DNA of 57,565 nucleotides from positions 1 through 57,565 of the forward strand of contig CANROW010000006.1 of the NCBI GenBank assembly GCA_947632345.1, read 5' to 3'. This document shows positions 1 through 57,565 of the stretch, piece by piece (within the stretch, counting starts at the first letter, position 1; each line of letters begins with the position of its first letter). The stretch is from an uncultured Bacilli bacterium. Its GTDB lineage: Bacteria; Bacillota_I; Bacilli_A; RF39; UBA660. A program made the translations under genes and the position numbers. The notes below the pieces were generated by a model. The model was not told where the DNA came from. It saw nothing but the letters and a program-made list of their open reading frames with translations, and did not search any database.

Positions 1-1
1 A

Positions 2-389
2 TCTCATACCAAATGGAATTGTATGTATCATATAGTTTTTATACCAAAATATTGAAGAAAAAGTGTATATGGAAAGCTGCGACGAGATATAGGTACATAC
101 TTAAGACGCTTATGTGACTATAAATAGGTGGAAATAATAGAAGCAAATGCATGTATAGATCATATACATATGTTAGTGAAAATTCCACCTACATTGAGTA
201 TATCACAATTTATGGGATTTCTAAAAGGTAAGAGTGCATTGATGATATTTGACAATCATTCAAACTTGAAATATAAGTATGGACAAAGAACATTTTGGGC
301 AAAAGGATACTATGTAAGTACAGTAGGATTATAAAATATCCGATGAAAGGAACATAAAAGAGTATCAAGACCCTTTTAAGGGTGTGTAG
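2..389 (+). pseudogene. tnpA: Decayed IS200/IS605-family TnpA (Y1 transposase) remnant
   Basis: Read in one frame from base 2, this gives the N-terminal part of an IS200-type single-strand transposase, including the HUH-type metal-binding motif IDHIHMLV and the conserved FLKGKSA and FWAKGYYVSTVGL blocks. The frame is broken by TGA at 53-55 and TAG at 125-127. After a stop at 332-334 the family's C-terminal motif (EYQDPFKG) reappears in another frame and ends at 387-389. The segment between, where the family carries its catalytic tyrosine helix, appears largely deleted. The gene is therefore dead. It is also cut by the left window edge, probably by only about ten codons. A GTG at 128 opens a 68-codon fragment, but I see no reason to think it is expressed as a functional protein. 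Confidence 0.88.
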
Positions 390-498
390 GTATAGAAGGC
401 AGTTGGCCGACTAAAAAAGGCTCCATGTGGAGCCGGCCAGTAATATGCCCTTATAGGGCTACATAAAAACCACTAGTTGAACTAGTGGATTTTTATTT
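390..498 (+). mobile_element. Right-end hairpins of the IS200/IS605-type remnant
   Basis: Downstream of the transposase relic are three short inverted repeats: GGCTCC/GGAGCC near 419-434, GCCC/GGGC near 447-458, and CCACTAGTT/AACTAGTGG at 470-488 followed by a T-rich stretch. Subterminal hairpins of this kind mark the ends that IS200/IS605 transposases recognise as single-stranded DNA. The exact right boundary (about 490-500) is inferred. No left end is visible because the window starts inside the element. Confidence 0.6.
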
Positions 499-814
499 AC
501 TGATAGGTTATTACTTATTAAATAGATTTTGTGGTTTTTGTATTTTATGTCCAATATATGAGTTAACTGGATATTTGTGTCCAGGTTGTGGTATTACGAG
601 ATGTCTATTTTCGATATTAGAAAGCAATTATAAACAAGCTTTTTACTATAATCGCTTGGTCTTCATCTTAATACCTTTCGCATTAATGTATTATTTATAC
701 AATATGATTAGCTGTATATTAGAAAAAGAACCATTAAAGTTACATAACTATGTTACTGTACCATTGTTAATAATAACTATTTTATTTTGTATATTGAGAA
801 ACATCATTATTTAG
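485..814 (+). CDS. DUF2752 membrane protein, 5' end probably replaced by IS insertion
   Basis: A small membrane protein of the DUF2752 family, function unknown. The hallmark is visible near residues 22-40: CP, then TG, then the block CPGCGITR. Further hydrophobic segments follow (residues about 55-75 and 88-108). The only upstream in-frame start is GTG at 485, which lies inside the terminal hairpin of the adjacent IS200 remnant and has no Shine-Dalgarno sequence. The insertion therefore probably removed the native start and its first few codons. The conserved core is intact, so the damage looks recent or the gene has adopted the new start. A terminator hairpin follows at 813-837. Confidence 0.7.
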   Translation: MDFYLLIGYYLLNRFCGFCILCPIYELTGYLCPGCGITRCLFSILESNYKQAFYYNRLVFILIPFALMYYLYNMISCILEKEPLKLHNYVTVPLLIITILFCILRNIII

Positions 815-837
815 ATATCATTACGATATCTTTTTTT
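813..837 (+). terminator. Rho-independent terminator after DUF2752 gene
   Basis: Perfect 7-bp stem AGATATC/GATATCT with a 5-nt loop, followed by a run of seven Ts. Confidence 0.8.
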
Positions 838-944
838 GTAAACTTTTTGTCAATATTGTGTTAAAATTAATGTAAACAATTTCATTTTTTCTTAACTTTG
901 TTATAATTACTATGATTTTATCATCAATATGATTGAGGTGTAGT

Positions 945-1328
945 ATGAAAAAGATAAAAGTTGTCGCAGCGCTAATTGAACTGAATGGAAGAGTGTTAAT
1001 TGCTCAAAGATCATATGGTGATTTAAAGGGAAAATGGGAATTCCCTGGGGGAAAAGTAGAAAGAGGAGAAAAAGATGAAAAAGCCATTTATCGTGAAATG
1101 ATGGAAGAATTTAATATTTCGATTAAATGCGATGGTTTTGTTTGTAGCAGTGTTTATGAATATCCCGATAAGAAAGTGGAATTACGATTGTATCACTGTA
1201 CATATTTGAGTGGTGAAGTTGTTCTCCAAGCTCATTCATCTTATGTTTTTGTTGATAGAAAACTCCTTTTGACTTATGATTTAGCTCCAGCTGATATCGA
1301 ACTTGCTCACTATATTGTTAATCATTAA
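945..1328 (+). CDS. mutT: MutT-like Nudix hydrolase (8-oxo-dGTP diphosphatase type)
   Basis: A 127-residue Nudix hydrolase. The Nudix box runs from about residue 35 to 57 and fits G-x5-E-x7-REU-x-EE: it starts GGKVERGE and ends REMMEEF, with all metal-binding glutamates present. Length and the opening VVAALIE..GRVLIAQR match the MutT/8-oxo-dGTPase group, which hydrolyses oxidised dGTP so it is not misincorporated. Exact substrate cannot be told from sequence. ATG at 945 is preferred because GAGGTG at 935-940 sits just upstream; an in-frame TTG at 933 overlaps that site. The gene stands alone and is closed by a terminator at 1339-1361. Confidence 0.85.
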   Translation: MKKIKVVAALIELNGRVLIAQRSYGDLKGKWEFPGGKVERGEKDEKAIYREMMEEFNISIKCDGFVCSSVYEYPDKKVELRLYHCTYLSGEVVLQAHSSYVFVDRKLLLTYDLAPADIELAHYIVNH

Positions 1329-1338
1329 TATAATATAT

Positions 1339-1361
1339 AGAGGATAAAAGCCTCTTTTTTT
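1339..1361 (+). terminator. Terminator after mutT
   Basis: Stem AGAGG/CCTCT with loop ATAAAAG, followed by about seven Ts. Confidence 0.7.
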
Positions 1362-1401
1362 GTGGTTAATTATGTAAATTATTTTTTTGAAGTGGAAACG
1401 G

Positions 1402-1430
1402 TTGACGGCGATATATACTTTTGCTAGAAT
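1402..1430 (+). promoter_or_regulatory. Sigma-A-type promoter of the MarR/ABC operon
   Basis: TTGACG (1402-1407), exactly 17 bp, then TAGAAT (1425-1430). It lies 37 bp upstream of the MarR start and is the only good promoter before that operon. Confidence 0.65.
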
Positions 1431-1466
1431 TACTTTTGTTAGTTACCTTACAAAGGAGAAGTCTAA

Positions 1467-1901
1467 ATGCAAAAAAATGTTTGTTTTGAAATAAAAAGTC
1501 TAGATAATATGATAATGCGAAGAGTATTGATGAATGTAAAAGAAAATAGAGAAGAGATGATTTCGCCAGTTCAATTGCGCATAATGGAATACCTTTTTCA
1601 AAATCGTGATAGCGAAATATATCAAAGAGATATTGAAAAAAATTTTCTTGTCAGAAGAAGTACAGCTTCGGGAATATTGAAGACGATGGAAAAAAAGGGA
1701 ATGATTTTACGATGTAACTCTTCAGTGGATAAGCGTGCCAATAAGCTAATTATCACTAATAAATATCTCAATTGTATTGAAAAGATTGAGAAGAATATTG
1801 GACTATTTCAAAATAATTTATGTAAGGGCATTACTGATGAAGAATTGAATACATTCTTTAAAATTATTGATGTCATGAAAAAAAATCTAAGTGAAAAATA
1901 A
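1467..1901 (+). CDS. MarR-family transcriptional regulator
   Basis: A 144-residue winged-helix regulator of the MarR type. The helix-turn-helix (about residues 48-75: QRDIEKNFLVRRSTASGILKTM) is followed by a wing containing RCNSSVDKRANKLIIT, the conserved MarR D-x-R-x3 signature. Such proteins usually bind as dimers near their own promoter and are released by small ligands. Here it is the first gene of an operon with two ABC-exporter subunits (20-bp gap), so it probably controls the exporter. The SD AAAGGAG at 1451-1457 fixes the ATG. The effector is unknown. Confidence 0.85.
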   Translation: MQKNVCFEIKSLDNMIMRRVLMNVKENREEMISPVQLRIMEYLFQNRDSEIYQRDIEKNFLVRRSTASGILKTMEKKGMILRCNSSVDKRANKLIITNKYLNCIEKIEKNIGLFQNNLCKGITDEELNTFFKIIDVMKKNLSEK

Positions 1902-1921
1902 AATGTATAGGAGGAAATAGT

Positions 1922-3682
1922 ATGTTTAAATTGTTAAAAAGATTGAGTAAAAAAGATTTAATTTTAATTTTTATTAGCTTTTTGTTTATATTTTTTCAAG
2001 TTTGGGTTGATTTAAAATTACCTGATTACATGTCAGAAATTACTATTTTAATTCAAACTGAAGGAAGCTCAATGACGGATATTTTAGTTCAAGGTGGATA
2101 TATGTTATTGTGTGCTTTAGGAAGTTTAGTATCAGCTTTCATCGTTGGTTACTTTGCTTCCTTTGTTGCCGCTAATTTCTCGAGAAATATAAGAAAAAAT
2201 ATTTTTAAAAAAGTTGAGGATTTCAGTACCAGTGAGATAAAGAAGTTTTCAACGAGTAGTTTAATAACAAGGACAACTAATGATGTTACGCAAGTTGAGA
2301 TGCTCATTTCGATGGGAATGCAGTTAATTATGCGCGCCCCAATTATGGCGATTTGGGCGGTATCTAAAATTTTGAATAAGAGTTTTGAATGGAGTTTGTT
2401 GACGGGTAGTTGCGTGGTCATTTTATTGCTAACAATCATAACTTTGATGATCATTGTGTTGCCACGCTTTGAGAAAGTTCAAAAATTGATTGATAATGTC
2501 AATGGTGTAACAAGAGAGAATTTGACAGGTATTAGAGTAATTAGGGCATTTAATGCCGAGAATTATCAGAGTGGTAGATTTGAGAACGTCAATAGAGAAC
2601 TAACTAAAATGCAATTGTTTAACCAAAGATGTTTTGCCATTCTCAATCCCATTATGAATATGGTCATGCACGGATTGACTCTTGGCATTTACTTCATTGG
2701 GGCTTTCTTGATAAATGGGGCTGGAATGGTTGGAAAGATGACTCTTTTCAGCAATATGGTCGTTTTTACAAGCTATGGAATGCAGGTAATTATGTCATTT
2801 TTGATGTTAGCTATGATCTTTATGATTATTCCCCGAGTACAAGTATCAGCCAAACGAATCAACGCTGTTCTTGATGAAGAATTGACAATTAAAGATGGAA
2901 AGTTCAATGGAAAGACGAAAGAAGTAGGAACAGTTGAATTTAAAAATGTATCATTTAAATATCCTGACGCTGATGAATATTTGTTAAAAAATATATCTTT
3001 TAAAGTAAAAAGAGGAGAAACGATTGCCTTTATAGGCTCAACTGGTTCTGGTAAGAGCACTTTGATCAATTTAGTTCCTAGATTTTATGATGTTACGGAG
3101 GGACAAATACTAATTGATGGTGTTAATGTCAAGGATTATACGTTAGAATCTTTGCATAATAAGATAGGATATGTTCCGCAAAGGGCAGTTATGTTTACTG
3201 GAAGTGTTTCATCGAATGTAAGTTATGGTGATAATGGCAAAGAGCCAATAACTTACGAAAAAATAAAAGAAGCCATTAAAGTAGCGCAAGGTACTGAATT
3301 TGTAGAAAAAATGGATAAGAAGTATGAAAGTCACATTGCTAGAGGTGGAACGAATATCAGTGGTGGACAAAAACAGCGACTTGCCATTGCGCGTGCTATT
3401 GCCCGTGATCCAGAAATATATATATTTGATGATTCATTTTCAGCTCTTGATTACAAGACCGATTCTGTCTTACGGCAAGAATTGAAGAAATATACCAAAG
3501 ATGCGACGAGTATGATTGTTGCTCAAAGAATTGGAACAGTCTTGAATGCTGATAAAATTGTCGTTTTGGATAAAGGAAAATGTGTTGGCATTGGAACCCA
3601 TAAAGAATTATTAAAGAAGTGTGAAGTGTATCGCGAAATAGCTTTATCACAATTGTCAAAGGAGGAATTAGAAAATGCCTAG
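1922..3682 (+). CDS. ABC exporter subunit with degenerate ATP site (heterodimer, first half)
   Basis: A 586-residue fused ABC exporter: six membrane helices (about residues 1-310), then a nucleotide-binding domain. Walker A GSTGSGKST lies near residue 371 and signature ISGGQKQR near 479. Walker B ends IYIFDDS, with Asp where the catalytic Glu normally is, and the H-loop His is Gln (VAQRIGTV). These are the usual marks of the non-catalytic half of heterodimeric multidrug exporters (BmrC/LmrC/TM287 type). The next gene, overlapping by 8 bp, supplies the intact Walker B and H-loop. It probably exports drugs or peptides; the MarR gene upstream suggests inducible resistance. Substrate not predictable. 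Confidence 0.88.
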   Translation: MFKLLKRLSKKDLILIFISFLFIFFQVWVDLKLPDYMSEITILIQTEGSSMTDILVQGGYMLLCALGSLVSAFIVGYFASFVAANFSRNIRKNIFKKVEDFSTSEIKKFSTSSLITRTTNDVTQVEMLISMGMQLIMRAPIMAIWAVSKILNKSFEWSLLTGSCVVILLLTIITLMIIVLPRFEKVQKLIDNVNGVTRENLTGIRVIRAFNAENYQSGRFENVNRELTKMQLFNQRCFAILNPIMNMVMHGLTLGIYFIGAFLINGAGMVGKMTLFSNMVVFTSYGMQVIMSFLMLAMIFMIIPRVQVSAKRINAVLDEELTIKDGKFNGKTKEVGTVEFKNVSFKYPDADEYLLKNISFKVKRGETIAFIGSTGSGKSTLINLVPRFYDVTEGQILIDGVNVKDYTLESLHNKIGYVPQRAVMFTGSVSSNVSYGDNGKEPITYEKIKEAIKVAQGTEFVEKMDKKYESHIARGGTNISGGQKQRLAIARAIARDPEIYIFDDSFSALDYKTDSVLRQELKKYTKDATSMIVAQRIGTVLNADKIVVLDKGKCVGIGTHKELLKKCEVYREIALSQLSKEELENA

Positions 3683-5627
3683 ACGTGGACCGAGAATACC
3701 TGAAAAATCTAAAGATTTTAAAGGTTCAATGAAAAGATTATTTTCAAGTTTAGAAAAATGGCGTTATTTACTTATTTTCTCTTTAATTTTAGCAATGGTC
3801 AGTGCGATTTTAGCTCTCATTGCGCCTAATCGTCTATCTGATTTAACGGATACGATAACCAGTGGCTTGATGCCTAATATTAATGAAGAAAAGATCAAGG
3901 AAATAATGGCCGATTCGGAAATACCAATTGAGGATAAAATGAAAGCTAGTGAAATTTTATCAGGAATTACTAATGAGGCAACTAATGAAGAAATTCTTGA
4001 AAAGATTGATTCTTTACCAGAATCGATCTATGAGAAAATTAAACCAGAAATTGATATGGATGAAGTAAAGAGCATTGCCTTACTTTTATTGATTCTCTAT
4101 TTGACAAGTGCTATATTTAGCTATGTTCAATCTTTTTCGATGGCGACTATTTCTAATAATTTTGCTAAGGGATTGCGAAGTAAAATCAGTACCAAGATAA
4201 ATAAATTACCCCTTAAATATTTTGATAATCACGAAACGGGTAACGTTCTATCAATTGTAACCAATGATGTTGATACCATTGCTATGAATATGAATAATAG
4301 TTTAGCTTCTTTGGTAACCGCCATAACCTTATTTTTAGGTTCAATCATTATGATGTTTTATACAAACTGGATAATGGCCATTACTGCTATTATATCAAGC
4401 TTAATTGGATTTGGTTTTATGGGATTAATTTTAGGAAAATCGCAAAAATATTTTATTCAAAGACAAGTAGAACTTGGCAATTTGAATGGTTATATCGAAG
4501 AGATATATTCAGGACATAATGTTGTCAAAGCTTATAACGGCGACAAGAAAGCCATTGAGGAGTTTAATGCCCTCAATGATAAATTATATAATTGTAATCG
4601 TAAGAGCCAATTTTTATCAGGTTTAATGCAACCAATAATGATGTTTGTTGGTAATTTTGGTTATGTTGCTGTCTGTGTCGTAGGAGCTCTTTTGACAATG
4701 AATGATGTCATATCTTTTGGAGTCATAGTCGCTTTTATGATCTATGTGCGATTATTTACTAATCCTCTATCGCAGATTGCACAAGCTATGACTTCGCTCC
4801 AATCAACAGCCGCTGCTAGCGAAAGAGTATTTGAATTCTTAGATGAAAAGGAAATGGCTGGTGAAGAGGATATATTACATCATTTAGATAAGTCAAAAGT
4901 AAAGGGGAAAATAGAGTTTAAAGATGTCAGATTTGGTTATGACCAAGATAAAACAATTATCAAGAATTTCAGTGCTCTAGCAAATCCTGGTGAAAAGATC
5001 GCTATCGTAGGGCCAACGGGAGCTGGTAAGACGACAATGGTCAACCTATTGATGAAATTTTATGAGCTAAATAAGGGAGATATTTTTATTGATGGCGTAT
5101 CAACTAGAGATTTAACGCGTGAAAATGTTCACGATTTGTTCGTAATGGTTTTACAAGATACTTGGTTATTTGAAGGTACAGTTCGTGATAATATCAAATT
5201 CAATAAAGAAAATGTTTCTGATGAAGAGATATGGGAAGCTTTGAAGGTTGTTGGAGTAGACCATTTTGTAAGAACTTTACCGAATGGCATTGATACCATT
5301 CTAAAAGATGACGAGGGTATTTCGGCTGGACAGAAGCAGTTGTTGACGATTGCACGTGGTATGATAGCTGATGCTCCATTCCTAATTCTTGATGAAGCCA
5401 CGAGTAATGTCGATACTAGAACGGAAGAATTGGTTCAAAAGGCCATGGATAAATTGACAGAAGGTAGAACCAGTTTCATCATTGCCCATCGTTTATCGAC
5501 TATTAAAAATGCTGATTTAATTCTTGTCATGAAAGATGGTAACATAATTGAACAAGGTAATCATGAACAATTACTAAAGGAAAAAGGTTTCTATGCAGAA
5601 CTCTATAATTCGCAATTTCAAAGTTAG
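3675..5627 (+). CDS. ABC exporter subunit with catalytic ATP site (heterodimer, second half)
   Basis: A 650-residue partner of the preceding exporter subunit. After TM1 there is an extended acidic extracellular segment of about 75 residues (residues about 60-135), then the remaining helices and an NBD. Walker A is GPTGAGKTT (near 446), Walker B ends FLILDEATS with the catalytic Glu, and the H-loop is IIAHRLST. Its own signature is degenerate (ISAGQKQ). The pairing therefore gives one consensus and one degenerate ATP site, as in BmrCD and TM287/288. ATG at 3675 lies inside the end of the upstream gene, with AGGAGG at 3660-3665, indicating translational coupling. Confidence 0.88.
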   Translation: MPRRGPRIPEKSKDFKGSMKRLFSSLEKWRYLLIFSLILAMVSAILALIAPNRLSDLTDTITSGLMPNINEEKIKEIMADSEIPIEDKMKASEILSGITNEATNEEILEKIDSLPESIYEKIKPEIDMDEVKSIALLLLILYLTSAIFSYVQSFSMATISNNFAKGLRSKISTKINKLPLKYFDNHETGNVLSIVTNDVDTIAMNMNNSLASLVTAITLFLGSIIMMFYTNWIMAITAIISSLIGFGFMGLILGKSQKYFIQRQVELGNLNGYIEEIYSGHNVVKAYNGDKKAIEEFNALNDKLYNCNRKSQFLSGLMQPIMMFVGNFGYVAVCVVGALLTMNDVISFGVIVAFMIYVRLFTNPLSQIAQAMTSLQSTAAASERVFEFLDEKEMAGEEDILHHLDKSKVKGKIEFKDVRFGYDQDKTIIKNFSALANPGEKIAIVGPTGAGKTTMVNLLMKFYELNKGDIFIDGVSTRDLTRENVHDLFVMVLQDTWLFEGTVRDNIKFNKENVSDEEIWEALKVVGVDHFVRTLPNGIDTILKDDEGISAGQKQLLTIARGMIADAPFLILDEATSNVDTRTEELVQKAMDKLTEGRTSFIIAHRLSTIKNADLILVMKDGNIIEQGNHEQLLKEKGFYAELYNSQFQS

Positions 5628-5636
5628 GTGATTTTT

Positions 5637-6422
5637 ATGAATAAAACATTTCGTAGGGTACTCGCTTATGCAATCGATATGTTATTGGTATTTTTTGTCT
5701 TTACTACTTTAGGTAATTCATCAATAATTAATTTTCAACTCAATTCTTATACAAAGTATTATGATGAATATGAAAAGATATTTAACTCCTATGTTGAACA
5801 TCAAAACAACGACCTAAAAGATTGTCAAGATTTAGAAAAGGCCATAACAGATGAAAAGATAACGGAAGAAGAGTACATTTCTAAATATGATGCATTAGTG
5901 AGGGAAAAGGAAAATATATCTGAAGAAGAATATAATGACAAATGTTCAAATATAATTATTGAATATAAAGATAAATCTTTAACTGAAGAAGAATTATCTC
6001 AAGAAGTGGATTATTATTTTCCTAAAATTAAGTTTAATTCAATAATGACTAATGTCATATATATTGTCATCTGTCTTTTGTACTTTGTTTTATTTCAAGG
6101 TTTTACAGGAGGCCAGACACTAGGGAAAAAGATTACCCATCTTAGAGTTGTTTCAACAAATGGTCAAGACTTATCTTATCAGCAATTATTTATTAGAACA
6201 CTTTTTCTATACGATATTGTCTTTCTATTAACGATGACGTTTACTTGGGTAATCATTCCAGTTAAGTATTATTCTATTGTAATTCAACTCCTATCAATTG
6301 GTAGTACTGCTCTAATGTTTATTATTTACTGTATGATATGTCTTCGTAAGGATAAAAAAGGTCTTCACGATTTAGTTTCTCATACCCAAGTCATAGAGGT
6401 AAAAAAAATAAATAAGGCATAA
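5637..6422 (+). CDS. RDD-family membrane protein
   Basis: A 261-residue membrane protein of the RDD family. The N-terminal helix carries the family Arg and Asp (FRRVLAYAIDMLL). A roughly 100-residue, Lys/Glu-rich soluble loop follows. The C-terminal half has the GGQTLGKKITHLRVV block typical of RDD proteins plus two more helices. Function in the family is poorly defined; some members are transporters or Na+/H+ antiporters. It starts nine bases after the exporter stop, with AGGTG before ATG 5637, so it is probably the last gene of the MarR-ABC operon. The long charged loop insertion is larger than usual for RDD proteins. Confidence 0.75.
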   Translation: MNKTFRRVLAYAIDMLLVFFVFTTLGNSSIINFQLNSYTKYYDEYEKIFNSYVEHQNNDLKDCQDLEKAITDEKITEEEYISKYDALVREKENISEEEYNDKCSNIIIEYKDKSLTEEELSQEVDYYFPKIKFNSIMTNVIYIVICLLYFVLFQGFTGGQTLGKKITHLRVVSTNGQDLSYQQLFIRTLFLYDIVFLLTMTFTWVIIPVKYYSIVIQLLSIGSTALMFIIYCMICLRKDKKGLHDLVSHTQVIEVKKINKA

Positions 6423-6584
6423 AAAAGTATTTAATTATTAAACATATGATATAATGGATATAAGTATAGTAGGATGTCTGCTATATAGTTATCATTATTT
6501 ATAAATTGCGTTCTTTCTAGAATTTAAATCTTTATTAATACTGGATTAAATTCATTATCTTTGCTACTTATAAATAATTAAAAA

Positions 6585-7553
6585 ATGCTTGATAAAAGAA
6601 AGAAGATTGATAAAATGGATGTAATTAAATATTATGAATCTTTAAAATTTGACCGTCAACGCATCATTAAAAAAAACAATAGTAGAGTAACTAATTTAAA
6701 GAATGTAAAAGTTGTTGGTAAATATAAAGAAAAGAAAAAATATAAATATATAACTCTAAATGAAAGAGTTAAGTCCGAAAGAGATATTATTATAGTTATC
6801 GATAACAATATTTTGAGAATTGATACTAAAATTTCCCACTTAGATGAAAGATTAAATAATTATCAAGATAATATTGCCTTTTTTAAAAGGAATAGATTCA
6901 AAAAGAATTATTCAAAAATTAAAAATCAAATATTGTTTAATGTGTATACAAAAATTATGAAAATATATAAATATGTCGATGACCATAATATATTAGTAAA
7001 AGATATATATTTAATTAATTATGATAAAAATATTGATAATAACTATATGATTTATGAACTTGATAATCTATTGACTGCTGCTTTTCTTCCATATGAAAAA
7101 AGAATTAATTATATATATGATTATATGTGTGATTATTTAGATTCTGAATTTATGGAGTTCAATTTATGTGATTTTAAGGATGAGAAATGTGTCTCTAGAA
7201 GAGAATTGGAATGTAGTGGTTGTAAGAATCCTGTGACATACGGATGTTGTTATACCAAAGGAAGAGTTTGTCCTAATTTAATCAATAGTAGATGTACGAT
7301 AAAGAGTCTCCCCTGTAAGTTTTTTACTTGTCGTTATTTAGAAAGAAGAGGAATTAAATATCGTCCTTGGGATTACTTGTTGATAAGATTGTTTTTGAGC
7401 TATCGTCAAATGGATATATTAGATATGTCTCTATATACACCTAAAGATGAGATTATGAAAAAATTACTTAAGAAAAATATCTTTGATGGTCTAAAGAAAA
7501 ATTTCTATAACTTGAGCTTAATTTTGGAGTTTAGGGGAGATAAAAGAATTTAA
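6585..7553 (+). CDS. Unknown protein with a cysteine-rich cluster
   Basis: A 322-residue protein I do not recognise. The first ~110 residues are basic and Lys/Asn-rich, probably helical or coiled. The middle (about residues 192-247) holds around ten cysteines, with C-x2-C, GCC, and then C-x5 to 8-C spacings ending PCKFFTCRYL. This resembles a metal (Zn or Fe-S) cluster site. No signal peptide or membrane helix is visible. ATG 6585 has no good Shine-Dalgarno sequence and ATG 6615 is an alternative start. It stands alone between the RDD gene and the sigma factor and has its own terminator at 7583-7605. The YkgJ-type cysteine-cluster family is a loose comparison only. Confidence 0.6.
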   Translation: MLDKRKKIDKMDVIKYYESLKFDRQRIIKKNNSRVTNLKNVKVVGKYKEKKKYKYITLNERVKSERDIIIVIDNNILRIDTKISHLDERLNNYQDNIAFFKRNRFKKNYSKIKNQILFNVYTKIMKIYKYVDDHNILVKDIYLINYDKNIDNNYMIYELDNLLTAAFLPYEKRINYIYDYMCDYLDSEFMEFNLCDFKDEKCVSRRELECSGCKNPVTYGCCYTKGRVCPNLINSRCTIKSLPCKFFTCRYLERRGIKYRPWDYLLIRLFLSYRQMDILDMSLYTPKDEIMKKLLKKNIFDGLKKNFYNLSLILEFRGDKRI

Positions 7554-7582
7554 AAATAAAACTAACATTTATAAAAACTATT

Positions 7583-7605
7583 AAGAATCATTGGATTCTT
7601 TTTTA
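7583..7605 (+). terminator. Terminator after the cysteine-cluster gene
   Basis: Stem AAGAATC/GATTCTT with a short loop, followed by six Ts. Confidence 0.65.
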
Positions 7606-7851
7606 TTTGATGTAAAGATAATAGTAAAGATTGCTTAGAAAAAGATAAGACTTTGTCGAATTGCTATAATTGTTCTTTTATTTATTTTATATTCTAGGAG
7701 GTGGATATGTGTTGAGAATTTGAGAAAGGAGAGTTATTTGTTAGAAAAATGTATATAAAACATATATTTACTTGGAATTTAAAAATAATATAGTTAGGAG
7801 GAATATTAAATTTAAATAAAGTTAATTAGAAATAGTACTTATAGGAGGAAT
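7606..7851 (+). other. Leader region of the sigma-factor gene with three orphan ribosome-binding sites
   Basis: This ~245-bp stretch before the sigma gene encodes no protein of meaningful length. It does contain three strong Shine-Dalgarno-like sequences besides that of the sigma gene: AGGAGGTGG near 7697 (then ATG-TGT-TGA), AAAGGAGAG near 7723 (then a TTG start and six codons), and TTAGGAGGAA near 7795. In Bacillus the sigF gene is preceded by spoIIAA and spoIIAB. These may be relics of lost genes, or a translated leader. Confidence 0.5.
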
Positions 7852-8508
7852 ATGATTACTGAAAAGGATATAGGAGAATATGATAAATTAATTTATAGTA
7901 TTATTAATAAATATCGATTTTTAGGGGAAATAGATGATTTATATCAAGTAGGAATGATGGGACTATTAAAGGCCTATGAAAATTATAATAGTAACTTTGA
8001 TACTAAATTTTCTACTTATGCCCATACTTACATAATGGGAGAAGTTTTAAAATATATACGTGATAATAAAGCGATTCGTATTAATCGCGATATGGTTCGC
8101 TTAAATTCTAAAATTGAAAAAGCTAAAGAGATTCTAAATCAAAAGCTCATGCGCGAAGTCACTATCAGTGAAGTTGCCTCTTTTTTAGATGTTGATGAGA
8201 GTTTAATTGGCGAAGCTATTAACTCAGCTAACTTTGTCAAGAGTCTTGATTATGAGTTAAATGAAGAGGGAAAAGAACTAAATTTATATGATAGTGTCAA
8301 ATATGAAGAAAAGGGATATGATAGTGATATTATGGATTTAAGAGATAGCCTCGATAGTTTAACCGATGACGAACGACGTTTAATTGAATATCGCTATTTT
8401 GATGATCGAACTCAAAGTGATGTATCAGAAGAATTAGGAATGAGTCAAGTTCAAGTATCGCGAAGCGAAGCTAAGATTTTACAAAAGTTAAAGAATAAAC
8501 TCAGTTAA
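7852..8508 (+). CDS. sigF: Sporulation RNA polymerase sigma factor, SigF/SigG type
   Basis: A 218-residue sigma-70 factor with regions 2, 3 and 4. Region 2 has DLYQVGMMGLLKA and STYAHTYIMGEVLKYIRD, the pattern of SigF/SigG/SigB. Region 4 contains YFDDRTQSDVSEELGMSQ followed by VQVSR, the signature of forespore sigma factors. It lies directly upstream of spoVAC-spoVAD-spoVAE, as sigF lies upstream of the spoVA operon in Bacillus, which favours SigF over SigG. No spoIIAA or spoIIAB (anti-anti-sigma and anti-sigma) is found beside it. The SD TAGGAGGAAT immediately precedes the ATG. Confidence 0.82.
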   Translation: MITEKDIGEYDKLIYSIINKYRFLGEIDDLYQVGMMGLLKAYENYNSNFDTKFSTYAHTYIMGEVLKYIRDNKAIRINRDMVRLNSKIEKAKEILNQKLMREVTISEVASFLDVDESLIGEAINSANFVKSLDYELNEEGKELNLYDSVKYEEKGYDSDIMDLRDSLDSLTDDERRLIEYRYFDDRTQSDVSEELGMSQVQVSRSEAKILQKLKNKLS

Positions 8509-8531
8509 AAAATTTGTGTATGAAAACAAGA

Positions 8532-8563
8532 AAATCATCCATTATATTAGTGGGTGATTTTTT
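8532..8563 (+). promoter_or_regulatory. Terminator-like hairpin overlapping the spoVAC ribosome-binding site
   Basis: A 10-bp stem (8532-8541 with 8551-8560, one T-G wobble), 9-nt loop and a six-T run ending two bases before the spoVAC ATG. The 3' arm contains the spoVAC Shine-Dalgarno GGGTG. It could end transcription after the sigma gene or mask the SD. Confidence 0.6.
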
Positions 8564-8564
8564 A

Positions 8565-9008
8565 ATGGATAAAATAAGTTATAAAAAAATAGTAGACCGC
8601 CATAAACCAACAGAAACACGTCTTATAAACGCTATTGTGGCCTTTGTTGTCGGTGGTCTTGTGGGAGTCATAGGTCAATTATTAATTGATTTCTATACGT
8701 CGTGGTTGCACATAACGACTCAAGATGCCACATCATTTATGATTGTTACGCTTGTCTTTATTTCTTGCTTGTTTACCGCTTTGGGCTTTTTTGATAAATG
8801 GGTTACCTTTGCAAAGTGTGGTTTAATTATTCCGATTACAGGATTTGCTCATTCAATGATGAGTAGTGGTATGGAATATAAACACGAAGGACCAATTTAT
8901 GGAGTTGGAGCTAATTTGTTTAAATTAGCCGGTTCTGTTATTTTGTATGGTATTGTTGCGGCTTGGTTCTTCGGAATGATTCGATATTATTTTTTAGGAG
9001 GTGTCTAG
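8565..9008 (+). CDS. spoVAC: Stage V sporulation protein AC
   Basis: A 147-residue integral membrane protein of the SpoVAC/SpoVAEB family. Motifs such as FVVGGLVGVIGQ, TALGFFDKW and CGLIIPITGFAHSM, with four hydrophobic segments, are diagnostic. In Bacillus SpoVAC is a mechanosensitive channel component of the inner spore membrane that takes part in dipicolinic acid (DPA) uptake and release. ATG 8565 is chosen because GGGTG lies at the right distance; the frame extends upstream to TTG 8514 without an SD. It forms a tight operon with spoVAD (stop and start adjacent) and spoVAE. Confidence 0.92.
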   Translation: MDKISYKKIVDRHKPTETRLINAIVAFVVGGLVGVIGQLLIDFYTSWLHITTQDATSFMIVTLVFISCLFTALGFFDKWVTFAKCGLIIPITGFAHSMMSSGMEYKHEGPIYGVGANLFKLAGSVILYGIVAAWFFGMIRYYFLGGV

Positions 9009-10004
9009 ATGACTTTTACATATGACGATGTCTATATTAATTACTATGCAACAGTCGGTGGACCATATGAAAAAGATGGACCACTAGGACCAAGTCTTGA
9101 TAAGGTTTACACTAATCTATACGCTGATGAAAAAACTTGGGAACAAGCCGAAGTTAAAATGCTTTCTGACAGCATTGATCTAGTGCTTAGAAATAGTAAG
9201 AAAGACAGTCAAGACGTTGATTTATTGATCAGTGGCGATCTTTTAAATCAAGTAACAGCTTCTAGTTATGCTGCTTTAAAATTTAATATTCCTTTCTTTG
9301 GTATCTATGGTGCTTGTTCAAGTAGTGTTGAGGGAATTATTTTAATGAGCTCATTAATCGATGGTAAAAAGATTAAGAATGGTATTGTCTCAGTTTCTTC
9401 CCATAATATGTCGAGTGAAAAGCAATTTAGAAATCCGACGGAATATGGTGCGCCTAAACCAAAGACCGCCACATTTACTTCAACGGGTGGCGCTAGTGTG
9501 TTCTTGAGTAATCAAAAGAGTAAGATAAGAGTTGAATCTTCAACTATTGGTAAAGTTGTCGATATGGATCAAACTGATCCGTTTAATATGGGAGCTGTTA
9601 TGGCGGCTGCCGCAGGTGATACAATATATCGGCACTTAAAAGATATGAAACGAACAGTAAATGATTATGACTTAATTTTAACAGGGGATTTAGGTGTATA
9701 TGGACGAGAGATATTAATTGATTATATGCATCAAGAGTACAATATTGATCTAGGAAAAAATTATGATGATAGTGGTACGATGTTGTACAATTTAGAGAAA
9801 CAAGAAGAGGTTATGGCGGGAGCGAGTGGACCATTATGTATTGCGATGGTCAGTTACTCAAGTATCCTACCACTACTTGAAAAAGGTAAATTTCAACGTG
9901 TTTTATTAGTGGCAACAGGAGCCTTATTTTCACCAACATTTGTTTATCAACATAAACCTATTTACTCAATTAGTCACGCAGTCAGTTTGGAGGCGATTAA
10001 ATGA
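9009..10004 (+). CDS. spoVAD: Stage V sporulation protein AD (DPA-binding)
   Basis: A 331-residue protein with the thiolase-like fold of SpoVAD. Visible family blocks are YATVGGPYEKDGPLG near the N-terminus, GIYGACSSSVEG around the former thiolase active site, and LTGDLGVYGREILIDY. SpoVAD binds dipicolinic acid and is required for its import into the forespore. It sits between spoVAC and spoVAE with no spacer, overlapping spoVAE by 4 bp (ATGA). The start ATG is preceded by TTAGGAGGTGT. Slightly shorter than the roughly 338 residues of B. subtilis SpoVAD, so it is essentially full length. Confidence 0.93.
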   Translation: MTFTYDDVYINYYATVGGPYEKDGPLGPSLDKVYTNLYADEKTWEQAEVKMLSDSIDLVLRNSKKDSQDVDLLISGDLLNQVTASSYAALKFNIPFFGIYGACSSSVEGIILMSSLIDGKKIKNGIVSVSSHNMSSEKQFRNPTEYGAPKPKTATFTSTGGASVFLSNQKSKIRVESSTIGKVVDMDQTDPFNMGAVMAAAAGDTIYRHLKDMKRTVNDYDLILTGDLGVYGREILIDYMHQEYNIDLGKNYDDSGTMLYNLEKQEEVMAGASGPLCIAMVSYSSILPLLEKGKFQRVLLVATGALFSPTFVYQHKPIYSISHAVSLEAIK

Positions 10005-10351
10005 TTTATTTAAACTCATTCCTATTTGCTGGTTTTGTCTGTTTAATAGGACAAATTATCTTAGACAATACTAAACTTACTGCTGGTCATATCACAAGTC
10101 TTTTCGTTGTAATTGGTGCGGCCTTAGACAGTTTTAGTTTTTATGATAAAATCATCACCTATGTCGGTGGTGGAGCCTTAGTACCAATAACATCATTTGG
10201 CCATTCACTAATTCATGGGGCATTAGCTAAAGCTGAAGAAATGGGCTTTATTGGTCTAATGATGGGAATGTTTGATTTGACGGCATCGGGAATTACCGCC
10301 GCCATATTATTTACATTCTTATTACTATTAGTATTTAAACCAAGAGATTAA
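10001..10351 (+). CDS. spoVAE: Stage V sporulation protein AE (SpoVAEB)
   Basis: A 116-residue membrane protein homologous to SpoVAC, with GFVCLIGQIILDNTKLT, LDSFSFYDKI and GGGALVPITSFGHSL motifs. It is the SpoVAEB part of the DPA channel complex. Translation is coupled to spoVAD through the ATGA overlap at 10001-10004. With SpoVAC and SpoVAD it completes the minimal spoVAC-D-E set found widely in spore-formers; spoVAA, AB, AEA and AF are absent here. A terminator follows at 10354-10393. Confidence 0.92.
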   Translation: MIYLNSFLFAGFVCLIGQIILDNTKLTAGHITSLFVVIGAALDSFSFYDKIITYVGGGALVPITSFGHSLIHGALAKAEEMGFIGLMMGMFDLTASGITAAILFTFLLLLVFKPRD

Positions 10352-10353
10352 AA

Positions 10354-10396
10354 AAAGAAATGAGTTTGAATTTTTTTCAAATCAGTTTCTTTTTTA
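10354..10396 (+). terminator. Bidirectional terminator between spoVAE and the convergent gene
   Basis: Imperfect inverted repeat AAAGAAA...TTTGAA / TTCAAA...TTTCTTT with T-rich flank on the + strand and A-rich flank for the opposing gene. Confidence 0.6.
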
Positions 10397-11584
10397 TTGA
10401 TTTTGATTAGGTTGTACAACTTGATCAAGTGGTGTTGAGACAGCTACTTGTTGTGGTGTAGCATTAACCACTGTTGGTGGTTTATTTTGAGCAACTTGTT
10501 CAAGTGGTGTTGCACCTTCAACTGGCTGTTGAACTACTTCACTTGTAGGTTGTTGCACCATATTATTATTTACTGGTTGGCCATTATTATCTTGAACTGG
10601 TTGTTCGCTTGGAGTTTGTCCACTAATTGTTGGAATTATAGCTTCTGGTAAATCATCTTGTTTAAAGTTGGGATTGATAACTTTTTCCTCTATTTTAACC
10701 TCCTCAACCGGCTGAATTTCACTAACGGTCGGTTTAGGAGTAGGAATTGGAACAGGTGGTGGACTAGGCTTTTCTGGTTCTTTGTAAGTAGTTGTTTGCG
10801 TATAAGGTACTTTGGTTGGTTGGGCATCAATTTGATATTTACCCGTTGAATTATAAATTATATTGTCAATTTCTTTGGTTTCATCATAATCTTTATCAAT
10901 ATAATATATGCGCAGCATTGGATTTAAAAGAAAAGCACCAATGGATGAATATAGTAAAATACTTTTGATTTTCTCTGCTGTGGATACCTTTTTGTTATTG
11001 CTTTCGTCCTCAATTTCATCTCGATTATCAAAAATATCGCTTGGTTCATCAGTCTTCTCATTTTCTTTTGAAGAAGTATCAACTGTGAACAGACTCTTAG
11101 GTAAGAAACTATTTCCAAAAAGATATATAACCGTTGTAACCGCAATTAAAATAGCTGTAAAATATTGAAAATGACGATGACTTTTATTAGCTTGTGGTAT
11201 TTCAAATACTAAAACCATAACTGTTAAGAAAATAGTAATACCTATTAAAATTCTAATTAATAATAAGAGATTTCCTTCAATTTTTAGTTTAAATATCAAA
11301 ATGACAGCTAATATCAATAGAATGATTAATCCTGCTATTACAGCTAAATATCCAACAGCAGTCGTTTTACGATTGGCAATGACATTTGCTGATCTTGAAA
11401 AAACAAAGCCCATTGCGGCAATACAAATAGCTATTATAAAGGTATACAAGCCAGTTGGATCACTTCCATTAGTTGTCAGTTCAACTGTCTTATCAAGAAC
11501 ACCAATACTATATAGGCACAATACAACCAATGATATTATGGTCATACCCATTATTGCTAAATAAATTTTTTTGACAGTTTCCAT
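10394..11584 (-). CDS. Unknown multi-pass membrane protein with Pro/Gln-rich tail
   Basis: A 396-residue protein of unknown function. Residues 1-165 hold about five hydrophobic helices. A charged linker (about 170-205, DEPSD...DEIEDES) and one more short hydrophobic segment (about 210-230) follow. The last ~130 residues are low-complexity: a proline run (PSPPPVPIPTPKPT) and repeated Val/Gln/Pro blocks such as TPLEQVAQ and TPLDQVVQ. Such tails often cross the cell wall or bind partners. It is convergent with spoVAE and divergent from scpA; the ATG is preceded by GGAAGTGATTAG. Confidence 0.6.
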   Translation of the reverse strand: METVKKIYLAIMGMTIISLVVLCLYSIGVLDKTVELTTNGSDPTGLYTFIIAICIAAMGFVFSRSANVIANRKTTAVGYLAVIAGLIILLILAVILIFKLKIEGNLLLLIRILIGITIFLTVMVLVFEIPQANKSHRHFQYFTAILIAVTTVIYLFGNSFLPKSLFTVDTSSKENEKTDEPSDIFDNRDEIEDESNNKKVSTAEKIKSILLYSSIGAFLLNPMLRIYYIDKDYDETKEIDNIIYNSTGKYQIDAQPTKVPYTQTTTYKEPEKPSPPPVPIPTPKPTVSEIQPVEEVKIEEKVINPNFKQDDLPEAIIPTISGQTPSEQPVQDNNGQPVNNNMVQQPTSEVVQQPVEGATPLEQVAQNKPPTVVNATPQQVAVSTPLDQVVQPNQNQ

Positions 11585-11694
11585 CTAATCACTTCCTATT
11601 ATATATATCGTATCACAAAAATATTTTTTTTGATATTTAAATTTATTAAAATAACTATAAATATGTTATTATATTAATATGTGGGTGTGATGTT

Positions 11695-12417
11695 ATGGAG
11701 TATGCATTGAACATAGATAGTTTTCAAGGGCCTTTAGATTTATTACTTCATTTGATTAAAGAATCTAAAATGGATATCTTTGATTTAAAGATTGAAGAGA
11801 TTACGAAACAATATCTAGACTATATTGAAAAGATGGATGAATTAAATTTAAATATTGCTAGTAGTTATTTAGTAATGTCTGCTGAGTTATTAGAAATAAA
11901 ATCCAAAATGCTTCTTCCTAAACATAATGATGATGATAATGAAGAGGAAGCTGATCCACGTGAAGAATTAGTCAATCGATTAATTGAGTATCAAAGATAT
12001 AAAGATTTGACTAGTACTTTTAAAGATTTAGAATATGAAAGAAAAAAGATTTTTACTAAAGTTCCAGAAAATATAAGAGAATATGTTGAAGATGATAAAG
12101 TTATTAATGGTGGAGAAGTTACATTGGATGATTTGATGATGGCTTTTCAAAAATTTCTTGACCGTCAAAAGTTTAATCAACCACTTAATACGAAAGTTAC
12201 ATCTAAAGAATTGACCGTAGAACATCGCCGTCGCAGCATAAGAAAAATTTTATCAATTAAAAAAAGGGTCAACTTTATGGAACTTTTTGATATTATGAAT
12301 AGAGAATATGTCGTTGTAACTTTTTTAGCTATTTTAGAAATGGCTAAAGAGAATGAATTGATTATACGACAAGAAAACAATTTTGATGACATAATATGTG
12401 AGGTGGCTCATGAATAG
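11695..12417 (+). CDS. scpA: Segregation and condensation protein A (kleisin)
   Basis: A 240-residue ScpA. The N-terminal SMC-binding block YALNIDSFQGPLDLLLHLI is diagnostic, followed by the conserved SSYLVMSAELLEIKSKMLLP stretch, an acidic linker and a C-terminal winged-helix domain. ScpA bridges the SMC head domains and, with ScpB, forms the bacterial condensin that organises and segregates chromosomes. The 3' end overlaps scpB by 8 bp. The start ATG at 11695 follows GGGTGTG. Confidence 0.93.
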   Translation: MEYALNIDSFQGPLDLLLHLIKESKMDIFDLKIEEITKQYLDYIEKMDELNLNIASSYLVMSAELLEIKSKMLLPKHNDDDNEEEADPREELVNRLIEYQRYKDLTSTFKDLEYERKKIFTKVPENIREYVEDDKVINGGEVTLDDLMMAFQKFLDRQKFNQPLNTKVTSKELTVEHRRRSIRKILSIKKRVNFMELFDIMNREYVVVTFLAILEMAKENELIIRQENNFDDIICEVAHE

Positions 12418-12970
12418 AGTAGCAGTATTAGAAGGATTATTATTTGTTGTTGGTGATGATGGATTGACATTAAAACAAATAATGGATATTTTAGAAATAG
12501 ATATTGATGAAGCAAAGGCGATCGTCATGGAATTGCAACAATCATATGAAGATGAAAAACGGGGCATAAAGATCAATATTTTAGGTGATAGATTCAAATT
12601 GAGTACTAAAAAAGAACATCGTAGCTATTATCAAAAATTACTTGAGACACCAGAAAACAATTCTTTATCGCAAGCCGCTTTAGAGACTTTAGCTATTGTA
12701 GCTTATAATGAACCATTGACACGAATAGAGATTGATGAAATCCGTGGTGTCAATTCCCGTGATATGCTTCGCAAATTAGTAGCTAAAGGTTTGATTAAAG
12801 AAGAAGGGCGTAGTGATTTGCCAGGTCGACCTATTCTTTATGCAACAACTAATGAATTTTTGGATTATTTTGGTTTAGCTAGTAGAGAAGAATTGCCTAA
12901 ATTTGAAAAACAAGTTGAACAAGATGGTGATGACACCGATTTGTATTATTCAAAATATGTTGAAGAATAG
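12410..12970 (+). CDS. scpB: Segregation and condensation protein B
   Basis: A 186-residue ScpB with two winged-helix domains. Typical blocks are LEGLLFVVGDDGLTLKQI at the N-terminus, QAALETLAIVAYNEPLTR in the second domain and GRPILYATTNEFLDYFGL near the end. It dimerises on ScpA in the SMC-ScpAB complex. ATG 12410 inside the last codons of scpA, with AGGTGG before it, is preferred over GTG 12398. Confidence 0.93.
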   Translation: MNRVAVLEGLLFVVGDDGLTLKQIMDILEIDIDEAKAIVMELQQSYEDEKRGIKINILGDRFKLSTKKEHRSYYQKLLETPENNSLSQAALETLAIVAYNEPLTRIEIDEIRGVNSRDMLRKLVAKGLIKEEGRSDLPGRPILYATTNEFLDYFGLASREELPKFEKQVEQDGDDTDLYYSKYVEE

Positions 12971-12977
12971 GATAGAT

Positions 12978-13868
12978 ATGGAAAGAAAAAAAATAATTTT
13001 AAGTTGTGTAATCGTTTTTACTTTGTTACTGATAAGTTCCCTTTTTCTATTTACTCATATAAAAAGAGATATTAAAATTAAAAAGATAAAACAAGAAGTA
13101 ATAGATTTTCTCAATAATAAATATGATGAAGAATTTACAGTTTTGTCTATTAAAAATGAAAAGAATTCTTACAACGATTATAGTGAAGAAAATGCAATTA
13201 CCAAATATATAGATTCTTCTTATATTTATAATTTGACAGTACAATCGTCACGTTTACTAGAATTTACTGTCATTTATGTCGATTATGAAAAAGATAATTA
13301 TGATGATTTTAAGAATTATGACATTATTGAAAAGGGTATTTATGAAAATTATATATATGAATATAAAATTAGAGATATAAAGCAGGAAATAAAACAAACA
13401 ATATTAGAAACCTTTAATAATTCTGATAACTTAGATGTAACTATTGAAAATATTACATTATCGCCCGACAATATTTTGGTAAATCGCTCACTTCAAGGCG
13501 ATGAATTAACTAGTTTATATGATGATTATCGCAAGATGAATAAAGATATATCCAATCTCGAATATTATGAGATGTGTTCTAGAATTATGAGTGAGACAGC
13601 ATTAGTGCTCAGTTTGGATATTGATGATTTTATCGATGTTAGTAAAATTGGACATTTAGAAGAAGAATTGCAGCACGCTGTTATCTATTTACAGAATTTG
13701 GGTTATGAAAATTATGAGATTCATTTAAATTTTAAAGACTATCAATCAGCAATAGCAACAAGATTTATTGACGATTCTAAAGAAGAAATCTATCTTCTCT
13801 TCGAATATGCCAATTCTTCAAGTGTTCCCTATGAAGAACAGTTAAAGATATTTATTTTTGATAAATGA
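12978..13868 (+). CDS. Unknown single-pass membrane protein
   Basis: A 296-residue protein I do not recognise. One N-terminal helix (residues about 6-25, IILSCVIVFTLLLISSLFLF) anchors a mainly acidic, Asn/Asp/Tyr-rich domain, probably outside the membrane. No catalytic motif is visible. ATG 12978 lies 8 bp after the scpB stop with GGATAG upstream, so it is probably cotranscribed with scpAB. Further upstream in-frame ATGs overlap scpB and are less likely. Confidence 0.6.
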   Translation: MERKKIILSCVIVFTLLLISSLFLFTHIKRDIKIKKIKQEVIDFLNNKYDEEFTVLSIKNEKNSYNDYSEENAITKYIDSSYIYNLTVQSSRLLEFTVIYVDYEKDNYDDFKNYDIIEKGIYENYIYEYKIRDIKQEIKQTILETFNNSDNLDVTIENITLSPDNILVNRSLQGDELTSLYDDYRKMNKDISNLEYYEMCSRIMSETALVLSLDIDDFIDVSKIGHLEEELQHAVIYLQNLGYENYEIHLNFKDYQSAIATRFIDDSKEEIYLLFEYANSSSVPYEEQLKIFIFDK

Positions 13869-13940
13869 AAAAAACAAATTGAACGATATATTAAAAGTAG
13901 ATGGGCTTCTTACCTATCTACTTTTTGATTTTTAATTTTT

Positions 13941-14606
13941 TTAAATTACATATAAGAGAATTGTGAAAAAATGAAAAATACTTCCTCCTAAAACGAAGAA
14001 ATGCCAAATAGAATGCATATATTTAACCTTGCTTCCGATTAGGTATATGACAGCACCAATGGTATAGACGATACCGCCAATAAAGAGAAAGATTAATCCT
14101 GGTAGAGCTAGATTATGTACTAATTGTTGAAATGAAAAGACGATCATCCAGCCCATGATTAAATATAAAGGAAAAGCTAATTTGCTAAATTTCTCTAAAG
14201 CAATACTATCACCAATAATACCGATTATAGCTGCCGCCCATATAATAGCCAGCATAATCATTCCTTTTGCACCACCAATAGTTAGTAACAAAAATGGCGT
14301 ATAACTGCCCGCAATCAATAGGAAAATACTGCAATGATCAAAAATTCGAAATACTTTTTTAGCACGATTTGGTTTAAAGGCATGGTATAGACAACTCATC
14401 AAATAGAGAACTATTAAACTAGTGCCATATATACAACTGGATATAATCGCAATAGGATTATGCTTAATGGCTGAAAATACGACACAGAGAACTAAAGCTG
14501 CAATTGATAAAAGAACTCCAATTCCATGGGAAATAGAACTTATTAGTTCCTCACTTAAGGTATATTTTGGTATCGTTATTTTTTCCTTATCTTTTTTATT
14601 TTTCAT
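13941..14606 (-). CDS. Hemolysin III / PAQR-family membrane protein
   Basis: A 221-residue seven-helix membrane protein of the hemolysin-III (YqfA/adiponectin receptor-like) family. The motifs are ISSISHGIGVLLSI, SCLYHAF, FDHCSIFLLIAGSYTPF and HSIWHFFVLGG; the histidines in SCLYH, FDH and HxxxH correspond to the putative metal site of the PAQR superfamily. Despite the name, bacterial members are mainly thought to affect membrane fluidity or act as metal-dependent hydrolases. TAGGTGATTTA precedes the ATG. Divergent from the pseudouridine synthase at 14685. Confidence 0.88.
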   Translation of the reverse strand: MKNKKDKEKITIPKYTLSEELISSISHGIGVLLSIAALVLCVVFSAIKHNPIAIISSCIYGTSLIVLYLMSCLYHAFKPNRAKKVFRIFDHCSIFLLIAGSYTPFLLLTIGGAKGMIMLAIIWAAAIIGIIGDSIALEKFSKLAFPLYLIMGWMIVFSFQQLVHNLALPGLIFLFIGGIVYTIGAVIYLIGSKVKYMHSIWHFFVLGGSIFHFFTILLYVI

Positions 14607-14684
14607 TAAATCACCTATTAATATTATACAATTAATTGGAAAAAAATAATAGTAGGTGTTATAATTGTTAAAAGTGGTGATATT

Positions 14685-15350
14685 ATGAATAAAAGGGACC
14701 GACTAGATATAATTTATGAAGATAAAGAGATAATCGTTGTTAATAAACCTAGTAAATTATTAACGATTGCTACGGATAATGAAAAGGAAAAGACTTTATT
14801 TCATAAAGTTATATCTTATGAAAAGAAGAAGAACAAAAATAATAAAGTATTTATCGTTCATCGTCTTGATAAAGATACTAGTGGCATAGTATTATTTGCG
14901 AAGAGTGAAGAACTTAAAAGGCGATTACAAGATGAGTGGGATAATTTAGTAAAACTTAGAGAGTATGTAGCTATTGTTGAAGGAAAACCACCGAAAGATA
15001 AAGGAACGATTCGCAGCTGGCTCAAAGAGACAAAGACCCTATTGGTCTATTCATCAGGACGAATGGGAGATGGTAAAGAGGCCATTACGCATTATCGTAA
15101 GGTGATGGGAAATAATAGATTTACGATGTTAGATATTACTATTGATACGGGACGTAAAAATCAAATTAGAGTTCATATGAGTGATATTGGTTGTCCAATA
15201 GTTGGTGATAAGAAATATAATAGTAAGACTAATCCGATTCGGAGAATGGGGCTTCATGCTAACAAATTAGTTTTAACGCATCCCATCACTAAAAAAGATA
15301 TGACGTTTGAATGTGATATTCCTAATTGTTTTATTAAAATTGTTGAATAG
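14685..15350 (+). CDS. RluA/RluD-family pseudouridine synthase
   Basis: A 221-residue synthase lacking the N-terminal S4 domain. The catalytic motif VHRLDKDTSGIVLFAKS (Asp near residue 63) and the GRKNQIRVHM block are clear. It isomerises uridine in rRNA or tRNA; the target cannot be assigned. The start is ATG 14685 behind GTGGTG. A terminator overlaps its stop at 15345-15366. Confidence 0.88.
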   Translation: MNKRDRLDIIYEDKEIIVVNKPSKLLTIATDNEKEKTLFHKVISYEKKKNKNNKVFIVHRLDKDTSGIVLFAKSEELKRRLQDEWDNLVKLREYVAIVEGKPPKDKGTIRSWLKETKTLLVYSSGRMGDGKEAITHYRKVMGNNRFTMLDITIDTGRKNQIRVHMSDIGCPIVGDKKYNSKTNPIRRMGLHANKLVLTHPITKKDMTFECDIPNCFIKIVE

Positions 15351-15366
15351 AGTGTCTATTCTTTTT
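15345..15366 (+). terminator. Terminator overlapping the pseudouridine synthase stop codon
   Basis: GAATAG/CTATTC stem with 5-nt loop AGTGT, then TTTTTC and more Ts. Confidence 0.7.
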
Positions 15367-15371
15367 CTTTT

Positions 15372-15401
15372 TTGAGATATGATATCTTTTTGTGGTATAA
15401 T
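15372..15401 (+). promoter_or_regulatory. Promoter of the 15420 gene
   Basis: TTGAGA (15372-15377), 18-bp spacer, TATAAT (15396-15401), 18 bp before the start codon. Confidence 0.55.
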
Positions 15402-15419
15402 TAGAGTAGAGGTGATAGA

Positions 15420-16070
15420 ATGAAGGTCAAAGATTATTCTTTTCGTGAGTTAGATCGAAAATGGGTCGGTTTCGAGAACAAAAAAGCTTGTAAAAAGATT
15501 GCTAAAAAAGTTAAAATGCGGAAACTTCAGAGTCCAATCTTTGGTTACTTTTACATCGATAAAGAAAATGGTCTATCACTTAGAGTTGTTGGTAATATTG
15601 AAAAGGACGGCAGAAATAAATTATATCTTGATGATACATATATTTTAGACAAGGAGTTAGTGCTTGACTATCAGGCTGTTGAAAATTATGATGTTAAGAT
15701 ATTGAGTGATAATGTCATTGATAATTTGGATGGGGCTAACGTCTTAGAAAATAAATTGGCGGCTAATTATAAGAATATAAATAATTTTTTAGATACCCGT
15801 GATATGGTTGAATTAGATAATTTCCGCAATGATCAATTCCCTGATGATATTGAAGTATTGTTGATTAATTCAAATGATAATCCTGATGAATTATTGTGGG
15901 CTAGAATTGAAGGAATCATGGATGTTAAGCCTGATGTATTAATATGTAGGCTTATAACTAGTTCTTACTATAATAAAGATTATGTTGAAGAGACAATGGT
16001 CGGAGTAAAATATTTTCACGATGAAGATAGTTTGAAGATTGTTGGATTATTAAAGAAACGTGAAAGATAG
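15420..16070 (+). CDS. Unknown soluble protein
   Basis: A 216-residue protein of unknown function. It has a basic N-terminus (KKACKKIAKKVKMRKL) followed by a mixed, acidic body without membrane segments, cysteine pairs or recognisable catalytic motifs. It has its own promoter and GAGGTG ribosome-binding site and is monocistronic, convergent with clpB. Codon usage is like its neighbours, so it is probably a resident gene. Confidence 0.6.
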   Translation: MKVKDYSFRELDRKWVGFENKKACKKIAKKVKMRKLQSPIFGYFYIDKENGLSLRVVGNIEKDGRNKLYLDDTYILDKELVLDYQAVENYDVKILSDNVIDNLDGANVLENKLAANYKNINNFLDTRDMVELDNFRNDQFPDDIEVLLINSNDNPDELLWARIEGIMDVKPDVLICRLITSSYYNKDYVEETMVGVKYFHDEDSLKIVGLLKKRER

Positions 16071-16104
16071 TATATGATAAAAGTAGAATATACACATATT
16101 CTAT

Positions 16105-16145
16105 TTTTTTATGAAAAAAGAACCTTTGAAAGGTTCTTTGATGTG
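16105..16145 (-). terminator. Terminator of clpB (perhaps also of the convergent gene)
   Basis: Perfect inverted repeat AAAGAACCTTT/AAAGGTTCTTT around 16117-16139. The T-run lies on the clpB side (minus strand). Confidence 0.8.
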
Positions 16146-16149
16146 CCTT

Positions 16150-18264
16150 TTAATTTTGCACTAATATTAATTCGTTATCTTTAACATCAATAGTGATGGT
16201 AGAATTAAATTTAATATTTTCCATTATTATATTGTTAGCTATTAACGTTTCAAGATGACGAGATACAAATCGTTTAATTGGTCTAGCTCCATAGGTCTCA
16301 TCATAAGACTGATCGATAATGAAGTCTTTAGCTTTAGAAGTGAGTTCAATTTTTATCTTTTTATCGGATAATCGATTTTCAATATCAGTGATGATTTTGT
16401 CAAGAATTTGATAGATAACTTCTTTGGTTAGCGAGTTAAAAACAACTATTTCATCAATACGATTTATGAATTCCGGCTTAAAATTCATACGCAATTCTTT
16501 CATTATCATTTCTTTGCTGTTGCTATCTTTATCTAATATGTATTCACTTCCTAAGTTAGAAGTCATAATTATTATCGTATTTTTAAAATCGACAGTTCTT
16601 CCTTGGGAATCAGTAATGCGACCATCATCTAAAATTTGAAGTAATATGTTTAAGACATCGCGATGAGCTTTTTCAATTTCATCGAATAAGACGATGCTGT
16701 AAGGATTACGACGAACAGCTTCTGTGAGTTGACCCCCTTCATCATATCCCACATAACCTGGAGGAGAACCAATTAATCGACTGACAGAATGGGCTTCCAT
16801 ATATTCGCTCATATCAATGCGAATCATATGACGTTCATCATCGAACAAATCATAAGCTAAAGTTCTAGCAACTTCTGTTTTTCCCACACCAGTTGGTCCT
16901 AAAAAGATAAAGGAACCGATAGGACGGTTAGGATCTTTAATTCCCGAACGCGCTCTAATAATAGCTTCACTAACTAGTTTTAAAGCCTCATCTTGTCCCA
17001 TGATGCGCTTTTTCATATTTGTTTCCAAATTTAGAAGCTTTTCTTTTTCGCCACTTACTAATCTCTGGACTGGTATATTAGTCCATTTTGAAATAATGGC
17101 TGCGATGGATTCATCATCAACTGTGTCGCTCAAAATATCAGAGCGATTATTTTTGCGTAACTCTTCCAATTCTTTTTCAAGTTTAGGAATGGTTCCGTGC
17201 CTTAGAATAGCCGCATTCTCTAAATCATATTCATCTTCAGCCTTTTCTAGTTTCCTTTGAGCAGCTTCAATCTCTTCTTTTTTCTTATTAATATTGTTGT
17301 TTATTTCTTTTTCATCTTCCCACTTTTGACGAAGATTTTGTTCTTTATCTTTTAAAGTTTCTAATTTGGCATCAATTTCTTCAATTCTCTTTTTTGAAAA
17401 CTCATCTTTTTCCTTTTTCAAAGCTTCTTTCTCAACTTCAAGTTGCATAATAGATCTAGTCAATTTGTCTAATTCAAAAGGAACAGATTCCATTTGAACT
17501 TTAATAGTAGCACAGGCTTCATCAATCAAATCGATAGCTTTATCTGGCAAGAAACGATCCGTTATATATCGATTGGATAGAGTAGCCGCTGCCACAAGAG
17601 CTTTATCTTTAATGTTAACACCATGGTATACCTCAAAGCGTTGTTTTAATCCACGAAGAATGGTAATGGTATCTAAAACTGTTGGTTCTTTGACTTGAAC
17701 TTTTTGAAAACGTCTTTCTAAAGCACCATCTTTCTCAATATATTTACGATATTCATTTAGGGTGGTAGCTCCTATGCAATGGATTTCTCCACGAGCTAGC
17801 ATTGGTTTTAACATATTACCAGCGTCCATTGCTGAATCAGATCCGTTTGAGTTAACAATCATATGAATCTCATCGATGAACATGATCATTTCCCCTTTGG
17901 AGTCCTTTATCTCCTTTAAAACAGCTTTTAATCTTTCTTCAAATTCTCCACGATATTTAGCGCCAGCTACTAGAGCCCCCATATCCAATTCCCAAATAAT
18001 TTTATCTTTTAAACTATTAGGAACATCGCCTTTGACGATTCTTTGAGCTAGTCCTTCGACAATAGCCGTTTTTCCAACTCCTGGTTCACCAATTAACACA
18101 GGATTGTTTTTGGTCTTTCTTGATAAAATACGAGTGATACTACGAATTTCATCATCACGTCCAATGACGGGATCTACTTTGCCATCTTTGACGGCATCAG
18201 TTATGTTACGACCATATTTCTCTAGAACATTTTCTAGATTTTCTTGAAATGGATTATTATTCAT
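16150..18264 (-). CDS. clpB: ClpB disaggregase lacking the N-terminal domain
   Basis: A 704-residue Hsp100 ATPase with both AAA+ modules. Module 1 has GEPGVGKTA and FIDEIHMI; the ClpB-type coiled-coil middle domain spans about residues 275-395; module 2 has GPTGVGKTE and LFDEIEKAH. It is about 150 residues shorter than typical ClpB because it begins just before [14 protein letters not shown]: the N-terminal substrate-binding domain is absent. Mycoplasma ClpB has the same short form. ClpB works with DnaK to dissolve aggregates. ATG 18264 follows AAGGAGGAATTGCT. A CIRCE operator overlaps the promoter, so HrcA heat-shock control is expected. Confidence 0.93.
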
Positions 18265-18310
18265 AGCAATTCCTCCTTTTTTCTGTGATAAATTCACATT
18301 TCATCATATG

Positions 18311-18338
18311 ATTATAACATCAAATTAGCACTTGTCAA
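18311..18338 (-). promoter_or_regulatory. clpB sigma-A promoter
   Basis: On the minus strand TTGACA (18338-18333), a 16-bp spacer and TATAAT (18316-18311). The -35 lies within the CIRCE repeat. Confidence 0.85.
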
Positions 18339-18351
18339 TAGAGAGTGCTAA
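18325..18351. promoter_or_regulatory. CIRCE operator (HrcA-binding site)
   Basis: TTAGCACTT, nine bases, GAGTGCTAA: 9-9-9 architecture matching the CIRCE consensus with one mismatch in the left arm. It overlaps the clpB promoter. It also lies 67 bp upstream of the divergent gene at 18418, which it might affect. Confidence 0.93.
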
Positions 18352-18417
18352 AATAATTTGCTTTTTTTATTAATATGTGTTAGTATAGATGTACTTTTTC
18401 AAAAAGAGGTGAATGAT

Positions 18418-19047
18418 TTGCACAAGAAAAAGATTCTAGGATGTCTCATTCTATCATTAATAGTATTGACTTTGGGAATAGCTGTTATTTTTGATGTTAA
18501 ATACCAGCATGAGAATTTAGAGAATGATGTTTCATCTAGAATGGATGAAAAGATAGAAAATATCAGTTTCGTTGCTAAAGATGTGCACGATGTTGTCAGC
18601 AACGACTCAATTAGAGAAGTGGCAGTTAAAATCCATCGCTTTGAAGTATTTGATGGCTTGACCATTGAAGAATTGTCAGATAAATTGAATAGATCTTTAA
18701 ATGGTGTACTTTCTAACAAAGGTGAAATGATAGCTACTAAGTGTGTACAATTGGGAATTGATCCTTATCTTGCCGTAGGAATAATGCTTCTTGAAACAGG
18801 TTGTAGTTTTTCTTGTAGTTATCTTTCAACTACTTATTATAATGTTGGTGGAATGGTTGCTAATAGTGGCTACTATCAAAAATTTTCTAACATCGATGAA
18901 GGAATTGACGCTTTTTTAAATAATCTTTATTATAATTATTATGAATTTGGCTTAAACACAGCTGAAAAGATTAATCCTAAATATGCTGAATCACCATTAT
19001 GGTCAGAACAGGTCAATAATTATATAAAACTAATTAAAGAAAAATAA
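18418..19047 (+). CDS. Membrane-anchored glucosaminidase/lysozyme-like protein
   Basis: A 209-residue protein with an N-terminal membrane anchor or uncleaved signal (KKKILGCLILSLIVLTLGIAV). The C-terminal ~110 residues resemble the lysozyme-like/glucosaminidase (GH73-type) domain: ATKCVQLGIDPYLAVGIMLLE with a candidate catalytic Glu in LLETG, then YYNVGGM and a periodic FLNNLYYNYYEFG helix. It would cut peptidoglycan glycan strands outside the cell. TTG 18418 after GAGGTG is the most likely start; an upstream TTG at 18358 would run into the divergent promoter. Family assignment is by motif only. Confidence 0.6.
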   Translation: MHKKKILGCLILSLIVLTLGIAVIFDVKYQHENLENDVSSRMDEKIENISFVAKDVHDVVSNDSIREVAVKIHRFEVFDGLTIEELSDKLNRSLNGVLSNKGEMIATKCVQLGIDPYLAVGIMLLETGCSFSCSYLSTTYYNVGGMVANSGYYQKFSNIDEGIDAFLNNLYYNYYEFGLNTAEKINPKYAESPLWSEQVNNYIKLIKEK

Positions 19048-19054
19048 TGTTTAT

Positions 19055-19090
19055 ATAGACAAAAAATTCATCAAATTTTTTGTCTTTTTT
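19055..19090 (+). terminator. Terminator after the glucosaminidase-like gene
   Basis: GACAAAAAATT/AATTTTTTGTC stem with loop CATCA, then seven Ts. A second hairpin (AAAAAGAC/GTCTTTTT, 19112-19140) follows. Confidence 0.75.
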
Positions 19091-19559
19091 TGTTCGACAA
19101 ATCGGATTGTTAAAAAGACGTAAACCAATGATGTCTTTTTTACGTTTTGCTCTTTTTTAAACTCTTATATGCAATAACAAAAAAATGAAAAAAATAAAAA
19201 AATGAAATTCTTGAAAATGTAAATTTTTTAAAAAAAAGTTAAAAAAATAAAAATGTAAAAACGATGTTAAAAAAGTGTTAAAGCCTTGTCATTAAAAGGA
19301 AAAATGCTGTTTTGATACATAAAAAAAGATTTTAAAAAAAATTGAAAAAATAAAAAATGTCAAAAATGTAAAATTTGAAAAAAATGATTTTTTTGAAAAA
19401 ATGCTTAATATTCTTGTTGCATAAGAGAATGCTTTTTTTATATCGAACAAATTTTTGAAAAAAAAGCAAAAAAATATTGTAGAATTTTATTGACTAGTTT
19501 TCCTCGATTATATTACAATTGCCTTAAGGATGAGGTAAGCTTGAGAGGAGTGTGTGACA
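19091..19559 (+). other. A-rich non-coding stretch upstream of nrdD
   Basis: About 470 bp with no supportable ORF. Between roughly 19170 and 19480 the + strand consists largely of A-runs separated by TG/TT (units such as AAAAAATGAAAAA), with very little C. A hairpin (19112-19140) precedes it, and a weak hairpin with T-run lies near 19403-19440. TTGACT (19490) with TATTAC 15 bp downstream is the best nrdD promoter candidate, but its spacing is short. I find no convincing NrdR box. The long leader may hold a regulatory RNA or bendable DNA. Confidence 0.45.
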
Positions 19560-21869
19560 ATGAATGAAGAAGCTTTTACTAATTTGAAAGTCATAAAAAG
19601 AAATGGCAAAAAAGTGGATTTTGATGGAATGAAGATTGCAGTAGCCATCAAGAAGGGATTTGATAATCTAAAAACGGATCGATATGCTCATTTATCTTTG
19701 GGTGTTGAGTATACCGAAAAAGATAGTCAAAAAGTTTATCAAAATGTCATAAAACGTATCGAGAAAGAATATAAAGATGCTGATAAGATTAAAATCGAAG
19801 AAATTCAAGATATGATTGAAGATGAACTTAAGAAAAAAGGCTATACAGATGTATATGAATCTTTTGCTGATTATCGTGAAAAGAGAAGACAATCAAGAGA
19901 AATGTTTTCTGACGATAAAAAAATGCATAAATTTTTAAAGACGATAGAAGGTTTAGGATTAAAATCATCTGTTGAAGATAATACTAAGAGAGAAAATGCC
20001 AATGTCAATGGTGATACAGCGATGGGAACGATGCTTCAATATGGTTCAACTGTATCAAAGGAATTTGCTAAAGATTATTTGATGAAAAAGAAATTTGCCG
20101 ATTTACACGATAATGGTGATATCCATATCCACGATTTGGATTTTATGCCAATGGGAACGACGACATGTATGCAAATTGATTTGGATAAACTATTTAAGAA
20201 CGGTTTTTCAACTGGACATGGACATTTGCGAACACCAAATGATATTATGAGCTATACAGCTCTAGCAGCTATTGCCATTCAATCAAATCAAAATGATCAA
20301 CATGGTGGACAAAGTATTCCAGCTTTTGACTACTATATGGCACCTGGAGTATTGAAGACTTTTAAAAAACAATTCAAACAAACAATTGCTGATTTATTGG
20401 ATTATACCGATTTTAATAAATTCATAAATATGAGTACAATTGCTAAAGATATTGATAAAATCGATAGTATTGATGTCGATCTAACAATGTTTGAAAAATA
20501 TGAGAAAGAGAGCTGCCAATTACATCGATTATTCGGAATGGCTTATGATAAAGCTCTAGCTAAAACTGATCGTATTACATTCCAAGCTATGGAAGCTTTT
20601 GTTCATAACTTGAATACGATGCATTCAAGAGCTGGTGCGCAAGTACCATTCTCATCAATCAATTTTGGTACAGATACATCATTAGAAGGAAGAATGGTCA
20701 TTAAGAATTATCTATTAGCTGTTGAAAAAGGATTAGGACATAGTGAGACACCTATTTTCCCAATATCAATTTTTAAGGTAAAAGAAGGAGTTAACTATAA
20801 TCCAGAAGATCCAAACTACGATTTATTTAAATTGTCTTGTAAAGTTTCAGCTAAGAGATTGTTCCCAAATTTCTCATTTATCGATGCTCCATTTAATATT
20901 CAATATTATAAACCTGGAGATTATCGGACAGAAGTTGGATATATGGGATGCCGTACAAGAGTATTAGCTAATGTTGTTGATCCTGATCGGGCTATTACAC
21001 CAGGTCGTGGAAATCTATCATTTACTTCAATTAATTTACCAAGATTAGGAATTAAACATGGTAAGGTTTTGGGAAGAGAAGAAACGGATTTAGATGGTTT
21101 CTTTGAAGAACTAGGTGAATTAGTTGAGGCCGTAAAAGATCAATTGTTAGAAAGATTTGAAATTCAATGCAGTAAGCATGTTTACAATTTCCCATTCTTA
21201 TTGGGACAAGGTGTATGGCTTGATTCCGAAAAATTGAAAGATAATGATCGTATTCGTCGCATCTTGAAACATGGTACGTTGAGTATTGGATTCATCGGAC
21301 TTGCTGAGTGCTTAAAAGCCTTGATTGGAAAGCATCATGGTGAAAGTGAAGAAGCCCAAGAACTAGGATTGAAGATAGTTGGATTTATCAGAAAAAAATG
21401 TGATGAATATTCTGAGAAGTACAATCTTAACTTTACTTGTTTAGCAACACCAGCTGAAGGATTGAGTGGACGATTTACAAGTATTGATAAAGCTATTTAT
21501 GGAAAGATAAAGGGAGTTACTGATCGTGCTTATTATACAAATTCATTCCATATTCCTGTTTACTATAATATAACAATTAAAGAGAAGCTTCACAAAGAGG
21601 CACCATATCACGCTTTGACAAATGCTGGTCACATTTCTTATATTGAATTAGATGGTGATCCAAGTGAAAATCTTGATGCATTTGAACGCGTTATTAGAAT
21701 TATGAAAGAAGAAGGAATTGGTTACGGAGCTGTTAACCATCCTGTTGATAGAGATCCAGTTTGTGGATATGTTGGGGTTATTGGTGATGTTTGCCCAGGA
21801 TGCGGAAGACGCGAGGGTGAAAGTGTTAGTTTAGAGAAGATAACTACATTGAATTGTGGTTGTCAATAA
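19560..21869 (+). CDS. nrdD: Anaerobic ribonucleoside-triphosphate reductase, catalytic body without the glycyl-radical domain
   Basis: A 769-residue class III ribonucleotide reductase large subunit. Residues 1-95 form an ATP-cone (VIKRNGKKVDF). The barrel has MPMGTTTCMQIDLDKLF, a QSNQNDQHGGQSIP block, SRAGAQVPFSSINFGTDTS, YMGCRTRV and GRGNLSFTSINLPRLG, all typical of the clostridial/Bacteroides NrdD group. It ends with the metal-binding cysteines (C735, C745, C748, and C766/C768 in the tail NCGCQ) and stops there. The glycyl-radical segment that normally follows is encoded separately at 21892. ATG 19560 is 9 bp after GAGAGGAG. It makes dNTPs from NTPs without oxygen, in an operon with the radical peptide and nrdG. 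Confidence 0.92.
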   Translation: MNEEAFTNLKVIKRNGKKVDFDGMKIAVAIKKGFDNLKTDRYAHLSLGVEYTEKDSQKVYQNVIKRIEKEYKDADKIKIEEIQDMIEDELKKKGYTDVYESFADYREKRRQSREMFSDDKKMHKFLKTIEGLGLKSSVEDNTKRENANVNGDTAMGTMLQYGSTVSKEFAKDYLMKKKFADLHDNGDIHIHDLDFMPMGTTTCMQIDLDKLFKNGFSTGHGHLRTPNDIMSYTALAAIAIQSNQNDQHGGQSIPAFDYYMAPGVLKTFKKQFKQTIADLLDYTDFNKFINMSTIAKDIDKIDSIDVDLTMFEKYEKESCQLHRLFGMAYDKALAKTDRITFQAMEAFVHNLNTMHSRAGAQVPFSSINFGTDTSLEGRMVIKNYLLAVEKGLGHSETPIFPISIFKVKEGVNYNPEDPNYDLFKLSCKVSAKRLFPNFSFIDAPFNIQYYKPGDYRTEVGYMGCRTRVLANVVDPDRAITPGRGNLSFTSINLPRLGIKHGKVLGREETDLDGFFEELGELVEAVKDQLLERFEIQCSKHVYNFPFLLGQGVWLDSEKLKDNDRIRRILKHGTLSIGFIGLAECLKALIGKHHGESEEAQELGLKIVGFIRKKCDEYSEKYNLNFTCLATPAEGLSGRFTSIDKAIYGKIKGVTDRAYYTNSFHIPVYYNITIKEKLHKEAPYHALTNAGHISYIELDGDPSENLDAFERVIRIMKEEGIGYGAVNHPVDRDPVCGYVGVIGDVCPGCGRREGESVSLEKITTLNCGCQ

Positions 21870-21891
21870 AAAAAGAAGAGAGGTAAAAAAT

Positions 21892-22074
21892 ATGAAAAAT
21901 GAAATGAGAGAAGAAGAAAAGAAAAATGTAAAAACAGTAGGAGAAGGAGTTGGATTCGAAAGAATTAGAAGAATCACTGGATATTTAGTTGGAACTATCG
22001 ACAGATTTAATGACGGAAAACGGGCTGAAGTAGAAGATAGAGTTAAACATGGTGGTCCAGAAGTTTATATTTAG
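21892..22074 (+). CDS. Stand-alone glycyl-radical domain of NrdD
   Basis: A 60-residue protein matching the C-terminal glycyl-radical segment of clostridial-type NrdD: GVGFERIRRITGYLVGT, then DRFNDGKRAEVEDRVKH. Gly30 in RRITGYL is the expected radical site. It has its own ATG with AGAGAGG eight bases upstream, 22 bp after the nrdD stop and in a different frame. Its N-terminal 17 residues are Lys/Glu-rich and unlike NrdD. It presumably docks into the NrdD barrel and is activated by NrdG, encoded 9 bp downstream. The nearest known analogy is GrcA/YfiD, a stand-alone glycyl-radical cofactor of pyruvate formate-lyase, but this sequence is clearly NrdD-derived. Confidence 0.85.
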   Translation: MKNEMREEEKKNVKTVGEGVGFERIRRITGYLVGTIDRFNDGKRAEVEDRVKHGGPEVYI

Positions 22075-22083
22075 TGATCAGAT

Positions 22084-22644
22084 ATGAACATTAGATTAGC
22101 TGCTCCGCTACAAAAGAATAGCATCGTTGACGGAGAGGGGATTAGGGCTGTCATTTGGACGCAGGGATGCATTCATGATTGCCCAGGATGTCACAATCCA
22201 GAAACTCATGATATGAGTGGAGGAGTTGTTGTTGATGTTGAAGAATTAAAGCAACAGATAAAGTCTTTAAGCGAAGAAGTTGGTGTAACATTCAGCGGTG
22301 GTGATCCATTTTGCCAAATGGTCGAGTGTACAGAACTTGCTAAATACTGTCATAAATGTGGTCTAAATGTTTGGTGTTATACGGGCTATACCTACGAAAA
22401 ATTGATGACTATGGCCAAGACTAATAAGGATGTTCTTCCATTCTTAAAAGAGATTGATGTTTTAGTGGATGGACCATTCATTATGAAAGAACGAAGTTTT
22501 GATGTCAAGTTTCGAGGTTCAAAAAATCAACGCATAATTGATGTGCCAAAGAGTCTTAAGACTGGTAAAGTTGTTGAGATAAAACAATATCAATACAAAG
22601 AGAGAAAAGCCCCTGAAAAGAAAGAGACAAATATATATATTTAA
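22084..22644 (+). CDS. nrdG: Anaerobic ribonucleotide reductase activase (radical SAM)
   Basis: A 186-residue radical SAM enzyme. The cluster motif is C29-x3-C33-x2-C36 within TQGCIHDCPGCHNPETH, and TFSGGDPF is the SAM-binding GGDP block. NrdG uses a [4Fe-4S] cluster and SAM to make the glycyl radical on NrdD; here the target glycine is on the separate 60-residue peptide. It is a full-length member with a short Lys-rich C-terminal tail. It begins 9 bp after the peptide gene, consistent with a three-gene operon, and is followed by a terminator. Confidence 0.93.
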   Translation: MNIRLAAPLQKNSIVDGEGIRAVIWTQGCIHDCPGCHNPETHDMSGGVVVDVEELKQQIKSLSEEVGVTFSGGDPFCQMVECTELAKYCHKCGLNVWCYTGYTYEKLMTMAKTNKDVLPFLKEIDVLVDGPFIMKERSFDVKFRGSKNQRIIDVPKSLKTGKVVEIKQYQYKERKAPEKKETNIYI

Positions 22645-22667
22645 AGAATGCTTAGCATTCTTTTTTT
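22645..22667 (+). terminator. Terminator of the nrd operon
   Basis: Perfect AGAATGC/GCATTCT stem, TTA loop, seven Ts. Confidence 0.85.
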
Positions 22668-22697
22668 ATGCTATAATGTAAATGTTGGAGTGATTTT

Positions 22698-22880
22698 ATG
22701 GATAAAGTTACAGATAAAAACAAAGATAAAGCTGTCATAAATGATAAGATAGCATCTGATATAAATCGTAAAGCTAAATATAATGATGAAGGTGATGAAG
22801 CTATCGCTGATTTTACTTATGATATGTTAATTAATAAGAAGGATAATTATAAGGATCTTTATAGTGATTACGAAGATTAG
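22698..22880 (+). CDS. Small charged protein of unknown function
   Basis: A 60-residue, Asp/Lys-rich soluble protein without recognisable motif. GGAGTG lies just upstream of the ATG, and it sits 8 bp before the PHP gene, so the two are probably cotranscribed. The strong ribosome-binding site supports a real gene. Confidence 0.55.
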   Translation: MDKVTDKNKDKAVINDKIASDINRKAKYNDEGDEAIADFTYDMLINKKDNYKDLYSDYED

Positions 22881-22888
22881 GTGATATA

Positions 22889-23702
22889 ATGCGAGCTGAT
22901 TTACATATTCATACTAATCATTCCGATGGCGTATATTCTTTAGAAGAAGTTGTTGAAAGAGCAAAACTAAATAAAATGTCAATTATAGCGATAACTGACC
23001 ACGATAATGTAGGCTGTTATGATGATTATTGTAGATTAAAAGAACAGCTCAATTATCCCGTTATAATTGGCATAGAATTGTCGACTAATTATTGTGATAC
23101 CGCTGTGCATATTCTTGGTTATTTTAAGGATAACATCATAGGTGATGAGTTGTTGTCATATGTTAGAAATATTCCTAAACAACGTGAAAAACGGGCGCAA
23201 GAAATAATTGAAAAGTTAAAGAAGTATTACGATATAGATTGATTATGATGAATTATCTAAAACAATTAATGGCATTGTTGCGCGTCCGCATCTTGCGAGA
23301 TACATATCCGAAAAGTATCATCTCGATTATGAAGAAGCCTTTCAAAAATATCTATCTTCAAAAAGTTTAGCGTATGTGCCTTTTTCACCTTTATCAACTA
23401 AAGAGGTCATCGATTTACTCCATCGTAATAATGCTATTGCAATTTGGGCTCATCCTGTTCTTTCAAAAGGCAAAATAGATGAAAAGGATATTCTGGCAAT
23501 GGGAATAGATGGCATAGAAGGAATCTATCCTGAAAACACGGAAGAAGATACAGTTCATTATCAAAAGCTGGCCAAAAAACATAAACTTTTATTAACAGCA
23601 GGAAGTGATTTTCACGATGATATTAGTCATAGTGAGATTGGGACTTGTTATCTTGAAGGAAAAAATTTAGAAGTTTTTTTAGATAAAATTAATACAAAAT
23701 AA
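22889..23702 (+). pseudogene. PHP-domain phosphoesterase, frameshifted
   Basis: A PHP-family phosphoesterase (TrpH/YciV-like, in which members hydrolyse 3',5'-nucleotides or act on RNA ends) in two frames. The first part (22889-23242) carries LHIHTNHSDG and ITDHDNVG. After a shift of one base around 23238-23241 the protein continues in another frame with ARPHLARYISEKY, AIWAHPVLSKGK and AGSDFH. All expected metal ligands are present if the parts are joined, so the break is a single indel. It may be a real inactivating mutation, a programmed shift or a base-call error. Translation could restart only at an internal codon such as the one near 23376. Terminator at 23701-23727. Confidence 0.8.
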
Positions 23703-23727
23703 AAAGAAGATTTCTCTTCTTTTTTTG
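23701..23727. terminator. Bidirectional terminator between the PHP gene and the surface protein
   Basis: AAGAAGA/TCTTCTT stem with TTTC loop, A-run on the left and T-run on the right. Confidence 0.75.
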
Positions 23728-23728
23728 A

Positions 23729-24736
23729 TTACATAAATTTCTTCTTTTTACTTACTAATATTATAGCAATAGCACCGAGAGCAATAACAGTAGAAATGAT
23801 ATATGGATTAGTTCTACCTGTATGTGGATTATCTGGTAAGCAAGCTTTTTCATAGGCATCTTTATCAACTATTGTTCCTTTATCATCATAATATTTACCA
23901 TCTTTAATCATACATTTTGGTAAACATACTTTTCGGTAGTCTTCTTCTTCTATTTCATTACCATCTTTATCATAGTATTTATCATCTCTTACGCCACAAC
24001 TAGGATTACAAGATTTCTTGTAAGTAGGTTCATCTACAGCTTTACCATCTTTATCGTAATACTTACCATTTTTTACTTCACATTTTGGATTAGGTGTTGT
24101 TGGTGTAGGACAAGCCTTCTCATAAGTTCCTTTGTCTACAACTTTTCCAGTGTTATCATAATATTTACCACCATATTCTTTACAAACAGGGCAGACATCT
24201 GGATCACCAGTTACTTCATAAACTCTTCCTGACATATATTCATAAGTAACAGCTCCAAAAACTTTTATAGATGGGTTTTTAACATCAACTGTTAAGATGT
24301 AATATTTTTTACCACAAAATGTTTCTAATGTAATTGGCTTTTCTTCATAATCGTCATAACACCAATATTCTCCATCAGCAACTAATTTTTCGAATTTGGT
24401 AACATCTTCATCTCCACCTTCTAGAGTACCAGCTTGTCTTTTAGCGTCGATTGCATCTTGAACTTTTTTAATTTCATCATATTTCTCTTTGGTCAATTCA
24501 GTTAATTTGTAATATATTTCAGAATTGTCTTCTGTAACGCCTATTGATGTTGACCTCTCTGTCAAAACAATATGGTTTTCACCAATCTTTAGGGTATCAG
24601 GCATTAAAACGTATCCCTCATAGTCATAAGTCATCTTCCCACTAGATGGCGCAGCATTAACTATATTAACTCCTACAAATATACTCGTTATTCCTATTAC
24701 TAACAATGTTAGTATTTTTAAATTTTTCTTTATCAT
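23729..24736 (-). CDS. Cell-wall-anchored surface protein with Cys-paired tandem repeats and NPHTG sorting signal
   Basis: A 335-residue secreted protein. It has a signal peptide (KKNLKILTLLVIGI...NAAPSS), an N-terminal domain of about 170 residues, then four imperfect repeats of roughly 37-45 residues. Each repeat has the pattern C...GKYYD..G..VD...Y.K.C, so each brings a potential disulphide pair. The C-terminus is a sortase signal: NPHTG, a hydrophobic stretch and KKKK. NPxTx is the motif used by class B sortases, and a class B sortase is encoded divergently next door. ATG 24736 follows AAAGGAGGATAGAA. Ligand and role unknown; adhesion or heme/metal capture are possibilities. Confidence 0.8.
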   Translation of the reverse strand: MIKKNLKILTLLVIGITSIFVGVNIVNAAPSSGKMTYDYEGYVLMPDTLKIGENHIVLTERSTSIGVTEDNSEIYYKLTELTKEKYDEIKKVQDAIDAKRQAGTLEGGDEDVTKFEKLVADGEYWCYDDYEEKPITLETFCGKKYYILTVDVKNPSIKVFGAVTYEYMSGRVYEVTGDPDVCPVCKEYGGKYYDNTGKVVDKGTYEKACPTPTTPNPKCEVKNGKYYDKDGKAVDEPTYKKSCNPSCGVRDDKYYDKDGNEIEEEDYRKVCLPKCMIKDGKYYDDKGTIVDKDAYEKACLPDNPHTGRTNPYIISTVIALGAIAIILVSKKKKFM

Positions 24737-24921
24737 TTCTATCCTCCTTTTACAATAAAATATTAACATATTTATTTTTGTCTTTCAATAATATGAATTT
24801 ATTTGTTTTTATTATGTGTAAAATGTTGACATTTATTCTAGTGTACATATTTGTCATTAATGTTGTCTATAATATTCATGTGTGTTAATATATTATTAGA
24901 ATAAATTGAGGAGCATTAAAG

Positions 24922-26562
24922 ATGTATAAGATTTTAGTTGAAGTTGACAAAAAAAATTTAGCATTTTCTCTATACAATTTACGTAGTAAAGTAGAAAATT
25001 TAAATGACACCAATATAATTAATACAGAAAAAATGGTTTTTAGCGATGCTTATATTAAAAATAACATTGATCTAATTAAATCTTTTTTTAATTTAATTGT
25101 CTTAAAAAATAATATTGAGACTGTCGATATATCTGTTAATGCTTTGTGCCCCATCGTCTTTTTTATAATAGGAGACAATTCTAAAATAAAAAATGTAAAC
25201 TTATTAGAGGACAAAGTAATCAGTTATACAGTATTTGAACTATTATTATCTAGTAAATACATTGAAAATGTCAATTGTTATGCAATGCCATCTTTCATGT
25301 TCGATAAATTAGATATCGATAAAAATATGCGAGTTACTTCGCGATGTGAAGTATTATTTGTAAGTAACTTTATGGATATGAATAGTTTTAACAATTATTC
25401 TGATGTATATTATAAAAAGAACATAGTAATTGATTGCCAATTTAAAGAAAGAGATAAAGAAGATATAGAGTCTTTTTTCAGATTTAACAATAATTTAAAA
25501 ATTATGAATTTATATCATACTAGTGAAGATAGTATTGATTACCTCTTAGACATCGTCAAAAATAATAACAAGAAAAATATTAAAATCATTCTTAATCAAG
25601 ATAAAAATGATAGTAGTATTATTAAATTATGTAATAAAGTCGTTGAAAAAAATAAAAAGCTCATAAAAAATAATAATCTAAAAATTAAGGTAAATTATAT
25701 AAAAGAGTATCGTGATAAAAATATGCTAAAGCAAGTTAATCTCAATTTCTTTAGAATTATTTTAATCCTCTTTATAGTTTTAGCTTTTCTTGTCTGTATC
25801 ATCTTTTTTGTCAAATATAGAGAAGATACCAATGATATCAATGATGAACTTGACGATATTGCTAGTATAATTGATTTAAATGACATAGATAATTATATAG
25901 CTGAAGAAGAAAAGATAGAAGAACAGGAGCAACAAGAAGAAGTGGATAGTTCACAAACCAAACCTCCTGTCAATGATGCCAAACCTGATCCATATGCTAA
26001 TACTTTTGATCAAATTTTTTCTGAATTGTTGAAGATTAATGATGAGACAGTAGGTTGGTTAAAAGTTAATAATACCAATATCAATTATCCAGTAACCAAA
26101 CATAGTGATAATGATTATTATTTGAATAATAGTTATTATAAACAACAAAATACACATGGTTGGGTATTTATGGATTATCGCAATAGTATAGATAAATTAG
26201 ATAAAAATACGATTATTTATGGTCATCGCAATAATAAGGGCTTAATGTTTGGCAGTTTAAAAAATGTTTTGGATAAGAATTGGTATACTGATAAAAATAA
26301 TCAAAAAATTACGTTTAATACATTGAATGGTGATATGCAGTGGCAGATTTTTTCAATATATACCTTAAAAAATACAAACGATTATTTAGCAAATCATTTT
26401 GATAATGATGAGAGTTATAAAACATTTATAGAGATGATTAAGAAAAGGAGTATCTATAATTTTGGCATTGATGTTGGAATTGATGATAATATTTTGACCC
26501 TTTCAACATGCTATAATAATGCTGAATATCGTTTAGTTGTCCATGCTAAATTGATTAAGTAA
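24922..26562 (+). CDS. srtB: Class B sortase with an extra N-terminal cytoplasmic domain
   Basis: A 546-residue sortase. Residues 1-270 are a soluble domain I do not recognise; one membrane helix (about 275-297) and an acidic linker rich in Glu/Asp follow. The last ~200 residues are a class B sortase with catalytic His435 (YGHR), Cys530 (TLSTC) and Arg537 (EYRLVVHAKL). It cleaves sorting signals and links proteins to peptidoglycan. The surface protein with NPHTG, divergent from it, is the obvious substrate. Ordinary SrtB is about 250 residues, so the N-terminal half is exceptional: it faces the cytoplasm and could sense or tether. Start ATG follows GAGGAGC. Confidence 0.85.
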   Translation: MYKILVEVDKKNLAFSLYNLRSKVENLNDTNIINTEKMVFSDAYIKNNIDLIKSFFNLIVLKNNIETVDISVNALCPIVFFIIGDNSKIKNVNLLEDKVISYTVFELLLSSKYIENVNCYAMPSFMFDKLDIDKNMRVTSRCEVLFVSNFMDMNSFNNYSDVYYKKNIVIDCQFKERDKEDIESFFRFNNNLKIMNLYHTSEDSIDYLLDIVKNNNKKNIKIILNQDKNDSSIIKLCNKVVEKNKKLIKNNNLKIKVNYIKEYRDKNMLKQVNLNFFRIILILFIVLAFLVCIIFFVKYREDTNDINDELDDIASIIDLNDIDNYIAEEEKIEEQEQQEEVDSSQTKPPVNDAKPDPYANTFDQIFSELLKINDETVGWLKVNNTNINYPVTKHSDNDYYLNNSYYKQQNTHGWVFMDYRNSIDKLDKNTIIYGHRNNKGLMFGSLKNVLDKNWYTDKNNQKITFNTLNGDMQWQIFSIYTLKNTNDYLANHFDNDESYKTFIEMIKKRSIYNFGIDVGIDDNILTLSTCYNNAEYRLVVHAKLIK

Positions 26563-26564
26563 AT

Positions 26565-26590
26565 AAAAAATAGTCCTAGCGACTATTATT
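26565..26590. terminator. Bidirectional terminator between sortase and DUF3137 gene
   Basis: AATAGTC/GACTATT stem (26569-26575/26581-26587) overlapping the stop codon of the opposing gene. Confidence 0.6.
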
Positions 26591-27586
26591 TAATATGTTA
26601 GATATTTCAAAGATTTTAGACAAATCTGTATAAATATTATAGATTGCGTCTAATTCTTTTTTTATGTTGCGATTAGATGGCAGATTCTTATTTAAAATGT
26701 TTTCAATAGTCATATCTTTGATAAATACGACATAACGACCATCTGGTTTAAAAACAATCATTTTTTGATTGGCGATAACTTTGTCTAAATCATTAATTTT
26801 TTCCATCATTGGTAAAGTCAAAATCATTCTCGCCTTGATTTCGTCAAAGCTGTAGACACTATATTTTTTATTAAATTCGGAATTCTCTAAATCTATTTTA
26901 TTTCCGATTAATGTATAGTTGTCATTTTTTTCATCTATATCGTGAGGTACCAATTGAATTAAGATATCATTGTTACGATTAGTATCAGAGCCGATATAGC
27001 ATCCCTTAAATAAATCTTTTTTCTTTTTAAGTTTATAAGTACGTACAAATTCGCGACTACCAATATGGTAGTGTTCTTGTTTATATTTGTCTACGAAGGT
27101 GTAGATGTCAATATCCGCTAAAACTAGATCTTTATTATCTATTTTGGTTTTTATATAGTTTGATCCATTGTATATAACCTTATCCAAATTGAACAACATC
27201 GACTTCTCAAATGAGGCCTTACTGATACGATTATCGGGTATGACTGATGTATTTTCTTCAGCAGTGATTAGAGTTAGCAAATCATCAAGTATTTTATATT
27301 TTATGTTGTTTAAAAGATTTCTATTATTATCACGACAGTTACTTTTAAAAAATAAAAAAACGCTTATATCATAGACAATTGTTAAGAGTATTAATGGTAT
27401 TATATTTTTTGTCTCAAATAAAATCATCCATAAACATATAGTAGGAATAATAGCAAAAATAATTATCATTATTATAAATAATTTGTTATTAGACTTTATC
27501 ATTTTGTCTATTTCCCCATAGTATTCATCTAAAATACTCTTATATAAATCATTATAAAAAGTTTTAAATAAATCTTTGTTATCCAT
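26576..27586 (-). CDS. DUF3137-like membrane protein
   Basis: A 336-residue protein with two adjacent membrane helices (residues about 36-80) and a large cytoplasmic domain. The domain contains a FKGCYIGSD segment and the DUF3137-type block NKIDLENSEFNKKYSVYSFD followed by KARMILTLPMMEKI. DUF3137 proteins are of unknown function and are often found with LemA-type genes; none is visible here. It is convergent with the sortase and lies alone. The assignment rests on the C-terminal motif. Confidence 0.7.
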   Translation of the reverse strand: MDNKDLFKTFYNDLYKSILDEYYGEIDKMIKSNNKLFIIMIIIFAIIPTICLWMILFETKNIIPLILLTIVYDISVFLFFKSNCRDNNRNLLNNIKYKILDDLLTLITAEENTSVIPDNRISKASFEKSMLFNLDKVIYNGSNYIKTKIDNKDLVLADIDIYTFVDKYKQEHYHIGSREFVRTYKLKKKKDLFKGCYIGSDTNRNNDILIQLVPHDIDEKNDNYTLIGNKIDLENSEFNKKYSVYSFDEIKARMILTLPMMEKINDLDKVIANQKMIVFKPDGRYVVFIKDMTIENILNKNLPSNRNIKKELDAIYNIYTDLSKIFEISNILNNSR

Positions 27587-27679
27587 TTTATCACTTCTTT
27601 AAATTATTATAACATATATTATGAGATGATTATTGAAAAAAAGTATCTTGCGTATTATAATAAAAACTAGGTGGTAAGT

Positions 27680-28423
27680 ATGAATAAATTTAAAAGTATA
27701 GATTATGTAAAAGTTATATTGTGTTTAGTAGTAGCAGCTACTTTTGTTGGTCTTCTTTATAATCATAGAGAAGAAATAAAAAGATATTTAAATAATTTTG
27801 ATGTGAGTGATCAAAGCGATGCTACTAAGTTTAAGATTGAATATGAACAATTTAATAGCGCTACTAATTCTGCTGGAAAACCATATCCCGTTTTAGAGAT
27901 TAGTGGAGAAAATATTGTTAAATATAGTAATTCATATGGAGCTTTAGACATTTTAAAAGGTGGAACTGGAGTAATCTACTTTGGATATGCAAGTTGTCCA
28001 TGGTGTCGTAATGCCGTTCCTGTTTTACTAGATGCTGCATATGATTCAGGAATCGATAATATTTATTATGTCGATATCACTTTTGAGCGAGATAAATATA
28101 TATATAGTAATGGTGAGCTATTTCTTGAAGAACCACCTACGCAAGGATATCTTGAGCTATTAGAAGTTTTGGATGAGTATTTGGATGAATATACCATAAA
28201 GGATGACAATGGTAACGATATTGAAACTGGTGAAAAAAGAATTTATGTTCCTCTAGTCGTATTCGTACGTGATGGAAAAATTGTAGGCATTCATGCTGAT
28301 ACTGTAGAATCACAGAAAGATCCATATGTAGTATTAGATGATAAACAACGTGAGGAATTGTACAACATATATATGGATAATTTTCATAAAGTATTGAATG
28401 ATTTATGTGATGAGAGATGCTAA
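27680..28423 (+). CDS. Membrane-anchored thioredoxin-like protein
   Basis: A 247-residue protein with one N-terminal helix (residues about 8-27) and an extracellular thioredoxin fold. The active site ASCPWCRNAVP holds C-P-W-C, and VIYFGYASCPWC resembles bacteriocin-transport accessory (PedC-like) proteins. It may form or reduce disulphides in exported proteins, such as the cysteine-repeat surface protein encoded 3 kb upstream; that link is inference. ATG 27680 with AGGTGG is preferred over GTG 27671. Terminator at 28415-28435. Confidence 0.78.
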   Translation: MNKFKSIDYVKVILCLVVAATFVGLLYNHREEIKRYLNNFDVSDQSDATKFKIEYEQFNSATNSAGKPYPVLEISGENIVKYSNSYGALDILKGGTGVIYFGYASCPWCRNAVPVLLDAAYDSGIDNIYYVDITFERDKYIYSNGELFLEEPPTQGYLELLEVLDEYLDEYTIKDDNGNDIETGEKRIYVPLVVFVRDGKIVGIHADTVESQKDPYVVLDDKQREELYNIYMDNFHKVLNDLCDERC

Positions 28424-28435
28424 GCATCTTTTTCT
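28415..28435 (+). terminator. Terminator after the thioredoxin-like gene
   Basis: AGATGC/GCATCT stem, TAA loop (the stop codon), then five Ts. Confidence 0.7.
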
Positions 28436-28495
28436 TTGACTTTTTTTAAACTAATTGTTATATTTATTTTATACAAAATAAGATGGAGGACTTTT

Positions 28496-29134
28496 ATGAG
28501 CAAATTGGATAAAAGAGATATGCCTATTTATATAATTGTTTTATCTTTAATCTTTATTTTTCCTTTGGGAATTTACTATATTGTTTTAAAGACTAAAACG
28601 CATTTTAAAGATTTAAAGAAGAGTGCTTATCTTTTAAATTTATGTGGATGCATGGGCCTTTGTTTTGTAATTGTCTACTTTGTTATCAATTATAGTGATT
28701 ATATTTCGATGATAGATAGTCATATGTCATTAGATATGTATAATTTTAGTTTTATATACATATATAGTTATTCATTAATTTTTACGATTAGTTGTCTAGT
28801 GGGAAGCATGTATCTACATAAGGTTTGTCGAAATATGACCATTTATACAGAATTCATCAATATCAGACATATAAAAGACATAGATTTAATTAAAGAAGAG
28901 ACTGGTGAGGACGAGAGTACGATTTGTGATAATATCAATAGATTAACCACGACGGATCACTTAATACATGTTAAGGTAAGTTCTAATAAAATTATTTTTA
29001 ACAAAGGTGAAGAAAAATTGTTAAAGGATAAATTTGTAAAATGTAAATCCTGTGGTAATATTATGAAGTTAGAAAAAAAGAATGTTAGATGTGATTTCTG
29101 CTTTCGTAAATTGAGTATTAAGGATAAAATATAA
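28496..29134 (+). CDS. Unknown membrane protein with C-terminal zinc ribbon
   Basis: A 212-residue protein with about three hydrophobic segments (residues about 12-30, 46-66, 86-110) followed by a soluble part. The end holds a zinc-ribbon pattern, CKSCGN...CDFCFRKL (two C-x2-C pairs). Function unknown; such ribbons usually bind zinc and mediate contacts with nucleic acid or protein. ATG 28496 follows GGAGGACTTTT. It stands alone with a terminator at 29155-29179. Confidence 0.6.
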   Translation: MSKLDKRDMPIYIIVLSLIFIFPLGIYYIVLKTKTHFKDLKKSAYLLNLCGCMGLCFVIVYFVINYSDYISMIDSHMSLDMYNFSFIYIYSYSLIFTISCLVGSMYLHKVCRNMTIYTEFINIRHIKDIDLIKEETGEDESTICDNINRLTTTDHLIHVKVSSNKIIFNKGEEKLLKDKFVKCKSCGNIMKLEKKNVRCDFCFRKLSIKDKI

Positions 29135-29154
29135 ATAATTGTCGTTACTTTTGT

Positions 29155-29179
29155 GAGAGTGAAGAACTCTCTTTTTTTT
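29155..29179 (+). terminator. Terminator before feoA
   Basis: GAGAGT/ACTCTC stem with a short loop, then eight Ts. Confidence 0.75.
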
Positions 29180-29216
29180 ATGTCATATATTATAGTAGTA
29201 TTTGTGGGGGATGTAT

Positions 29217-29453
29217 ATGAATGATTTATCGTTAAAAGATAGTTTGATCAATGAAGAAGTTTATGTTGATAAAATAATAACTGATAATGATATAAAAAGA
29301 AGACTTTTAGATATAGGACTTAGTAGAAATACGAAAGTGATGCCACTTTTTAATAGTGTTAGTGGTGGAATTAGAGCATATCTAATTCGCAATTCAATAA
29401 TTGCTATTAGGGATATAGATGCTCAAAATATTTTAGTGAGGCGTGCTGCATGA
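29217..29453 (+). CDS. feoA: Ferrous iron transport protein A
   Basis: A 78-residue FeoA with an SH3-like fold: IKRRLLDIGLSRNTKV in the first half and IRAYLIRNSIIAIRDIDAQNI in the second match the family. FeoA is a small cytoplasmic partner of FeoB in Fe(II) uptake. Start ATG 29217 follows GGGGGA; earlier in-frame TTG 29202 and ATG 29211 are too close to that site. It overlaps feoB by 4 bp (ATGA). Iron demand fits the anaerobic, radical-SAM-dependent metabolism seen at 19-22 kb. Confidence 0.82.
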   Translation: MNDLSLKDSLINEEVYVDKIITDNDIKRRLLDIGLSRNTKVMPLFNSVSGGIRAYLIRNSIIAIRDIDAQNILVRRAA

Positions 29454-31516
29454 AAGAAATAAAAATGGGTTTGGCTGGTAATCCTAATGTTGGCAAAAGT
29501 ACTATATTTAATTCCTTGACACATTCTAACCAGCATACAGGTAATTGGGCTGGTAAAACAGTTGAGAATGCGGTAGGAATTATGAAAAATGGTGAAGAAA
29601 TCTATAAAATTTATGATTTGCCAGGAATTTATTCCCTTTTACCGCATTCAGAGGAAGAAAGAGTTGCCCGTGATTTTTTAGTTTTTGATGATTATGATTT
29701 TGTAATGGTTGTTTGTGATGCTTCATCTCTATTGCGAAATTTAAACTTGGTATTACAAATGCGCGAAATGAACTGCAATCTCATTTTGTGCTTAAATTTA
29801 ATTGATGAAGCAAGAAAGAAAAAAATAGAAGTTAATTCTTCTAAATTGGAAAAATTGTTGGGCGTAAAGATTATCGAATGCTGTGCTCATGACAATAAGT
29901 CGATAAAGCATCTTCATGATGAAATAATTGAGTATAGTCAAAATATCAAAAGAGTACCAAAAAGAAATATCGTCAAGTATCCGGCCTATTTGGAGAAAGC
30001 AATTCAAATGGTAGTAGCTCAATTGCAACATATTAATTTAAAAATAAGTAAACGGTGGTTAGCTTTAAATATTATTCGAAATGATAGAACAATAATTGAC
30101 AAGATCAATAGTCAATTAGGTACTGATATCATGACGGATGAAATGCTCAGTGCTCTTTATAAAATCAAGAAAATGCTGTTGGATGAAGATGTTTTGATAA
30201 ACGAAATAGATGATGTCATAGTAAATGCCATTAATGATAAGGCCAGTTCTATTTATGAACAGGTCGTAACGTCGAAAAGAACCAAATTGAAAGAATTGTA
30301 CTTGGATAAAATTTTGACTAGTAAGCTTTGGGGAATACCAATAATGCTTTTATTTTTAGGAATTATTTTTTTGATTACTATTAAAATTAGTAATTATCCA
30401 TCGGAATGGTTATTCAAAATGTTTTCATCTTTAGAGGTAATTTTAAATGATTGCCTAATTGATTTAGGACTGCCTAGTTTTCTCATAGACATGTTAATAA
30501 ATGGTGTTTATAAAGTAACAACTTGGGTAATTAGTGTCATGTTGCCACCAATGATGATTTTTTTCCCTCTTTTTACCCTTTTAGAGGATTTTGGTTATCT
30601 ACCAAGAATTGCTTTTAACTTAGATGGCGTTTTCCGAAAATGTTCTTCTTGTGGAAAACAGTCTTTAACTATGGCGATGGGTTTTGGCTGTAATTGCGTT
30701 GGTGTCACAGGAGCGCGAATAATTGATTCTAAAAGAGAACGATTAATAGCTATTCTTACTAATACTTTTATTCCGTGTAATGGTAAATTTCCTACGATAA
30801 TAGCTATTATAACTATGTTTTTTGTAGGATTGGGAACGGATTTAAAAGCATTGATTATTTCAACATTAATACTTTTATTAATAGTTCTATTGGGAGTGTT
30901 GATGACGTTTATAGTCTCTAAATTATTATCGAAAACCTTATTTGCTGGTTATCCATCTTCATTCATTTTAGAATTGACACCATTTCGTAGACCAAGAATT
31001 ATGAAAACAATAGTTACTTCGATATTTGATCGTACTTTATTTGTGCTTGGTCGAGCGGTAACGGTGGCGATTCCAGCCGGGTTTATCATTTGGATTTTAG
31101 CTAATATAAATATTGGTGATTTGAGTATTTTGAACCATTTGACTAGTTTCTTTGATCCCTTTGGTAAAATATTTGGAGTTGATGGAGTCATCATTGTCGC
31201 CTTCCTACTAGGCTTTCCCGCTAATGAAATTGTGTTACCAATCATGTTGATGTGCTACTTAAATACAGGAACATTAGTAGATTATAGCAATTTGTTAGAA
31301 TTGAAAACATTATTAATTGATAATGGATGGACCATTTTAACAGCTCTATCAGTAGTCATTTTATTCATAATGCACTATCCGTGTTCGACGGCTTGTTTGA
31401 CGATAAAAAAAGAGACAGGTTCATGGTGGTATGTATTTTTATCTTGTATTATTCCGACTATTTTAGGTTTGTTGTGCTGCTTCATAATCAATCTTTTCTT
31501 AGGACCTCTTGTTTAA
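29450..31516 (+). CDS. feoB: Ferrous iron transporter FeoB
   Basis: A 688-residue FeoB. The N-terminal G domain has G1 GNPNVGKST (near residue 10), G3 DLPG and G4 NLID. A helical spacer follows, then about eight membrane helices with the family blocks LEDFGYLPRIAF, MGFGCNCVGVTGARI and PCNGKFPTI. GTP hydrolysis drives or gates Fe(II) import. Translation is coupled to feoA. FeoC is not encoded. Length is as usual for Firmicutes. Confidence 0.94.
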   Translation: MKEIKMGLAGNPNVGKSTIFNSLTHSNQHTGNWAGKTVENAVGIMKNGEEIYKIYDLPGIYSLLPHSEEERVARDFLVFDDYDFVMVVCDASSLLRNLNLVLQMREMNCNLILCLNLIDEARKKKIEVNSSKLEKLLGVKIIECCAHDNKSIKHLHDEIIEYSQNIKRVPKRNIVKYPAYLEKAIQMVVAQLQHINLKISKRWLALNIIRNDRTIIDKINSQLGTDIMTDEMLSALYKIKKMLLDEDVLINEIDDVIVNAINDKASSIYEQVVTSKRTKLKELYLDKILTSKLWGIPIMLLFLGIIFLITIKISNYPSEWLFKMFSSLEVILNDCLIDLGLPSFLIDMLINGVYKVTTWVISVMLPPMMIFFPLFTLLEDFGYLPRIAFNLDGVFRKCSSCGKQSLTMAMGFGCNCVGVTGARIIDSKRERLIAILTNTFIPCNGKFPTIIAIITMFFVGLGTDLKALIISTLILLLIVLLGVLMTFIVSKLLSKTLFAGYPSSFILELTPFRRPRIMKTIVTSIFDRTLFVLGRAVTVAIPAGFIIWILANINIGDLSILNHLTSFFDPFGKIFGVDGVIIVAFLLGFPANEIVLPIMLMCYLNTGTLVDYSNLLELKTLLIDNGWTILTALSVVILFIMHYPCSTACLTIKKETGSWWYVFLSCIIPTILGLLCCFIINLFLGPLV

Positions 31517-31543
31517 GAGATTGCATAAAAGGAAGAAAAGAGT

Positions 31544-32188
31544 ATGGACTCTAAAGATTTTTATTTTCATTCAATCATTTCAGATGAAAGCACATCATTA
31601 AAAATTTTTTCAAATATTTTAAATGATGGCAAAATTTTATCTCTAAATAGAACTGGTTTAAAGTTTGATCATATCAGAATGAATCTTGACGATGAGATAT
31701 GTCTCAGTCGTAAAATTGAACCCGTTTCCTATTATGATGCCTATAGTATGTTTGTGAGGCGAAAGTTATCATTCATCATTAGAGGAGATTTAGAAAATGT
31801 TTATCATCCCCAGATGATTGTTGAAAGAACAAGCTATCGTGATGATAAAAAGTATATACGTTCGGGATTTACTGATTTAAAAGATGAATATCGTATCAAA
31901 GATGAAATATCTTTAGACGATGTCGTCGGTATAAATTTCCCAGTTAAATCATCCATCTTAAAAAATAGAATTGGATATAAAAGTTTTTTCTTTGATAGTT
32001 ATGATTATGTATCGTCAAAGAAAGCTTTAGATCAAGTCAAAAGGTATTATGAGCAGTTGTTAAAAGTCATTGATCAAGCTAATGTTTCTTTACCAATTTA
32101 TGATATAGAAGAAAATATAGAAATTAAGAGTGATGCCGATTTTCAAAAGCTAAAGAAGAAAAAGTTATTGAGAGCAAATAAATCTTAA
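31544..32188 (+). CDS. Unknown protein downstream of feoB
   Basis: A 214-residue soluble protein I do not recognise. The N-terminal part (FYFHSII...NILNDGKILSL) and the strand pairs around SFIIRGDL and DEISLDDVVGINFP loosely recall ADP-ribosyltransferase-like folds, but there is no convincing catalytic triad. The C-terminus is Lys-rich. It starts 27 bp after feoB with AAGGAAGA upstream of ATG, so it may be cotranscribed with feoAB; otherwise it is an independent gene. Confidence 0.55.
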   Translation: MDSKDFYFHSIISDESTSLKIFSNILNDGKILSLNRTGLKFDHIRMNLDDEICLSRKIEPVSYYDAYSMFVRRKLSFIIRGDLENVYHPQMIVERTSYRDDKKYIRSGFTDLKDEYRIKDEISLDDVVGINFPVKSSILKNRIGYKSFFFDSYDYVSSKKALDQVKRYYEQLLKVIDQANVSLPIYDIEENIEIKSDADFQKLKKKKLLRANKS

Positions 32189-32239
32189 TGACTTTTTTAT
32201 TTTTCTATAGTAAAATAAAAACAGTTTTGAGGTGAAAAG

Positions 32240-33835
32240 ATGATACGAGTTAATAATGTGACATTAAAATTTGGAAAACGAACTTTATTTGAAGATGTAA
32301 ATATTAAATTTACAGCTGGAAATTGTTATGGTTTAATTGGTGCGAATGGTAGTGGTAAAAGTACTTTTCTAAAGATTTTGTCAGGAGAAATTGAAACCAC
32401 GCATGGTGAGGTAATCATTGATAAAGGAGAACGTTTAGCAGTCTTAAAACAAAATCATTATGAATATGATGAAGAACGGGTTATTGACACAGTTATTATG
32501 GGAAATAGTCGTCTATATGCGATTATGAAAGAGAAAGAAGAGTTGTATTCTCATACAGAATTCACCGATGCCGATGGTATAAAACTTGGTGAGTTAGAGG
32601 CTGAGTTTATGGAACTTAATGGTTGGGAAGCCGAGAGTGAAGCCAGTGAGTTATTAAATAATTTGGGTGTTGAAGTTGATCTACATAATTTATTGATGAA
32701 AGAACTTCCAAACAATAAAAAAGTTAAAGTATTGTTAGCGCAAGCTCTTTTTGGCAATCCCGATATTCTTCTTTTAGATGAACCTACTAATAATTTAGAT
32801 ATTGAAGCTATCAGTTGGTTAGAAGAGTTTTTAATCAATTTTAATAACACTGTTATTGTCGTATCGCACGACCGACATTTCCTTAATAAAGTATGTACGC
32901 ATATTGCTGATATTGATTATGGTAAAATTAAACTTTACATAGGTAATTACGATTTTTGGTATGAATCAAGTCAATTAGCATTAAAGCAAATGAAGGAGCA
33001 AAATAAGAAGAAAGAAGACAAAATAAAAGAACTTCAATCTTTTATTGCCCGCTTTGCCGCTAATGCTTCTAAGAGTAAACAGGCAACAAGTCGAAAAAAG
33101 ATGCTTGAAAAAATAGAACTTGAAGAGATTGTTCCTTCGTCACGCAAATATCCGTACATCGATTTTAAACCAGAAAGAGAGACGGGCAAGGAAATTTTAA
33201 CGGTCAAAAATATAAGTAAGACGATTGATGGTAAAAAGGTATTAAACAATGTCAGTTTTATCATGCAAAAGGGCGATAAAATTGCTTTCGTTGGGACAAA
33301 TAATATTGCTAAGACGACGCTCTTTAAGATATTGATGGGTGAAGAAATGCCTGATAGTGGAACGATTGAGTTTGGTAAGACGGTGACACCTGTCTATATG
33401 CCACAAGATAATAGTGATTATTTTAAAGGCGATGAATCAATTATGGAGTGGATTGGTCATTTCTATCACGTTGATGATGAGACCGTTCTTCGCGGATTCC
33501 TTGGTCGAATGTTATTTTCTGGTGAGGAAGTATTCAAAAAAGTCAATGTCTTAAGTGGCGGTGAAAAAGCACGTTGTATGTTGTCAAAAATAATGTTAGA
33601 GGCTGGCAATTTAATTATTTTGGATGAACCGACTAATCACCTCGATCTAGAAAGTATTACTTCTTTAAATAATGGACTTATCAAATTTAATGGTGAACTT
33701 TTATTTGCATCACATGACCATCAATTTGTCGAGTCGACAGCTAATCGCATTATTGAGTTAACTGATGATGGCTTAATTGATCGAATGACTGATTACGACA
33801 GCTATTTAGAAGAAAGAGCCAATAATTTAGACTAA
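32240..33835 (+). CDS. ABC-F family ATPase, YbiT-like, with degenerate motifs
   Basis: A 531-residue protein with two ABC domains, an interdomain linker and no membrane helices. NBD1 has Walker A GANGSGKST and Walker B LLLDEPTNNLD, but its signature reads LPNNKKVKV instead of LSGGQ. NBD2 has a normal signature LSGGEKARC and Walker B DEPTNHLD, but its Walker A is GTNNIAKTT, lacking the Gly before Lys. This pattern recalls the YbiT-like ABC-F proteins of Gram-positives. ABC-F proteins bind the ribosome E site and act in translation or antibiotic protection. Start ATG follows GAGGTG. Confidence 0.85.
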   Translation: MIRVNNVTLKFGKRTLFEDVNIKFTAGNCYGLIGANGSGKSTFLKILSGEIETTHGEVIIDKGERLAVLKQNHYEYDEERVIDTVIMGNSRLYAIMKEKEELYSHTEFTDADGIKLGELEAEFMELNGWEAESEASELLNNLGVEVDLHNLLMKELPNNKKVKVLLAQALFGNPDILLLDEPTNNLDIEAISWLEEFLINFNNTVIVVSHDRHFLNKVCTHIADIDYGKIKLYIGNYDFWYESSQLALKQMKEQNKKKEDKIKELQSFIARFAANASKSKQATSRKKMLEKIELEEIVPSSRKYPYIDFKPERETGKEILTVKNISKTIDGKKVLNNVSFIMQKGDKIAFVGTNNIAKTTLFKILMGEEMPDSGTIEFGKTVTPVYMPQDNSDYFKGDESIMEWIGHFYHVDDETVLRGFLGRMLFSGEEVFKKVNVLSGGEKARCMLSKIMLEAGNLIILDEPTNHLDLESITSLNNGLIKFNGELLFASHDHQFVESTANRIIELTDDGLIDRMTDYDSYLEERANNLD

Positions 33836-33885
33836 TAAAATTTATGCAAAAAGCACTTCATCATAATATACTTTAGGAGGTGTTT

Positions 33886-34179
33886 ATGAAAAGCATAGAT
33901 GTGTCATCATTGGGTAAATTAGATAATCCTAAGATTATCGATATCCGTGATAATTATAAATATAATTTAGGAAATATTCCTAATTCGATAAATATTCCAT
34001 ATCTTTTTTTAATAACTAATCCAAAGGAGTATTTAAATAAAAATGAAACGTATTACATTTTGTGTGAAAGTGGTAATACCAGTCTAAGATGTGTTCTAGA
34101 ATTGTTAGATTTAGGATATGATGTAGTCAACATTGAAGGTGGGTATAACAGTTATCTAAAAAATAAAAATCGTTATTGA
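33886..34179 (+). CDS. Rhodanese-like sulfurtransferase
   Basis: A 97-residue single rhodanese domain. IIDIRDNYKYNLGNIPNSINIP is the typical first half. The active-site loop CESGNTS begins with the expected persulphide cysteine (residue about 65), and NIEGGYNSY closes the fold. Probably a sulphur carrier in thiol metabolism; partner unknown. ATG 33886 follows TTAGGAGGTGTTT. A terminator follows at 34180-34206. Confidence 0.85.
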   Translation: MKSIDVSSLGKLDNPKIIDIRDNYKYNLGNIPNSINIPYLFLITNPKEYLNKNETYYILCESGNTSLRCVLELLDLGYDVVNIEGGYNSYLKNKNRY

Positions 34180-34206
34180 AAAGGTGTCCGAATGGATACC
34201 TTTTTT
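34180..34206 (+). terminator. Terminator after the rhodanese gene
   Basis: AAAGGTGTCC/GGATACCTTT stem with one wobble and loop GAAT, then Ts. Confidence 0.65.
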
Positions 34207-34291
34207 GTGTAAACTTTGAAAAAAAGAAATGTAAAATATTGTATTTGATGTAAATGATTTGTATTATATAAATTATAGTAGTGGTGAAGTT

Positions 34292-35164
34292 ATGAAAAAG
34301 GTTGTTTTTGTTTTATGTTCTATTTTGTTATTGGTGTTTGTGATGATTCCAGCTCATGCCGATAGTGGTTGGGATACTGATTATGATTCTGGTTCATCTT
34401 GGGATAGTGATTCTTCTTGGGATAGCGGTTCTTCGTGGGATGATGATTCCTCTTGGAATAGTGGTTCCTCAAGCAGTGGTTTACATCATGGAGGTAGTGG
34501 TAGAGATCCATCAATTGGTGGGGTCATGGGCTTGGCAATAGCGAGTATTCTGATTGTTGTGATAATTCTAAATTGGAGCAATCGCCAACCAGCATCTATG
34601 TATGATAAAGGAATGCCATATGTTGAAGTTGATAATGCCCTCTTGCGCGAGTATGGTATTAACGATATTTCTAAATTAAAACAAGAAGTGTTTGATAAAT
34701 TTGTCAAAATTCAAGAGGCTTGGATGAATTTTGATTACTCAGCTCTTCAAAATTTGTGTACTGATGAATCATATAATACATATAAAGCCCAATTAGAGAC
34801 CTTAAAGTTAAAAAATGGTCAAAACATAATGAGCGATTTTAAATTGATTGATTCGAAAGTAACTTTCATTAGAACTCAGGGAAATAATATCGAATTAACA
34901 GTTTATATGGACGTATCTTTTTATGATTATGTAATTGATATGGGTACTAAAACAGTTATTCGCGGTAACAATCGTTCAAAGGTTACTAATAGGTATATGA
35001 TGATATTTGTAAAGAGTGCTGTTAATACCGATGATTTTGTAACTTGTCCAAATTGTGGTAATCAAGTGCACATCATTGTCTCTGGACAATGTGAATATTG
35101 TCGTACATTTATTGTTCGTGATTCAGATGAATTTGTTCTAAGTGAGAAAAAAATTATAAAATAG
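34292..35164 (+). CDS. Tim44-like-domain protein with Ser/Trp/Asp repeat and zinc ribbon
   Basis: A 290-residue protein: signal or anchor (residues 1-24), a low-complexity stretch of repeated SSWDS/SSWDD units (about 33-62), a Gly-rich segment, one membrane helix (about 75-97), then a Tim44-like domain (about 105-245) ending with a two-pair zinc ribbon CPNCG...CEYC. Bacterial Tim44-like proteins are of poorly defined function at the membrane. ATG 34292 follows GTGGTGAAG. The next gene is a paralogue of its soluble half, separated by 9 bp. Confidence 0.72.
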   Translation: MKKVVFVLCSILLLVFVMIPAHADSGWDTDYDSGSSWDSDSSWDSGSSWDDDSSWNSGSSSSGLHHGGSGRDPSIGGVMGLAIASILIVVIILNWSNRQPASMYDKGMPYVEVDNALLREYGINDISKLKQEVFDKFVKIQEAWMNFDYSALQNLCTDESYNTYKAQLETLKLKNGQNIMSDFKLIDSKVTFIRTQGNNIELTVYMDVSFYDYVIDMGTKTVIRGNNRSKVTNRYMMIFVKSAVNTDDFVTCPNCGNQVHIIVSGQCEYCRTFIVRDSDEFVLSEKKIIK

Positions 35165-35173
35165 GGTGAAATT

Positions 35174-35716
35174 ATGAGTATAAATGATTTTTTACAAATT
35201 GATCCAAGTTTTAACAGCAGTATGTTTTTGAGTAAAGTAAACAATATTTTCGTCAAGTTATTAACTAGTGTAATGCTTGATAATATTATATCGATTGATC
35301 ATTTTGTTTCAGATGAAGTATATGGTCATTACAAAACCATAATTGATCAATTGCGTGAAAAAAAGCAACGTCAAATGTATGATGAATTAAATGTCAAGCA
35401 ATCATACATTCAGTCGATTGATAAAGTAGATGACAGATATGTCATTAGTGTCTATTTAGAAGCCCGTTATATGGATTATGTCATTGATTTGAATACTCAT
35501 TCCGTCATTAGTGGTAATAATCAATCACGAATTCAAAAAAATTACAAATTGATATTTGTAAGAAAGGACATGGTTAAGGAAATTGGTGTAGTTCGGCGCT
35601 GCCCTGGATGTGGTGCATCACTAAATATTAATGATTCCGGTAGATGTCCATATTGTCATCGAATTTATAATCAAGAAGATTATGACTTTATTCTCGATAA
35701 AATTGTGGAATTGTAA
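35174..35716 (+). CDS. Soluble Tim44-like/zinc-ribbon paralogue
   Basis: A 180-residue paralogue of the C-terminal part of the preceding protein. The two share the blocks YVIDxNTxSVIxGNN, KNYKLIFVRK and a terminal zinc ribbon (CPGCGASL...CPYC). It lacks the signal, the repeat and the membrane helix, so it is likely cytoplasmic. It is almost certainly cotranscribed with its partner (9-bp gap, GGGTGA before ATG) and could form a membrane-soluble pair with it. Confidence 0.68.
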   Translation: MSINDFLQIDPSFNSSMFLSKVNNIFVKLLTSVMLDNIISIDHFVSDEVYGHYKTIIDQLREKKQRQMYDELNVKQSYIQSIDKVDDRYVISVYLEARYMDYVIDLNTHSVISGNNQSRIQKNYKLIFVRKDMVKEIGVVRRCPGCGASLNINDSGRCPYCHRIYNQEDYDFILDKIVEL

Positions 35717-35742
35717 AAAAAATAAAGGGGCTTTTATTTGAT
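35717..35742. terminator. Weak bidirectional terminator between convergent genes
   Basis: AATAAA/TTTATT inverted repeat with an A-run on the left, serving mainly the minus-strand gene. Confidence 0.4.
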
Positions 35743-36240
35743 GTAACCGTTTTGGACCAGTTTGGTTTCTGTTACAACGATAAAAGCACTTTTATCTAAT
35801 TTTTTTATAATATTTTTAACTTCAGGGATATTCTTGTTATTAACTTCAATGACAAGCATATACTTATCAGAATCATTATATCCTTTGGCATTGATGACTG
35901 TAACGCCATAGCCACTTCCACTAATGACATCGATTACTTTGCGATTTTTAGTGATGACTTGAAGGGTAGAGTTGCCTTGAATAAATTTTTGGGATAGAAT
36001 TCCTCCAAGATATGTTCCAACCGCAAAGCCGGCTGAATAGAAGATTGCCACCCAAATGCTATCAATATCTGAATTGAGAGCTTCACGGACGACTAAAAAC
36101 CATACTAAAACCTCAAAGAAACCTAAAAGACTGGCTTCAATGGTTTTTGATTTAACCGTTAAGATAGTCCTAAATGTTCCTAAAGTAACATCTAGTATTC
36201 GCACAAAAAATACTTTGATACACAATAAAACTATTTCCAT
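35734..36240 (-). CDS. UPF0316 (DUF5698/DUF2179) membrane protein
   Basis: A 168-residue protein. Three N-terminal helices carry the family motif RILDVTLGTFRTILTVKSK and FFEVLVWFLVV; the C-terminal half is a DUF2179 domain (VISGSGYGVTVINAKG...) of the type also attached to other membrane proteins. Function unknown; DUF2179 modules may bind a ligand. ATG 36240 follows GGGGTGATT, with GTG 36249 as a less likely start. Divergent from the VTT gene. Confidence 0.85.
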   Translation of the reverse strand: MEIVLLCIKVFFVRILDVTLGTFRTILTVKSKTIEASLLGFFEVLVWFLVVREALNSDIDSIWVAIFYSAGFAVGTYLGGILSQKFIQGNSTLQVITKNRKVIDVISGSGYGVTVINAKGYNDSDKYMLVIEVNNKNIPEVKNIIKKLDKSAFIVVTETKLVQNGYIK

Positions 36241-36368
36241 AATAATCACCCCATAATAATAAAAAAATGTAAACTTACCAAATTATTATCTTGTTATATC
36301 TAACATTTATATTATAATTAGAAATGTGAATAATATAAGTGTAAGTGTTAATTTAGTAGGTGATGATT

Positions 36369-36950
36369 TTGGTTAACCTTTTTAATACAATTACAGACAA
36401 CGCTGTAAACTATATGCAGATGTATGGCATTTGGTTTGGTTTTTTCATTGTCTTTTTAGAATCAATGATTCCGTGGTTACCGCTTTTTGTCTTCATTGCC
36501 CTAAACATCGCTTCTTTTGGAACAATTGTCGGTTTTTTAATATCTTGGGTTGCTACCATTTGTGGCTGTCTTGTCTCTTACGTTTTTTTTAGGTATTTTA
36601 TAGGAAAGAGAATAAAAAAAGTTATTAATAAAAAACAGAATGTTAAATTAAAAAAAGTAATTAAAAGTATAAAAGAAATAGATTTTTCCAATTTAGTCTT
36701 AATCGTCGCTTTACCATTTACTCCAGCTTTCTTAATTAATATCGCTTGTGGTATGACTAATGTTAATTTTAAAAAGTTTTTTGCTGCCTTATTAATTGGT
36801 AAGACATCAATCGTCTATTTTTGGGGTTTTATAGGTAAAAGTATTATCGAGAGTATTGCTGATCCGTCAGCAATTATTACGGTTTGTTTACTCTTGGCAA
36901 TTGCTTTTTTTGTATCGAAAATTGTTGTAAAAAAATTTAATTTAGAGTAG
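36369..36950 (+). CDS. VTT-domain (TVP38/TMEM64, DedA-like) membrane protein
   Basis: A 193-residue polytopic protein with the VTT motif series: FLESMIPWLP near the N-terminus, a GxxxG-rich helix with CGCLVSYVFFRYFIG, and LVLIVALPFTPAFLINIACG followed by FAALLIGK. Family members are membrane scramblases or lipid-carrier flippases. TTG 36369 is favoured because AGGTG ends directly against ATG 36363, leaving it no spacing. RmuC follows after 8 bp. Confidence 0.8.
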   Translation: MVNLFNTITDNAVNYMQMYGIWFGFFIVFLESMIPWLPLFVFIALNIASFGTIVGFLISWVATICGCLVSYVFFRYFIGKRIKKVINKKQNVKLKKVIKSIKEIDFSNLVLIVALPFTPAFLINIACGMTNVNFKKFFAALLIGKTSIVYFWGFIGKSIIESIADPSAIITVCLLLAIAFFVSKIVVKKFNLE

Positions 36951-36958
36951 GTGAAAAT

Positions 36959-38044
36959 ATGGATATAGCTATTATAATGTTAATGATTTTTTTGATAATA
37001 TTAAATTTTATATTGATGTTTCTCATTTATAAGAATAAGAAAGATGAAACTAGTATTGTTGAACGCTTGGGACGTTTTGAATTCAATATCAATAGAGAAA
37101 TCAATAATTTTAAAGGGGATTTAAATAAAGATTTAGATGGTAACTTCGATAAGATGAATGAGAAGTTGGAGAGAAGATTAAATCTTATAAATGACCGAGT
37201 AAATGAGCGTCTTGATCAGAATTTTGAAAAGACGAATAAGACCTTTTCAAATATCTTGGAACGCTTATCCAAAATTGACGAAGCTCAGAAAAAAATTGAG
37301 ACTTTATCTGGAGATATTGTATCTTTACAGAGCGTTTTAACTGATAAGAAGAGTCGGGGGATTTTTGGAGAAGTCAATTTGAAACATATATTGAGTAATG
37401 TCTTTGGTGAAAATAATGAAAAGATTTATAAACTCCAATACACTTTGTCAAATGGTATGATTGCTGATTCAATTTTATTCGCACCTGAACCTCTTGGTAC
37501 GATTGCGATTGATTCGAAGTTCCCACTTGAAAATTATCAAATGATGGTTGATAAGAAGAATTCTCAAGAAACTCGGGAAAAGTATGAAAAAATGTTTAAA
37601 GCAGATGTCAAAAAACACATCGATGCGATTAGTAGTAAATACATAATTCCTAATGAGACTAGTGATCAAGCGATTATGTTCTTACCAGCCGAAGCTATTT
37701 TTGCGGAAATAAATGCTTATCATCAAGACATAATCGATTATGCCTATAAAAAACATGTTTGGGTAACTTCACCAACAACGCTCATTTCAACATTGACAGT
37801 CGTGCAAATGATTATTAAGAATATGGAAAGAGATAAATATACATCCATTATTCATCAAGAATTAAATAAGTTAGGACAAGATTTTGCTCGTTATAAGGAA
37901 CGTTGGGATCACTTGGCAAAGAGTATTCAAACAGTTAATAAAGATGTTGAAAATGTCCATATTACAACTGAAAAAATCAGTAAGAGATTTGACGCTATTA
38001 GTGGTGTTGAAATTGATAAGTTGCCAATGGATGAAGGTGATTAA
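36959..38044 (+). CDS. rmuC: RmuC-family protein
   Basis: A 361-residue protein with an N-terminal membrane helix, a long coiled coil (about residues 30-125) and the RmuC core: GIFGEVNLKHIL, IDSKFPLENY, and FLPAEAIFAEI. RmuC is linked to limiting inversions and rearrangements at short repeats and has a restriction-nuclease-like fold. Operon with the VTT gene. Start ATG after TAGGTGAAA. Length is ordinary for the family. Confidence 0.88.
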   Translation: MDIAIIMLMIFLIILNFILMFLIYKNKKDETSIVERLGRFEFNINREINNFKGDLNKDLDGNFDKMNEKLERRLNLINDRVNERLDQNFEKTNKTFSNILERLSKIDEAQKKIETLSGDIVSLQSVLTDKKSRGIFGEVNLKHILSNVFGENNEKIYKLQYTLSNGMIADSILFAPEPLGTIAIDSKFPLENYQMMVDKKNSQETREKYEKMFKADVKKHIDAISSKYIIPNETSDQAIMFLPAEAIFAEINAYHQDIIDYAYKKHVWVTSPTTLISTLTVVQMIIKNMERDKYTSIIHQELNKLGQDFARYKERWDHLAKSIQTVNKDVENVHITTEKISKRFDAISGVEIDKLPMDEGD

Positions 38045-38105
38045 TTTAATACCTTTTGTTGAATATAATAAATAAATCTAATCATAATATAAAGTAGGTG
38101 GTATT

Positions 38106-38315
38106 GTGAATAGATTTTTTTTATTTTTAATAGGATTCGGTTTTACTGTTATAGGTTTTACTTTTATAATCACCTATTTAAATTTGACAACGATGGGCTA
38201 TACTACTATTGATTATTTAAAATTTATATGTCGACGAATCGAATGCGTTTTAGCATTAATTGGCATAATTCTTATAAATATAGCGTTGTATAAAAAAGGA
38301 GATAAAATAAAGTGA
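38106..38315 (+). CDS. Small two-helix membrane protein
   Basis: A 69-residue protein with two hydrophobic segments (about residues 3-28 and 44-62). GTG 38106 follows TAGGTGGTATT, an appropriate Shine-Dalgarno. Its stop overlaps the GTG start of the next gene (GTGA), so the two are translationally coupled. Not recognised. Confidence 0.62.
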   Translation: MNRFFLFLIGFGFTVIGFTFIITYLNLTTMGYTTIDYLKFICRRIECVLALIGIILINIALYKKGDKIK

Positions 38316-38956
38316 TATACATCTATGATTTGGTTTTAAATTGGAATGATAAAAGAAGATATGAGTTTTTTGAATGGAACGAAGATGATGAAATTGAATA
38401 TGTAAAGAAAATACCTCTTTTTCGCATAAATAATTTTGATGAATTACTCGATTCAAATATTAGAGTTGATAAAAATTTTTTAGATCAAATCTTTAATAAA
38501 GCCGAGGTATATGGCAATCGTCAAACAGAAAGGATTGAGTATGCGGCTGTCTTTTGTAATAGAGAGTTGAATAAAGCTATTGCGATTGAATTCAGTGATG
38601 AAGGCGAGAGTATCTATAAAAGCAATATTTATTTTTTAGATTTAGAAGATATTTTTAATATTGGCAGTCGGACCGCAGCATTTGATTTAAATTATCAGAT
38701 TCTGTATGATAATAACGATGAGGATTATTATTTGACGCGCAGTGAGGTAATGAAGAAAAAATATTTAATTAGTGAGATCAATACTTGTTATTTAGAAAAT
38801 AATATTGATAAATTAGAGTATATATACTATGAAGTCTTTGGCGAAGATAGTTCTGATATTCAAAAGATTCATGATCGATTATTAAAAAGTCTTAATAATG
38901 ATTTCAGTTATGTTCATGATAATCTTTATGATTTAATTAAAATCCCTAATTTCTAA
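38312..38956 (+). CDS. DUF3603-type protein
   Basis: A 214-residue soluble acidic protein resembling the DUF3603 family of Bacilli: it opens MIYIYDLVLNWNDKRRYEFF and continues EWNEDDEIEYVKKIPLFRI, the conserved start of that family. Function unknown. GTG start is embedded in the stop of the preceding small membrane-protein gene. A terminator follows. Confidence 0.7.
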   Translation: MIYIYDLVLNWNDKRRYEFFEWNEDDEIEYVKKIPLFRINNFDELLDSNIRVDKNFLDQIFNKAEVYGNRQTERIEYAAVFCNRELNKAIAIEFSDEGESIYKSNIYFLDLEDIFNIGSRTAAFDLNYQILYDNNDEDYYLTRSEVMKKKYLISEINTCYLENNIDKLEYIYYEVFGEDSSDIQKIHDRLLKSLNNDFSYVHDNLYDLIKIPNF

Positions 38957-38981
38957 AGAGAATTTTGATATTCTCTTTTTA
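38957..38981 (+). terminator. Terminator after DUF3603 gene
   Basis: AGAGAAT/ATTCTCT stem with a 6-nt loop, then five Ts. Confidence 0.75.
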
Positions 38982-39032
38982 TATTTGCCTCTTTATGTTA
39001 AAATTTATATGTAACTTAGGGAGGATTTCACA

Positions 39033-41198
39033 ATGAATGAAGTAATTATAAAAAGTATAAGTAATAGTTTAAATATTAGACCTAAACAGGTAGAAGTAGT
39101 TCTATCTTTATTAGAAGATGGCAATACCATTCCTTTTATAGCGCGTTATCGGAAAGAGGCAACGGGTGCATTAGATGAAGAGGTAATTCGCAGTATTAAT
39201 GAAGTTTATGAGTACGAGGTTAATCTGTTGAAGAGAAAAGAAGATGTGATTCGTCTCATCGATGAAAAAGGTATGTTAACTGATGAATTGAAAGAAGAGA
39301 TTTTAAATTGTAGTAAATTAGTTGAAGTCGAAGATTTGTATCGTCCTTATAAGGAAAAGAAAAAGACTAAAGCGACCGAAGCTATTGCTAATGGACTTGA
39401 ACCTTTAGCTAAATTGATATTAGAATTTAGAAACCGTGATATAGAGTTAGAGGCTCAAAAATTTTTATCTGACAAAGTAAAAACGACTGATGAAGCCATT
39501 ATGGGAGCTAAATATATCATAGCTGAAGCAATTAGTGATAACGCTGAATATCGTAAATACATTCGGGATAATATTACTAAATATGGTACTATTTCTTCAA
39601 AATTGAAGAAAAAGGGAAATGAAATTGACACGACTAGAGTATATGAGATGTATTATGACTATAGTGAAGCTATTTCCAAGATAAAACCGCATCGCATTTT
39701 AGCTCTAAATCGTGGTGAAAAAGAAGATGTTTTATCCGTCAGTATTGATGTTGATACGAATTACATTTTAAATTATCTATATAAAAAAAATATTAAGAAA
39801 AGTAATACGACGGAAGAAGTACTAGTCAAAGAAGCGGTTGATGATAGTTTCAAAAGACTTATCTTTCCAAGTGTTGAACGGGAAATAAGAAGTGACTTAA
39901 AATTAGTTGGGGAAGATGTTGCCATTGATAACTTTGCCAAAAATGTCGAAAATCTTCTCCTCACGCCACCAATTAAAGAAAAAGTGGTCATGGGTTATGA
40001 TCCAGCCTTTCGAACGGGATGTAAGTTAGCTGTTTTAGATCCAACAGGAAAACCTTTAGATATAGCGGTCATCTATCCGACTGAACCGCATTGTAAAATC
40101 GAAGAGAGTAAAAAAATTATGCTCGATTTAATTGATAAATATAAAGTTGATATCATTGCGATTGGTAACGGAACCGCATCTCGTGAAAGTGAAGCCTTTG
40201 TCGTTGATGTCATTAAAGACTGTCCTCGTAAAGTTGAATATGTCATTGTCAATGAAGCTGGAGCATCTGTTTATTCCGCTTCAAAATTGGCTATCTCAGA
40301 ATTTCCTGATTTAACAGTTGAAAAGCGAAGTGCCATTTCAATTGGTAGAAGACTTCAAGACGCTTTGAGCGAGTTGGTTAAAATTGATCCTAAAAGCATT
40401 GGTGTTGGTCTCTATCAACACGATGTAACACCTAAAAAACTAGATGATTCCCTAGACTTCGTCGTTACCAAAGTTGTTAACCAAGTTGGTGTCAATATTA
40501 ATACGGCATCGCCATCGCTTTTAAAATATGTTTCTGGTCTTAATAAAAGGGCTATTGATGGCATAATTGAATCCCGAGATAAAAAGGGGAAGTTCGCATC
40601 GCGAATGGAGTTAAAAAAGGTTAGTGGCATAACGGATAAAGTCTTTGAACAATCTATTGGCTTTATGCGAATTCTCGATGGGACAGATCCTCTAGATAAG
40701 ACTTCAATTCATCCGGAAGTCTATCCAGAAGTAAAAAAATTGTTAACAAATCTTGGAATGGATACCTCAATGATTGGGACACCAGTTCTAAATGAAAAAC
40801 TTAAAAATTTTGATGTTGAAAAAATGAGTAGTGCTATTGGCATAGACAAATACACTTTAAAAGATATTGTTGATGACCTCTGTAAGCCAAATCGTGATCC
40901 CCGTGATAATATGCCAAAACCTATTTTAAAAAGTGATGTTCTTCATATAGAACAATTGCATATCGGTGATAAATTACAGGGAACAGTTAGAAATGTCGTC
41001 GATTTTGGAGCCTTTATAGATATAGGAGTACATAATGATGGTCTTGCTCACATTTCTAAATTGTCAACCCATTATATTAAACATCCAAGCGAAGTTGTTA
41101 GTGTTGGTGATATAGTTGATTGTTATGTTTTAGATGTTGATTTACAAAAACAAAAAGTATCTCTCAGTTTATTACCAGTGGAAAAGGTTGGTGAATAG
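39033..41198 (+). CDS. tex: Tex-family RNA-binding transcription accessory protein
   Basis: A 721-residue Tex. N-terminal helical region with TIPFIARYRKEATGALDE, a YqgF-like RNase H fold containing GYDPAFRTGCKLAVLD, helix-hairpin-helix motifs with VNQVGVNINTAS, and a C-terminal S1 domain (LQGTVRNVVDFGAFIDIG). Tex binds nucleic acid and affects transcription, in several species toxin expression. Start ATG follows GGGAGGATTTCACA. The next gene begins one base after its stop. Confidence 0.94.
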   Translation: MNEVIIKSISNSLNIRPKQVEVVLSLLEDGNTIPFIARYRKEATGALDEEVIRSINEVYEYEVNLLKRKEDVIRLIDEKGMLTDELKEEILNCSKLVEVEDLYRPYKEKKKTKATEAIANGLEPLAKLILEFRNRDIELEAQKFLSDKVKTTDEAIMGAKYIIAEAISDNAEYRKYIRDNITKYGTISSKLKKKGNEIDTTRVYEMYYDYSEAISKIKPHRILALNRGEKEDVLSVSIDVDTNYILNYLYKKNIKKSNTTEEVLVKEAVDDSFKRLIFPSVEREIRSDLKLVGEDVAIDNFAKNVENLLLTPPIKEKVVMGYDPAFRTGCKLAVLDPTGKPLDIAVIYPTEPHCKIEESKKIMLDLIDKYKVDIIAIGNGTASRESEAFVVDVIKDCPRKVEYVIVNEAGASVYSASKLAISEFPDLTVEKRSAISIGRRLQDALSELVKIDPKSIGVGLYQHDVTPKKLDDSLDFVVTKVVNQVGVNINTASPSLLKYVSGLNKRAIDGIIESRDKKGKFASRMELKKVSGITDKVFEQSIGFMRILDGTDPLDKTSIHPEVYPEVKKLLTNLGMDTSMIGTPVLNEKLKNFDVEKMSSAIGIDKYTLKDIVDDLCKPNRDPRDNMPKPILKSDVLHIEQLHIGDKLQGTVRNVVDFGAFIDIGVHNDGLAHISKLSTHYIKHPSEVVSVGDIVDCYVLDVDLQKQKVSLSLLPVEKVGE

Positions 41199-41199
41199 T

Positions 41200-41535
41200 A
41201 TGAAAAAAATGATGGATAGTTATATGAGCGAATTAGAAAAAAAGTTATCTTCTAGTAAAACGGATTTACATATTCTGAGTAATGATTTATTAGTGCATAT
41301 CAAATTTTATCAACATGAGAGATTAATTCACTTCTTGGTCACGATGTTAGTATCTATCATAACGGTGATTTTATTGGTGGTCAATTTCTTTATAAATAAT
41401 TTATTCGTTGTCATTTTGCTAATAATATGTATTTTATTACTAATTCCTTATTTTGCTCATTATTATTATTTAGAAAATAAAGTTCAAGCAATGTATGCAT
41501 TATACGATTTAATTCAAGAAAAAATAAAGAAGTAG
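41200..41535 (+). CDS. Small membrane protein downstream of tex
   Basis: A 111-residue protein with a short soluble N-terminus (about 40 residues, Lys/Ser-rich), two membrane helices (about 45-65 and 70-90) and a short tail. Not recognised. ATG 41200 lies one base after the tex stop with GGTGAATAG just upstream, so it is coupled to tex. Confidence 0.6.
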   Translation: MKKMMDSYMSELEKKLSSSKTDLHILSNDLLVHIKFYQHERLIHFLVTMLVSIITVILLVVNFFINNLFVVILLIICILLLIPYFAHYYYLENKVQAMYALYDLIQEKIKK

Positions 41536-41593
41536 CTTTATTACCATTTTTCTGTTATAATAGACCTATAGTAGAGTAGTAGGAGGTGTAGTT

Positions 41594-41779
41594 ATGGCAG
41601 GTTCATCAAAAAAGAAAACGCCAACGGCTAGTAATGAAACAAAAACAGTGACAAAGAAAAAAACAACAAGAAGGAAGAGTTCTAATGAGGCAAAACATAT
41701 CTTTGCTGGATTCTTATTAGGGTTATCTGTTGGAGTGTTACTATTAGGAATGTATTTACTTGTTGCATGTTGTATGTAA
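41594..41779 (+). CDS. Small basic single-pass membrane protein
   Basis: A 61-residue protein. The first ~33 residues are Lys/Thr/Ser-rich (KKKTTRRKSS); one C-terminal helix (IFAGFLLGLSVGVLLLGMYL) ends in two cysteines. It would sit in the membrane with a basic tail inside. TAGGAGGTGTAGTT is a strong ribosome-binding site. Not recognised. Confidence 0.55.
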   Translation: MAGSSKKKTPTASNETKTVTKKKTTRRKSSNEAKHIFAGFLLGLSVGVLLLGMYLLVACCM

Positions 41780-41783
41780 AAAA

Positions 41784-41806
41784 ATCTAGCTTAGCTAGAT
41801 TTTATA
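41784..41806. terminator. Bidirectional terminator between small membrane gene and trpS
   Basis: Perfect AATCTAGC/GCTAGATT stem, TTA loop; T-rich right flank and an A-run on the left that serves the minus-strand trpS. Confidence 0.75.
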
Positions 41807-41814
41807 TTTGGCAC

Positions 41815-41847
41815 TAAGCGATATGTTTAAAATAACATATTGCTTTT
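41815..41847. terminator. Second hairpin before trpS stop
   Basis: ATATGTT/AACATAT stem with six-base loop, followed by TTTTTT on the + strand. Confidence 0.5.
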
Positions 41848-42858
41848 TTATTCAAAATAATTTATACCAATTGCTGATTTAACTGTTTTTAATGTTGCTT
41901 CAGCTGTTTTTTTAGCCTTAATAGAACCATCTTTTAATATCTGGTCAACTATTTCTGGATGTTCTTCATAATAATGAATTTTTTCTTGGATTGGGGCTAA
42001 AAACTCATTCATTTTTTCAATCAATTCTTTTTTACAATTAACACAACCGCGTTGCCCTTTTTTACATTCATTACAAACATTTTCAATATTTTCGTTCTTA
42101 ATTAACTTGTGATAGTAATAGACCATACAGACATCTGGATTAGCTGGATCGTCTTTTTTAATTTTATTTTTATCAGTGATAGCTCCCATAATTTTTTCTT
42201 TAATGGTTGCTTCATCATCACATAGATAAATAGCGTTTCCTAAACTTTTTCCCATTTTATCGTTACCATCTAGACCTTTAATTCGTTTGTTTTCGGATAG
42301 ATAAGCATTTGGTTCTTTTAAAACGACTCCATAAATACTATTAAACTTTCTAACGATTTCGCGACACTGTTCAATAAGCGGAAGTTGATCTTCACCAACG
42401 GGGATTAGCTCACCATTGAAGGCTGTTATATCAGCAGCTTGACTAACTGGATATCCTAAAAATCCATAAGTTATTCCTTCACCTTTTTCACCAAACAATT
42501 CTTTTTTTTGTTTTATTTCTGTTTTGACGGTCGGATTTCTCTGTAATCTAGCGATTGTTACGAGATTGGAATAATAAACAGTCAACTCAGCTATCTCGGG
42601 AATCATTGATTGAACAAATAGAGTTGTCTTTTGGGGATCAACGCCAATTGCTAGAATATCGATAGCTAGATCCCTAACACTTTTTTTAACTTTTTGTGGA
42701 TTTTCAAAATTATCAGTCAAAGCTTGAACATCAGCAATTTCAATTGAAGTATTATATTTATCTTGGAGTTCAACCCAATTCTTACCAGCTCCAAAATAAT
42801 GCCCTAAATGCAATCGACCAGTTGGCCTAATACCAGTTAATATATTTTTCTTTTCCAT
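41848..42858 (-). CDS. trpS: Tryptophanyl-tRNA synthetase
   Basis: A 336-residue class I aminoacyl-tRNA synthetase charging tRNA-Trp. HIGH-like motif GRLHLGHYFG near the N-terminus, GEDQLPLIEQCREI, and KMSKS-like DKMGKS. A cysteine cluster (CNECKKGQRGCVNCK, around residue 280) occurs in many Firmicutes TrpS. ATG 42858 after AAAAGGAGTGAAACC is preferred over ATG 42876. Upstream there is no room or signature for a T-box leader. Confidence 0.94.
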   Translation of the reverse strand: MEKKNILTGIRPTGRLHLGHYFGAGKNWVELQDKYNTSIEIADVQALTDNFENPQKVKKSVRDLAIDILAIGVDPQKTTLFVQSMIPEIAELTVYYSNLVTIARLQRNPTVKTEIKQKKELFGEKGEGITYGFLGYPVSQAADITAFNGELIPVGEDQLPLIEQCREIVRKFNSIYGVVLKEPNAYLSENKRIKGLDGNDKMGKSLGNAIYLCDDEATIKEKIMGAITDKNKIKKDDPANPDVCMVYYYHKLIKNENIENVCNECKKGQRGCVNCKKELIEKMNEFLAPIQEKIHYYEEHPEIVDQILKDGSIKAKKTAEATLKTVKSAIGINYFE

Positions 42859-42912
42859 GGTTTCACTCCTTTTCAATATTTATATGTATATTCTAACACA
42901 AATATATAAAAA

Positions 42913-42941
42913 TTGACAAATCTTTGTTTTTTTGCTATAAT
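42913..42941 (+). promoter_or_regulatory. Strong sigma-A promoter
   Basis: Consensus TTGACA (42913-42918), 17-bp spacer, consensus TATAAT (42936-42941), upstream of the 42974 gene. Confidence 0.85.
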
Positions 42942-42973
42942 ATGTGCCTTAGAAAAAGAGGGGAATGGTTATT

Positions 42974-43471
42974 ATGAAAAATGTTCGAGTTTATGAAGGC
43001 TTTATGAAAAATACCGCTGCAACATTTAATTTGCGATATTTACGAATTTCATTAACAAGGACTTTTATATTTTCTTTTGAAGATGATGCGACGCGTTATT
43101 ATCGTAAAGCGACTCGCAATCCGCGAAAAATATTGATGATTGGTAAAGAAAAAATATTTCGCACTCCCTTTTTTAATTCGCAAAATATAAACTATGAAAA
43201 GTATGGAATGTGTGATATCAAACCCATTTTATATGAGTACATAACTTTTAATACAAATAACGCTGACGAGCGCCAACTACAATTTGATGTTGCTAAAAAT
43301 AATTGGAATAGCAAGCGATTATTTGATTCTATTATTGTAAATGATAATAATGATGATGTGATTACAATGTGTTTTGATGATAATAAAAAGGATAATAAAT
43401 TTCATTTCGATAACGTCTTTTGGATAAATAGTAGTCATAACTATGATAATTTTTCTAATCGCACTAATTAA
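42974..43471 (+). CDS. Unknown soluble protein
   Basis: A 165-residue protein with a basic N-terminal half (TRYYRKATRNPRKILMIGK) and an Asn/Asp-rich C-terminal half. No membrane helix or recognised motif. It has a consensus promoter (42913-42941), GAGGGG before ATG 42974 (an in-frame ATG at 42965 is too close to it), and a hairpin terminator downstream, so it is very probably expressed alone and well. Confidence 0.6.
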   Translation: MKNVRVYEGFMKNTAATFNLRYLRISLTRTFIFSFEDDATRYYRKATRNPRKILMIGKEKIFRTPFFNSQNINYEKYGMCDIKPILYEYITFNTNNADERQLQFDVAKNNWNSKRLFDSIIVNDNNDDVITMCFDDNKKDNKFHFDNVFWINSSHNYDNFSNRTN

Positions 43472-43477
43472 ATTAAT

Positions 43478-43512
43478 AAAATAAAATTTACCTGTTAAAT
43501 TTTATTTTTTTA
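43478..43512 (+). terminator. Terminator after the 42974 gene
   Basis: AATAAAATTTA / TAAATTTTATT stem with a short CCTGT loop, then seven Ts. Confidence 0.65.
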
Positions 43513-43542
43513 TGCTATTATTTAAATATAGAGTTGGTGCTT

Positions 43543-44121
43543 ATGAAAAAGGAAATTGAGAAGAATAAGGAAAAAATTACAAATGATGCCCTTGAAGAAA
43601 AAAAGAATAGTCAGTCACAAAAATCATCTGTTTCTAAGAGAAGTACTTCAGATGTTGATGGAAAGAATGATAGTAAGACAAAATTCAAAAGGCGTCATAT
43701 TATTTTGGGTATTATATCGTGTATCATAATATTAGTAATCTGTGTTTTTTATTTTGTAAATAGAGTTTATCTTAGAGGTACATTACAAACCTACGATTAT
43801 TTAAGCTTTCGAACTGTTAATTATGATTATGATTCTAACAATTTGAAATTGTTGAATAGTAAAGATAACAATTGTCATATTAGACTACATTCGATGGTGG
43901 CTTATGATGATGATTTGAAAAAATTGGGTAATATTGAAAAAATAAATGATTATGATTGGGTTGAGCAAAGTTATGATCATGGAATTACTTTACTAACATA
44001 TTATAGAAATAATATGTATATTATTGAAATGTATGCAAAAGATAAAGATATATATCAAAATGAATGTGCAAAAGACTTTGTAAAAATAAAAAAGACATTT
44101 TCTTTTATTAAAGATGAATAA
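43543..44121 (+). CDS. Unknown single-pass membrane protein
   Basis: A 192-residue protein: charged Lys/Ser-rich cytoplasmic N-terminus (about 1-57), one helix (about 58-78, IILGIISCIIILVICVFYFV) and an extracellular domain of ~115 residues with two cysteines (DNNCHIR, QNECAKD). Not recognised; not an EssB. ATG 43543 follows GTTGGTG. It is 42 bp upstream of a lipoprotein gene. Confidence 0.6.
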   Translation: MKKEIEKNKEKITNDALEEKKNSQSQKSSVSKRSTSDVDGKNDSKTKFKRRHIILGIISCIIILVICVFYFVNRVYLRGTLQTYDYLSFRTVNYDYDSNNLKLLNSKDNNCHIRLHSMVAYDDDLKKLGNIEKINDYDWVEQSYDHGITLLTYYRNNMYIIEMYAKDKDIYQNECAKDFVKIKKTFSFIKDE

Positions 44122-44163
44122 ATAATTAAATAGTGATAATAATACTACTGAGGAGGAAATATT

Positions 44164-44709
44164 ATGAAGAAAAGAGTAGTGTTTATTATTGCTATTTTAT
44201 TTTTGTTAGTTGGATGTAGTGTCGGAATGGAAACTCCTACTAAAAAGGTTGAATCATTTTTGAATAAATATCAAACAAATGATGATGAGGTAGTGGAGCA
44301 GTTCGATACAAGTTTATTTGAAGAGGACAATTTGAGTGATGAGCAAAAACAAAAATACAAGGATATTATGTTAGATCAATACAAGAATTTAACTTATAAG
44401 ATTAAAGAAGAAAAAATTGACGGAAATAAGGCAACAGTTGAGACTGAAATAGAGGTATATGACTATAATACAGCCATAAATAATGCCTATGTTTATTTAG
44501 AGGAACATCATGATGAATTTTATATGAATGATGTTTTAGATACGGTTGCATTCATAGATTATAAATTGAATCAATTAATGGACTTCAAAGATAGAATACA
44601 ATATACAATTACTTTTAATCTAACAAGAGATGATAATAAATCTGATTGGAAATTAGAAGAATTGTCTGAAGTAGATTTACAAAAAATTCATGGTATATAT
44701 AAAAATTAG
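44164..44709 (+). CDS. Putative lipoprotein
   Basis: A 181-residue lipoprotein. The signal ends in the lipobox LVGC (Cys18), after which the mature protein would be lipid-anchored on the outer membrane face. The body is acidic with a helical and strand mix, resembling small Firmicute lipoproteins of unknown function. GAGGAGG precedes the ATG. Terminator at 44713-44736 separates it from the T7SS locus. Confidence 0.78.
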   Translation: MKKRVVFIIAILFLLVGCSVGMETPTKKVESFLNKYQTNDDEVVEQFDTSLFEEDNLSDEQKQKYKDIMLDQYKNLTYKIKEEKIDGNKATVETEIEVYDYNTAINNAYVYLEEHHDEFYMNDVLDTVAFIDYKLNQLMDFKDRIQYTITFNLTRDDNKSDWKLEELSEVDLQKIHGIYKN

Positions 44710-44712
44710 AAG

Positions 44713-44736
44713 AGACTTTTTAAAAGTCTTTTTTTA
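44713..44736 (+). terminator. Terminator before the T7SS locus
   Basis: Perfect AGACTTTT/AAAAGTCT stem with one-base loop, then seven Ts. Confidence 0.8.
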
Positions 44737-44808
44737 TTGCTAATTCTGGCTATTACATTTAAAAATTTTATGATATACTACTATATAGTAGAGTAAGTAG
44801 GTGTTGAG

Positions 44809-47800
44809 ATGAGATTGTGTTTATTGGATGTTAATAAAATTTATCACTTTGATTTGCCAGTTAAGATTAATGGATCATTTTTATTTTCATATAAGGATCC
44901 TAAAACTAAAATAGAAAATATTTTAAATGTTGAAGAAATTAATAACAAATGGAAATTAAAGAGTAATGGTAATATTAATATCATGGTTAATAACCAAATA
45001 ATGGCAGAAATAGAATTAAATGATTTCAATTGTATAACTTTAAAGATTGGGAGTTCTGGTGAACAAAAATATTTGTTTTGTTTGCCATCAAATGATAAAA
45101 ACGTTACTAAATATAATGTTGAAAATATTGCTTCAATTACAATTGGTTCTGATCCTAGTTGTAATATTATCTATTCTAATCCATTGATGGCACCTAATCA
45201 TTTGAGTTTAGTTCTAGATAATGGTGAGTATTATGCCGTTCCTATGAATGACAATAATATTTATTCCTATTTAAATAACGAGAGAATTATTCGAAGAGAA
45301 AAATTACATGTTGGGGATGTCATTTTTATTAATGGGTTAAAAATTGTATGGATGCGCAAATTTATTGTTGTCAATAATCCAAATAATGGTGTGAGAACCA
45401 ATGCTATTCAAATCTATGCTGATTCACAAATAATGGATAATACTAAGTATGCTCCTGTTTCAGAAGAAGAAAGTTGTGTTGAATTATATAATGAGGATGA
45501 TTACTTTAGTCATACGCCTAGACTAAGAACTGTTTTTGAACAAGAAATGGTTCAAATTGATCAACCACCACCAAATCAAAATCCTAATGAGGATCTACCA
45601 TTTTTGTTATCAATTGGTACAGGCTTAGTCATGGCCGCTTCATCATTTTTTATGATTTATCAAAATGCTTATAATATTTATACGGGGGCTACAACCTTAG
45701 CAATGGCTCTTCCAATGTTGATGCTTTCAATTTTAATGTTGTTTAGTTCATTGGTGTTACCTAGGTTAACTACTAGATATCAAAAGAAAAAAAGGGCCCA
45801 AAGAGAAAAATTGCGTCAAGATAAATTCGGACAATATGTCAAAGAAAAAGAAGAGTATATTCAAAAGAAAATTAAAGAACAGGCCCAAATTATGACAGAA
45901 AACAATTTACCTTTAGAACAATGTCGTGATTTGGTCCTATCAAATAGTCGTAATGTTTGGAATCGTGAATTAAAAGATGATGATTTCCTAAGTATTCGTT
46001 TGGGAATAGGAACTTATCCTTCTTCTATCAGCATCAATGCTCCAGTAGAACATTTTTCCTTGGATGATGATAATTTATTAAGTCTTGTCTATGGATTGCC
46101 AGATAAATATAAAATTATTGAAAACGTTCCAGTTGCTATTTCCTTTTCAAAAAATAATATTATTTCTTTCTTATTTGATTGTAGTTTTAAAGATAGTTTT
46201 GTAGATGGATTAATACTACAAATAGCAACTTATCATAGTGCCTTGGATTTAAAAATAGTTGTTTTTTCAAGCGAAGAAAATGCTGGACATTGGGATTATT
46301 TGAAAAAAATGCCTCATGTGTGGAGTAGTGATAGATTAATAAGGTTTTTTGCAACTAATACGGAAGAGGCAAAAGTTGTTACTTCATATCTAGAAAAAGA
46401 ATTCTTAACAAGACAAGCTAGTTTTAAACCAAGTAATAGTGAGGAAAATGGTAATGTTCAACAAGTGCGTGACGTCGATCAGAATTTGCCATATACTAAA
46501 TATAAAGATTATTATTTAATTTTGACAGATGATTTTAGTCTATTGCGGGGATCTAATTTTGTAACAGAATTTTTTAAAGAAAAGACTAATTTAGGTTTTT
46601 CATTAGTGATTTTTGATAATTCAATGCGTAATTTACCACAAGAATGTGAAACTTTTGTTGTCATTGATGAAAAAGAATGTGGAATTTTTAATAAAGAATT
46701 AAAATCATCTTCTTTGATTAAGTTTAAAGCCGATTATGATCCAACCATTGATATGCAACAAATAGCTACAAAATTGTCAAATATTCCGATTCAGAGTCAG
46801 GAAGTAGCAACACAGTTACCAACTAGTATGTCATTCTTGGAAATGTATAATGTTGGTAAAATTGAACAATTGAATGTTTTGAATAGATGGAGTAGTAATA
46901 ATCCAACCGCCAGTTTAGCTGCACCTATTGGTGTTCATACTAATGGGGATTTGTTCAAACTAGATTTACATGAAAAATTTGATGGACCACATGGATTAAT
47001 TGCTGGTTCAACCGGAAGTGGTAAATCAGAATTCATCATCACTTATGTATTGTCAATGGCTTTGAACTATCATCCATATGAAGTTCAATTCGTCTTAATT
47101 GACTATAAAGGTGGTGGACTTACTGGTGCTTTTGAAAATCGTGAGACGGGAGTTCATCTACCACATTTAGCGGGTACGATAACCAATCTTGATACTAGCG
47201 AGATGAATAGAACGCTAGTTTCTATTGAGAGTGAGTTGAAAAGACGACAAGCTAAATTTAATGAAGTTCGTGATTCTATTGGTGAAAGTACGATGGATAT
47301 CTATAAATATCAAAGATTATATCGTGAAGGAGTTATTAAAGACCCTATTTCTCACTTGTTCATCATTTCCGATGAGTTTGCTGAGTTAAAGAGCCAACAA
47401 CCTGATTTTATGGCGCAGTTGATATCTACTTCACGTATTGGACGTAGCTTAGGAGTGCATTTGATATTAGCTACGCAAAAGCCTAGTGGAGTTGTCAATG
47501 ATCAAATTTGGTCTAACTCTAAATTTAAGGTTTGTTTAAAAGTGCAAAGTCGTCAAGATAGTATGGAAATGTTAAAAAGACCAGAAGCTGCAAGCATCAA
47601 AGAAGCTGGACGTTTCTATCTCCAAGTCGGTTATGATGAGTATTTCGATATTGGACAATCTGGATGGTGTGGAGCTAAATATGTGCCAACGGAAAGAATT
47701 ATTAAGAAGTATGATGATTCAGTCAATTTTGTCAACAATTATGGAGCTATCATTAAAACAGTCAATGATTTGATCAAGAAAGAAGACAATCAAGATGAAC

Positions 47801-49446
47801 GAGGTGACCAATTAACTAATATTGTTCGTTACTTGTACGAAATAGCTCAAAAAGAGAATATTCAAACTCAAAAAATGTGGTTGGATTCGCTTCCTGAATT
47901 TATTTATCTAGAAGATTTGAAAAAACGATATGATATTAAGCCTGAGAGTTATAATTTTAAAACTATTGTTGGTGAATATGATGCGCCAAAACGTCAACAA
48001 CAAGGAGCTTTTATTCTTGATTTGACCGATAATAATACATTGATATATGGAATGCCTGGTAGTGGTAAAGAAAATTTAATTTCAACAATCTTATATTCAA
48101 TGATGATTAATCATCATCCTAAGGAAGTAACTACTTATATTGCTGATTTTGGTGCTGAAACTCTAACGGTTTTCAATGGTATGCCTCATGTTGGAGATAC
48201 ATTTGTGACGAGCGATGGAGAAAAATTAGAAGGTTTGTTCAAATTACTTGATCGCGAGTATGGGCGAAGAAAGAAAAAGTTTATAGATTTTTCGGGAAGC
48301 TATGTTGAATACAACAAAAACAATGATGAAAAAGAACCATTGATCATAGTTGTATTGAATGCTTTTGAAAGTTTCCAAGAGTCTTATTCAAAAGCTGCAG
48401 ATGCATTTGATACTATGTTTAGAGATGGTGCCAAATATGGTATTACTTTTATTGTTTCGACTTCTGTTGCCAATTCGATTAGAAACAGAACTACTCAATA
48501 TTTTGCTAATAAAATTGTTTTACGGATGCCTAATGATGGCGACTATCGTGATTTAATCGGTTCACCACGGGGAATGGTTCCTGCTAATATGTTTGGCCGT
48601 GGAATTGCCCTTGTTGGTGAAGAGCCTTTAGAAGTTCAAACGGCATATATAACACAAAAAGATAATATTAATAGTACAATTCGAAATACGGGAAAATATT
48701 TAGCGGATTCTTATAAATATAAAGCACCAAAACTTCCTGTTTTACCACAGATGTGCAGTGTTGATGAAATATTATTTGAGATGAATGGATTGACGACGAT
48801 TCCGATAGGAATTGAAAGAAATACCTTAGAAGTATATGTCTATGACTTTACCATCAATAAAATTAATTTAATCATATCTAATTATATGAGCAGTCACATC
48901 TATTTCATCTATGCTTTGATTAGAGAATTCTTATTAAATCAAAATGTTAAAGTTAAAGTAATCGATGCTCTGAGTATCTATAAAGGTAATTATGGTGGAG
49001 TAGATGTCTTCACTGGAAATTTTGATAATGTCATCAGTCAAATTTATAATGACTTACAGTCTGAAAAGAATTCACCAGATACGACAATGTACATAATGAT
49101 TGGTATCAGCGTCTTAAAAGATAAATTGTCACAAGATTATAAGGCTGTTTATGAAAACATCTTCGCCAATGTCAACAGTTATGAAAAAAGTCTTTTCATC
49201 TTTGCCGATGATTATGCATCTATTAAAAAGATTCAAGTGGATGAATGGTATCGAAATAATGTGGATAATAGTTATGGAATTTGGCTTGGTGAAGGAGCTG
49301 GTGATCAAATGGCTATCAGCATTGCGACTCTTTCATTCGATGATAAAAAAATTGCTTTCCCATTCATTGGATACCCAATTTACAAAGGTAACCACATGAT
49401 TATAAAATACGTCATAGATGGTATGGAGGTAGATGATGAAAAATAA
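44809..49446 (+). CDS. essC: Type VII secretion ATPase EssC
   Basis: A 1545-residue EssC, the motor and membrane core of T7SSb. N-terminal two FHA-like domains (second with IGSDPSCNI near 112 and NHLSL near 130), two membrane helices (about 265-325), then three FtsK/SpoIIIE-type ATPase domains. D1 has Walker A GSTGSGKSE (near 733), the LIDYKGGGL strand and IISDEFAEL. D2 has GMPGSGKEN, where Glu replaces the usual Thr/Ser after Lys. D3 has lost its Walker A. D1 is therefore probably the active ATPase. The start ATG follows GTAGGTGTTGAG. The yukD start overlaps its end. Confidence 0.93.
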   Translation: MRLCLLDVNKIYHFDLPVKINGSFLFSYKDPKTKIENILNVEEINNKWKLKSNGNINIMVNNQIMAEIELNDFNCITLKIGSSGEQKYLFCLPSNDKNVTKYNVENIASITIGSDPSCNIIYSNPLMAPNHLSLVLDNGEYYAVPMNDNNIYSYLNNERIIRREKLHVGDVIFINGLKIVWMRKFIVVNNPNNGVRTNAIQIYADSQIMDNTKYAPVSEEESCVELYNEDDYFSHTPRLRTVFEQEMVQIDQPPPNQNPNEDLPFLLSIGTGLVMAASSFFMIYQNAYNIYTGATTLAMALPMLMLSILMLFSSLVLPRLTTRYQKKKRAQREKLRQDKFGQYVKEKEEYIQKKIKEQAQIMTENNLPLEQCRDLVLSNSRNVWNRELKDDDFLSIRLGIGTYPSSISINAPVEHFSLDDDNLLSLVYGLPDKYKIIENVPVAISFSKNNIISFLFDCSFKDSFVDGLILQIATYHSALDLKIVVFSSEENAGHWDYLKKMPHVWSSDRLIRFFATNTEEAKVVTSYLEKEFLTRQASFKPSNSEENGNVQQVRDVDQNLPYTKYKDYYLILTDDFSLLRGSNFVTEFFKEKTNLGFSLVIFDNSMRNLPQECETFVVIDEKECGIFNKELKSSSLIKFKADYDPTIDMQQIATKLSNIPIQSQEVATQLPTSMSFLEMYNVGKIEQLNVLNRWSSNNPTASLAAPIGVHTNGDLFKLDLHEKFDGPHGLIAGSTGSGKSEFIITYVLSMALNYHPYEVQFVLIDYKGGGLTGAFENRETGVHLPHLAGTITNLDTSEMNRTLVSIESELKRRQAKFNEVRDSIGESTMDIYKYQRLYREGVIKDPISHLFIISDEFAELKSQQPDFMAQLISTSRIGRSLGVHLILATQKPSGVVNDQIWSNSKFKVCLKVQSRQDSMEMLKRPEAASIKEAGRFYLQVGYDEYFDIGQSGWCGAKYVPTERIIKKYDDSVNFVNNYGAIIKTVNDLIKKEDNQDERGDQLTNIVRYLYEIAQKENIQTQKMWLDSLPEFIYLEDLKKRYDIKPESYNFKTIVGEYDAPKRQQQGAFILDLTDNNTLIYGMPGSGKENLISTILYSMMINHHPKEVTTYIADFGAETLTVFNGMPHVGDTFVTSDGEKLEGLFKLLDREYGRRKKKFIDFSGSYVEYNKNNDEKEPLIIVVLNAFESFQESYSKAADAFDTMFRDGAKYGITFIVSTSVANSIRNRTTQYFANKIVLRMPNDGDYRDLIGSPRGMVPANMFGRGIALVGEEPLEVQTAYITQKDNINSTIRNTGKYLADSYKYKAPKLPVLPQMCSVDEILFEMNGLTTIPIGIERNTLEVYVYDFTINKINLIISNYMSSHIYFIYALIREFLLNQNVKVKVIDALSIYKGNYGGVDVFTGNFDNVISQIYNDLQSEKNSPDTTMYIMIGISVLKDKLSQDYKAVYENIFANVNSYEKSLFIFADDYASIKKIQVDEWYRNNVDNSYGIWLGEGAGDQMAISIATLSFDDKKIAFPFIGYPIYKGNHMIIKYVIDGMEVDDEK

Positions 49447-49690
49447 AGTTTTAGTTGAAGTATTAGTTCCTAATATTGAACAAAAATATGATGTTTATTT
49501 GCCAGTCAATAAGAGAATTGGAAATATTATAATTCTATTATGCCGGGCTATAAATGAGTTTACTAATGGAATGTACTTAGGAGATTCATCAGTCTCCCTT
49601 TACAACAATCAAACGGGTAACAAGTATAATGTTAACGAACTTTTGAGAAAGACGGATATTAGGAATGGCACTGTTCTAGTTTTAATGTAA
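49436..49690 (+). CDS. esaB: EsaB/YukD ubiquitin-like T7SS protein
   Basis: An 84-residue protein of the YukD/EsaB type: a ubiquitin-like beta-grasp with VLVEVLVPNIEQKYDVYLPVN and IIILLCRAINEF, ending in NGTVLVLM. Required for T7SSb secretion, with an unclear mechanism. It overlaps the essC stop by 11 bp; ATG 49436 (six bases after GGAGGT) is preferred over 49433. The order essC-esaB is reversed with respect to B. subtilis (yukE-yukD-yukC-yukB). Confidence 0.85.
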   Translation: MKNKVLVEVLVPNIEQKYDVYLPVNKRIGNIIILLCRAINEFTNGMYLGDSSVSLYNNQTGNKYNVNELLRKTDIRNGTVLVLM

Positions 49691-49758
49691 AAAAGTGTTA
49701 AATCAATTGAAAAAAAAGAAAAAACATATTATGGTTATTACAATAGAGGTGGGTATTA

Positions 49759-50061
49759 ATGATTAGCATAGATGATTTGTATGCACAAAAAAGAAAATAC
49801 GTCAATTTGAGAGAAAAAGTTACGAATACACGGAATGATTTAAAATCAGCTATTGATAAAATCAGTGGTGTTTCTGATAAAATCATCAATGGTTATAGTG
49901 TCGATGACGTAAGTGCTGATAATGGGCGGTTAAAAAAAATTGAAAATGAAATACGCGATATGCATGATAACTTATCAAATGTTATTTTACCAAATATTAA
50001 TTCCAAGATAAAAAAGCTTGAAAGTGATATTGAGATTGCGGAAAGTTTGGAAAATGGATAG
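49759..50061 (+). CDS. T7SS-associated small helical protein (YwqH/DUF5082-like)
   Basis: A 100-residue, almost entirely helical protein with heptad-like Lys/Asp/Ile spacing (KSAIDKISGVSDKI, LKKIENEIRDMHDNL). No W-x-G motif. Size and position resemble the DUF5082/YwqH helpers that accompany WXG or LXG substrates. AGAGGTGGGTATTA precedes the ATG. The family assignment is tentative. Confidence 0.6.
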   Translation: MISIDDLYAQKRKYVNLREKVTNTRNDLKSAIDKISGVSDKIINGYSVDDVSADNGRLKKIENEIRDMHDNLSNVILPNINSKIKKLESDIEIAESLENG

Positions 50062-50071
50062 GTGATAGGAA

Positions 50072-50359
50072 ATGACTATGATTAAAGTTGACACGATTAA
50101 GTTGCGCGAATGTGGTAGAGATTTATCTATTGCTAGCGATTCTTTAAAAAATAATGTCAATAATTTATTTGCAAGGATTGAAGGCGTACCAACGCGGACC
50201 AAAGAGTGGGTAGGTGAAGCATCTACTCAATATTCCAATATGGTTTTGCGCGAAAAAAATGATTATGACAGATATGTGAATAATATGATTGTCTTTTCTA
50301 ATAGCTTGATTAATTATGCTGATGAGTTAGAACGCGCTGTCAAGAAAACGATGTTGTAG
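50072..50359 (+). CDS. WXG100-like protein
   Basis: A 95-residue helical hairpin protein with W46-V-G48 (KEWVGEAS) at the predicted turn and the typical A-x3-Y after it, so a WXG100 (EsxA-like) protein. These are secreted as dimers by EssC or act as partners of larger substrates. Cotranscribed with its neighbours, 10 bp after the preceding gene, with AGGTGATAGGAA before the ATG. Confidence 0.75.
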   Translation: MTMIKVDTIKLRECGRDLSIASDSLKNNVNNLFARIEGVPTRTKEWVGEASTQYSNMVLREKNDYDRYVNNMIVFSNSLINYADELERAVKKTML

Positions 50360-50367
50360 GAGGATAT

Positions 50368-50676
50368 ATGGCAAGAATTAAGTATGATTCTAATTATTTA
50401 GATTTAAAAGTAAAACCTTATTTAAGTAATGCTATCGATTATTTACAAAATGCTAATAGGAGTGCTTCATCAATGTTTATTCCTTATGATTTTAAATATC
50501 GTGACGATTTGAAAAATCTTTCTCAAAACATAAAGAATATCACCTCCAAAGTGCAAGATTTTAATGAATGGATAAAAAACTGTAACAAGATTTTTTCCGA
50601 AGTAGAAATGCAACATTCAAGAAATATTAGTAGAATTGACAATTTTAGTATAAAACAACATAATAGATTGACATAA
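50368..50676 (+). CDS. T7SS-associated small protein
   Basis: A 102-residue helical protein without W-x-G but with a single Trp (FNEWIKNC). It lies 8 bp after the WXG100-like gene with TAGGAGGA before the ATG, so it is probably an accessory or partner of that protein. Not recognised. Confidence 0.58.
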   Translation: MARIKYDSNYLDLKVKPYLSNAIDYLQNANRSASSMFIPYDFKYRDDLKNLSQNIKNITSKVQDFNEWIKNCNKIFSEVEMQHSRNISRIDNFSIKQHNRLT

Positions 50677-50700
50677 CAATGTCAAAAAATGTAAAAGATG

Positions 50701-50729
50701 TAGACGGTTAAAAAAAATTAATATATAAT
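50701..50729 (+). promoter_or_regulatory. Internal promoter for the second half of the T7SS locus
   Basis: TAGACG (50701-50706), 17-bp spacer, TATAAT (50724-50729), 32 bp before the 50761 start. It may allow separate expression of the substrate genes. Confidence 0.6.
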
Positions 50730-50760
50730 GAATTTATAAAGCTAGGAGAGTAGTGATAAT

Positions 50761-51090
50761 ATGAGTTCGCCTGACGAATTTTATAAGACATCAGCTTTTA
50801 TTGACGAAGCACACATAAAATCTTTATGTATAGAGATTCAAGGATATGTTGAAAACATTAAGAAATCTTTAGAACGCGTAAGTGATTTAGTTGATGATTC
50901 ACAGTCATTTTATCAAGATGATACGAGAAATACTTTTGTTAGTAAGAGTAATGATTTTCGAATGTGTCATAATATCATATTGAACAATATGATGTCATAT
51001 ATAGATGATTACAATTTTGTCTTATCAAAATATCATGGTAACGATAGTATGATGACTACGAATTTTAGTTTTGAAAATATCAATAAATAA
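50761..51090 (+). CDS. WXG100-related small protein lacking Trp
   Basis: A 109-residue helical protein. Helix, break (SQSFYQDDTRNTF) and helix correspond to WXG100 geometry, with FYQDD in place of W-x-G. First gene behind the internal promoter. GGAGAG upstream of ATG. Not assignable to a named family. Confidence 0.58.
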   Translation: MSSPDEFYKTSAFIDEAHIKSLCIEIQGYVENIKKSLERVSDLVDDSQSFYQDDTRNTFVSKSNDFRMCHNIILNNMMSYIDDYNFVLSKYHGNDSMMTTNFSFENINK

Positions 51091-51108
51091 TAGGAGGAAA
51101 AGGAAAAA

Positions 51109-51408
51109 ATGTCAAATTTGGATTATAGTCACGGATATAGTGGAAGTGGGATTGAACAATTAATTAGTGATGTCAATTCAATTGTTATGTCAGGAGCAGG
51201 TAAAAAGGCTATTGATAACTTGAACATAATTACGGATGCTTGTGATCAATATTGGGATGGAGAAGCTAAAGAAAATTTCAAGAAAAATTTAAAAAAAGAT
51301 GCAGAACTTTTTAAAAATAATTTACAAGAATTGGAAACAGCTTTTGAAACAGAAATTCGTAATGCTGGTGAAAGCTTTAGACAATTTGATAAGAATTTGA
51401 TTGATTAG
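51109..51408 (+). CDS. WXG100-family protein
   Basis: A 99-residue WXG100 protein: W49-D-G51 in QYWDGEAKENFKKNL, flanked by two long helices. It matches EsxA/YukE size and layout and is the best candidate for the canonical secreted T7SS substrate here. TAGGAGGAAAAGG is a very strong ribosome-binding site, suggesting high expression. The next gene starts 12 bp later. Confidence 0.82.
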   Translation: MSNLDYSHGYSGSGIEQLISDVNSIVMSGAGKKAIDNLNIITDACDQYWDGEAKENFKKNLKKDAELFKNNLQELETAFETEIRNAGESFRQFDKNLID

Positions 51409-51420
51409 GAGGAAAAGAAA

Positions 51421-51981
51421 ATGGCAATTTCAGGAACAAGTGAAAAAATGGATTCAACATTGAGAAATAATTTAAATACTTCAATGTCTTCAGACAGTTA
51501 TGTAAGCGCGGTTGGTGGTCAATCTTATAATACAAAATATAATATCGCTGGTGCTATTTTTGGTGGAAATTTCGCTGACAATAGTGTTTCTGGCGCAGCC
51601 GGAATTAAGGAAAATTTTGCTACGGCACTTGATGAGGCAATTAATGATTATATCAAAGAATTGAACACAGAATTAGATAAGTTGGAAACAAACCCTAATA
51701 TTTTGCAAGCTTTTAAGGGTGAGCTTACAGTTTCAGCAATCCAAAAATTGATCAAAGCAGTAAAAAGTGAAGCTCAACTTTATACAAGTAGTTTAAGAGA
51801 AGCAGAACAAGCAATAATTGAACAAGTTGCACAACTTTATGAAAAGCAAAATGCAAGTGTTGCTGATTCTATGAATACTGACACTAACAATTTGGCTGGA
51901 AGCAATCAATCTCAAAGCTATGGTGGTGCTGGTGGCGGAGGTCGTCCTCCAGTAATGAAAGCATTTGATTCAAATGTGTAA
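51421..51981 (+). CDS. Putative T7SS substrate with Gly-rich tail
   Basis: A 186-residue Ser/Asn/Ala-rich protein without signal peptide or cysteine. The centre (about 60-145) is helical with Gln/Glu-rich coiled-coil character; the C-terminus is Gly-rich (GGAGGGGRPP). Its strong SD (TTAGGAGGAAAAG) and position directly after the WXG100 gene suggest an abundant secreted or surface partner. Not recognised. A strong terminator follows. Confidence 0.6.
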   Translation: MAISGTSEKMDSTLRNNLNTSMSSDSYVSAVGGQSYNTKYNIAGAIFGGNFADNSVSGAAGIKENFATALDEAINDYIKELNTELDKLETNPNILQAFKGELTVSAIQKLIKAVKSEAQLYTSSLREAEQAIIEQVAQLYEKQNASVADSMNTDTNNLAGSNQSQSYGGAGGGGRPPVMKAFDSNV

Positions 51982-52006
51982 GAATGGTTTTTAACCATTC
52001 TTTTTT
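51981..52006 (+). terminator. Terminator of the T7SS locus
   Basis: Perfect AGAATGGTT/AACCATTCT stem, TTT loop, six Ts. Confidence 0.85.
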
Positions 52007-52059
52007 CTTGATAGTCTATTTTTGATAATAAAATCATTTATTAAAATAGGTGAATTGAT

Positions 52060-53145
52060 TTGAAAGAGAGAATAGCTATTACTTTATTAATTATATTTAT
52101 TTTTTTAATGCCGATTAAAGGGTGGGCACTATGTGAAAGTAGTCATAGCTGCATTTTAATGGACGTTGATAGTGGTCGTGTCTTATATTCTAAGAATGCT
52201 GATAGTAAAAAGTTAATTGCTTCAACTACAAAATTGATGACTTTTTTAATTGCTTATGAAAATGGTGATTTAAATGATATTTATAAAGTTGGAGAAGAAG
52301 TTTTAACGATGTATGGAACAAGTATTTATTTAAGTGTTGGTGAAGAGATTAGTTTAGAAGATTTATTATATGGATTAATTCTTAGAAGTGGGAACGATGC
52401 TAGTGTAGTAATTGCCAATAATATTGGTAAAAATTATGATGATTTTATTGGAATGATGAATGATAAAGCTCAAGAATTAGGGATGTACAATACAAAATTT
52501 GTCAATCCACATGGCCTCGATGAAGAAACAGAAAATTATTCGACGAGTAGAGATATGGCTATTTTATCTAGTTATTTATATAGAATTCCTTTTTATCAAA
52601 AAGTAGCTTCTACTAAGCACTATCAAACGGTATCTTCCCTTAAGGCTTATGATTGGTATAATCGTAATAAGCTATTGACACAGTACAAATATACAACTAG
52701 TGGAAAAAATGGATATACTCCTAAAGCTGGTAAAACCTTGGTAACGACTGCTGTTAAAAACAATCTTTCTTTGACTGCTGTTTCACTGGATGATAGTGAT
52801 ATATATAATACTCATGCCAGTCTTTATGAGTATGCTTTTGATACATATGAAAATTATTTAGTCATCAATAAAGAAGTTTTTTCTTATAAAGATAAAACTT
52901 ATGATGGCACTCTTTACGTAAAAAATTCTTTTTCATATCCCGTTTTAGAAAAAGAGAAAAAAGATATTGAAATAGTAGTGCAAATCATTCGGGGTGTCGA
53001 CACCCAAACAACTGATAAAGTTGGCAATGTTATTGTCTATCTAGATGGTGAAGAAATTCATCAGGAAGATTTATTGTTAAAGAGTAAGAACAAAAAAAGC
53101 TCATTTTTTAATAAAATATGGTATTTTTTAAAAAAAATATTCTAA
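52060..53145 (+). CDS. D-alanyl-D-alanine carboxypeptidase (PBP5/DacF-like)
   Basis: A 361-residue serine peptidase with signal peptide (residues 1-25). Active-site motifs: S55-T-T-K58, S110-G-N112, and a third motif that reads K216-N-G218 where K-T-G is the norm. It removes the terminal D-Ala from peptidoglycan stems outside the cell; DacF-type members act during sporulation as well as vegetative growth. The C-terminal ~100 residues form the beta domain and a Lys-rich membrane-binding tail (WYFLKKIF). TTG 52060 with TAGGTG is the start. The Asn in the third motif may alter activity. Confidence 0.85.
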   Translation: MKERIAITLLIIFIFLMPIKGWALCESSHSCILMDVDSGRVLYSKNADSKKLIASTTKLMTFLIAYENGDLNDIYKVGEEVLTMYGTSIYLSVGEEISLEDLLYGLILRSGNDASVVIANNIGKNYDDFIGMMNDKAQELGMYNTKFVNPHGLDEETENYSTSRDMAILSSYLYRIPFYQKVASTKHYQTVSSLKAYDWYNRNKLLTQYKYTTSGKNGYTPKAGKTLVTTAVKNNLSLTAVSLDDSDIYNTHASLYEYAFDTYENYLVINKEVFSYKDKTYDGTLYVKNSFSYPVLEKEKKDIEIVVQIIRGVDTQTTDKVGNVIVYLDGEEIHQEDLLLKSKNKKSSFFNKIWYFLKKIF

Positions 53146-53199
53146 TTATTTTATTTGAAAAAGAAAATCAGTATTGCTATAATAGGCATAGGTGGTTGT

Positions 53200-53919
53200 A
53201 TGGAACGTTTACAAAAAGTAATCGCAGCTAGTGGTATTGCTTCACGAAGAAAGGCTGAAGAATTAATTTTAGCAAAGAAAGTAATGGTTAATGGAAAAGT
53301 AGTTTCAGAATTAGGTGTAAAAGTTAAAGATAATGACATCATTTCTGTTGATGGACAACCAATCAATCGAGAAGAAAAAGTCTATTACTTATTAAATAAA
53401 CCGCGTGGTGTCATAACTTCTACTTCCGATGAACACGGAAGAAAGACGGTAGTATCATTAATTCCCGAAAGTAAAAGAATTTATCCGGTTGGTCGTCTTG
53501 ATTACGATACGACAGGAGCTTTGATTTTAACTAATGATGGCGAGTTTGCGAATATGATGATGCATCCAAGCAATGAGATTGATAAAGTTTATATCGCTAA
53601 AATTAAAGGAATGCTATTGCCAAGTGAAATTATGCAACTTAAAAATGGCGTTATGATTGATGGTATTATGACTTCTAAATCACGAGTTAAAGTTAAGAAA
53701 GTGGATAAGAGTACTAATACATCTATCATTGAAATAATAATTCATGAAGGAAAAAATCATCAAGTTAAGAAGATGTTTGAAAGTATTGGTAAAGAAGTTT
53801 TAAAACTAAAGCGTGAAAGGATTGCATTCTTGGATTTAAAGGGATTAAATTCTGGGGAATATCGCAAGTTAAATCATAAAGAAGTTTCAAAATTATATGT
53901 ATTAGCTAGAGAAAAATAG
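53200..53919 (+). CDS. RluB/RsuA-family pseudouridine synthase
   Basis: A 239-residue rRNA pseudouridine synthase. N-terminal S4 domain (ERLQKVIAASGIASRRKAEE) and catalytic block GRLDYDTTGALILTNDG with the catalytic Asp. YYLLNKPRGVITS and HQVKKMFESIG fit RluB, which modifies 23S rRNA near the peptidyl-transferase centre. In Bacillus rluB lies near scpAB; here it follows the carboxypeptidase, as dacF-type genes often do. ATG 53200 after TAGGTGGTTGT is preferred over the track of in-frame codons further upstream. Confidence 0.9.
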   Translation: MERLQKVIAASGIASRRKAEELILAKKVMVNGKVVSELGVKVKDNDIISVDGQPINREEKVYYLLNKPRGVITSTSDEHGRKTVVSLIPESKRIYPVGRLDYDTTGALILTNDGEFANMMMHPSNEIDKVYIAKIKGMLLPSEIMQLKNGVMIDGIMTSKSRVKVKKVDKSTNTSIIEIIIHEGKNHQVKKMFESIGKEVLKLKRERIAFLDLKGLNSGEYRKLNHKEVSKLYVLAREK

Positions 53920-53939
53920 TTCATCATGAACTATTTTTT
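53915..53939 (+). terminator. Terminator overlapping rluB stop
   Basis: Perfect AATAGTTCA/TGAACTATT stem, TCA loop, six Ts. Confidence 0.85.
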
Positions 53940-53959
53940 GTTTATATCAGCAAAGTTGA

Positions 53960-54037
53960 AGGTGAAATAACTCTTAATTCACCTCATGATGTACAAATTT
54001 AATTAATAAAAAATAGCGTTAAACATTAACACTATTT
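53960..54037. terminator. Inverted repeats between rluB and ferredoxin, including the ferredoxin terminator
   Basis: AGGTGAA/TTCACCT (53960-53984, 11-base loop) followed by AAATAGCGTTAA/TTAACACTATTT (54011-54037) with an A-run on its left, which is a terminator for the minus-strand ferredoxin gene. The first repeat has no assigned role. Confidence 0.6.
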
Positions 54038-54059
54038 ATGACCAAGTACTTGGCTTTTA

Positions 54060-54248
54060 TTATTCTTCTTTAATCGCATCAGTTGGACAACTTTCAATAG
54101 CTTCTTTACAATCATCTTCATCTGCTTCTGGTACAGGATTCACAATTGCTTTAGAAAGACCATCATCACCTAGTTCAAATACGTTAGGGGCAATGGCTTG
54201 ACAAGCACCACAACCAATGCAGTTATCTTTAATAACTTTTACTTGCAT
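54060..54248 (-). CDS. [4Fe-4S] ferredoxin
   Basis: A 62-residue single-cluster ferredoxin: NCIGCGACQAIAPNVF gives C10-x2-C13-x2-C16, and ESCPTDAI supplies the fourth ligand with the usual following proline. Such proteins carry electrons to anaerobic enzymes; it might feed NrdG, whose radical chemistry needs reductant, but that is inference. TGGAGGAAGTTAT precedes the ATG. Divergent from the 54385 gene. Confidence 0.9.
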   Translation of the reverse strand: MQVKVIKDNCIGCGACQAIAPNVFELGDDGLSKAIVNPVPEADEDDCKEAIESCPTDAIKEE

Positions 54249-54384
54249 ATAACTTCCTCCATAAATAATTATAATACAATTATAATATAAATGTATTTAA
54301 TGTACAATTTAATTTTATTCATATTTACTATTTTAAATTACTTTTAAATATGATAAAATATAGTTAGATTAGGGAGGTGTTGAT

Positions 54385-55209
54385 ATGCGAACAAGATCTG
54401 AAAAATATCTTGAAGAGGATATATCAAATAAACCTAAAGTAAGGGCTAGTCGATCTGATAAAAATAAATATTTATATGATGCAGTAGATAAAGGAATTAG
54501 ATACGAAGCAATCGATGGCTTTGATAATTATAAAACAGATTTAGGCGATGAAAAAAAAGAGAGAAATCGTGACAATTATATGGAAAATCGCACTAATGAT
54601 AAACAAAATGAGGAAGATGCCGACAAAGTCTTTGATATAAATTCCGTTTTAGAAGAAGCTAAGAGGAGTCGTGAGATACCAACTGAGATTGAAAATAAGA
54701 GGAATCTCCAAAATGTTGAGTATAACATTCTTTCTGATTTAAATAAAAAATATATTTCTAAAAAAGAAAAAGAAGAACTTGAAAAAGAAGAAATTAAAGA
54801 ATTAATTGATACTATTACTTCTCGAAATTTACCAAAAGAAATTATGGAAAGAGTTAATGAGGAAGATGATAGTAAAGATTTAATGAGTGATTTGATGGCA
54901 ACTAATACGATGACAGCATTAGATAAAGTTGACTTAGAAGAGGAAATAGCTAAAGAGATACTTGCGGATCAACAAACTGAAAATGATGATGAGGATGAGA
55001 TTAAAAAAGAAGATGGTAGATTAGTAAATTCCTTTTATACTAGAAGTATGGACTTAACTGAACATGATTTTAGTATGAAAGATGAATTTGATGAAGATAA
55101 ACCGCACAATAAACTTTTAATTGTCTTGACAATATTAATTTTAATTGCGGTTGCGGCGGCTACTTTCTTCATATTGAATTATTTTGGTATATTTAAGATT
55201 GAAGGGTGA
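54385..55209 (+). CDS. Acidic protein with C-terminal membrane anchor
   Basis: A 274-residue protein of unknown function. Most of it (1-245) is highly charged, Glu/Asp/Lys-rich and probably coiled or disordered, and one helix near the C-terminus (about 247-267, LLIVLTILILIAVAAATFFI) would tether it to the membrane with the bulk inside. Start ATG after GGGAGGTGTTGAT. A terminator overlaps its stop. Confidence 0.6.
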   Translation: MRTRSEKYLEEDISNKPKVRASRSDKNKYLYDAVDKGIRYEAIDGFDNYKTDLGDEKKERNRDNYMENRTNDKQNEEDADKVFDINSVLEEAKRSREIPTEIENKRNLQNVEYNILSDLNKKYISKKEKEELEKEEIKELIDTITSRNLPKEIMERVNEEDDSKDLMSDLMATNTMTALDKVDLEEEIAKEILADQQTENDDEDEIKKEDGRLVNSFYTRSMDLTEHDFSMKDEFDEDKPHNKLLIVLTILILIAVAAATFFILNYFGIFKIEG

Positions 55210-55227
55210 TTTTAATCACTCTTTTTT
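55204..55227 (+). terminator. Terminator between the acidic protein and yunB
   Basis: GGGTGAT/ATCACTC-type stem with a four-base loop, then six Ts; it ends 14 bp before the yunB start. Confidence 0.65.
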
Positions 55228-55240
55228 CATATTATTTATT

Positions 55241-55945
55241 ATGTTTAAGAAAAAAATTTTTTTTATAGGAATGACCATTATTATTTCTATAATTATTTCA
55301 GTTCATTATTTTGGACGATTAGTTGATATGAAGATGGCTGATTATGTTACGGAAGAAGTTAATAAAGTATCAAAAATATTGATTAGGAAAATATTAAATA
55401 ATGATTTTATTGACCAGCTCGATGTCGATAATTTATTTGTGGTGGTCAGAAATGATAATGATGATAATCTTATTGAAATGATTGATTTAAATACTCCAAA
55501 AGTTAATAATATTTTAGGGAAAGTTAATGATGAAATATTATATTATTTTTCAGAATTTGATCATGGCAACGTCGAGTTGTTCAGTAAATATTCCAGTGTC
55601 TTTAATAACTATATGATTGGTAATAATAGTGGTACATATATAAATGTACCTTTAGGAATCGTTTTTTCTAATCCGATTCTTTTCGGTATAGGTCCAAATA
55701 TTCCAATTAAAATTTTATTGAGTGGACAAGTCGAGTCCAATATTATTACATCTATTAAACAATATGGTATCAATAATGCTTTATTAGAAGTGAAATTAGA
55801 GATTAAAGTTAGAGAAAAAATTATCTTTCCTTTTTCAAATAGATATGTTGATATTGGATTAGAAATACCATTAATAATTGAATTAATATCCGGAAAAGTT
55901 CCAGAAAACTATTTAAATACTCAAAATTCTGGTATAATAGAATAA
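55241..55945 (+). CDS. yunB: Sporulation protein YunB-like
   Basis: A 234-residue protein with an N-terminal membrane helix (about 5-24) and the YunB core: INVPLGIVFSNPILFGIGP, YGINNALLEVKLEIKV and the ending GKVPENYLN. YunB is a sigma-E-controlled protein needed for normal sporulation in B. subtilis. ATG 55241 is chosen because the upstream in-frame TTG 55184 would lie inside the preceding gene and its terminator; no clear Shine-Dalgarno precedes 55241. YutD follows, as in the yut-yun region of Bacillus. Confidence 0.8.
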   Translation: MFKKKIFFIGMTIIISIIISVHYFGRLVDMKMADYVTEEVNKVSKILIRKILNNDFIDQLDVDNLFVVVRNDNDDNLIEMIDLNTPKVNNILGKVNDEILYYFSEFDHGNVELFSKYSSVFNNYMIGNNSGTYINVPLGIVFSNPILFGIGPNIPIKILLSGQVESNIITSIKQYGINNALLEVKLEIKVREKIIFPFSNRYVDIGLEIPLIIELISGKVPENYLNTQNSGIIE

Positions 55946-56017
55946 AAGATTGACTAACTAAATGATTTATGTTACATTATGACCTTACATCGAGTTAGGT
56001 GGAAGAGAGATGTTTAG

Positions 56018-56305
56018 ATGAAAAAAATTGAAATTAACAACATCAATTATATCCTTGAAAAAGACTATAAAGATGCCTTTGACTATGATGATGTTAGTAA
56101 CTTATGCACAGATTATTTTTCGGAATTTGATTATATCTTTGGTGATTATTCTTATTCGAAACTTAGGTTAAAGGGCTTTTATGAAAGCAATAATAAAAAA
56201 GCTAAGAGTATTAATGATATCAAAATATTAGATGATTACATAAATAATTATTGTTCATATGAGTGCCGATATTTTTTACTACATAAAGAAAAAGAAAATA
56301 AATAA
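56018..56305 (+). CDS. yutD: YutD-family protein
   Basis: A 95-residue protein of the YutD (DUF1027) family: FDYIFGDYSYSKLRLKGFY, then ILDDYINNYCSYECRYFLL. Function unknown, widely conserved in Bacilli. GGAAGAGAG lies upstream. The cysteines in NYCSYEC are a family feature. Slightly short at the C-terminus compared with larger family members. Confidence 0.85.
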   Translation: MKKIEINNINYILEKDYKDAFDYDDVSNLCTDYFSEFDYIFGDYSYSKLRLKGFYESNNKKAKSINDIKILDDYINNYCSYECRYFLLHKEKENK

Positions 56306-56380
56306 CAATTTGTTGTTGAAATTCATTGATAAATCGTGATAAAATGATATGTAGTAGAGAATTAAAGGGAGGCAAGTAAT

Positions 56381-56668
56381 ATGTCAGAAGAAAAGAAGGT
56401 TATGTCTATAGTTTTAGAGGATGGTTCAATTGATGAAGTTGAGGTCTTATTATCATTTGAATTTACTGATACCAAAAAAGAATATATTGTATATACAAAA
56501 AATGAGACTGATGATAATGGCAATGTCACTATTTATGTCGCTTCTTTAATTAGAAAAGAAGATAGCGATCCTGTACTTGGTAGTGTGGAGTCTGATGAAG
56601 AGTGGACCAGAATTAAGAGTGTGTTAAAAGAATTATCTAAACCTGATACTGAAGAAACTCAACAATAA
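56381..56668 (+). CDS. DUF1292 protein
   Basis: A 95-residue acidic protein of the DUF1292 family (YrzB-like): VLEDGSIDEVEVLLSFEF, YIVYTKN and VESDEEWTRI. Function unknown; common in Firmicutes, in many cases near the genes for RuvX and AlaS, which are not in this window. GGGAGG precedes the ATG. Confidence 0.85.
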   Translation: MSEEKKVMSIVLEDGSIDEVEVLLSFEFTDTKKEYIVYTKNETDDNGNVTIYVASLIRKEDSDPVLGSVESDEEWTRIKSVLKELSKPDTEETQQ

Positions 56669-56683
56669 TAAGGAGGTTTTATT

Positions 56684-57565
56684 ATGGATGAATATGGAAA
56701 TGCGACTGGATTTGTAAGAAAAACTGATAGTAGTCCTGAAAAAATTGTAAAAAAAGATAGATCTAGTGCTGTCAAAGAAACAGGGAAGTCTTATAGTAGT
56801 TTGCGAGAAAACATTAAAACGGGAAGAATAAATTCTAAAATTGCTAAATATAATCGTGAGTATGATGAATTAAAGAGATTAGCTGATGAAGTAAATTCCG
56901 CTAGAAAAGAGGCTGACGATGGTATCGGCAATTATTCTGATGTCCAAGAAAGTATCGATAAATATAATGCTCAAGCAAAAAGGCTTGCCAAAGTAGGCGT
57001 TAAAATTTTAGCTTTTGATGAAGATATAAAAAAGATCAAGTTTGAATTAGATAAGGTTCCTAAAGCTATTAAAGTGCCAAGTTTCTTGATTGGACCTATG
57101 AGAATGTTAACACAGTCTGGTCGTAAACAAGCTAGATTAGAAAAAAAGGTAAAGGAAGAAAAGAAGAAAATAGATAAAGCGCTTTTTGATAAGATTGTTT
57201 CGGAAGCTACAGAAGCTGTTGGACAAGCACCAGAAGATTCAATTGATGTAGCAAAATTTGCATCACTTTCTTCTGATGGTATTGCTAACATAGCCAAAGG
57301 TGTAGGAAATGACAAAAAGGATGATAGCGAAAAGGCCGGAGTTGATACCAATGTTGAACCGGAAAAGGAAGTTGAATCACCAGAAGTTAAAAGAGAACCA
57401 AGTGATGAGACAAAACCTTTTGATCCTTTAGAGGCAGCTAGACGAGCAGGGACTAGTGAAGCCAAGGATTCCGCACATAGTGAGCCTGGTAAAGAAAAAG
57501 TTGGTGATGAAGATTCTACTAAAGCAGCTGGAACAGACGAAGCTACTATTGGATCAATTGCTGAC
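56684..57565 (+). CDS. Charged coiled-coil protein, cut by the right window edge
   Basis: An open frame of 294 codons with AAGGAGG before ATG 56684, running off the end of the window. It is rich in Lys/Glu/Asp/Ala: a helical middle (about residues 35-180, with KKVKEEKKKIDKALFDKI) and a Pro/Glu/Asp/Ser-rich, probably disordered end. No signal peptide or membrane helix is visible in this part. It lies 15 bp after the DUF1292 gene and is probably cotranscribed. Not recognised; the missing C-terminus could change the interpretation. Confidence 0.7.
   Translation, partial: MDEYGNATGFVRKTDSSPEKIVKKDRSSAVKETGKSYSSLRENIKTGRINSKIAKYNREYDELKRLADEVNSARKEADDGIGNYSDVQESIDKYNAQAKRLAKVGVKILAFDEDIKKIKFELDKVPKAIKVPSFLIGPMRMLTQSGRKQARLEKKVKEEKKKIDKALFDKIVSEATEAVGQAPEDSIDVAKFASLSSDGIANIAKGVGNDKKDDSEKAGVDTNVEPEKEVESPEVKREPSDETKPFDPLEAARRAGTSEAKDSAHSEPGKEKVGDEDSTKAAGTDEATIGSIAD

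Follow-up and report, generated by a model that had tools for sequence, protein, structure and literature searches.

In the Bacillota systems that have been studied, those of Staphylococcus and Bacillus, EssA, EssB and EsaA are all required for type VII secretion, and we know of no settled account of how a protein crosses the membrane there. The locus described here, in which EssC and EsaB are accompanied by small proteins and by none of these three components in recognisable form, raises the question of what such a machine is made of. Found in an uncultured gut-type bacterium and in many of its relatives, it may reveal how little such an export machine needs. The answer that we favour, and regard as likely, is that the operon encodes a type VII-like exporter, a subtype of its own without EssA, EssB and EsaA, in which three of the small proteins (P1-P3) are resident and the other three (P4-P6) form a cargo cassette.

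Within the window (the whole stretch of DNA that was analysed, 57,565 nucleotides), the locus at 44809-51981 consists of essC, esaB and then six small ORFs, termed P1-P6, all on the forward strand (Table 1). The ORF listing agrees exactly with the initial annotation, which had described the EssC/EsaB overlap, the six small proteins after it and the two W-x-G proteins among them; W46 belongs to the ORF at 50072 and W49 to that at 51109. The start of esaB lies within the end of essC, with an overlap of 14 nt. Intergenic gaps measure 68 nt between esaB and P1, 84 nt between P3 and P4, and 78 nt between P6 and the D-Ala-D-Ala carboxypeptidase gene (PF00768) that comes next, while the gaps within each P triplet are only 8-18 nt. 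From this gap pattern and the hairpin at the P6 stop, the locus reads as one operon composed of two three-gene modules. As 2 hairpins with a T-run were found against a shuffle mean of 2.2, it is the position of the hairpin, not the number, that carries the argument; Rfam returned zero matches anywhere in the window. Gene order is kept in the related loci L041, L068 and L069 and rearranged in L043 and L060. The conserved order, the codon-position pattern of purifying selection in both EssC and EsaB (0.22/0.12/0.48 for the intact EssC frame) and the hairpin with its T-run ending the operon together argue that the layout is more than chance.

Table 1. Features of the type VII-like locus in the window.
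Feature	Position	Strand	Description	Profile match or remark
EssC	44809..49446	+	1545 aa	TIGR03928, PF01580, PF00498
EsaB	49433..49690	+	EsaB/YukD-like small protein	PF08817 E 0.014, below cut-off
P1	49759..50061	+	100 aa, Trp-free antiparallel hairpin of helices	Lap-like partner candidate
P2	50072..50359	+	95 aa, WXG100 protein, W46-V-G	PF06013 1.9e-4, below cut-off
P3	50368..50676	+	102 aa, candidate helical partner	homologues beside P1 and P2
P4	50761..51090	+	109 aa, opens the exchangeable triplet	homologues in relatives
P5	51109..51408	+	99 aa, WXG100-type, W49-D-G, probable cargo	PF06013 0.004, below cut-off
P6	51421..51981	+	186 aa, N-terminal extension and long helical hairpin	probable cargo partner
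Hairpin	51980-52002	+	intrinsic-terminator-like, 10 pairs and T-run	begins at the P6 stop

EssC is a membrane ATPase of the EssC/EccC type, scoring 926 bits against TIGR03928 (cut-off 778), with an N-terminal FHA region (PF00498, 2.3e-8), two transmembrane helices and three FtsK/SpoIIIE-type ATPase domains (PF01580). The Walker A (GSTGSGKSE) and Walker B (DEFAE) motifs of domain D1 are conserved in 45/45 aligned EssCs, and D3 is degenerate everywhere in the alignment. PADLOC matched only the shared ATPase domains of EssC, and a plasmid search returned distant EssC proteins only, at most 34% identical. The small protein encoded next is of the EsaB/YukD kind known from T7SSb; its own PF08817 match is weak, and its family lies near EssC in 36 of the 41 loci of the clade described below. 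Between the window and L068, amino acid identity amounts to 73% for EssC, 79% for EsaB and 39-52% for P1-P6, which would be the usual pattern for a machine versus its cargo and partners.

The possibility raised at the outset that the missing genes lie elsewhere does not hold for recognisable homologues. The family sample comprised 58 genomes, namely the own genome (1.19 Mb in 45 contigs, 78% complete) and 57 others, and EssC was found above cut-off in 26 of them (the own genome and 25 others). Profiles for EssB, EsaA and EssA gave no match above cut-off in the window, as the initial annotation had already noted, nor in the own genome or in any of the 57 other family genomes. In particular, EsaA had zero matches in the own genome (G000) and none above cut-off in the 58 genomes, and EssA was above cut-off in 0/58, bearing in mind that a small divergent EssA could escape the profile. 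The EssC, EssB, EsaA and EssA searches all detected the positive control, B. subtilis, and EssB was also detected in six other genomes of the class. In a class-wide sample of 296 genomes, EssC is present in 28, of which 9 lie outside the family and 19 inside; EssB accompanies it in 5 of the former and in none of the latter (Fisher p about 0.001, calculated by hand). A search for the remaining core genes elsewhere in the genome thus yielded nothing above cut-off, and many members of the lineage share this layout. Custom EssB, EsaA and EssA profiles made from control loci likewise gave no convincing match in the clade loci or in genome G013, which is nearly complete and in which the best match to the custom EssB profile is a PASTA kinase.

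Three genes were considered as missing components or hidden partners and set aside. The 195-aa ORF at 43534, one of two membrane or lipoprotein genes upstream of essC, gives a faint EssA-like match (TIGR03927 E 0.012), and, one marginal match aside, nothing in the other 57 genomes of the family resembles it convincingly. The other, a lipoprotein gene at 44164, is present in 19 of the 26 EssC genomes and in 24 of the 32 without EssC (43/58 in total). As the distribution of neither gene tracks EssC, they are not linked to it. A Ser/Thr kinase of 570-620 aa, which carries PASTA domains in G013, is encoded in most of the 58 genomes irrespective of EssC and is therefore a housekeeping protein.

The neighbourhoods of 41 EssC loci of the clade and 5 EssB-linked control loci were compared by clustering ORFs with BLAST and by profile search. 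In the clade loci, the families recurring near EssC are EsaB (36), WXG-type hairpin proteins (28) and DUF4176 proteins (9), and no membrane protein recurs near EssC in the 41 loci beyond the shared neighbourhoods of near relatives; the same pipeline recovered EssB in 5/5 and EsaA in 3/5 of the control T7SSb loci. In the EssC tree, all family EssCs together with that of L094 form one clade apart from the EssB-linked EssCs (SH-aLRT 100). Identity to the window EssC is 36-45% in the family and 56-74% for the closest loci, while EssB-linked EssCs are mostly 27-30% identical. Judged from sequence, this is a real, conserved and lineage-wide type VII variant, of which EssC and EsaB are the only recognisable machine parts and EssC the only membrane part among these.

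Several further observations concern individual loci of this clade. L094 belongs to a genome of another family of the class (G333) and has an EssC of the same clade without EssB, which was probably acquired by horizontal transfer. The genomes G057, G004, G007 and G050 each carry two divergent EssC genes, so that some family members own two such systems. Related proteins with no Pfam family above cut-off are encoded upstream of EssC in L060 (1448-3175) and L043 (13965-15416); a HELIHA zinc-protease-like motif is present in the former. L104 (G009), the basal locus of the clade, encodes upstream of EssC a second EsaB and a soluble Ser/Thr kinase (10941-12089) that looks intact and has its kinase motifs; this one locus suggests an ancestor with more parts, from which the simpler loci are derived.

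The six small proteins behave as two distinct sets. Homologues of P1, P2 and P3 occur together with EssC in L041, L043, L060, L068 and L069, and in L069 they are the sole small proteins, P4-P6 being absent. P2 and P5 provide the WXG100 proteins alongside EssC, with PF06013 matches below the curated cut-off in both cases. The W and G of P2 are conserved in L068 and L069, and P2 is the best candidate for an EsxA equivalent. An AlphaFold2 model of P1 (pLDDT 90.5) has helices at 4-45 and 50-99, and a fold search with it returned only generic hairpins, in which the WXG100 proteins EsxA and CFP-10 and Lap structures were mixed with many coiled coils of no relation; since this hairpin is common to unrelated coiled coils too, it is consistent with membership of the WXG100/Lap family rather than proof of it.

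The second set is exchangeable. P4 homologues are present in L041, in L043 and twice in L068, and there is none in L069. L068 carries the whole P4-P5-P6 triplet twice; its two copies share 98.7% identity over the P4 region and 77% over P5-P6, with CDQYWDGEAKE invariant in P5 of both; P5-P6 is also present twice in L041. At its length P6 departs from the rest, so that not all six proteins are about 100 aa. Its alignment places F98-K-G, an FxG, at the predicted hairpin turn where a WxG would be, and its model is poor (pLDDT 50, helices 66-90 and 101-161). In L060 (G043), a 547-aa protein encoded at 10262-11905, adjoining P1-P2-P3, joins a P5-type WXG N-terminal domain (P5 profile 6.9e-19) through a long Ser/Thr/Glu-rich linker to a C-terminal CHAP domain (PF05257 5.7e-10), and is a candidate type VII cargo acting on peptidoglycan. 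Most likely, the small proteins comprise an EsxA-like core and its partners, together with a cargo cassette that can be exchanged.

In the secretion mechanism that we infer, EssC, anchored by its two transmembrane helices, would form a hexamer that serves as ATP-driven motor and probably also as pore, and EsaB would dock on it. In the resident triplet, P2 would take the part of EsxA, with P1 and P3 as helical partners of the Lap kind. P5, with its WXG, and P6, with its FxG, would pair and exit the cell as a helical bundle, P4 serving as targeting partner, and larger cargo would be made by fusing a P5-type domain to an enzyme such as a peptidoglycan hydrolase. LXG cargo depends on a pair of small helical proteins, neither of which is itself secreted (Klein et al. 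2022, PMC9600955), and the sets found here resemble those LXG/Lap1/Lap2 sets in having one larger helical cargo with two small helical partners and a hairpin with an xxG turn, but P1-P6 match none of the DUF3130, DUF3958, DUF5082 or LXG profiles. By analogy, P1/P3 and P4 could have a Lap-like role for the cargo. The T7SSb of Staphylococcus aureus and Bacillus subtilis (Ess/Yuk) shares with the locus an FHA-bearing EssC, an EsaB/YukD-like protein, WXG100 proteins and helical partners, and the DUF4176 proteins of related loci add to the likeness; the locus differs from it by the absence of EssA, EssB and EsaA and by an EssC that falls in a separate clade.

A bolder claim is that, throughout this family of uncultured Bacilli, EssC with the soluble EsaB suffices on its own for type VII translocation across the cytoplasmic membrane. 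We put it forward tentatively and consider it somewhat doubtful; were it correct, EssA, EssB and EsaA would not belong to basic transport but would have been added to cross the cell wall or to reach past it. The earlier suggestion of a minimal machine is supported as an arrangement shared across the lineage, but a partner of a novel kind may exist elsewhere. Indeed, EssC might rely on envelope partners of its own, encoded at another place in the genome and unrelated in sequence to the known ones, much as each of the subtypes T7SSc-T7SSj has its own specific partners (PMC11217815), and the kinase and second EsaB beside EssC in basal G009 fit ancestors that may have had extra parts. This is nonetheless unlikely, as membrane proteins recur near EssC only through the neighbourhoods of near relatives, and G013 (94% complete), the one related genome read nearly whole for architecture matches, holds no protein matching EssB or EsaA by profile, its architecture matches being mostly known proteins (RecA, the PASTA kinase and a SecDF-like protein). 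The one EsaA-shaped unknown of G013, encoded at 12330-13406 of L187, has 358 aa, a signal peptide, about 200 aa outside, five transmembrane segments and no Pfam family; this multi-pass membrane protein, left unexplained, counts against the favoured reading.

The absence of EssA, EssB and EsaA is in itself not unprecedented, since eight subtypes without them, T7SSc-T7SSj, have been published, each with its own extra genes, including a kinase, a phosphatase, an FHA protein, an Ig-like protein, a beta-propeller and Tad genes (Garrett, Higginson and Palmer 2024, PMC11217815). The locus resembles them in combining EssC, EsaB and WXG proteins without those three components, and in placing small WXG-related partners beside candidate cargo. 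It could belong to one of them, most plausibly an FHA-bearing one (e, f or j) whose kinase or phosphatase partners were lost from the locus, and the FHA domain of EssC and the kinase in L104 would suit such an origin; we judge this decidedly improbable. T7SSc, T7SSg and T7SSh have an EssC without FHA domains (PMC11217815), unlike that of the window. T7SSd, T7SSe and T7SSj carry the membrane kinase TsxD and the Ig-like TsxI at the locus, whereas genes of this type are absent from the window locus and do not recur in relatives, the only kinase elsewhere being of the housekeeping type. T7SSf has the PPM phosphatase TsfF, the FHA protein TsfJ and the AAA+ protein TsfV at its locus, and a locus-level search found no counterparts here. 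Across the clustered clade loci, no kinase, phosphatase, DUF6382-FHA, Ig-like or Tad gene recurs, the kinase of L104 standing alone. We propose that the clade is a new type VII subtype, set apart from T7SSc-T7SSj by gene content.

The proposal that P1-P6 structurally replace EssA, EssB and EsaA has in its favour that they are the only other conserved genes and that P1-P2-P3 stay with EssC even where P4-P6 are missing. A transmembrane segment is predicted in 0/6 of them, however, which makes them poor candidates for that role. Their sequences also change far more quickly than those of EssC and EsaB, and close relatives may carry half of them in duplicate or not at all, so that replacement is very unlikely. 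Just as hard to sustain is the idea of a decaying remnant of an ordinary T7SSb: core genes are missing and D3 of EssC is degenerate, but D3 lacks Walker A in the EssB-linked control EssCs as well, and EssC, retained in 26 of the 58 family genomes and sometimes twice in a genome, has an intact frame with a purifying codon pattern and conserved D1 motifs. An ordinary T7SSb whose other genes were missed in an incomplete assembly is refuted for recognisable homologues despite the gaps in the own genome, because relatives that are 94-97% complete also lack EssA, EssB and EsaA, and EssB lies beside EssC in the T7SSb control loci, whereas here both flanks are assembled, for 44 kb upstream and 8 kb downstream.

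The family offers a natural test of which parts form the pore and which reach through the wall, as EssC is retained by nearly half of its sampled genomes, mostly in the company of EsaB and sometimes in two copies, while no third core membrane protein can be recognised in them. The locus also separates clearly into resident partners (P1-P3) and exchangeable cargo (P4-P6), and the WXG-CHAP fusion is a candidate for cargo that acts on the cell wall.

Other parts of the window bear on the envelope and life cycle of the organism. A protein with a sortase domain (PF04203), a long N-terminal part of no assigned family and a transmembrane segment is encoded at 24922-26562, and the protein of the adjoining gene (23729-24769) ends in a sorting-signal-like NPHTG followed by a transmembrane segment and a KKKK tail. 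Sporulation genes are present as well, namely a sigma factor and SpoVA-like set at 7852-10351, judged from the sequence, and YunB (PF09560) at 55184-55945, which makes sporulation likely in this organism even with a genome of about 1.2 Mb.
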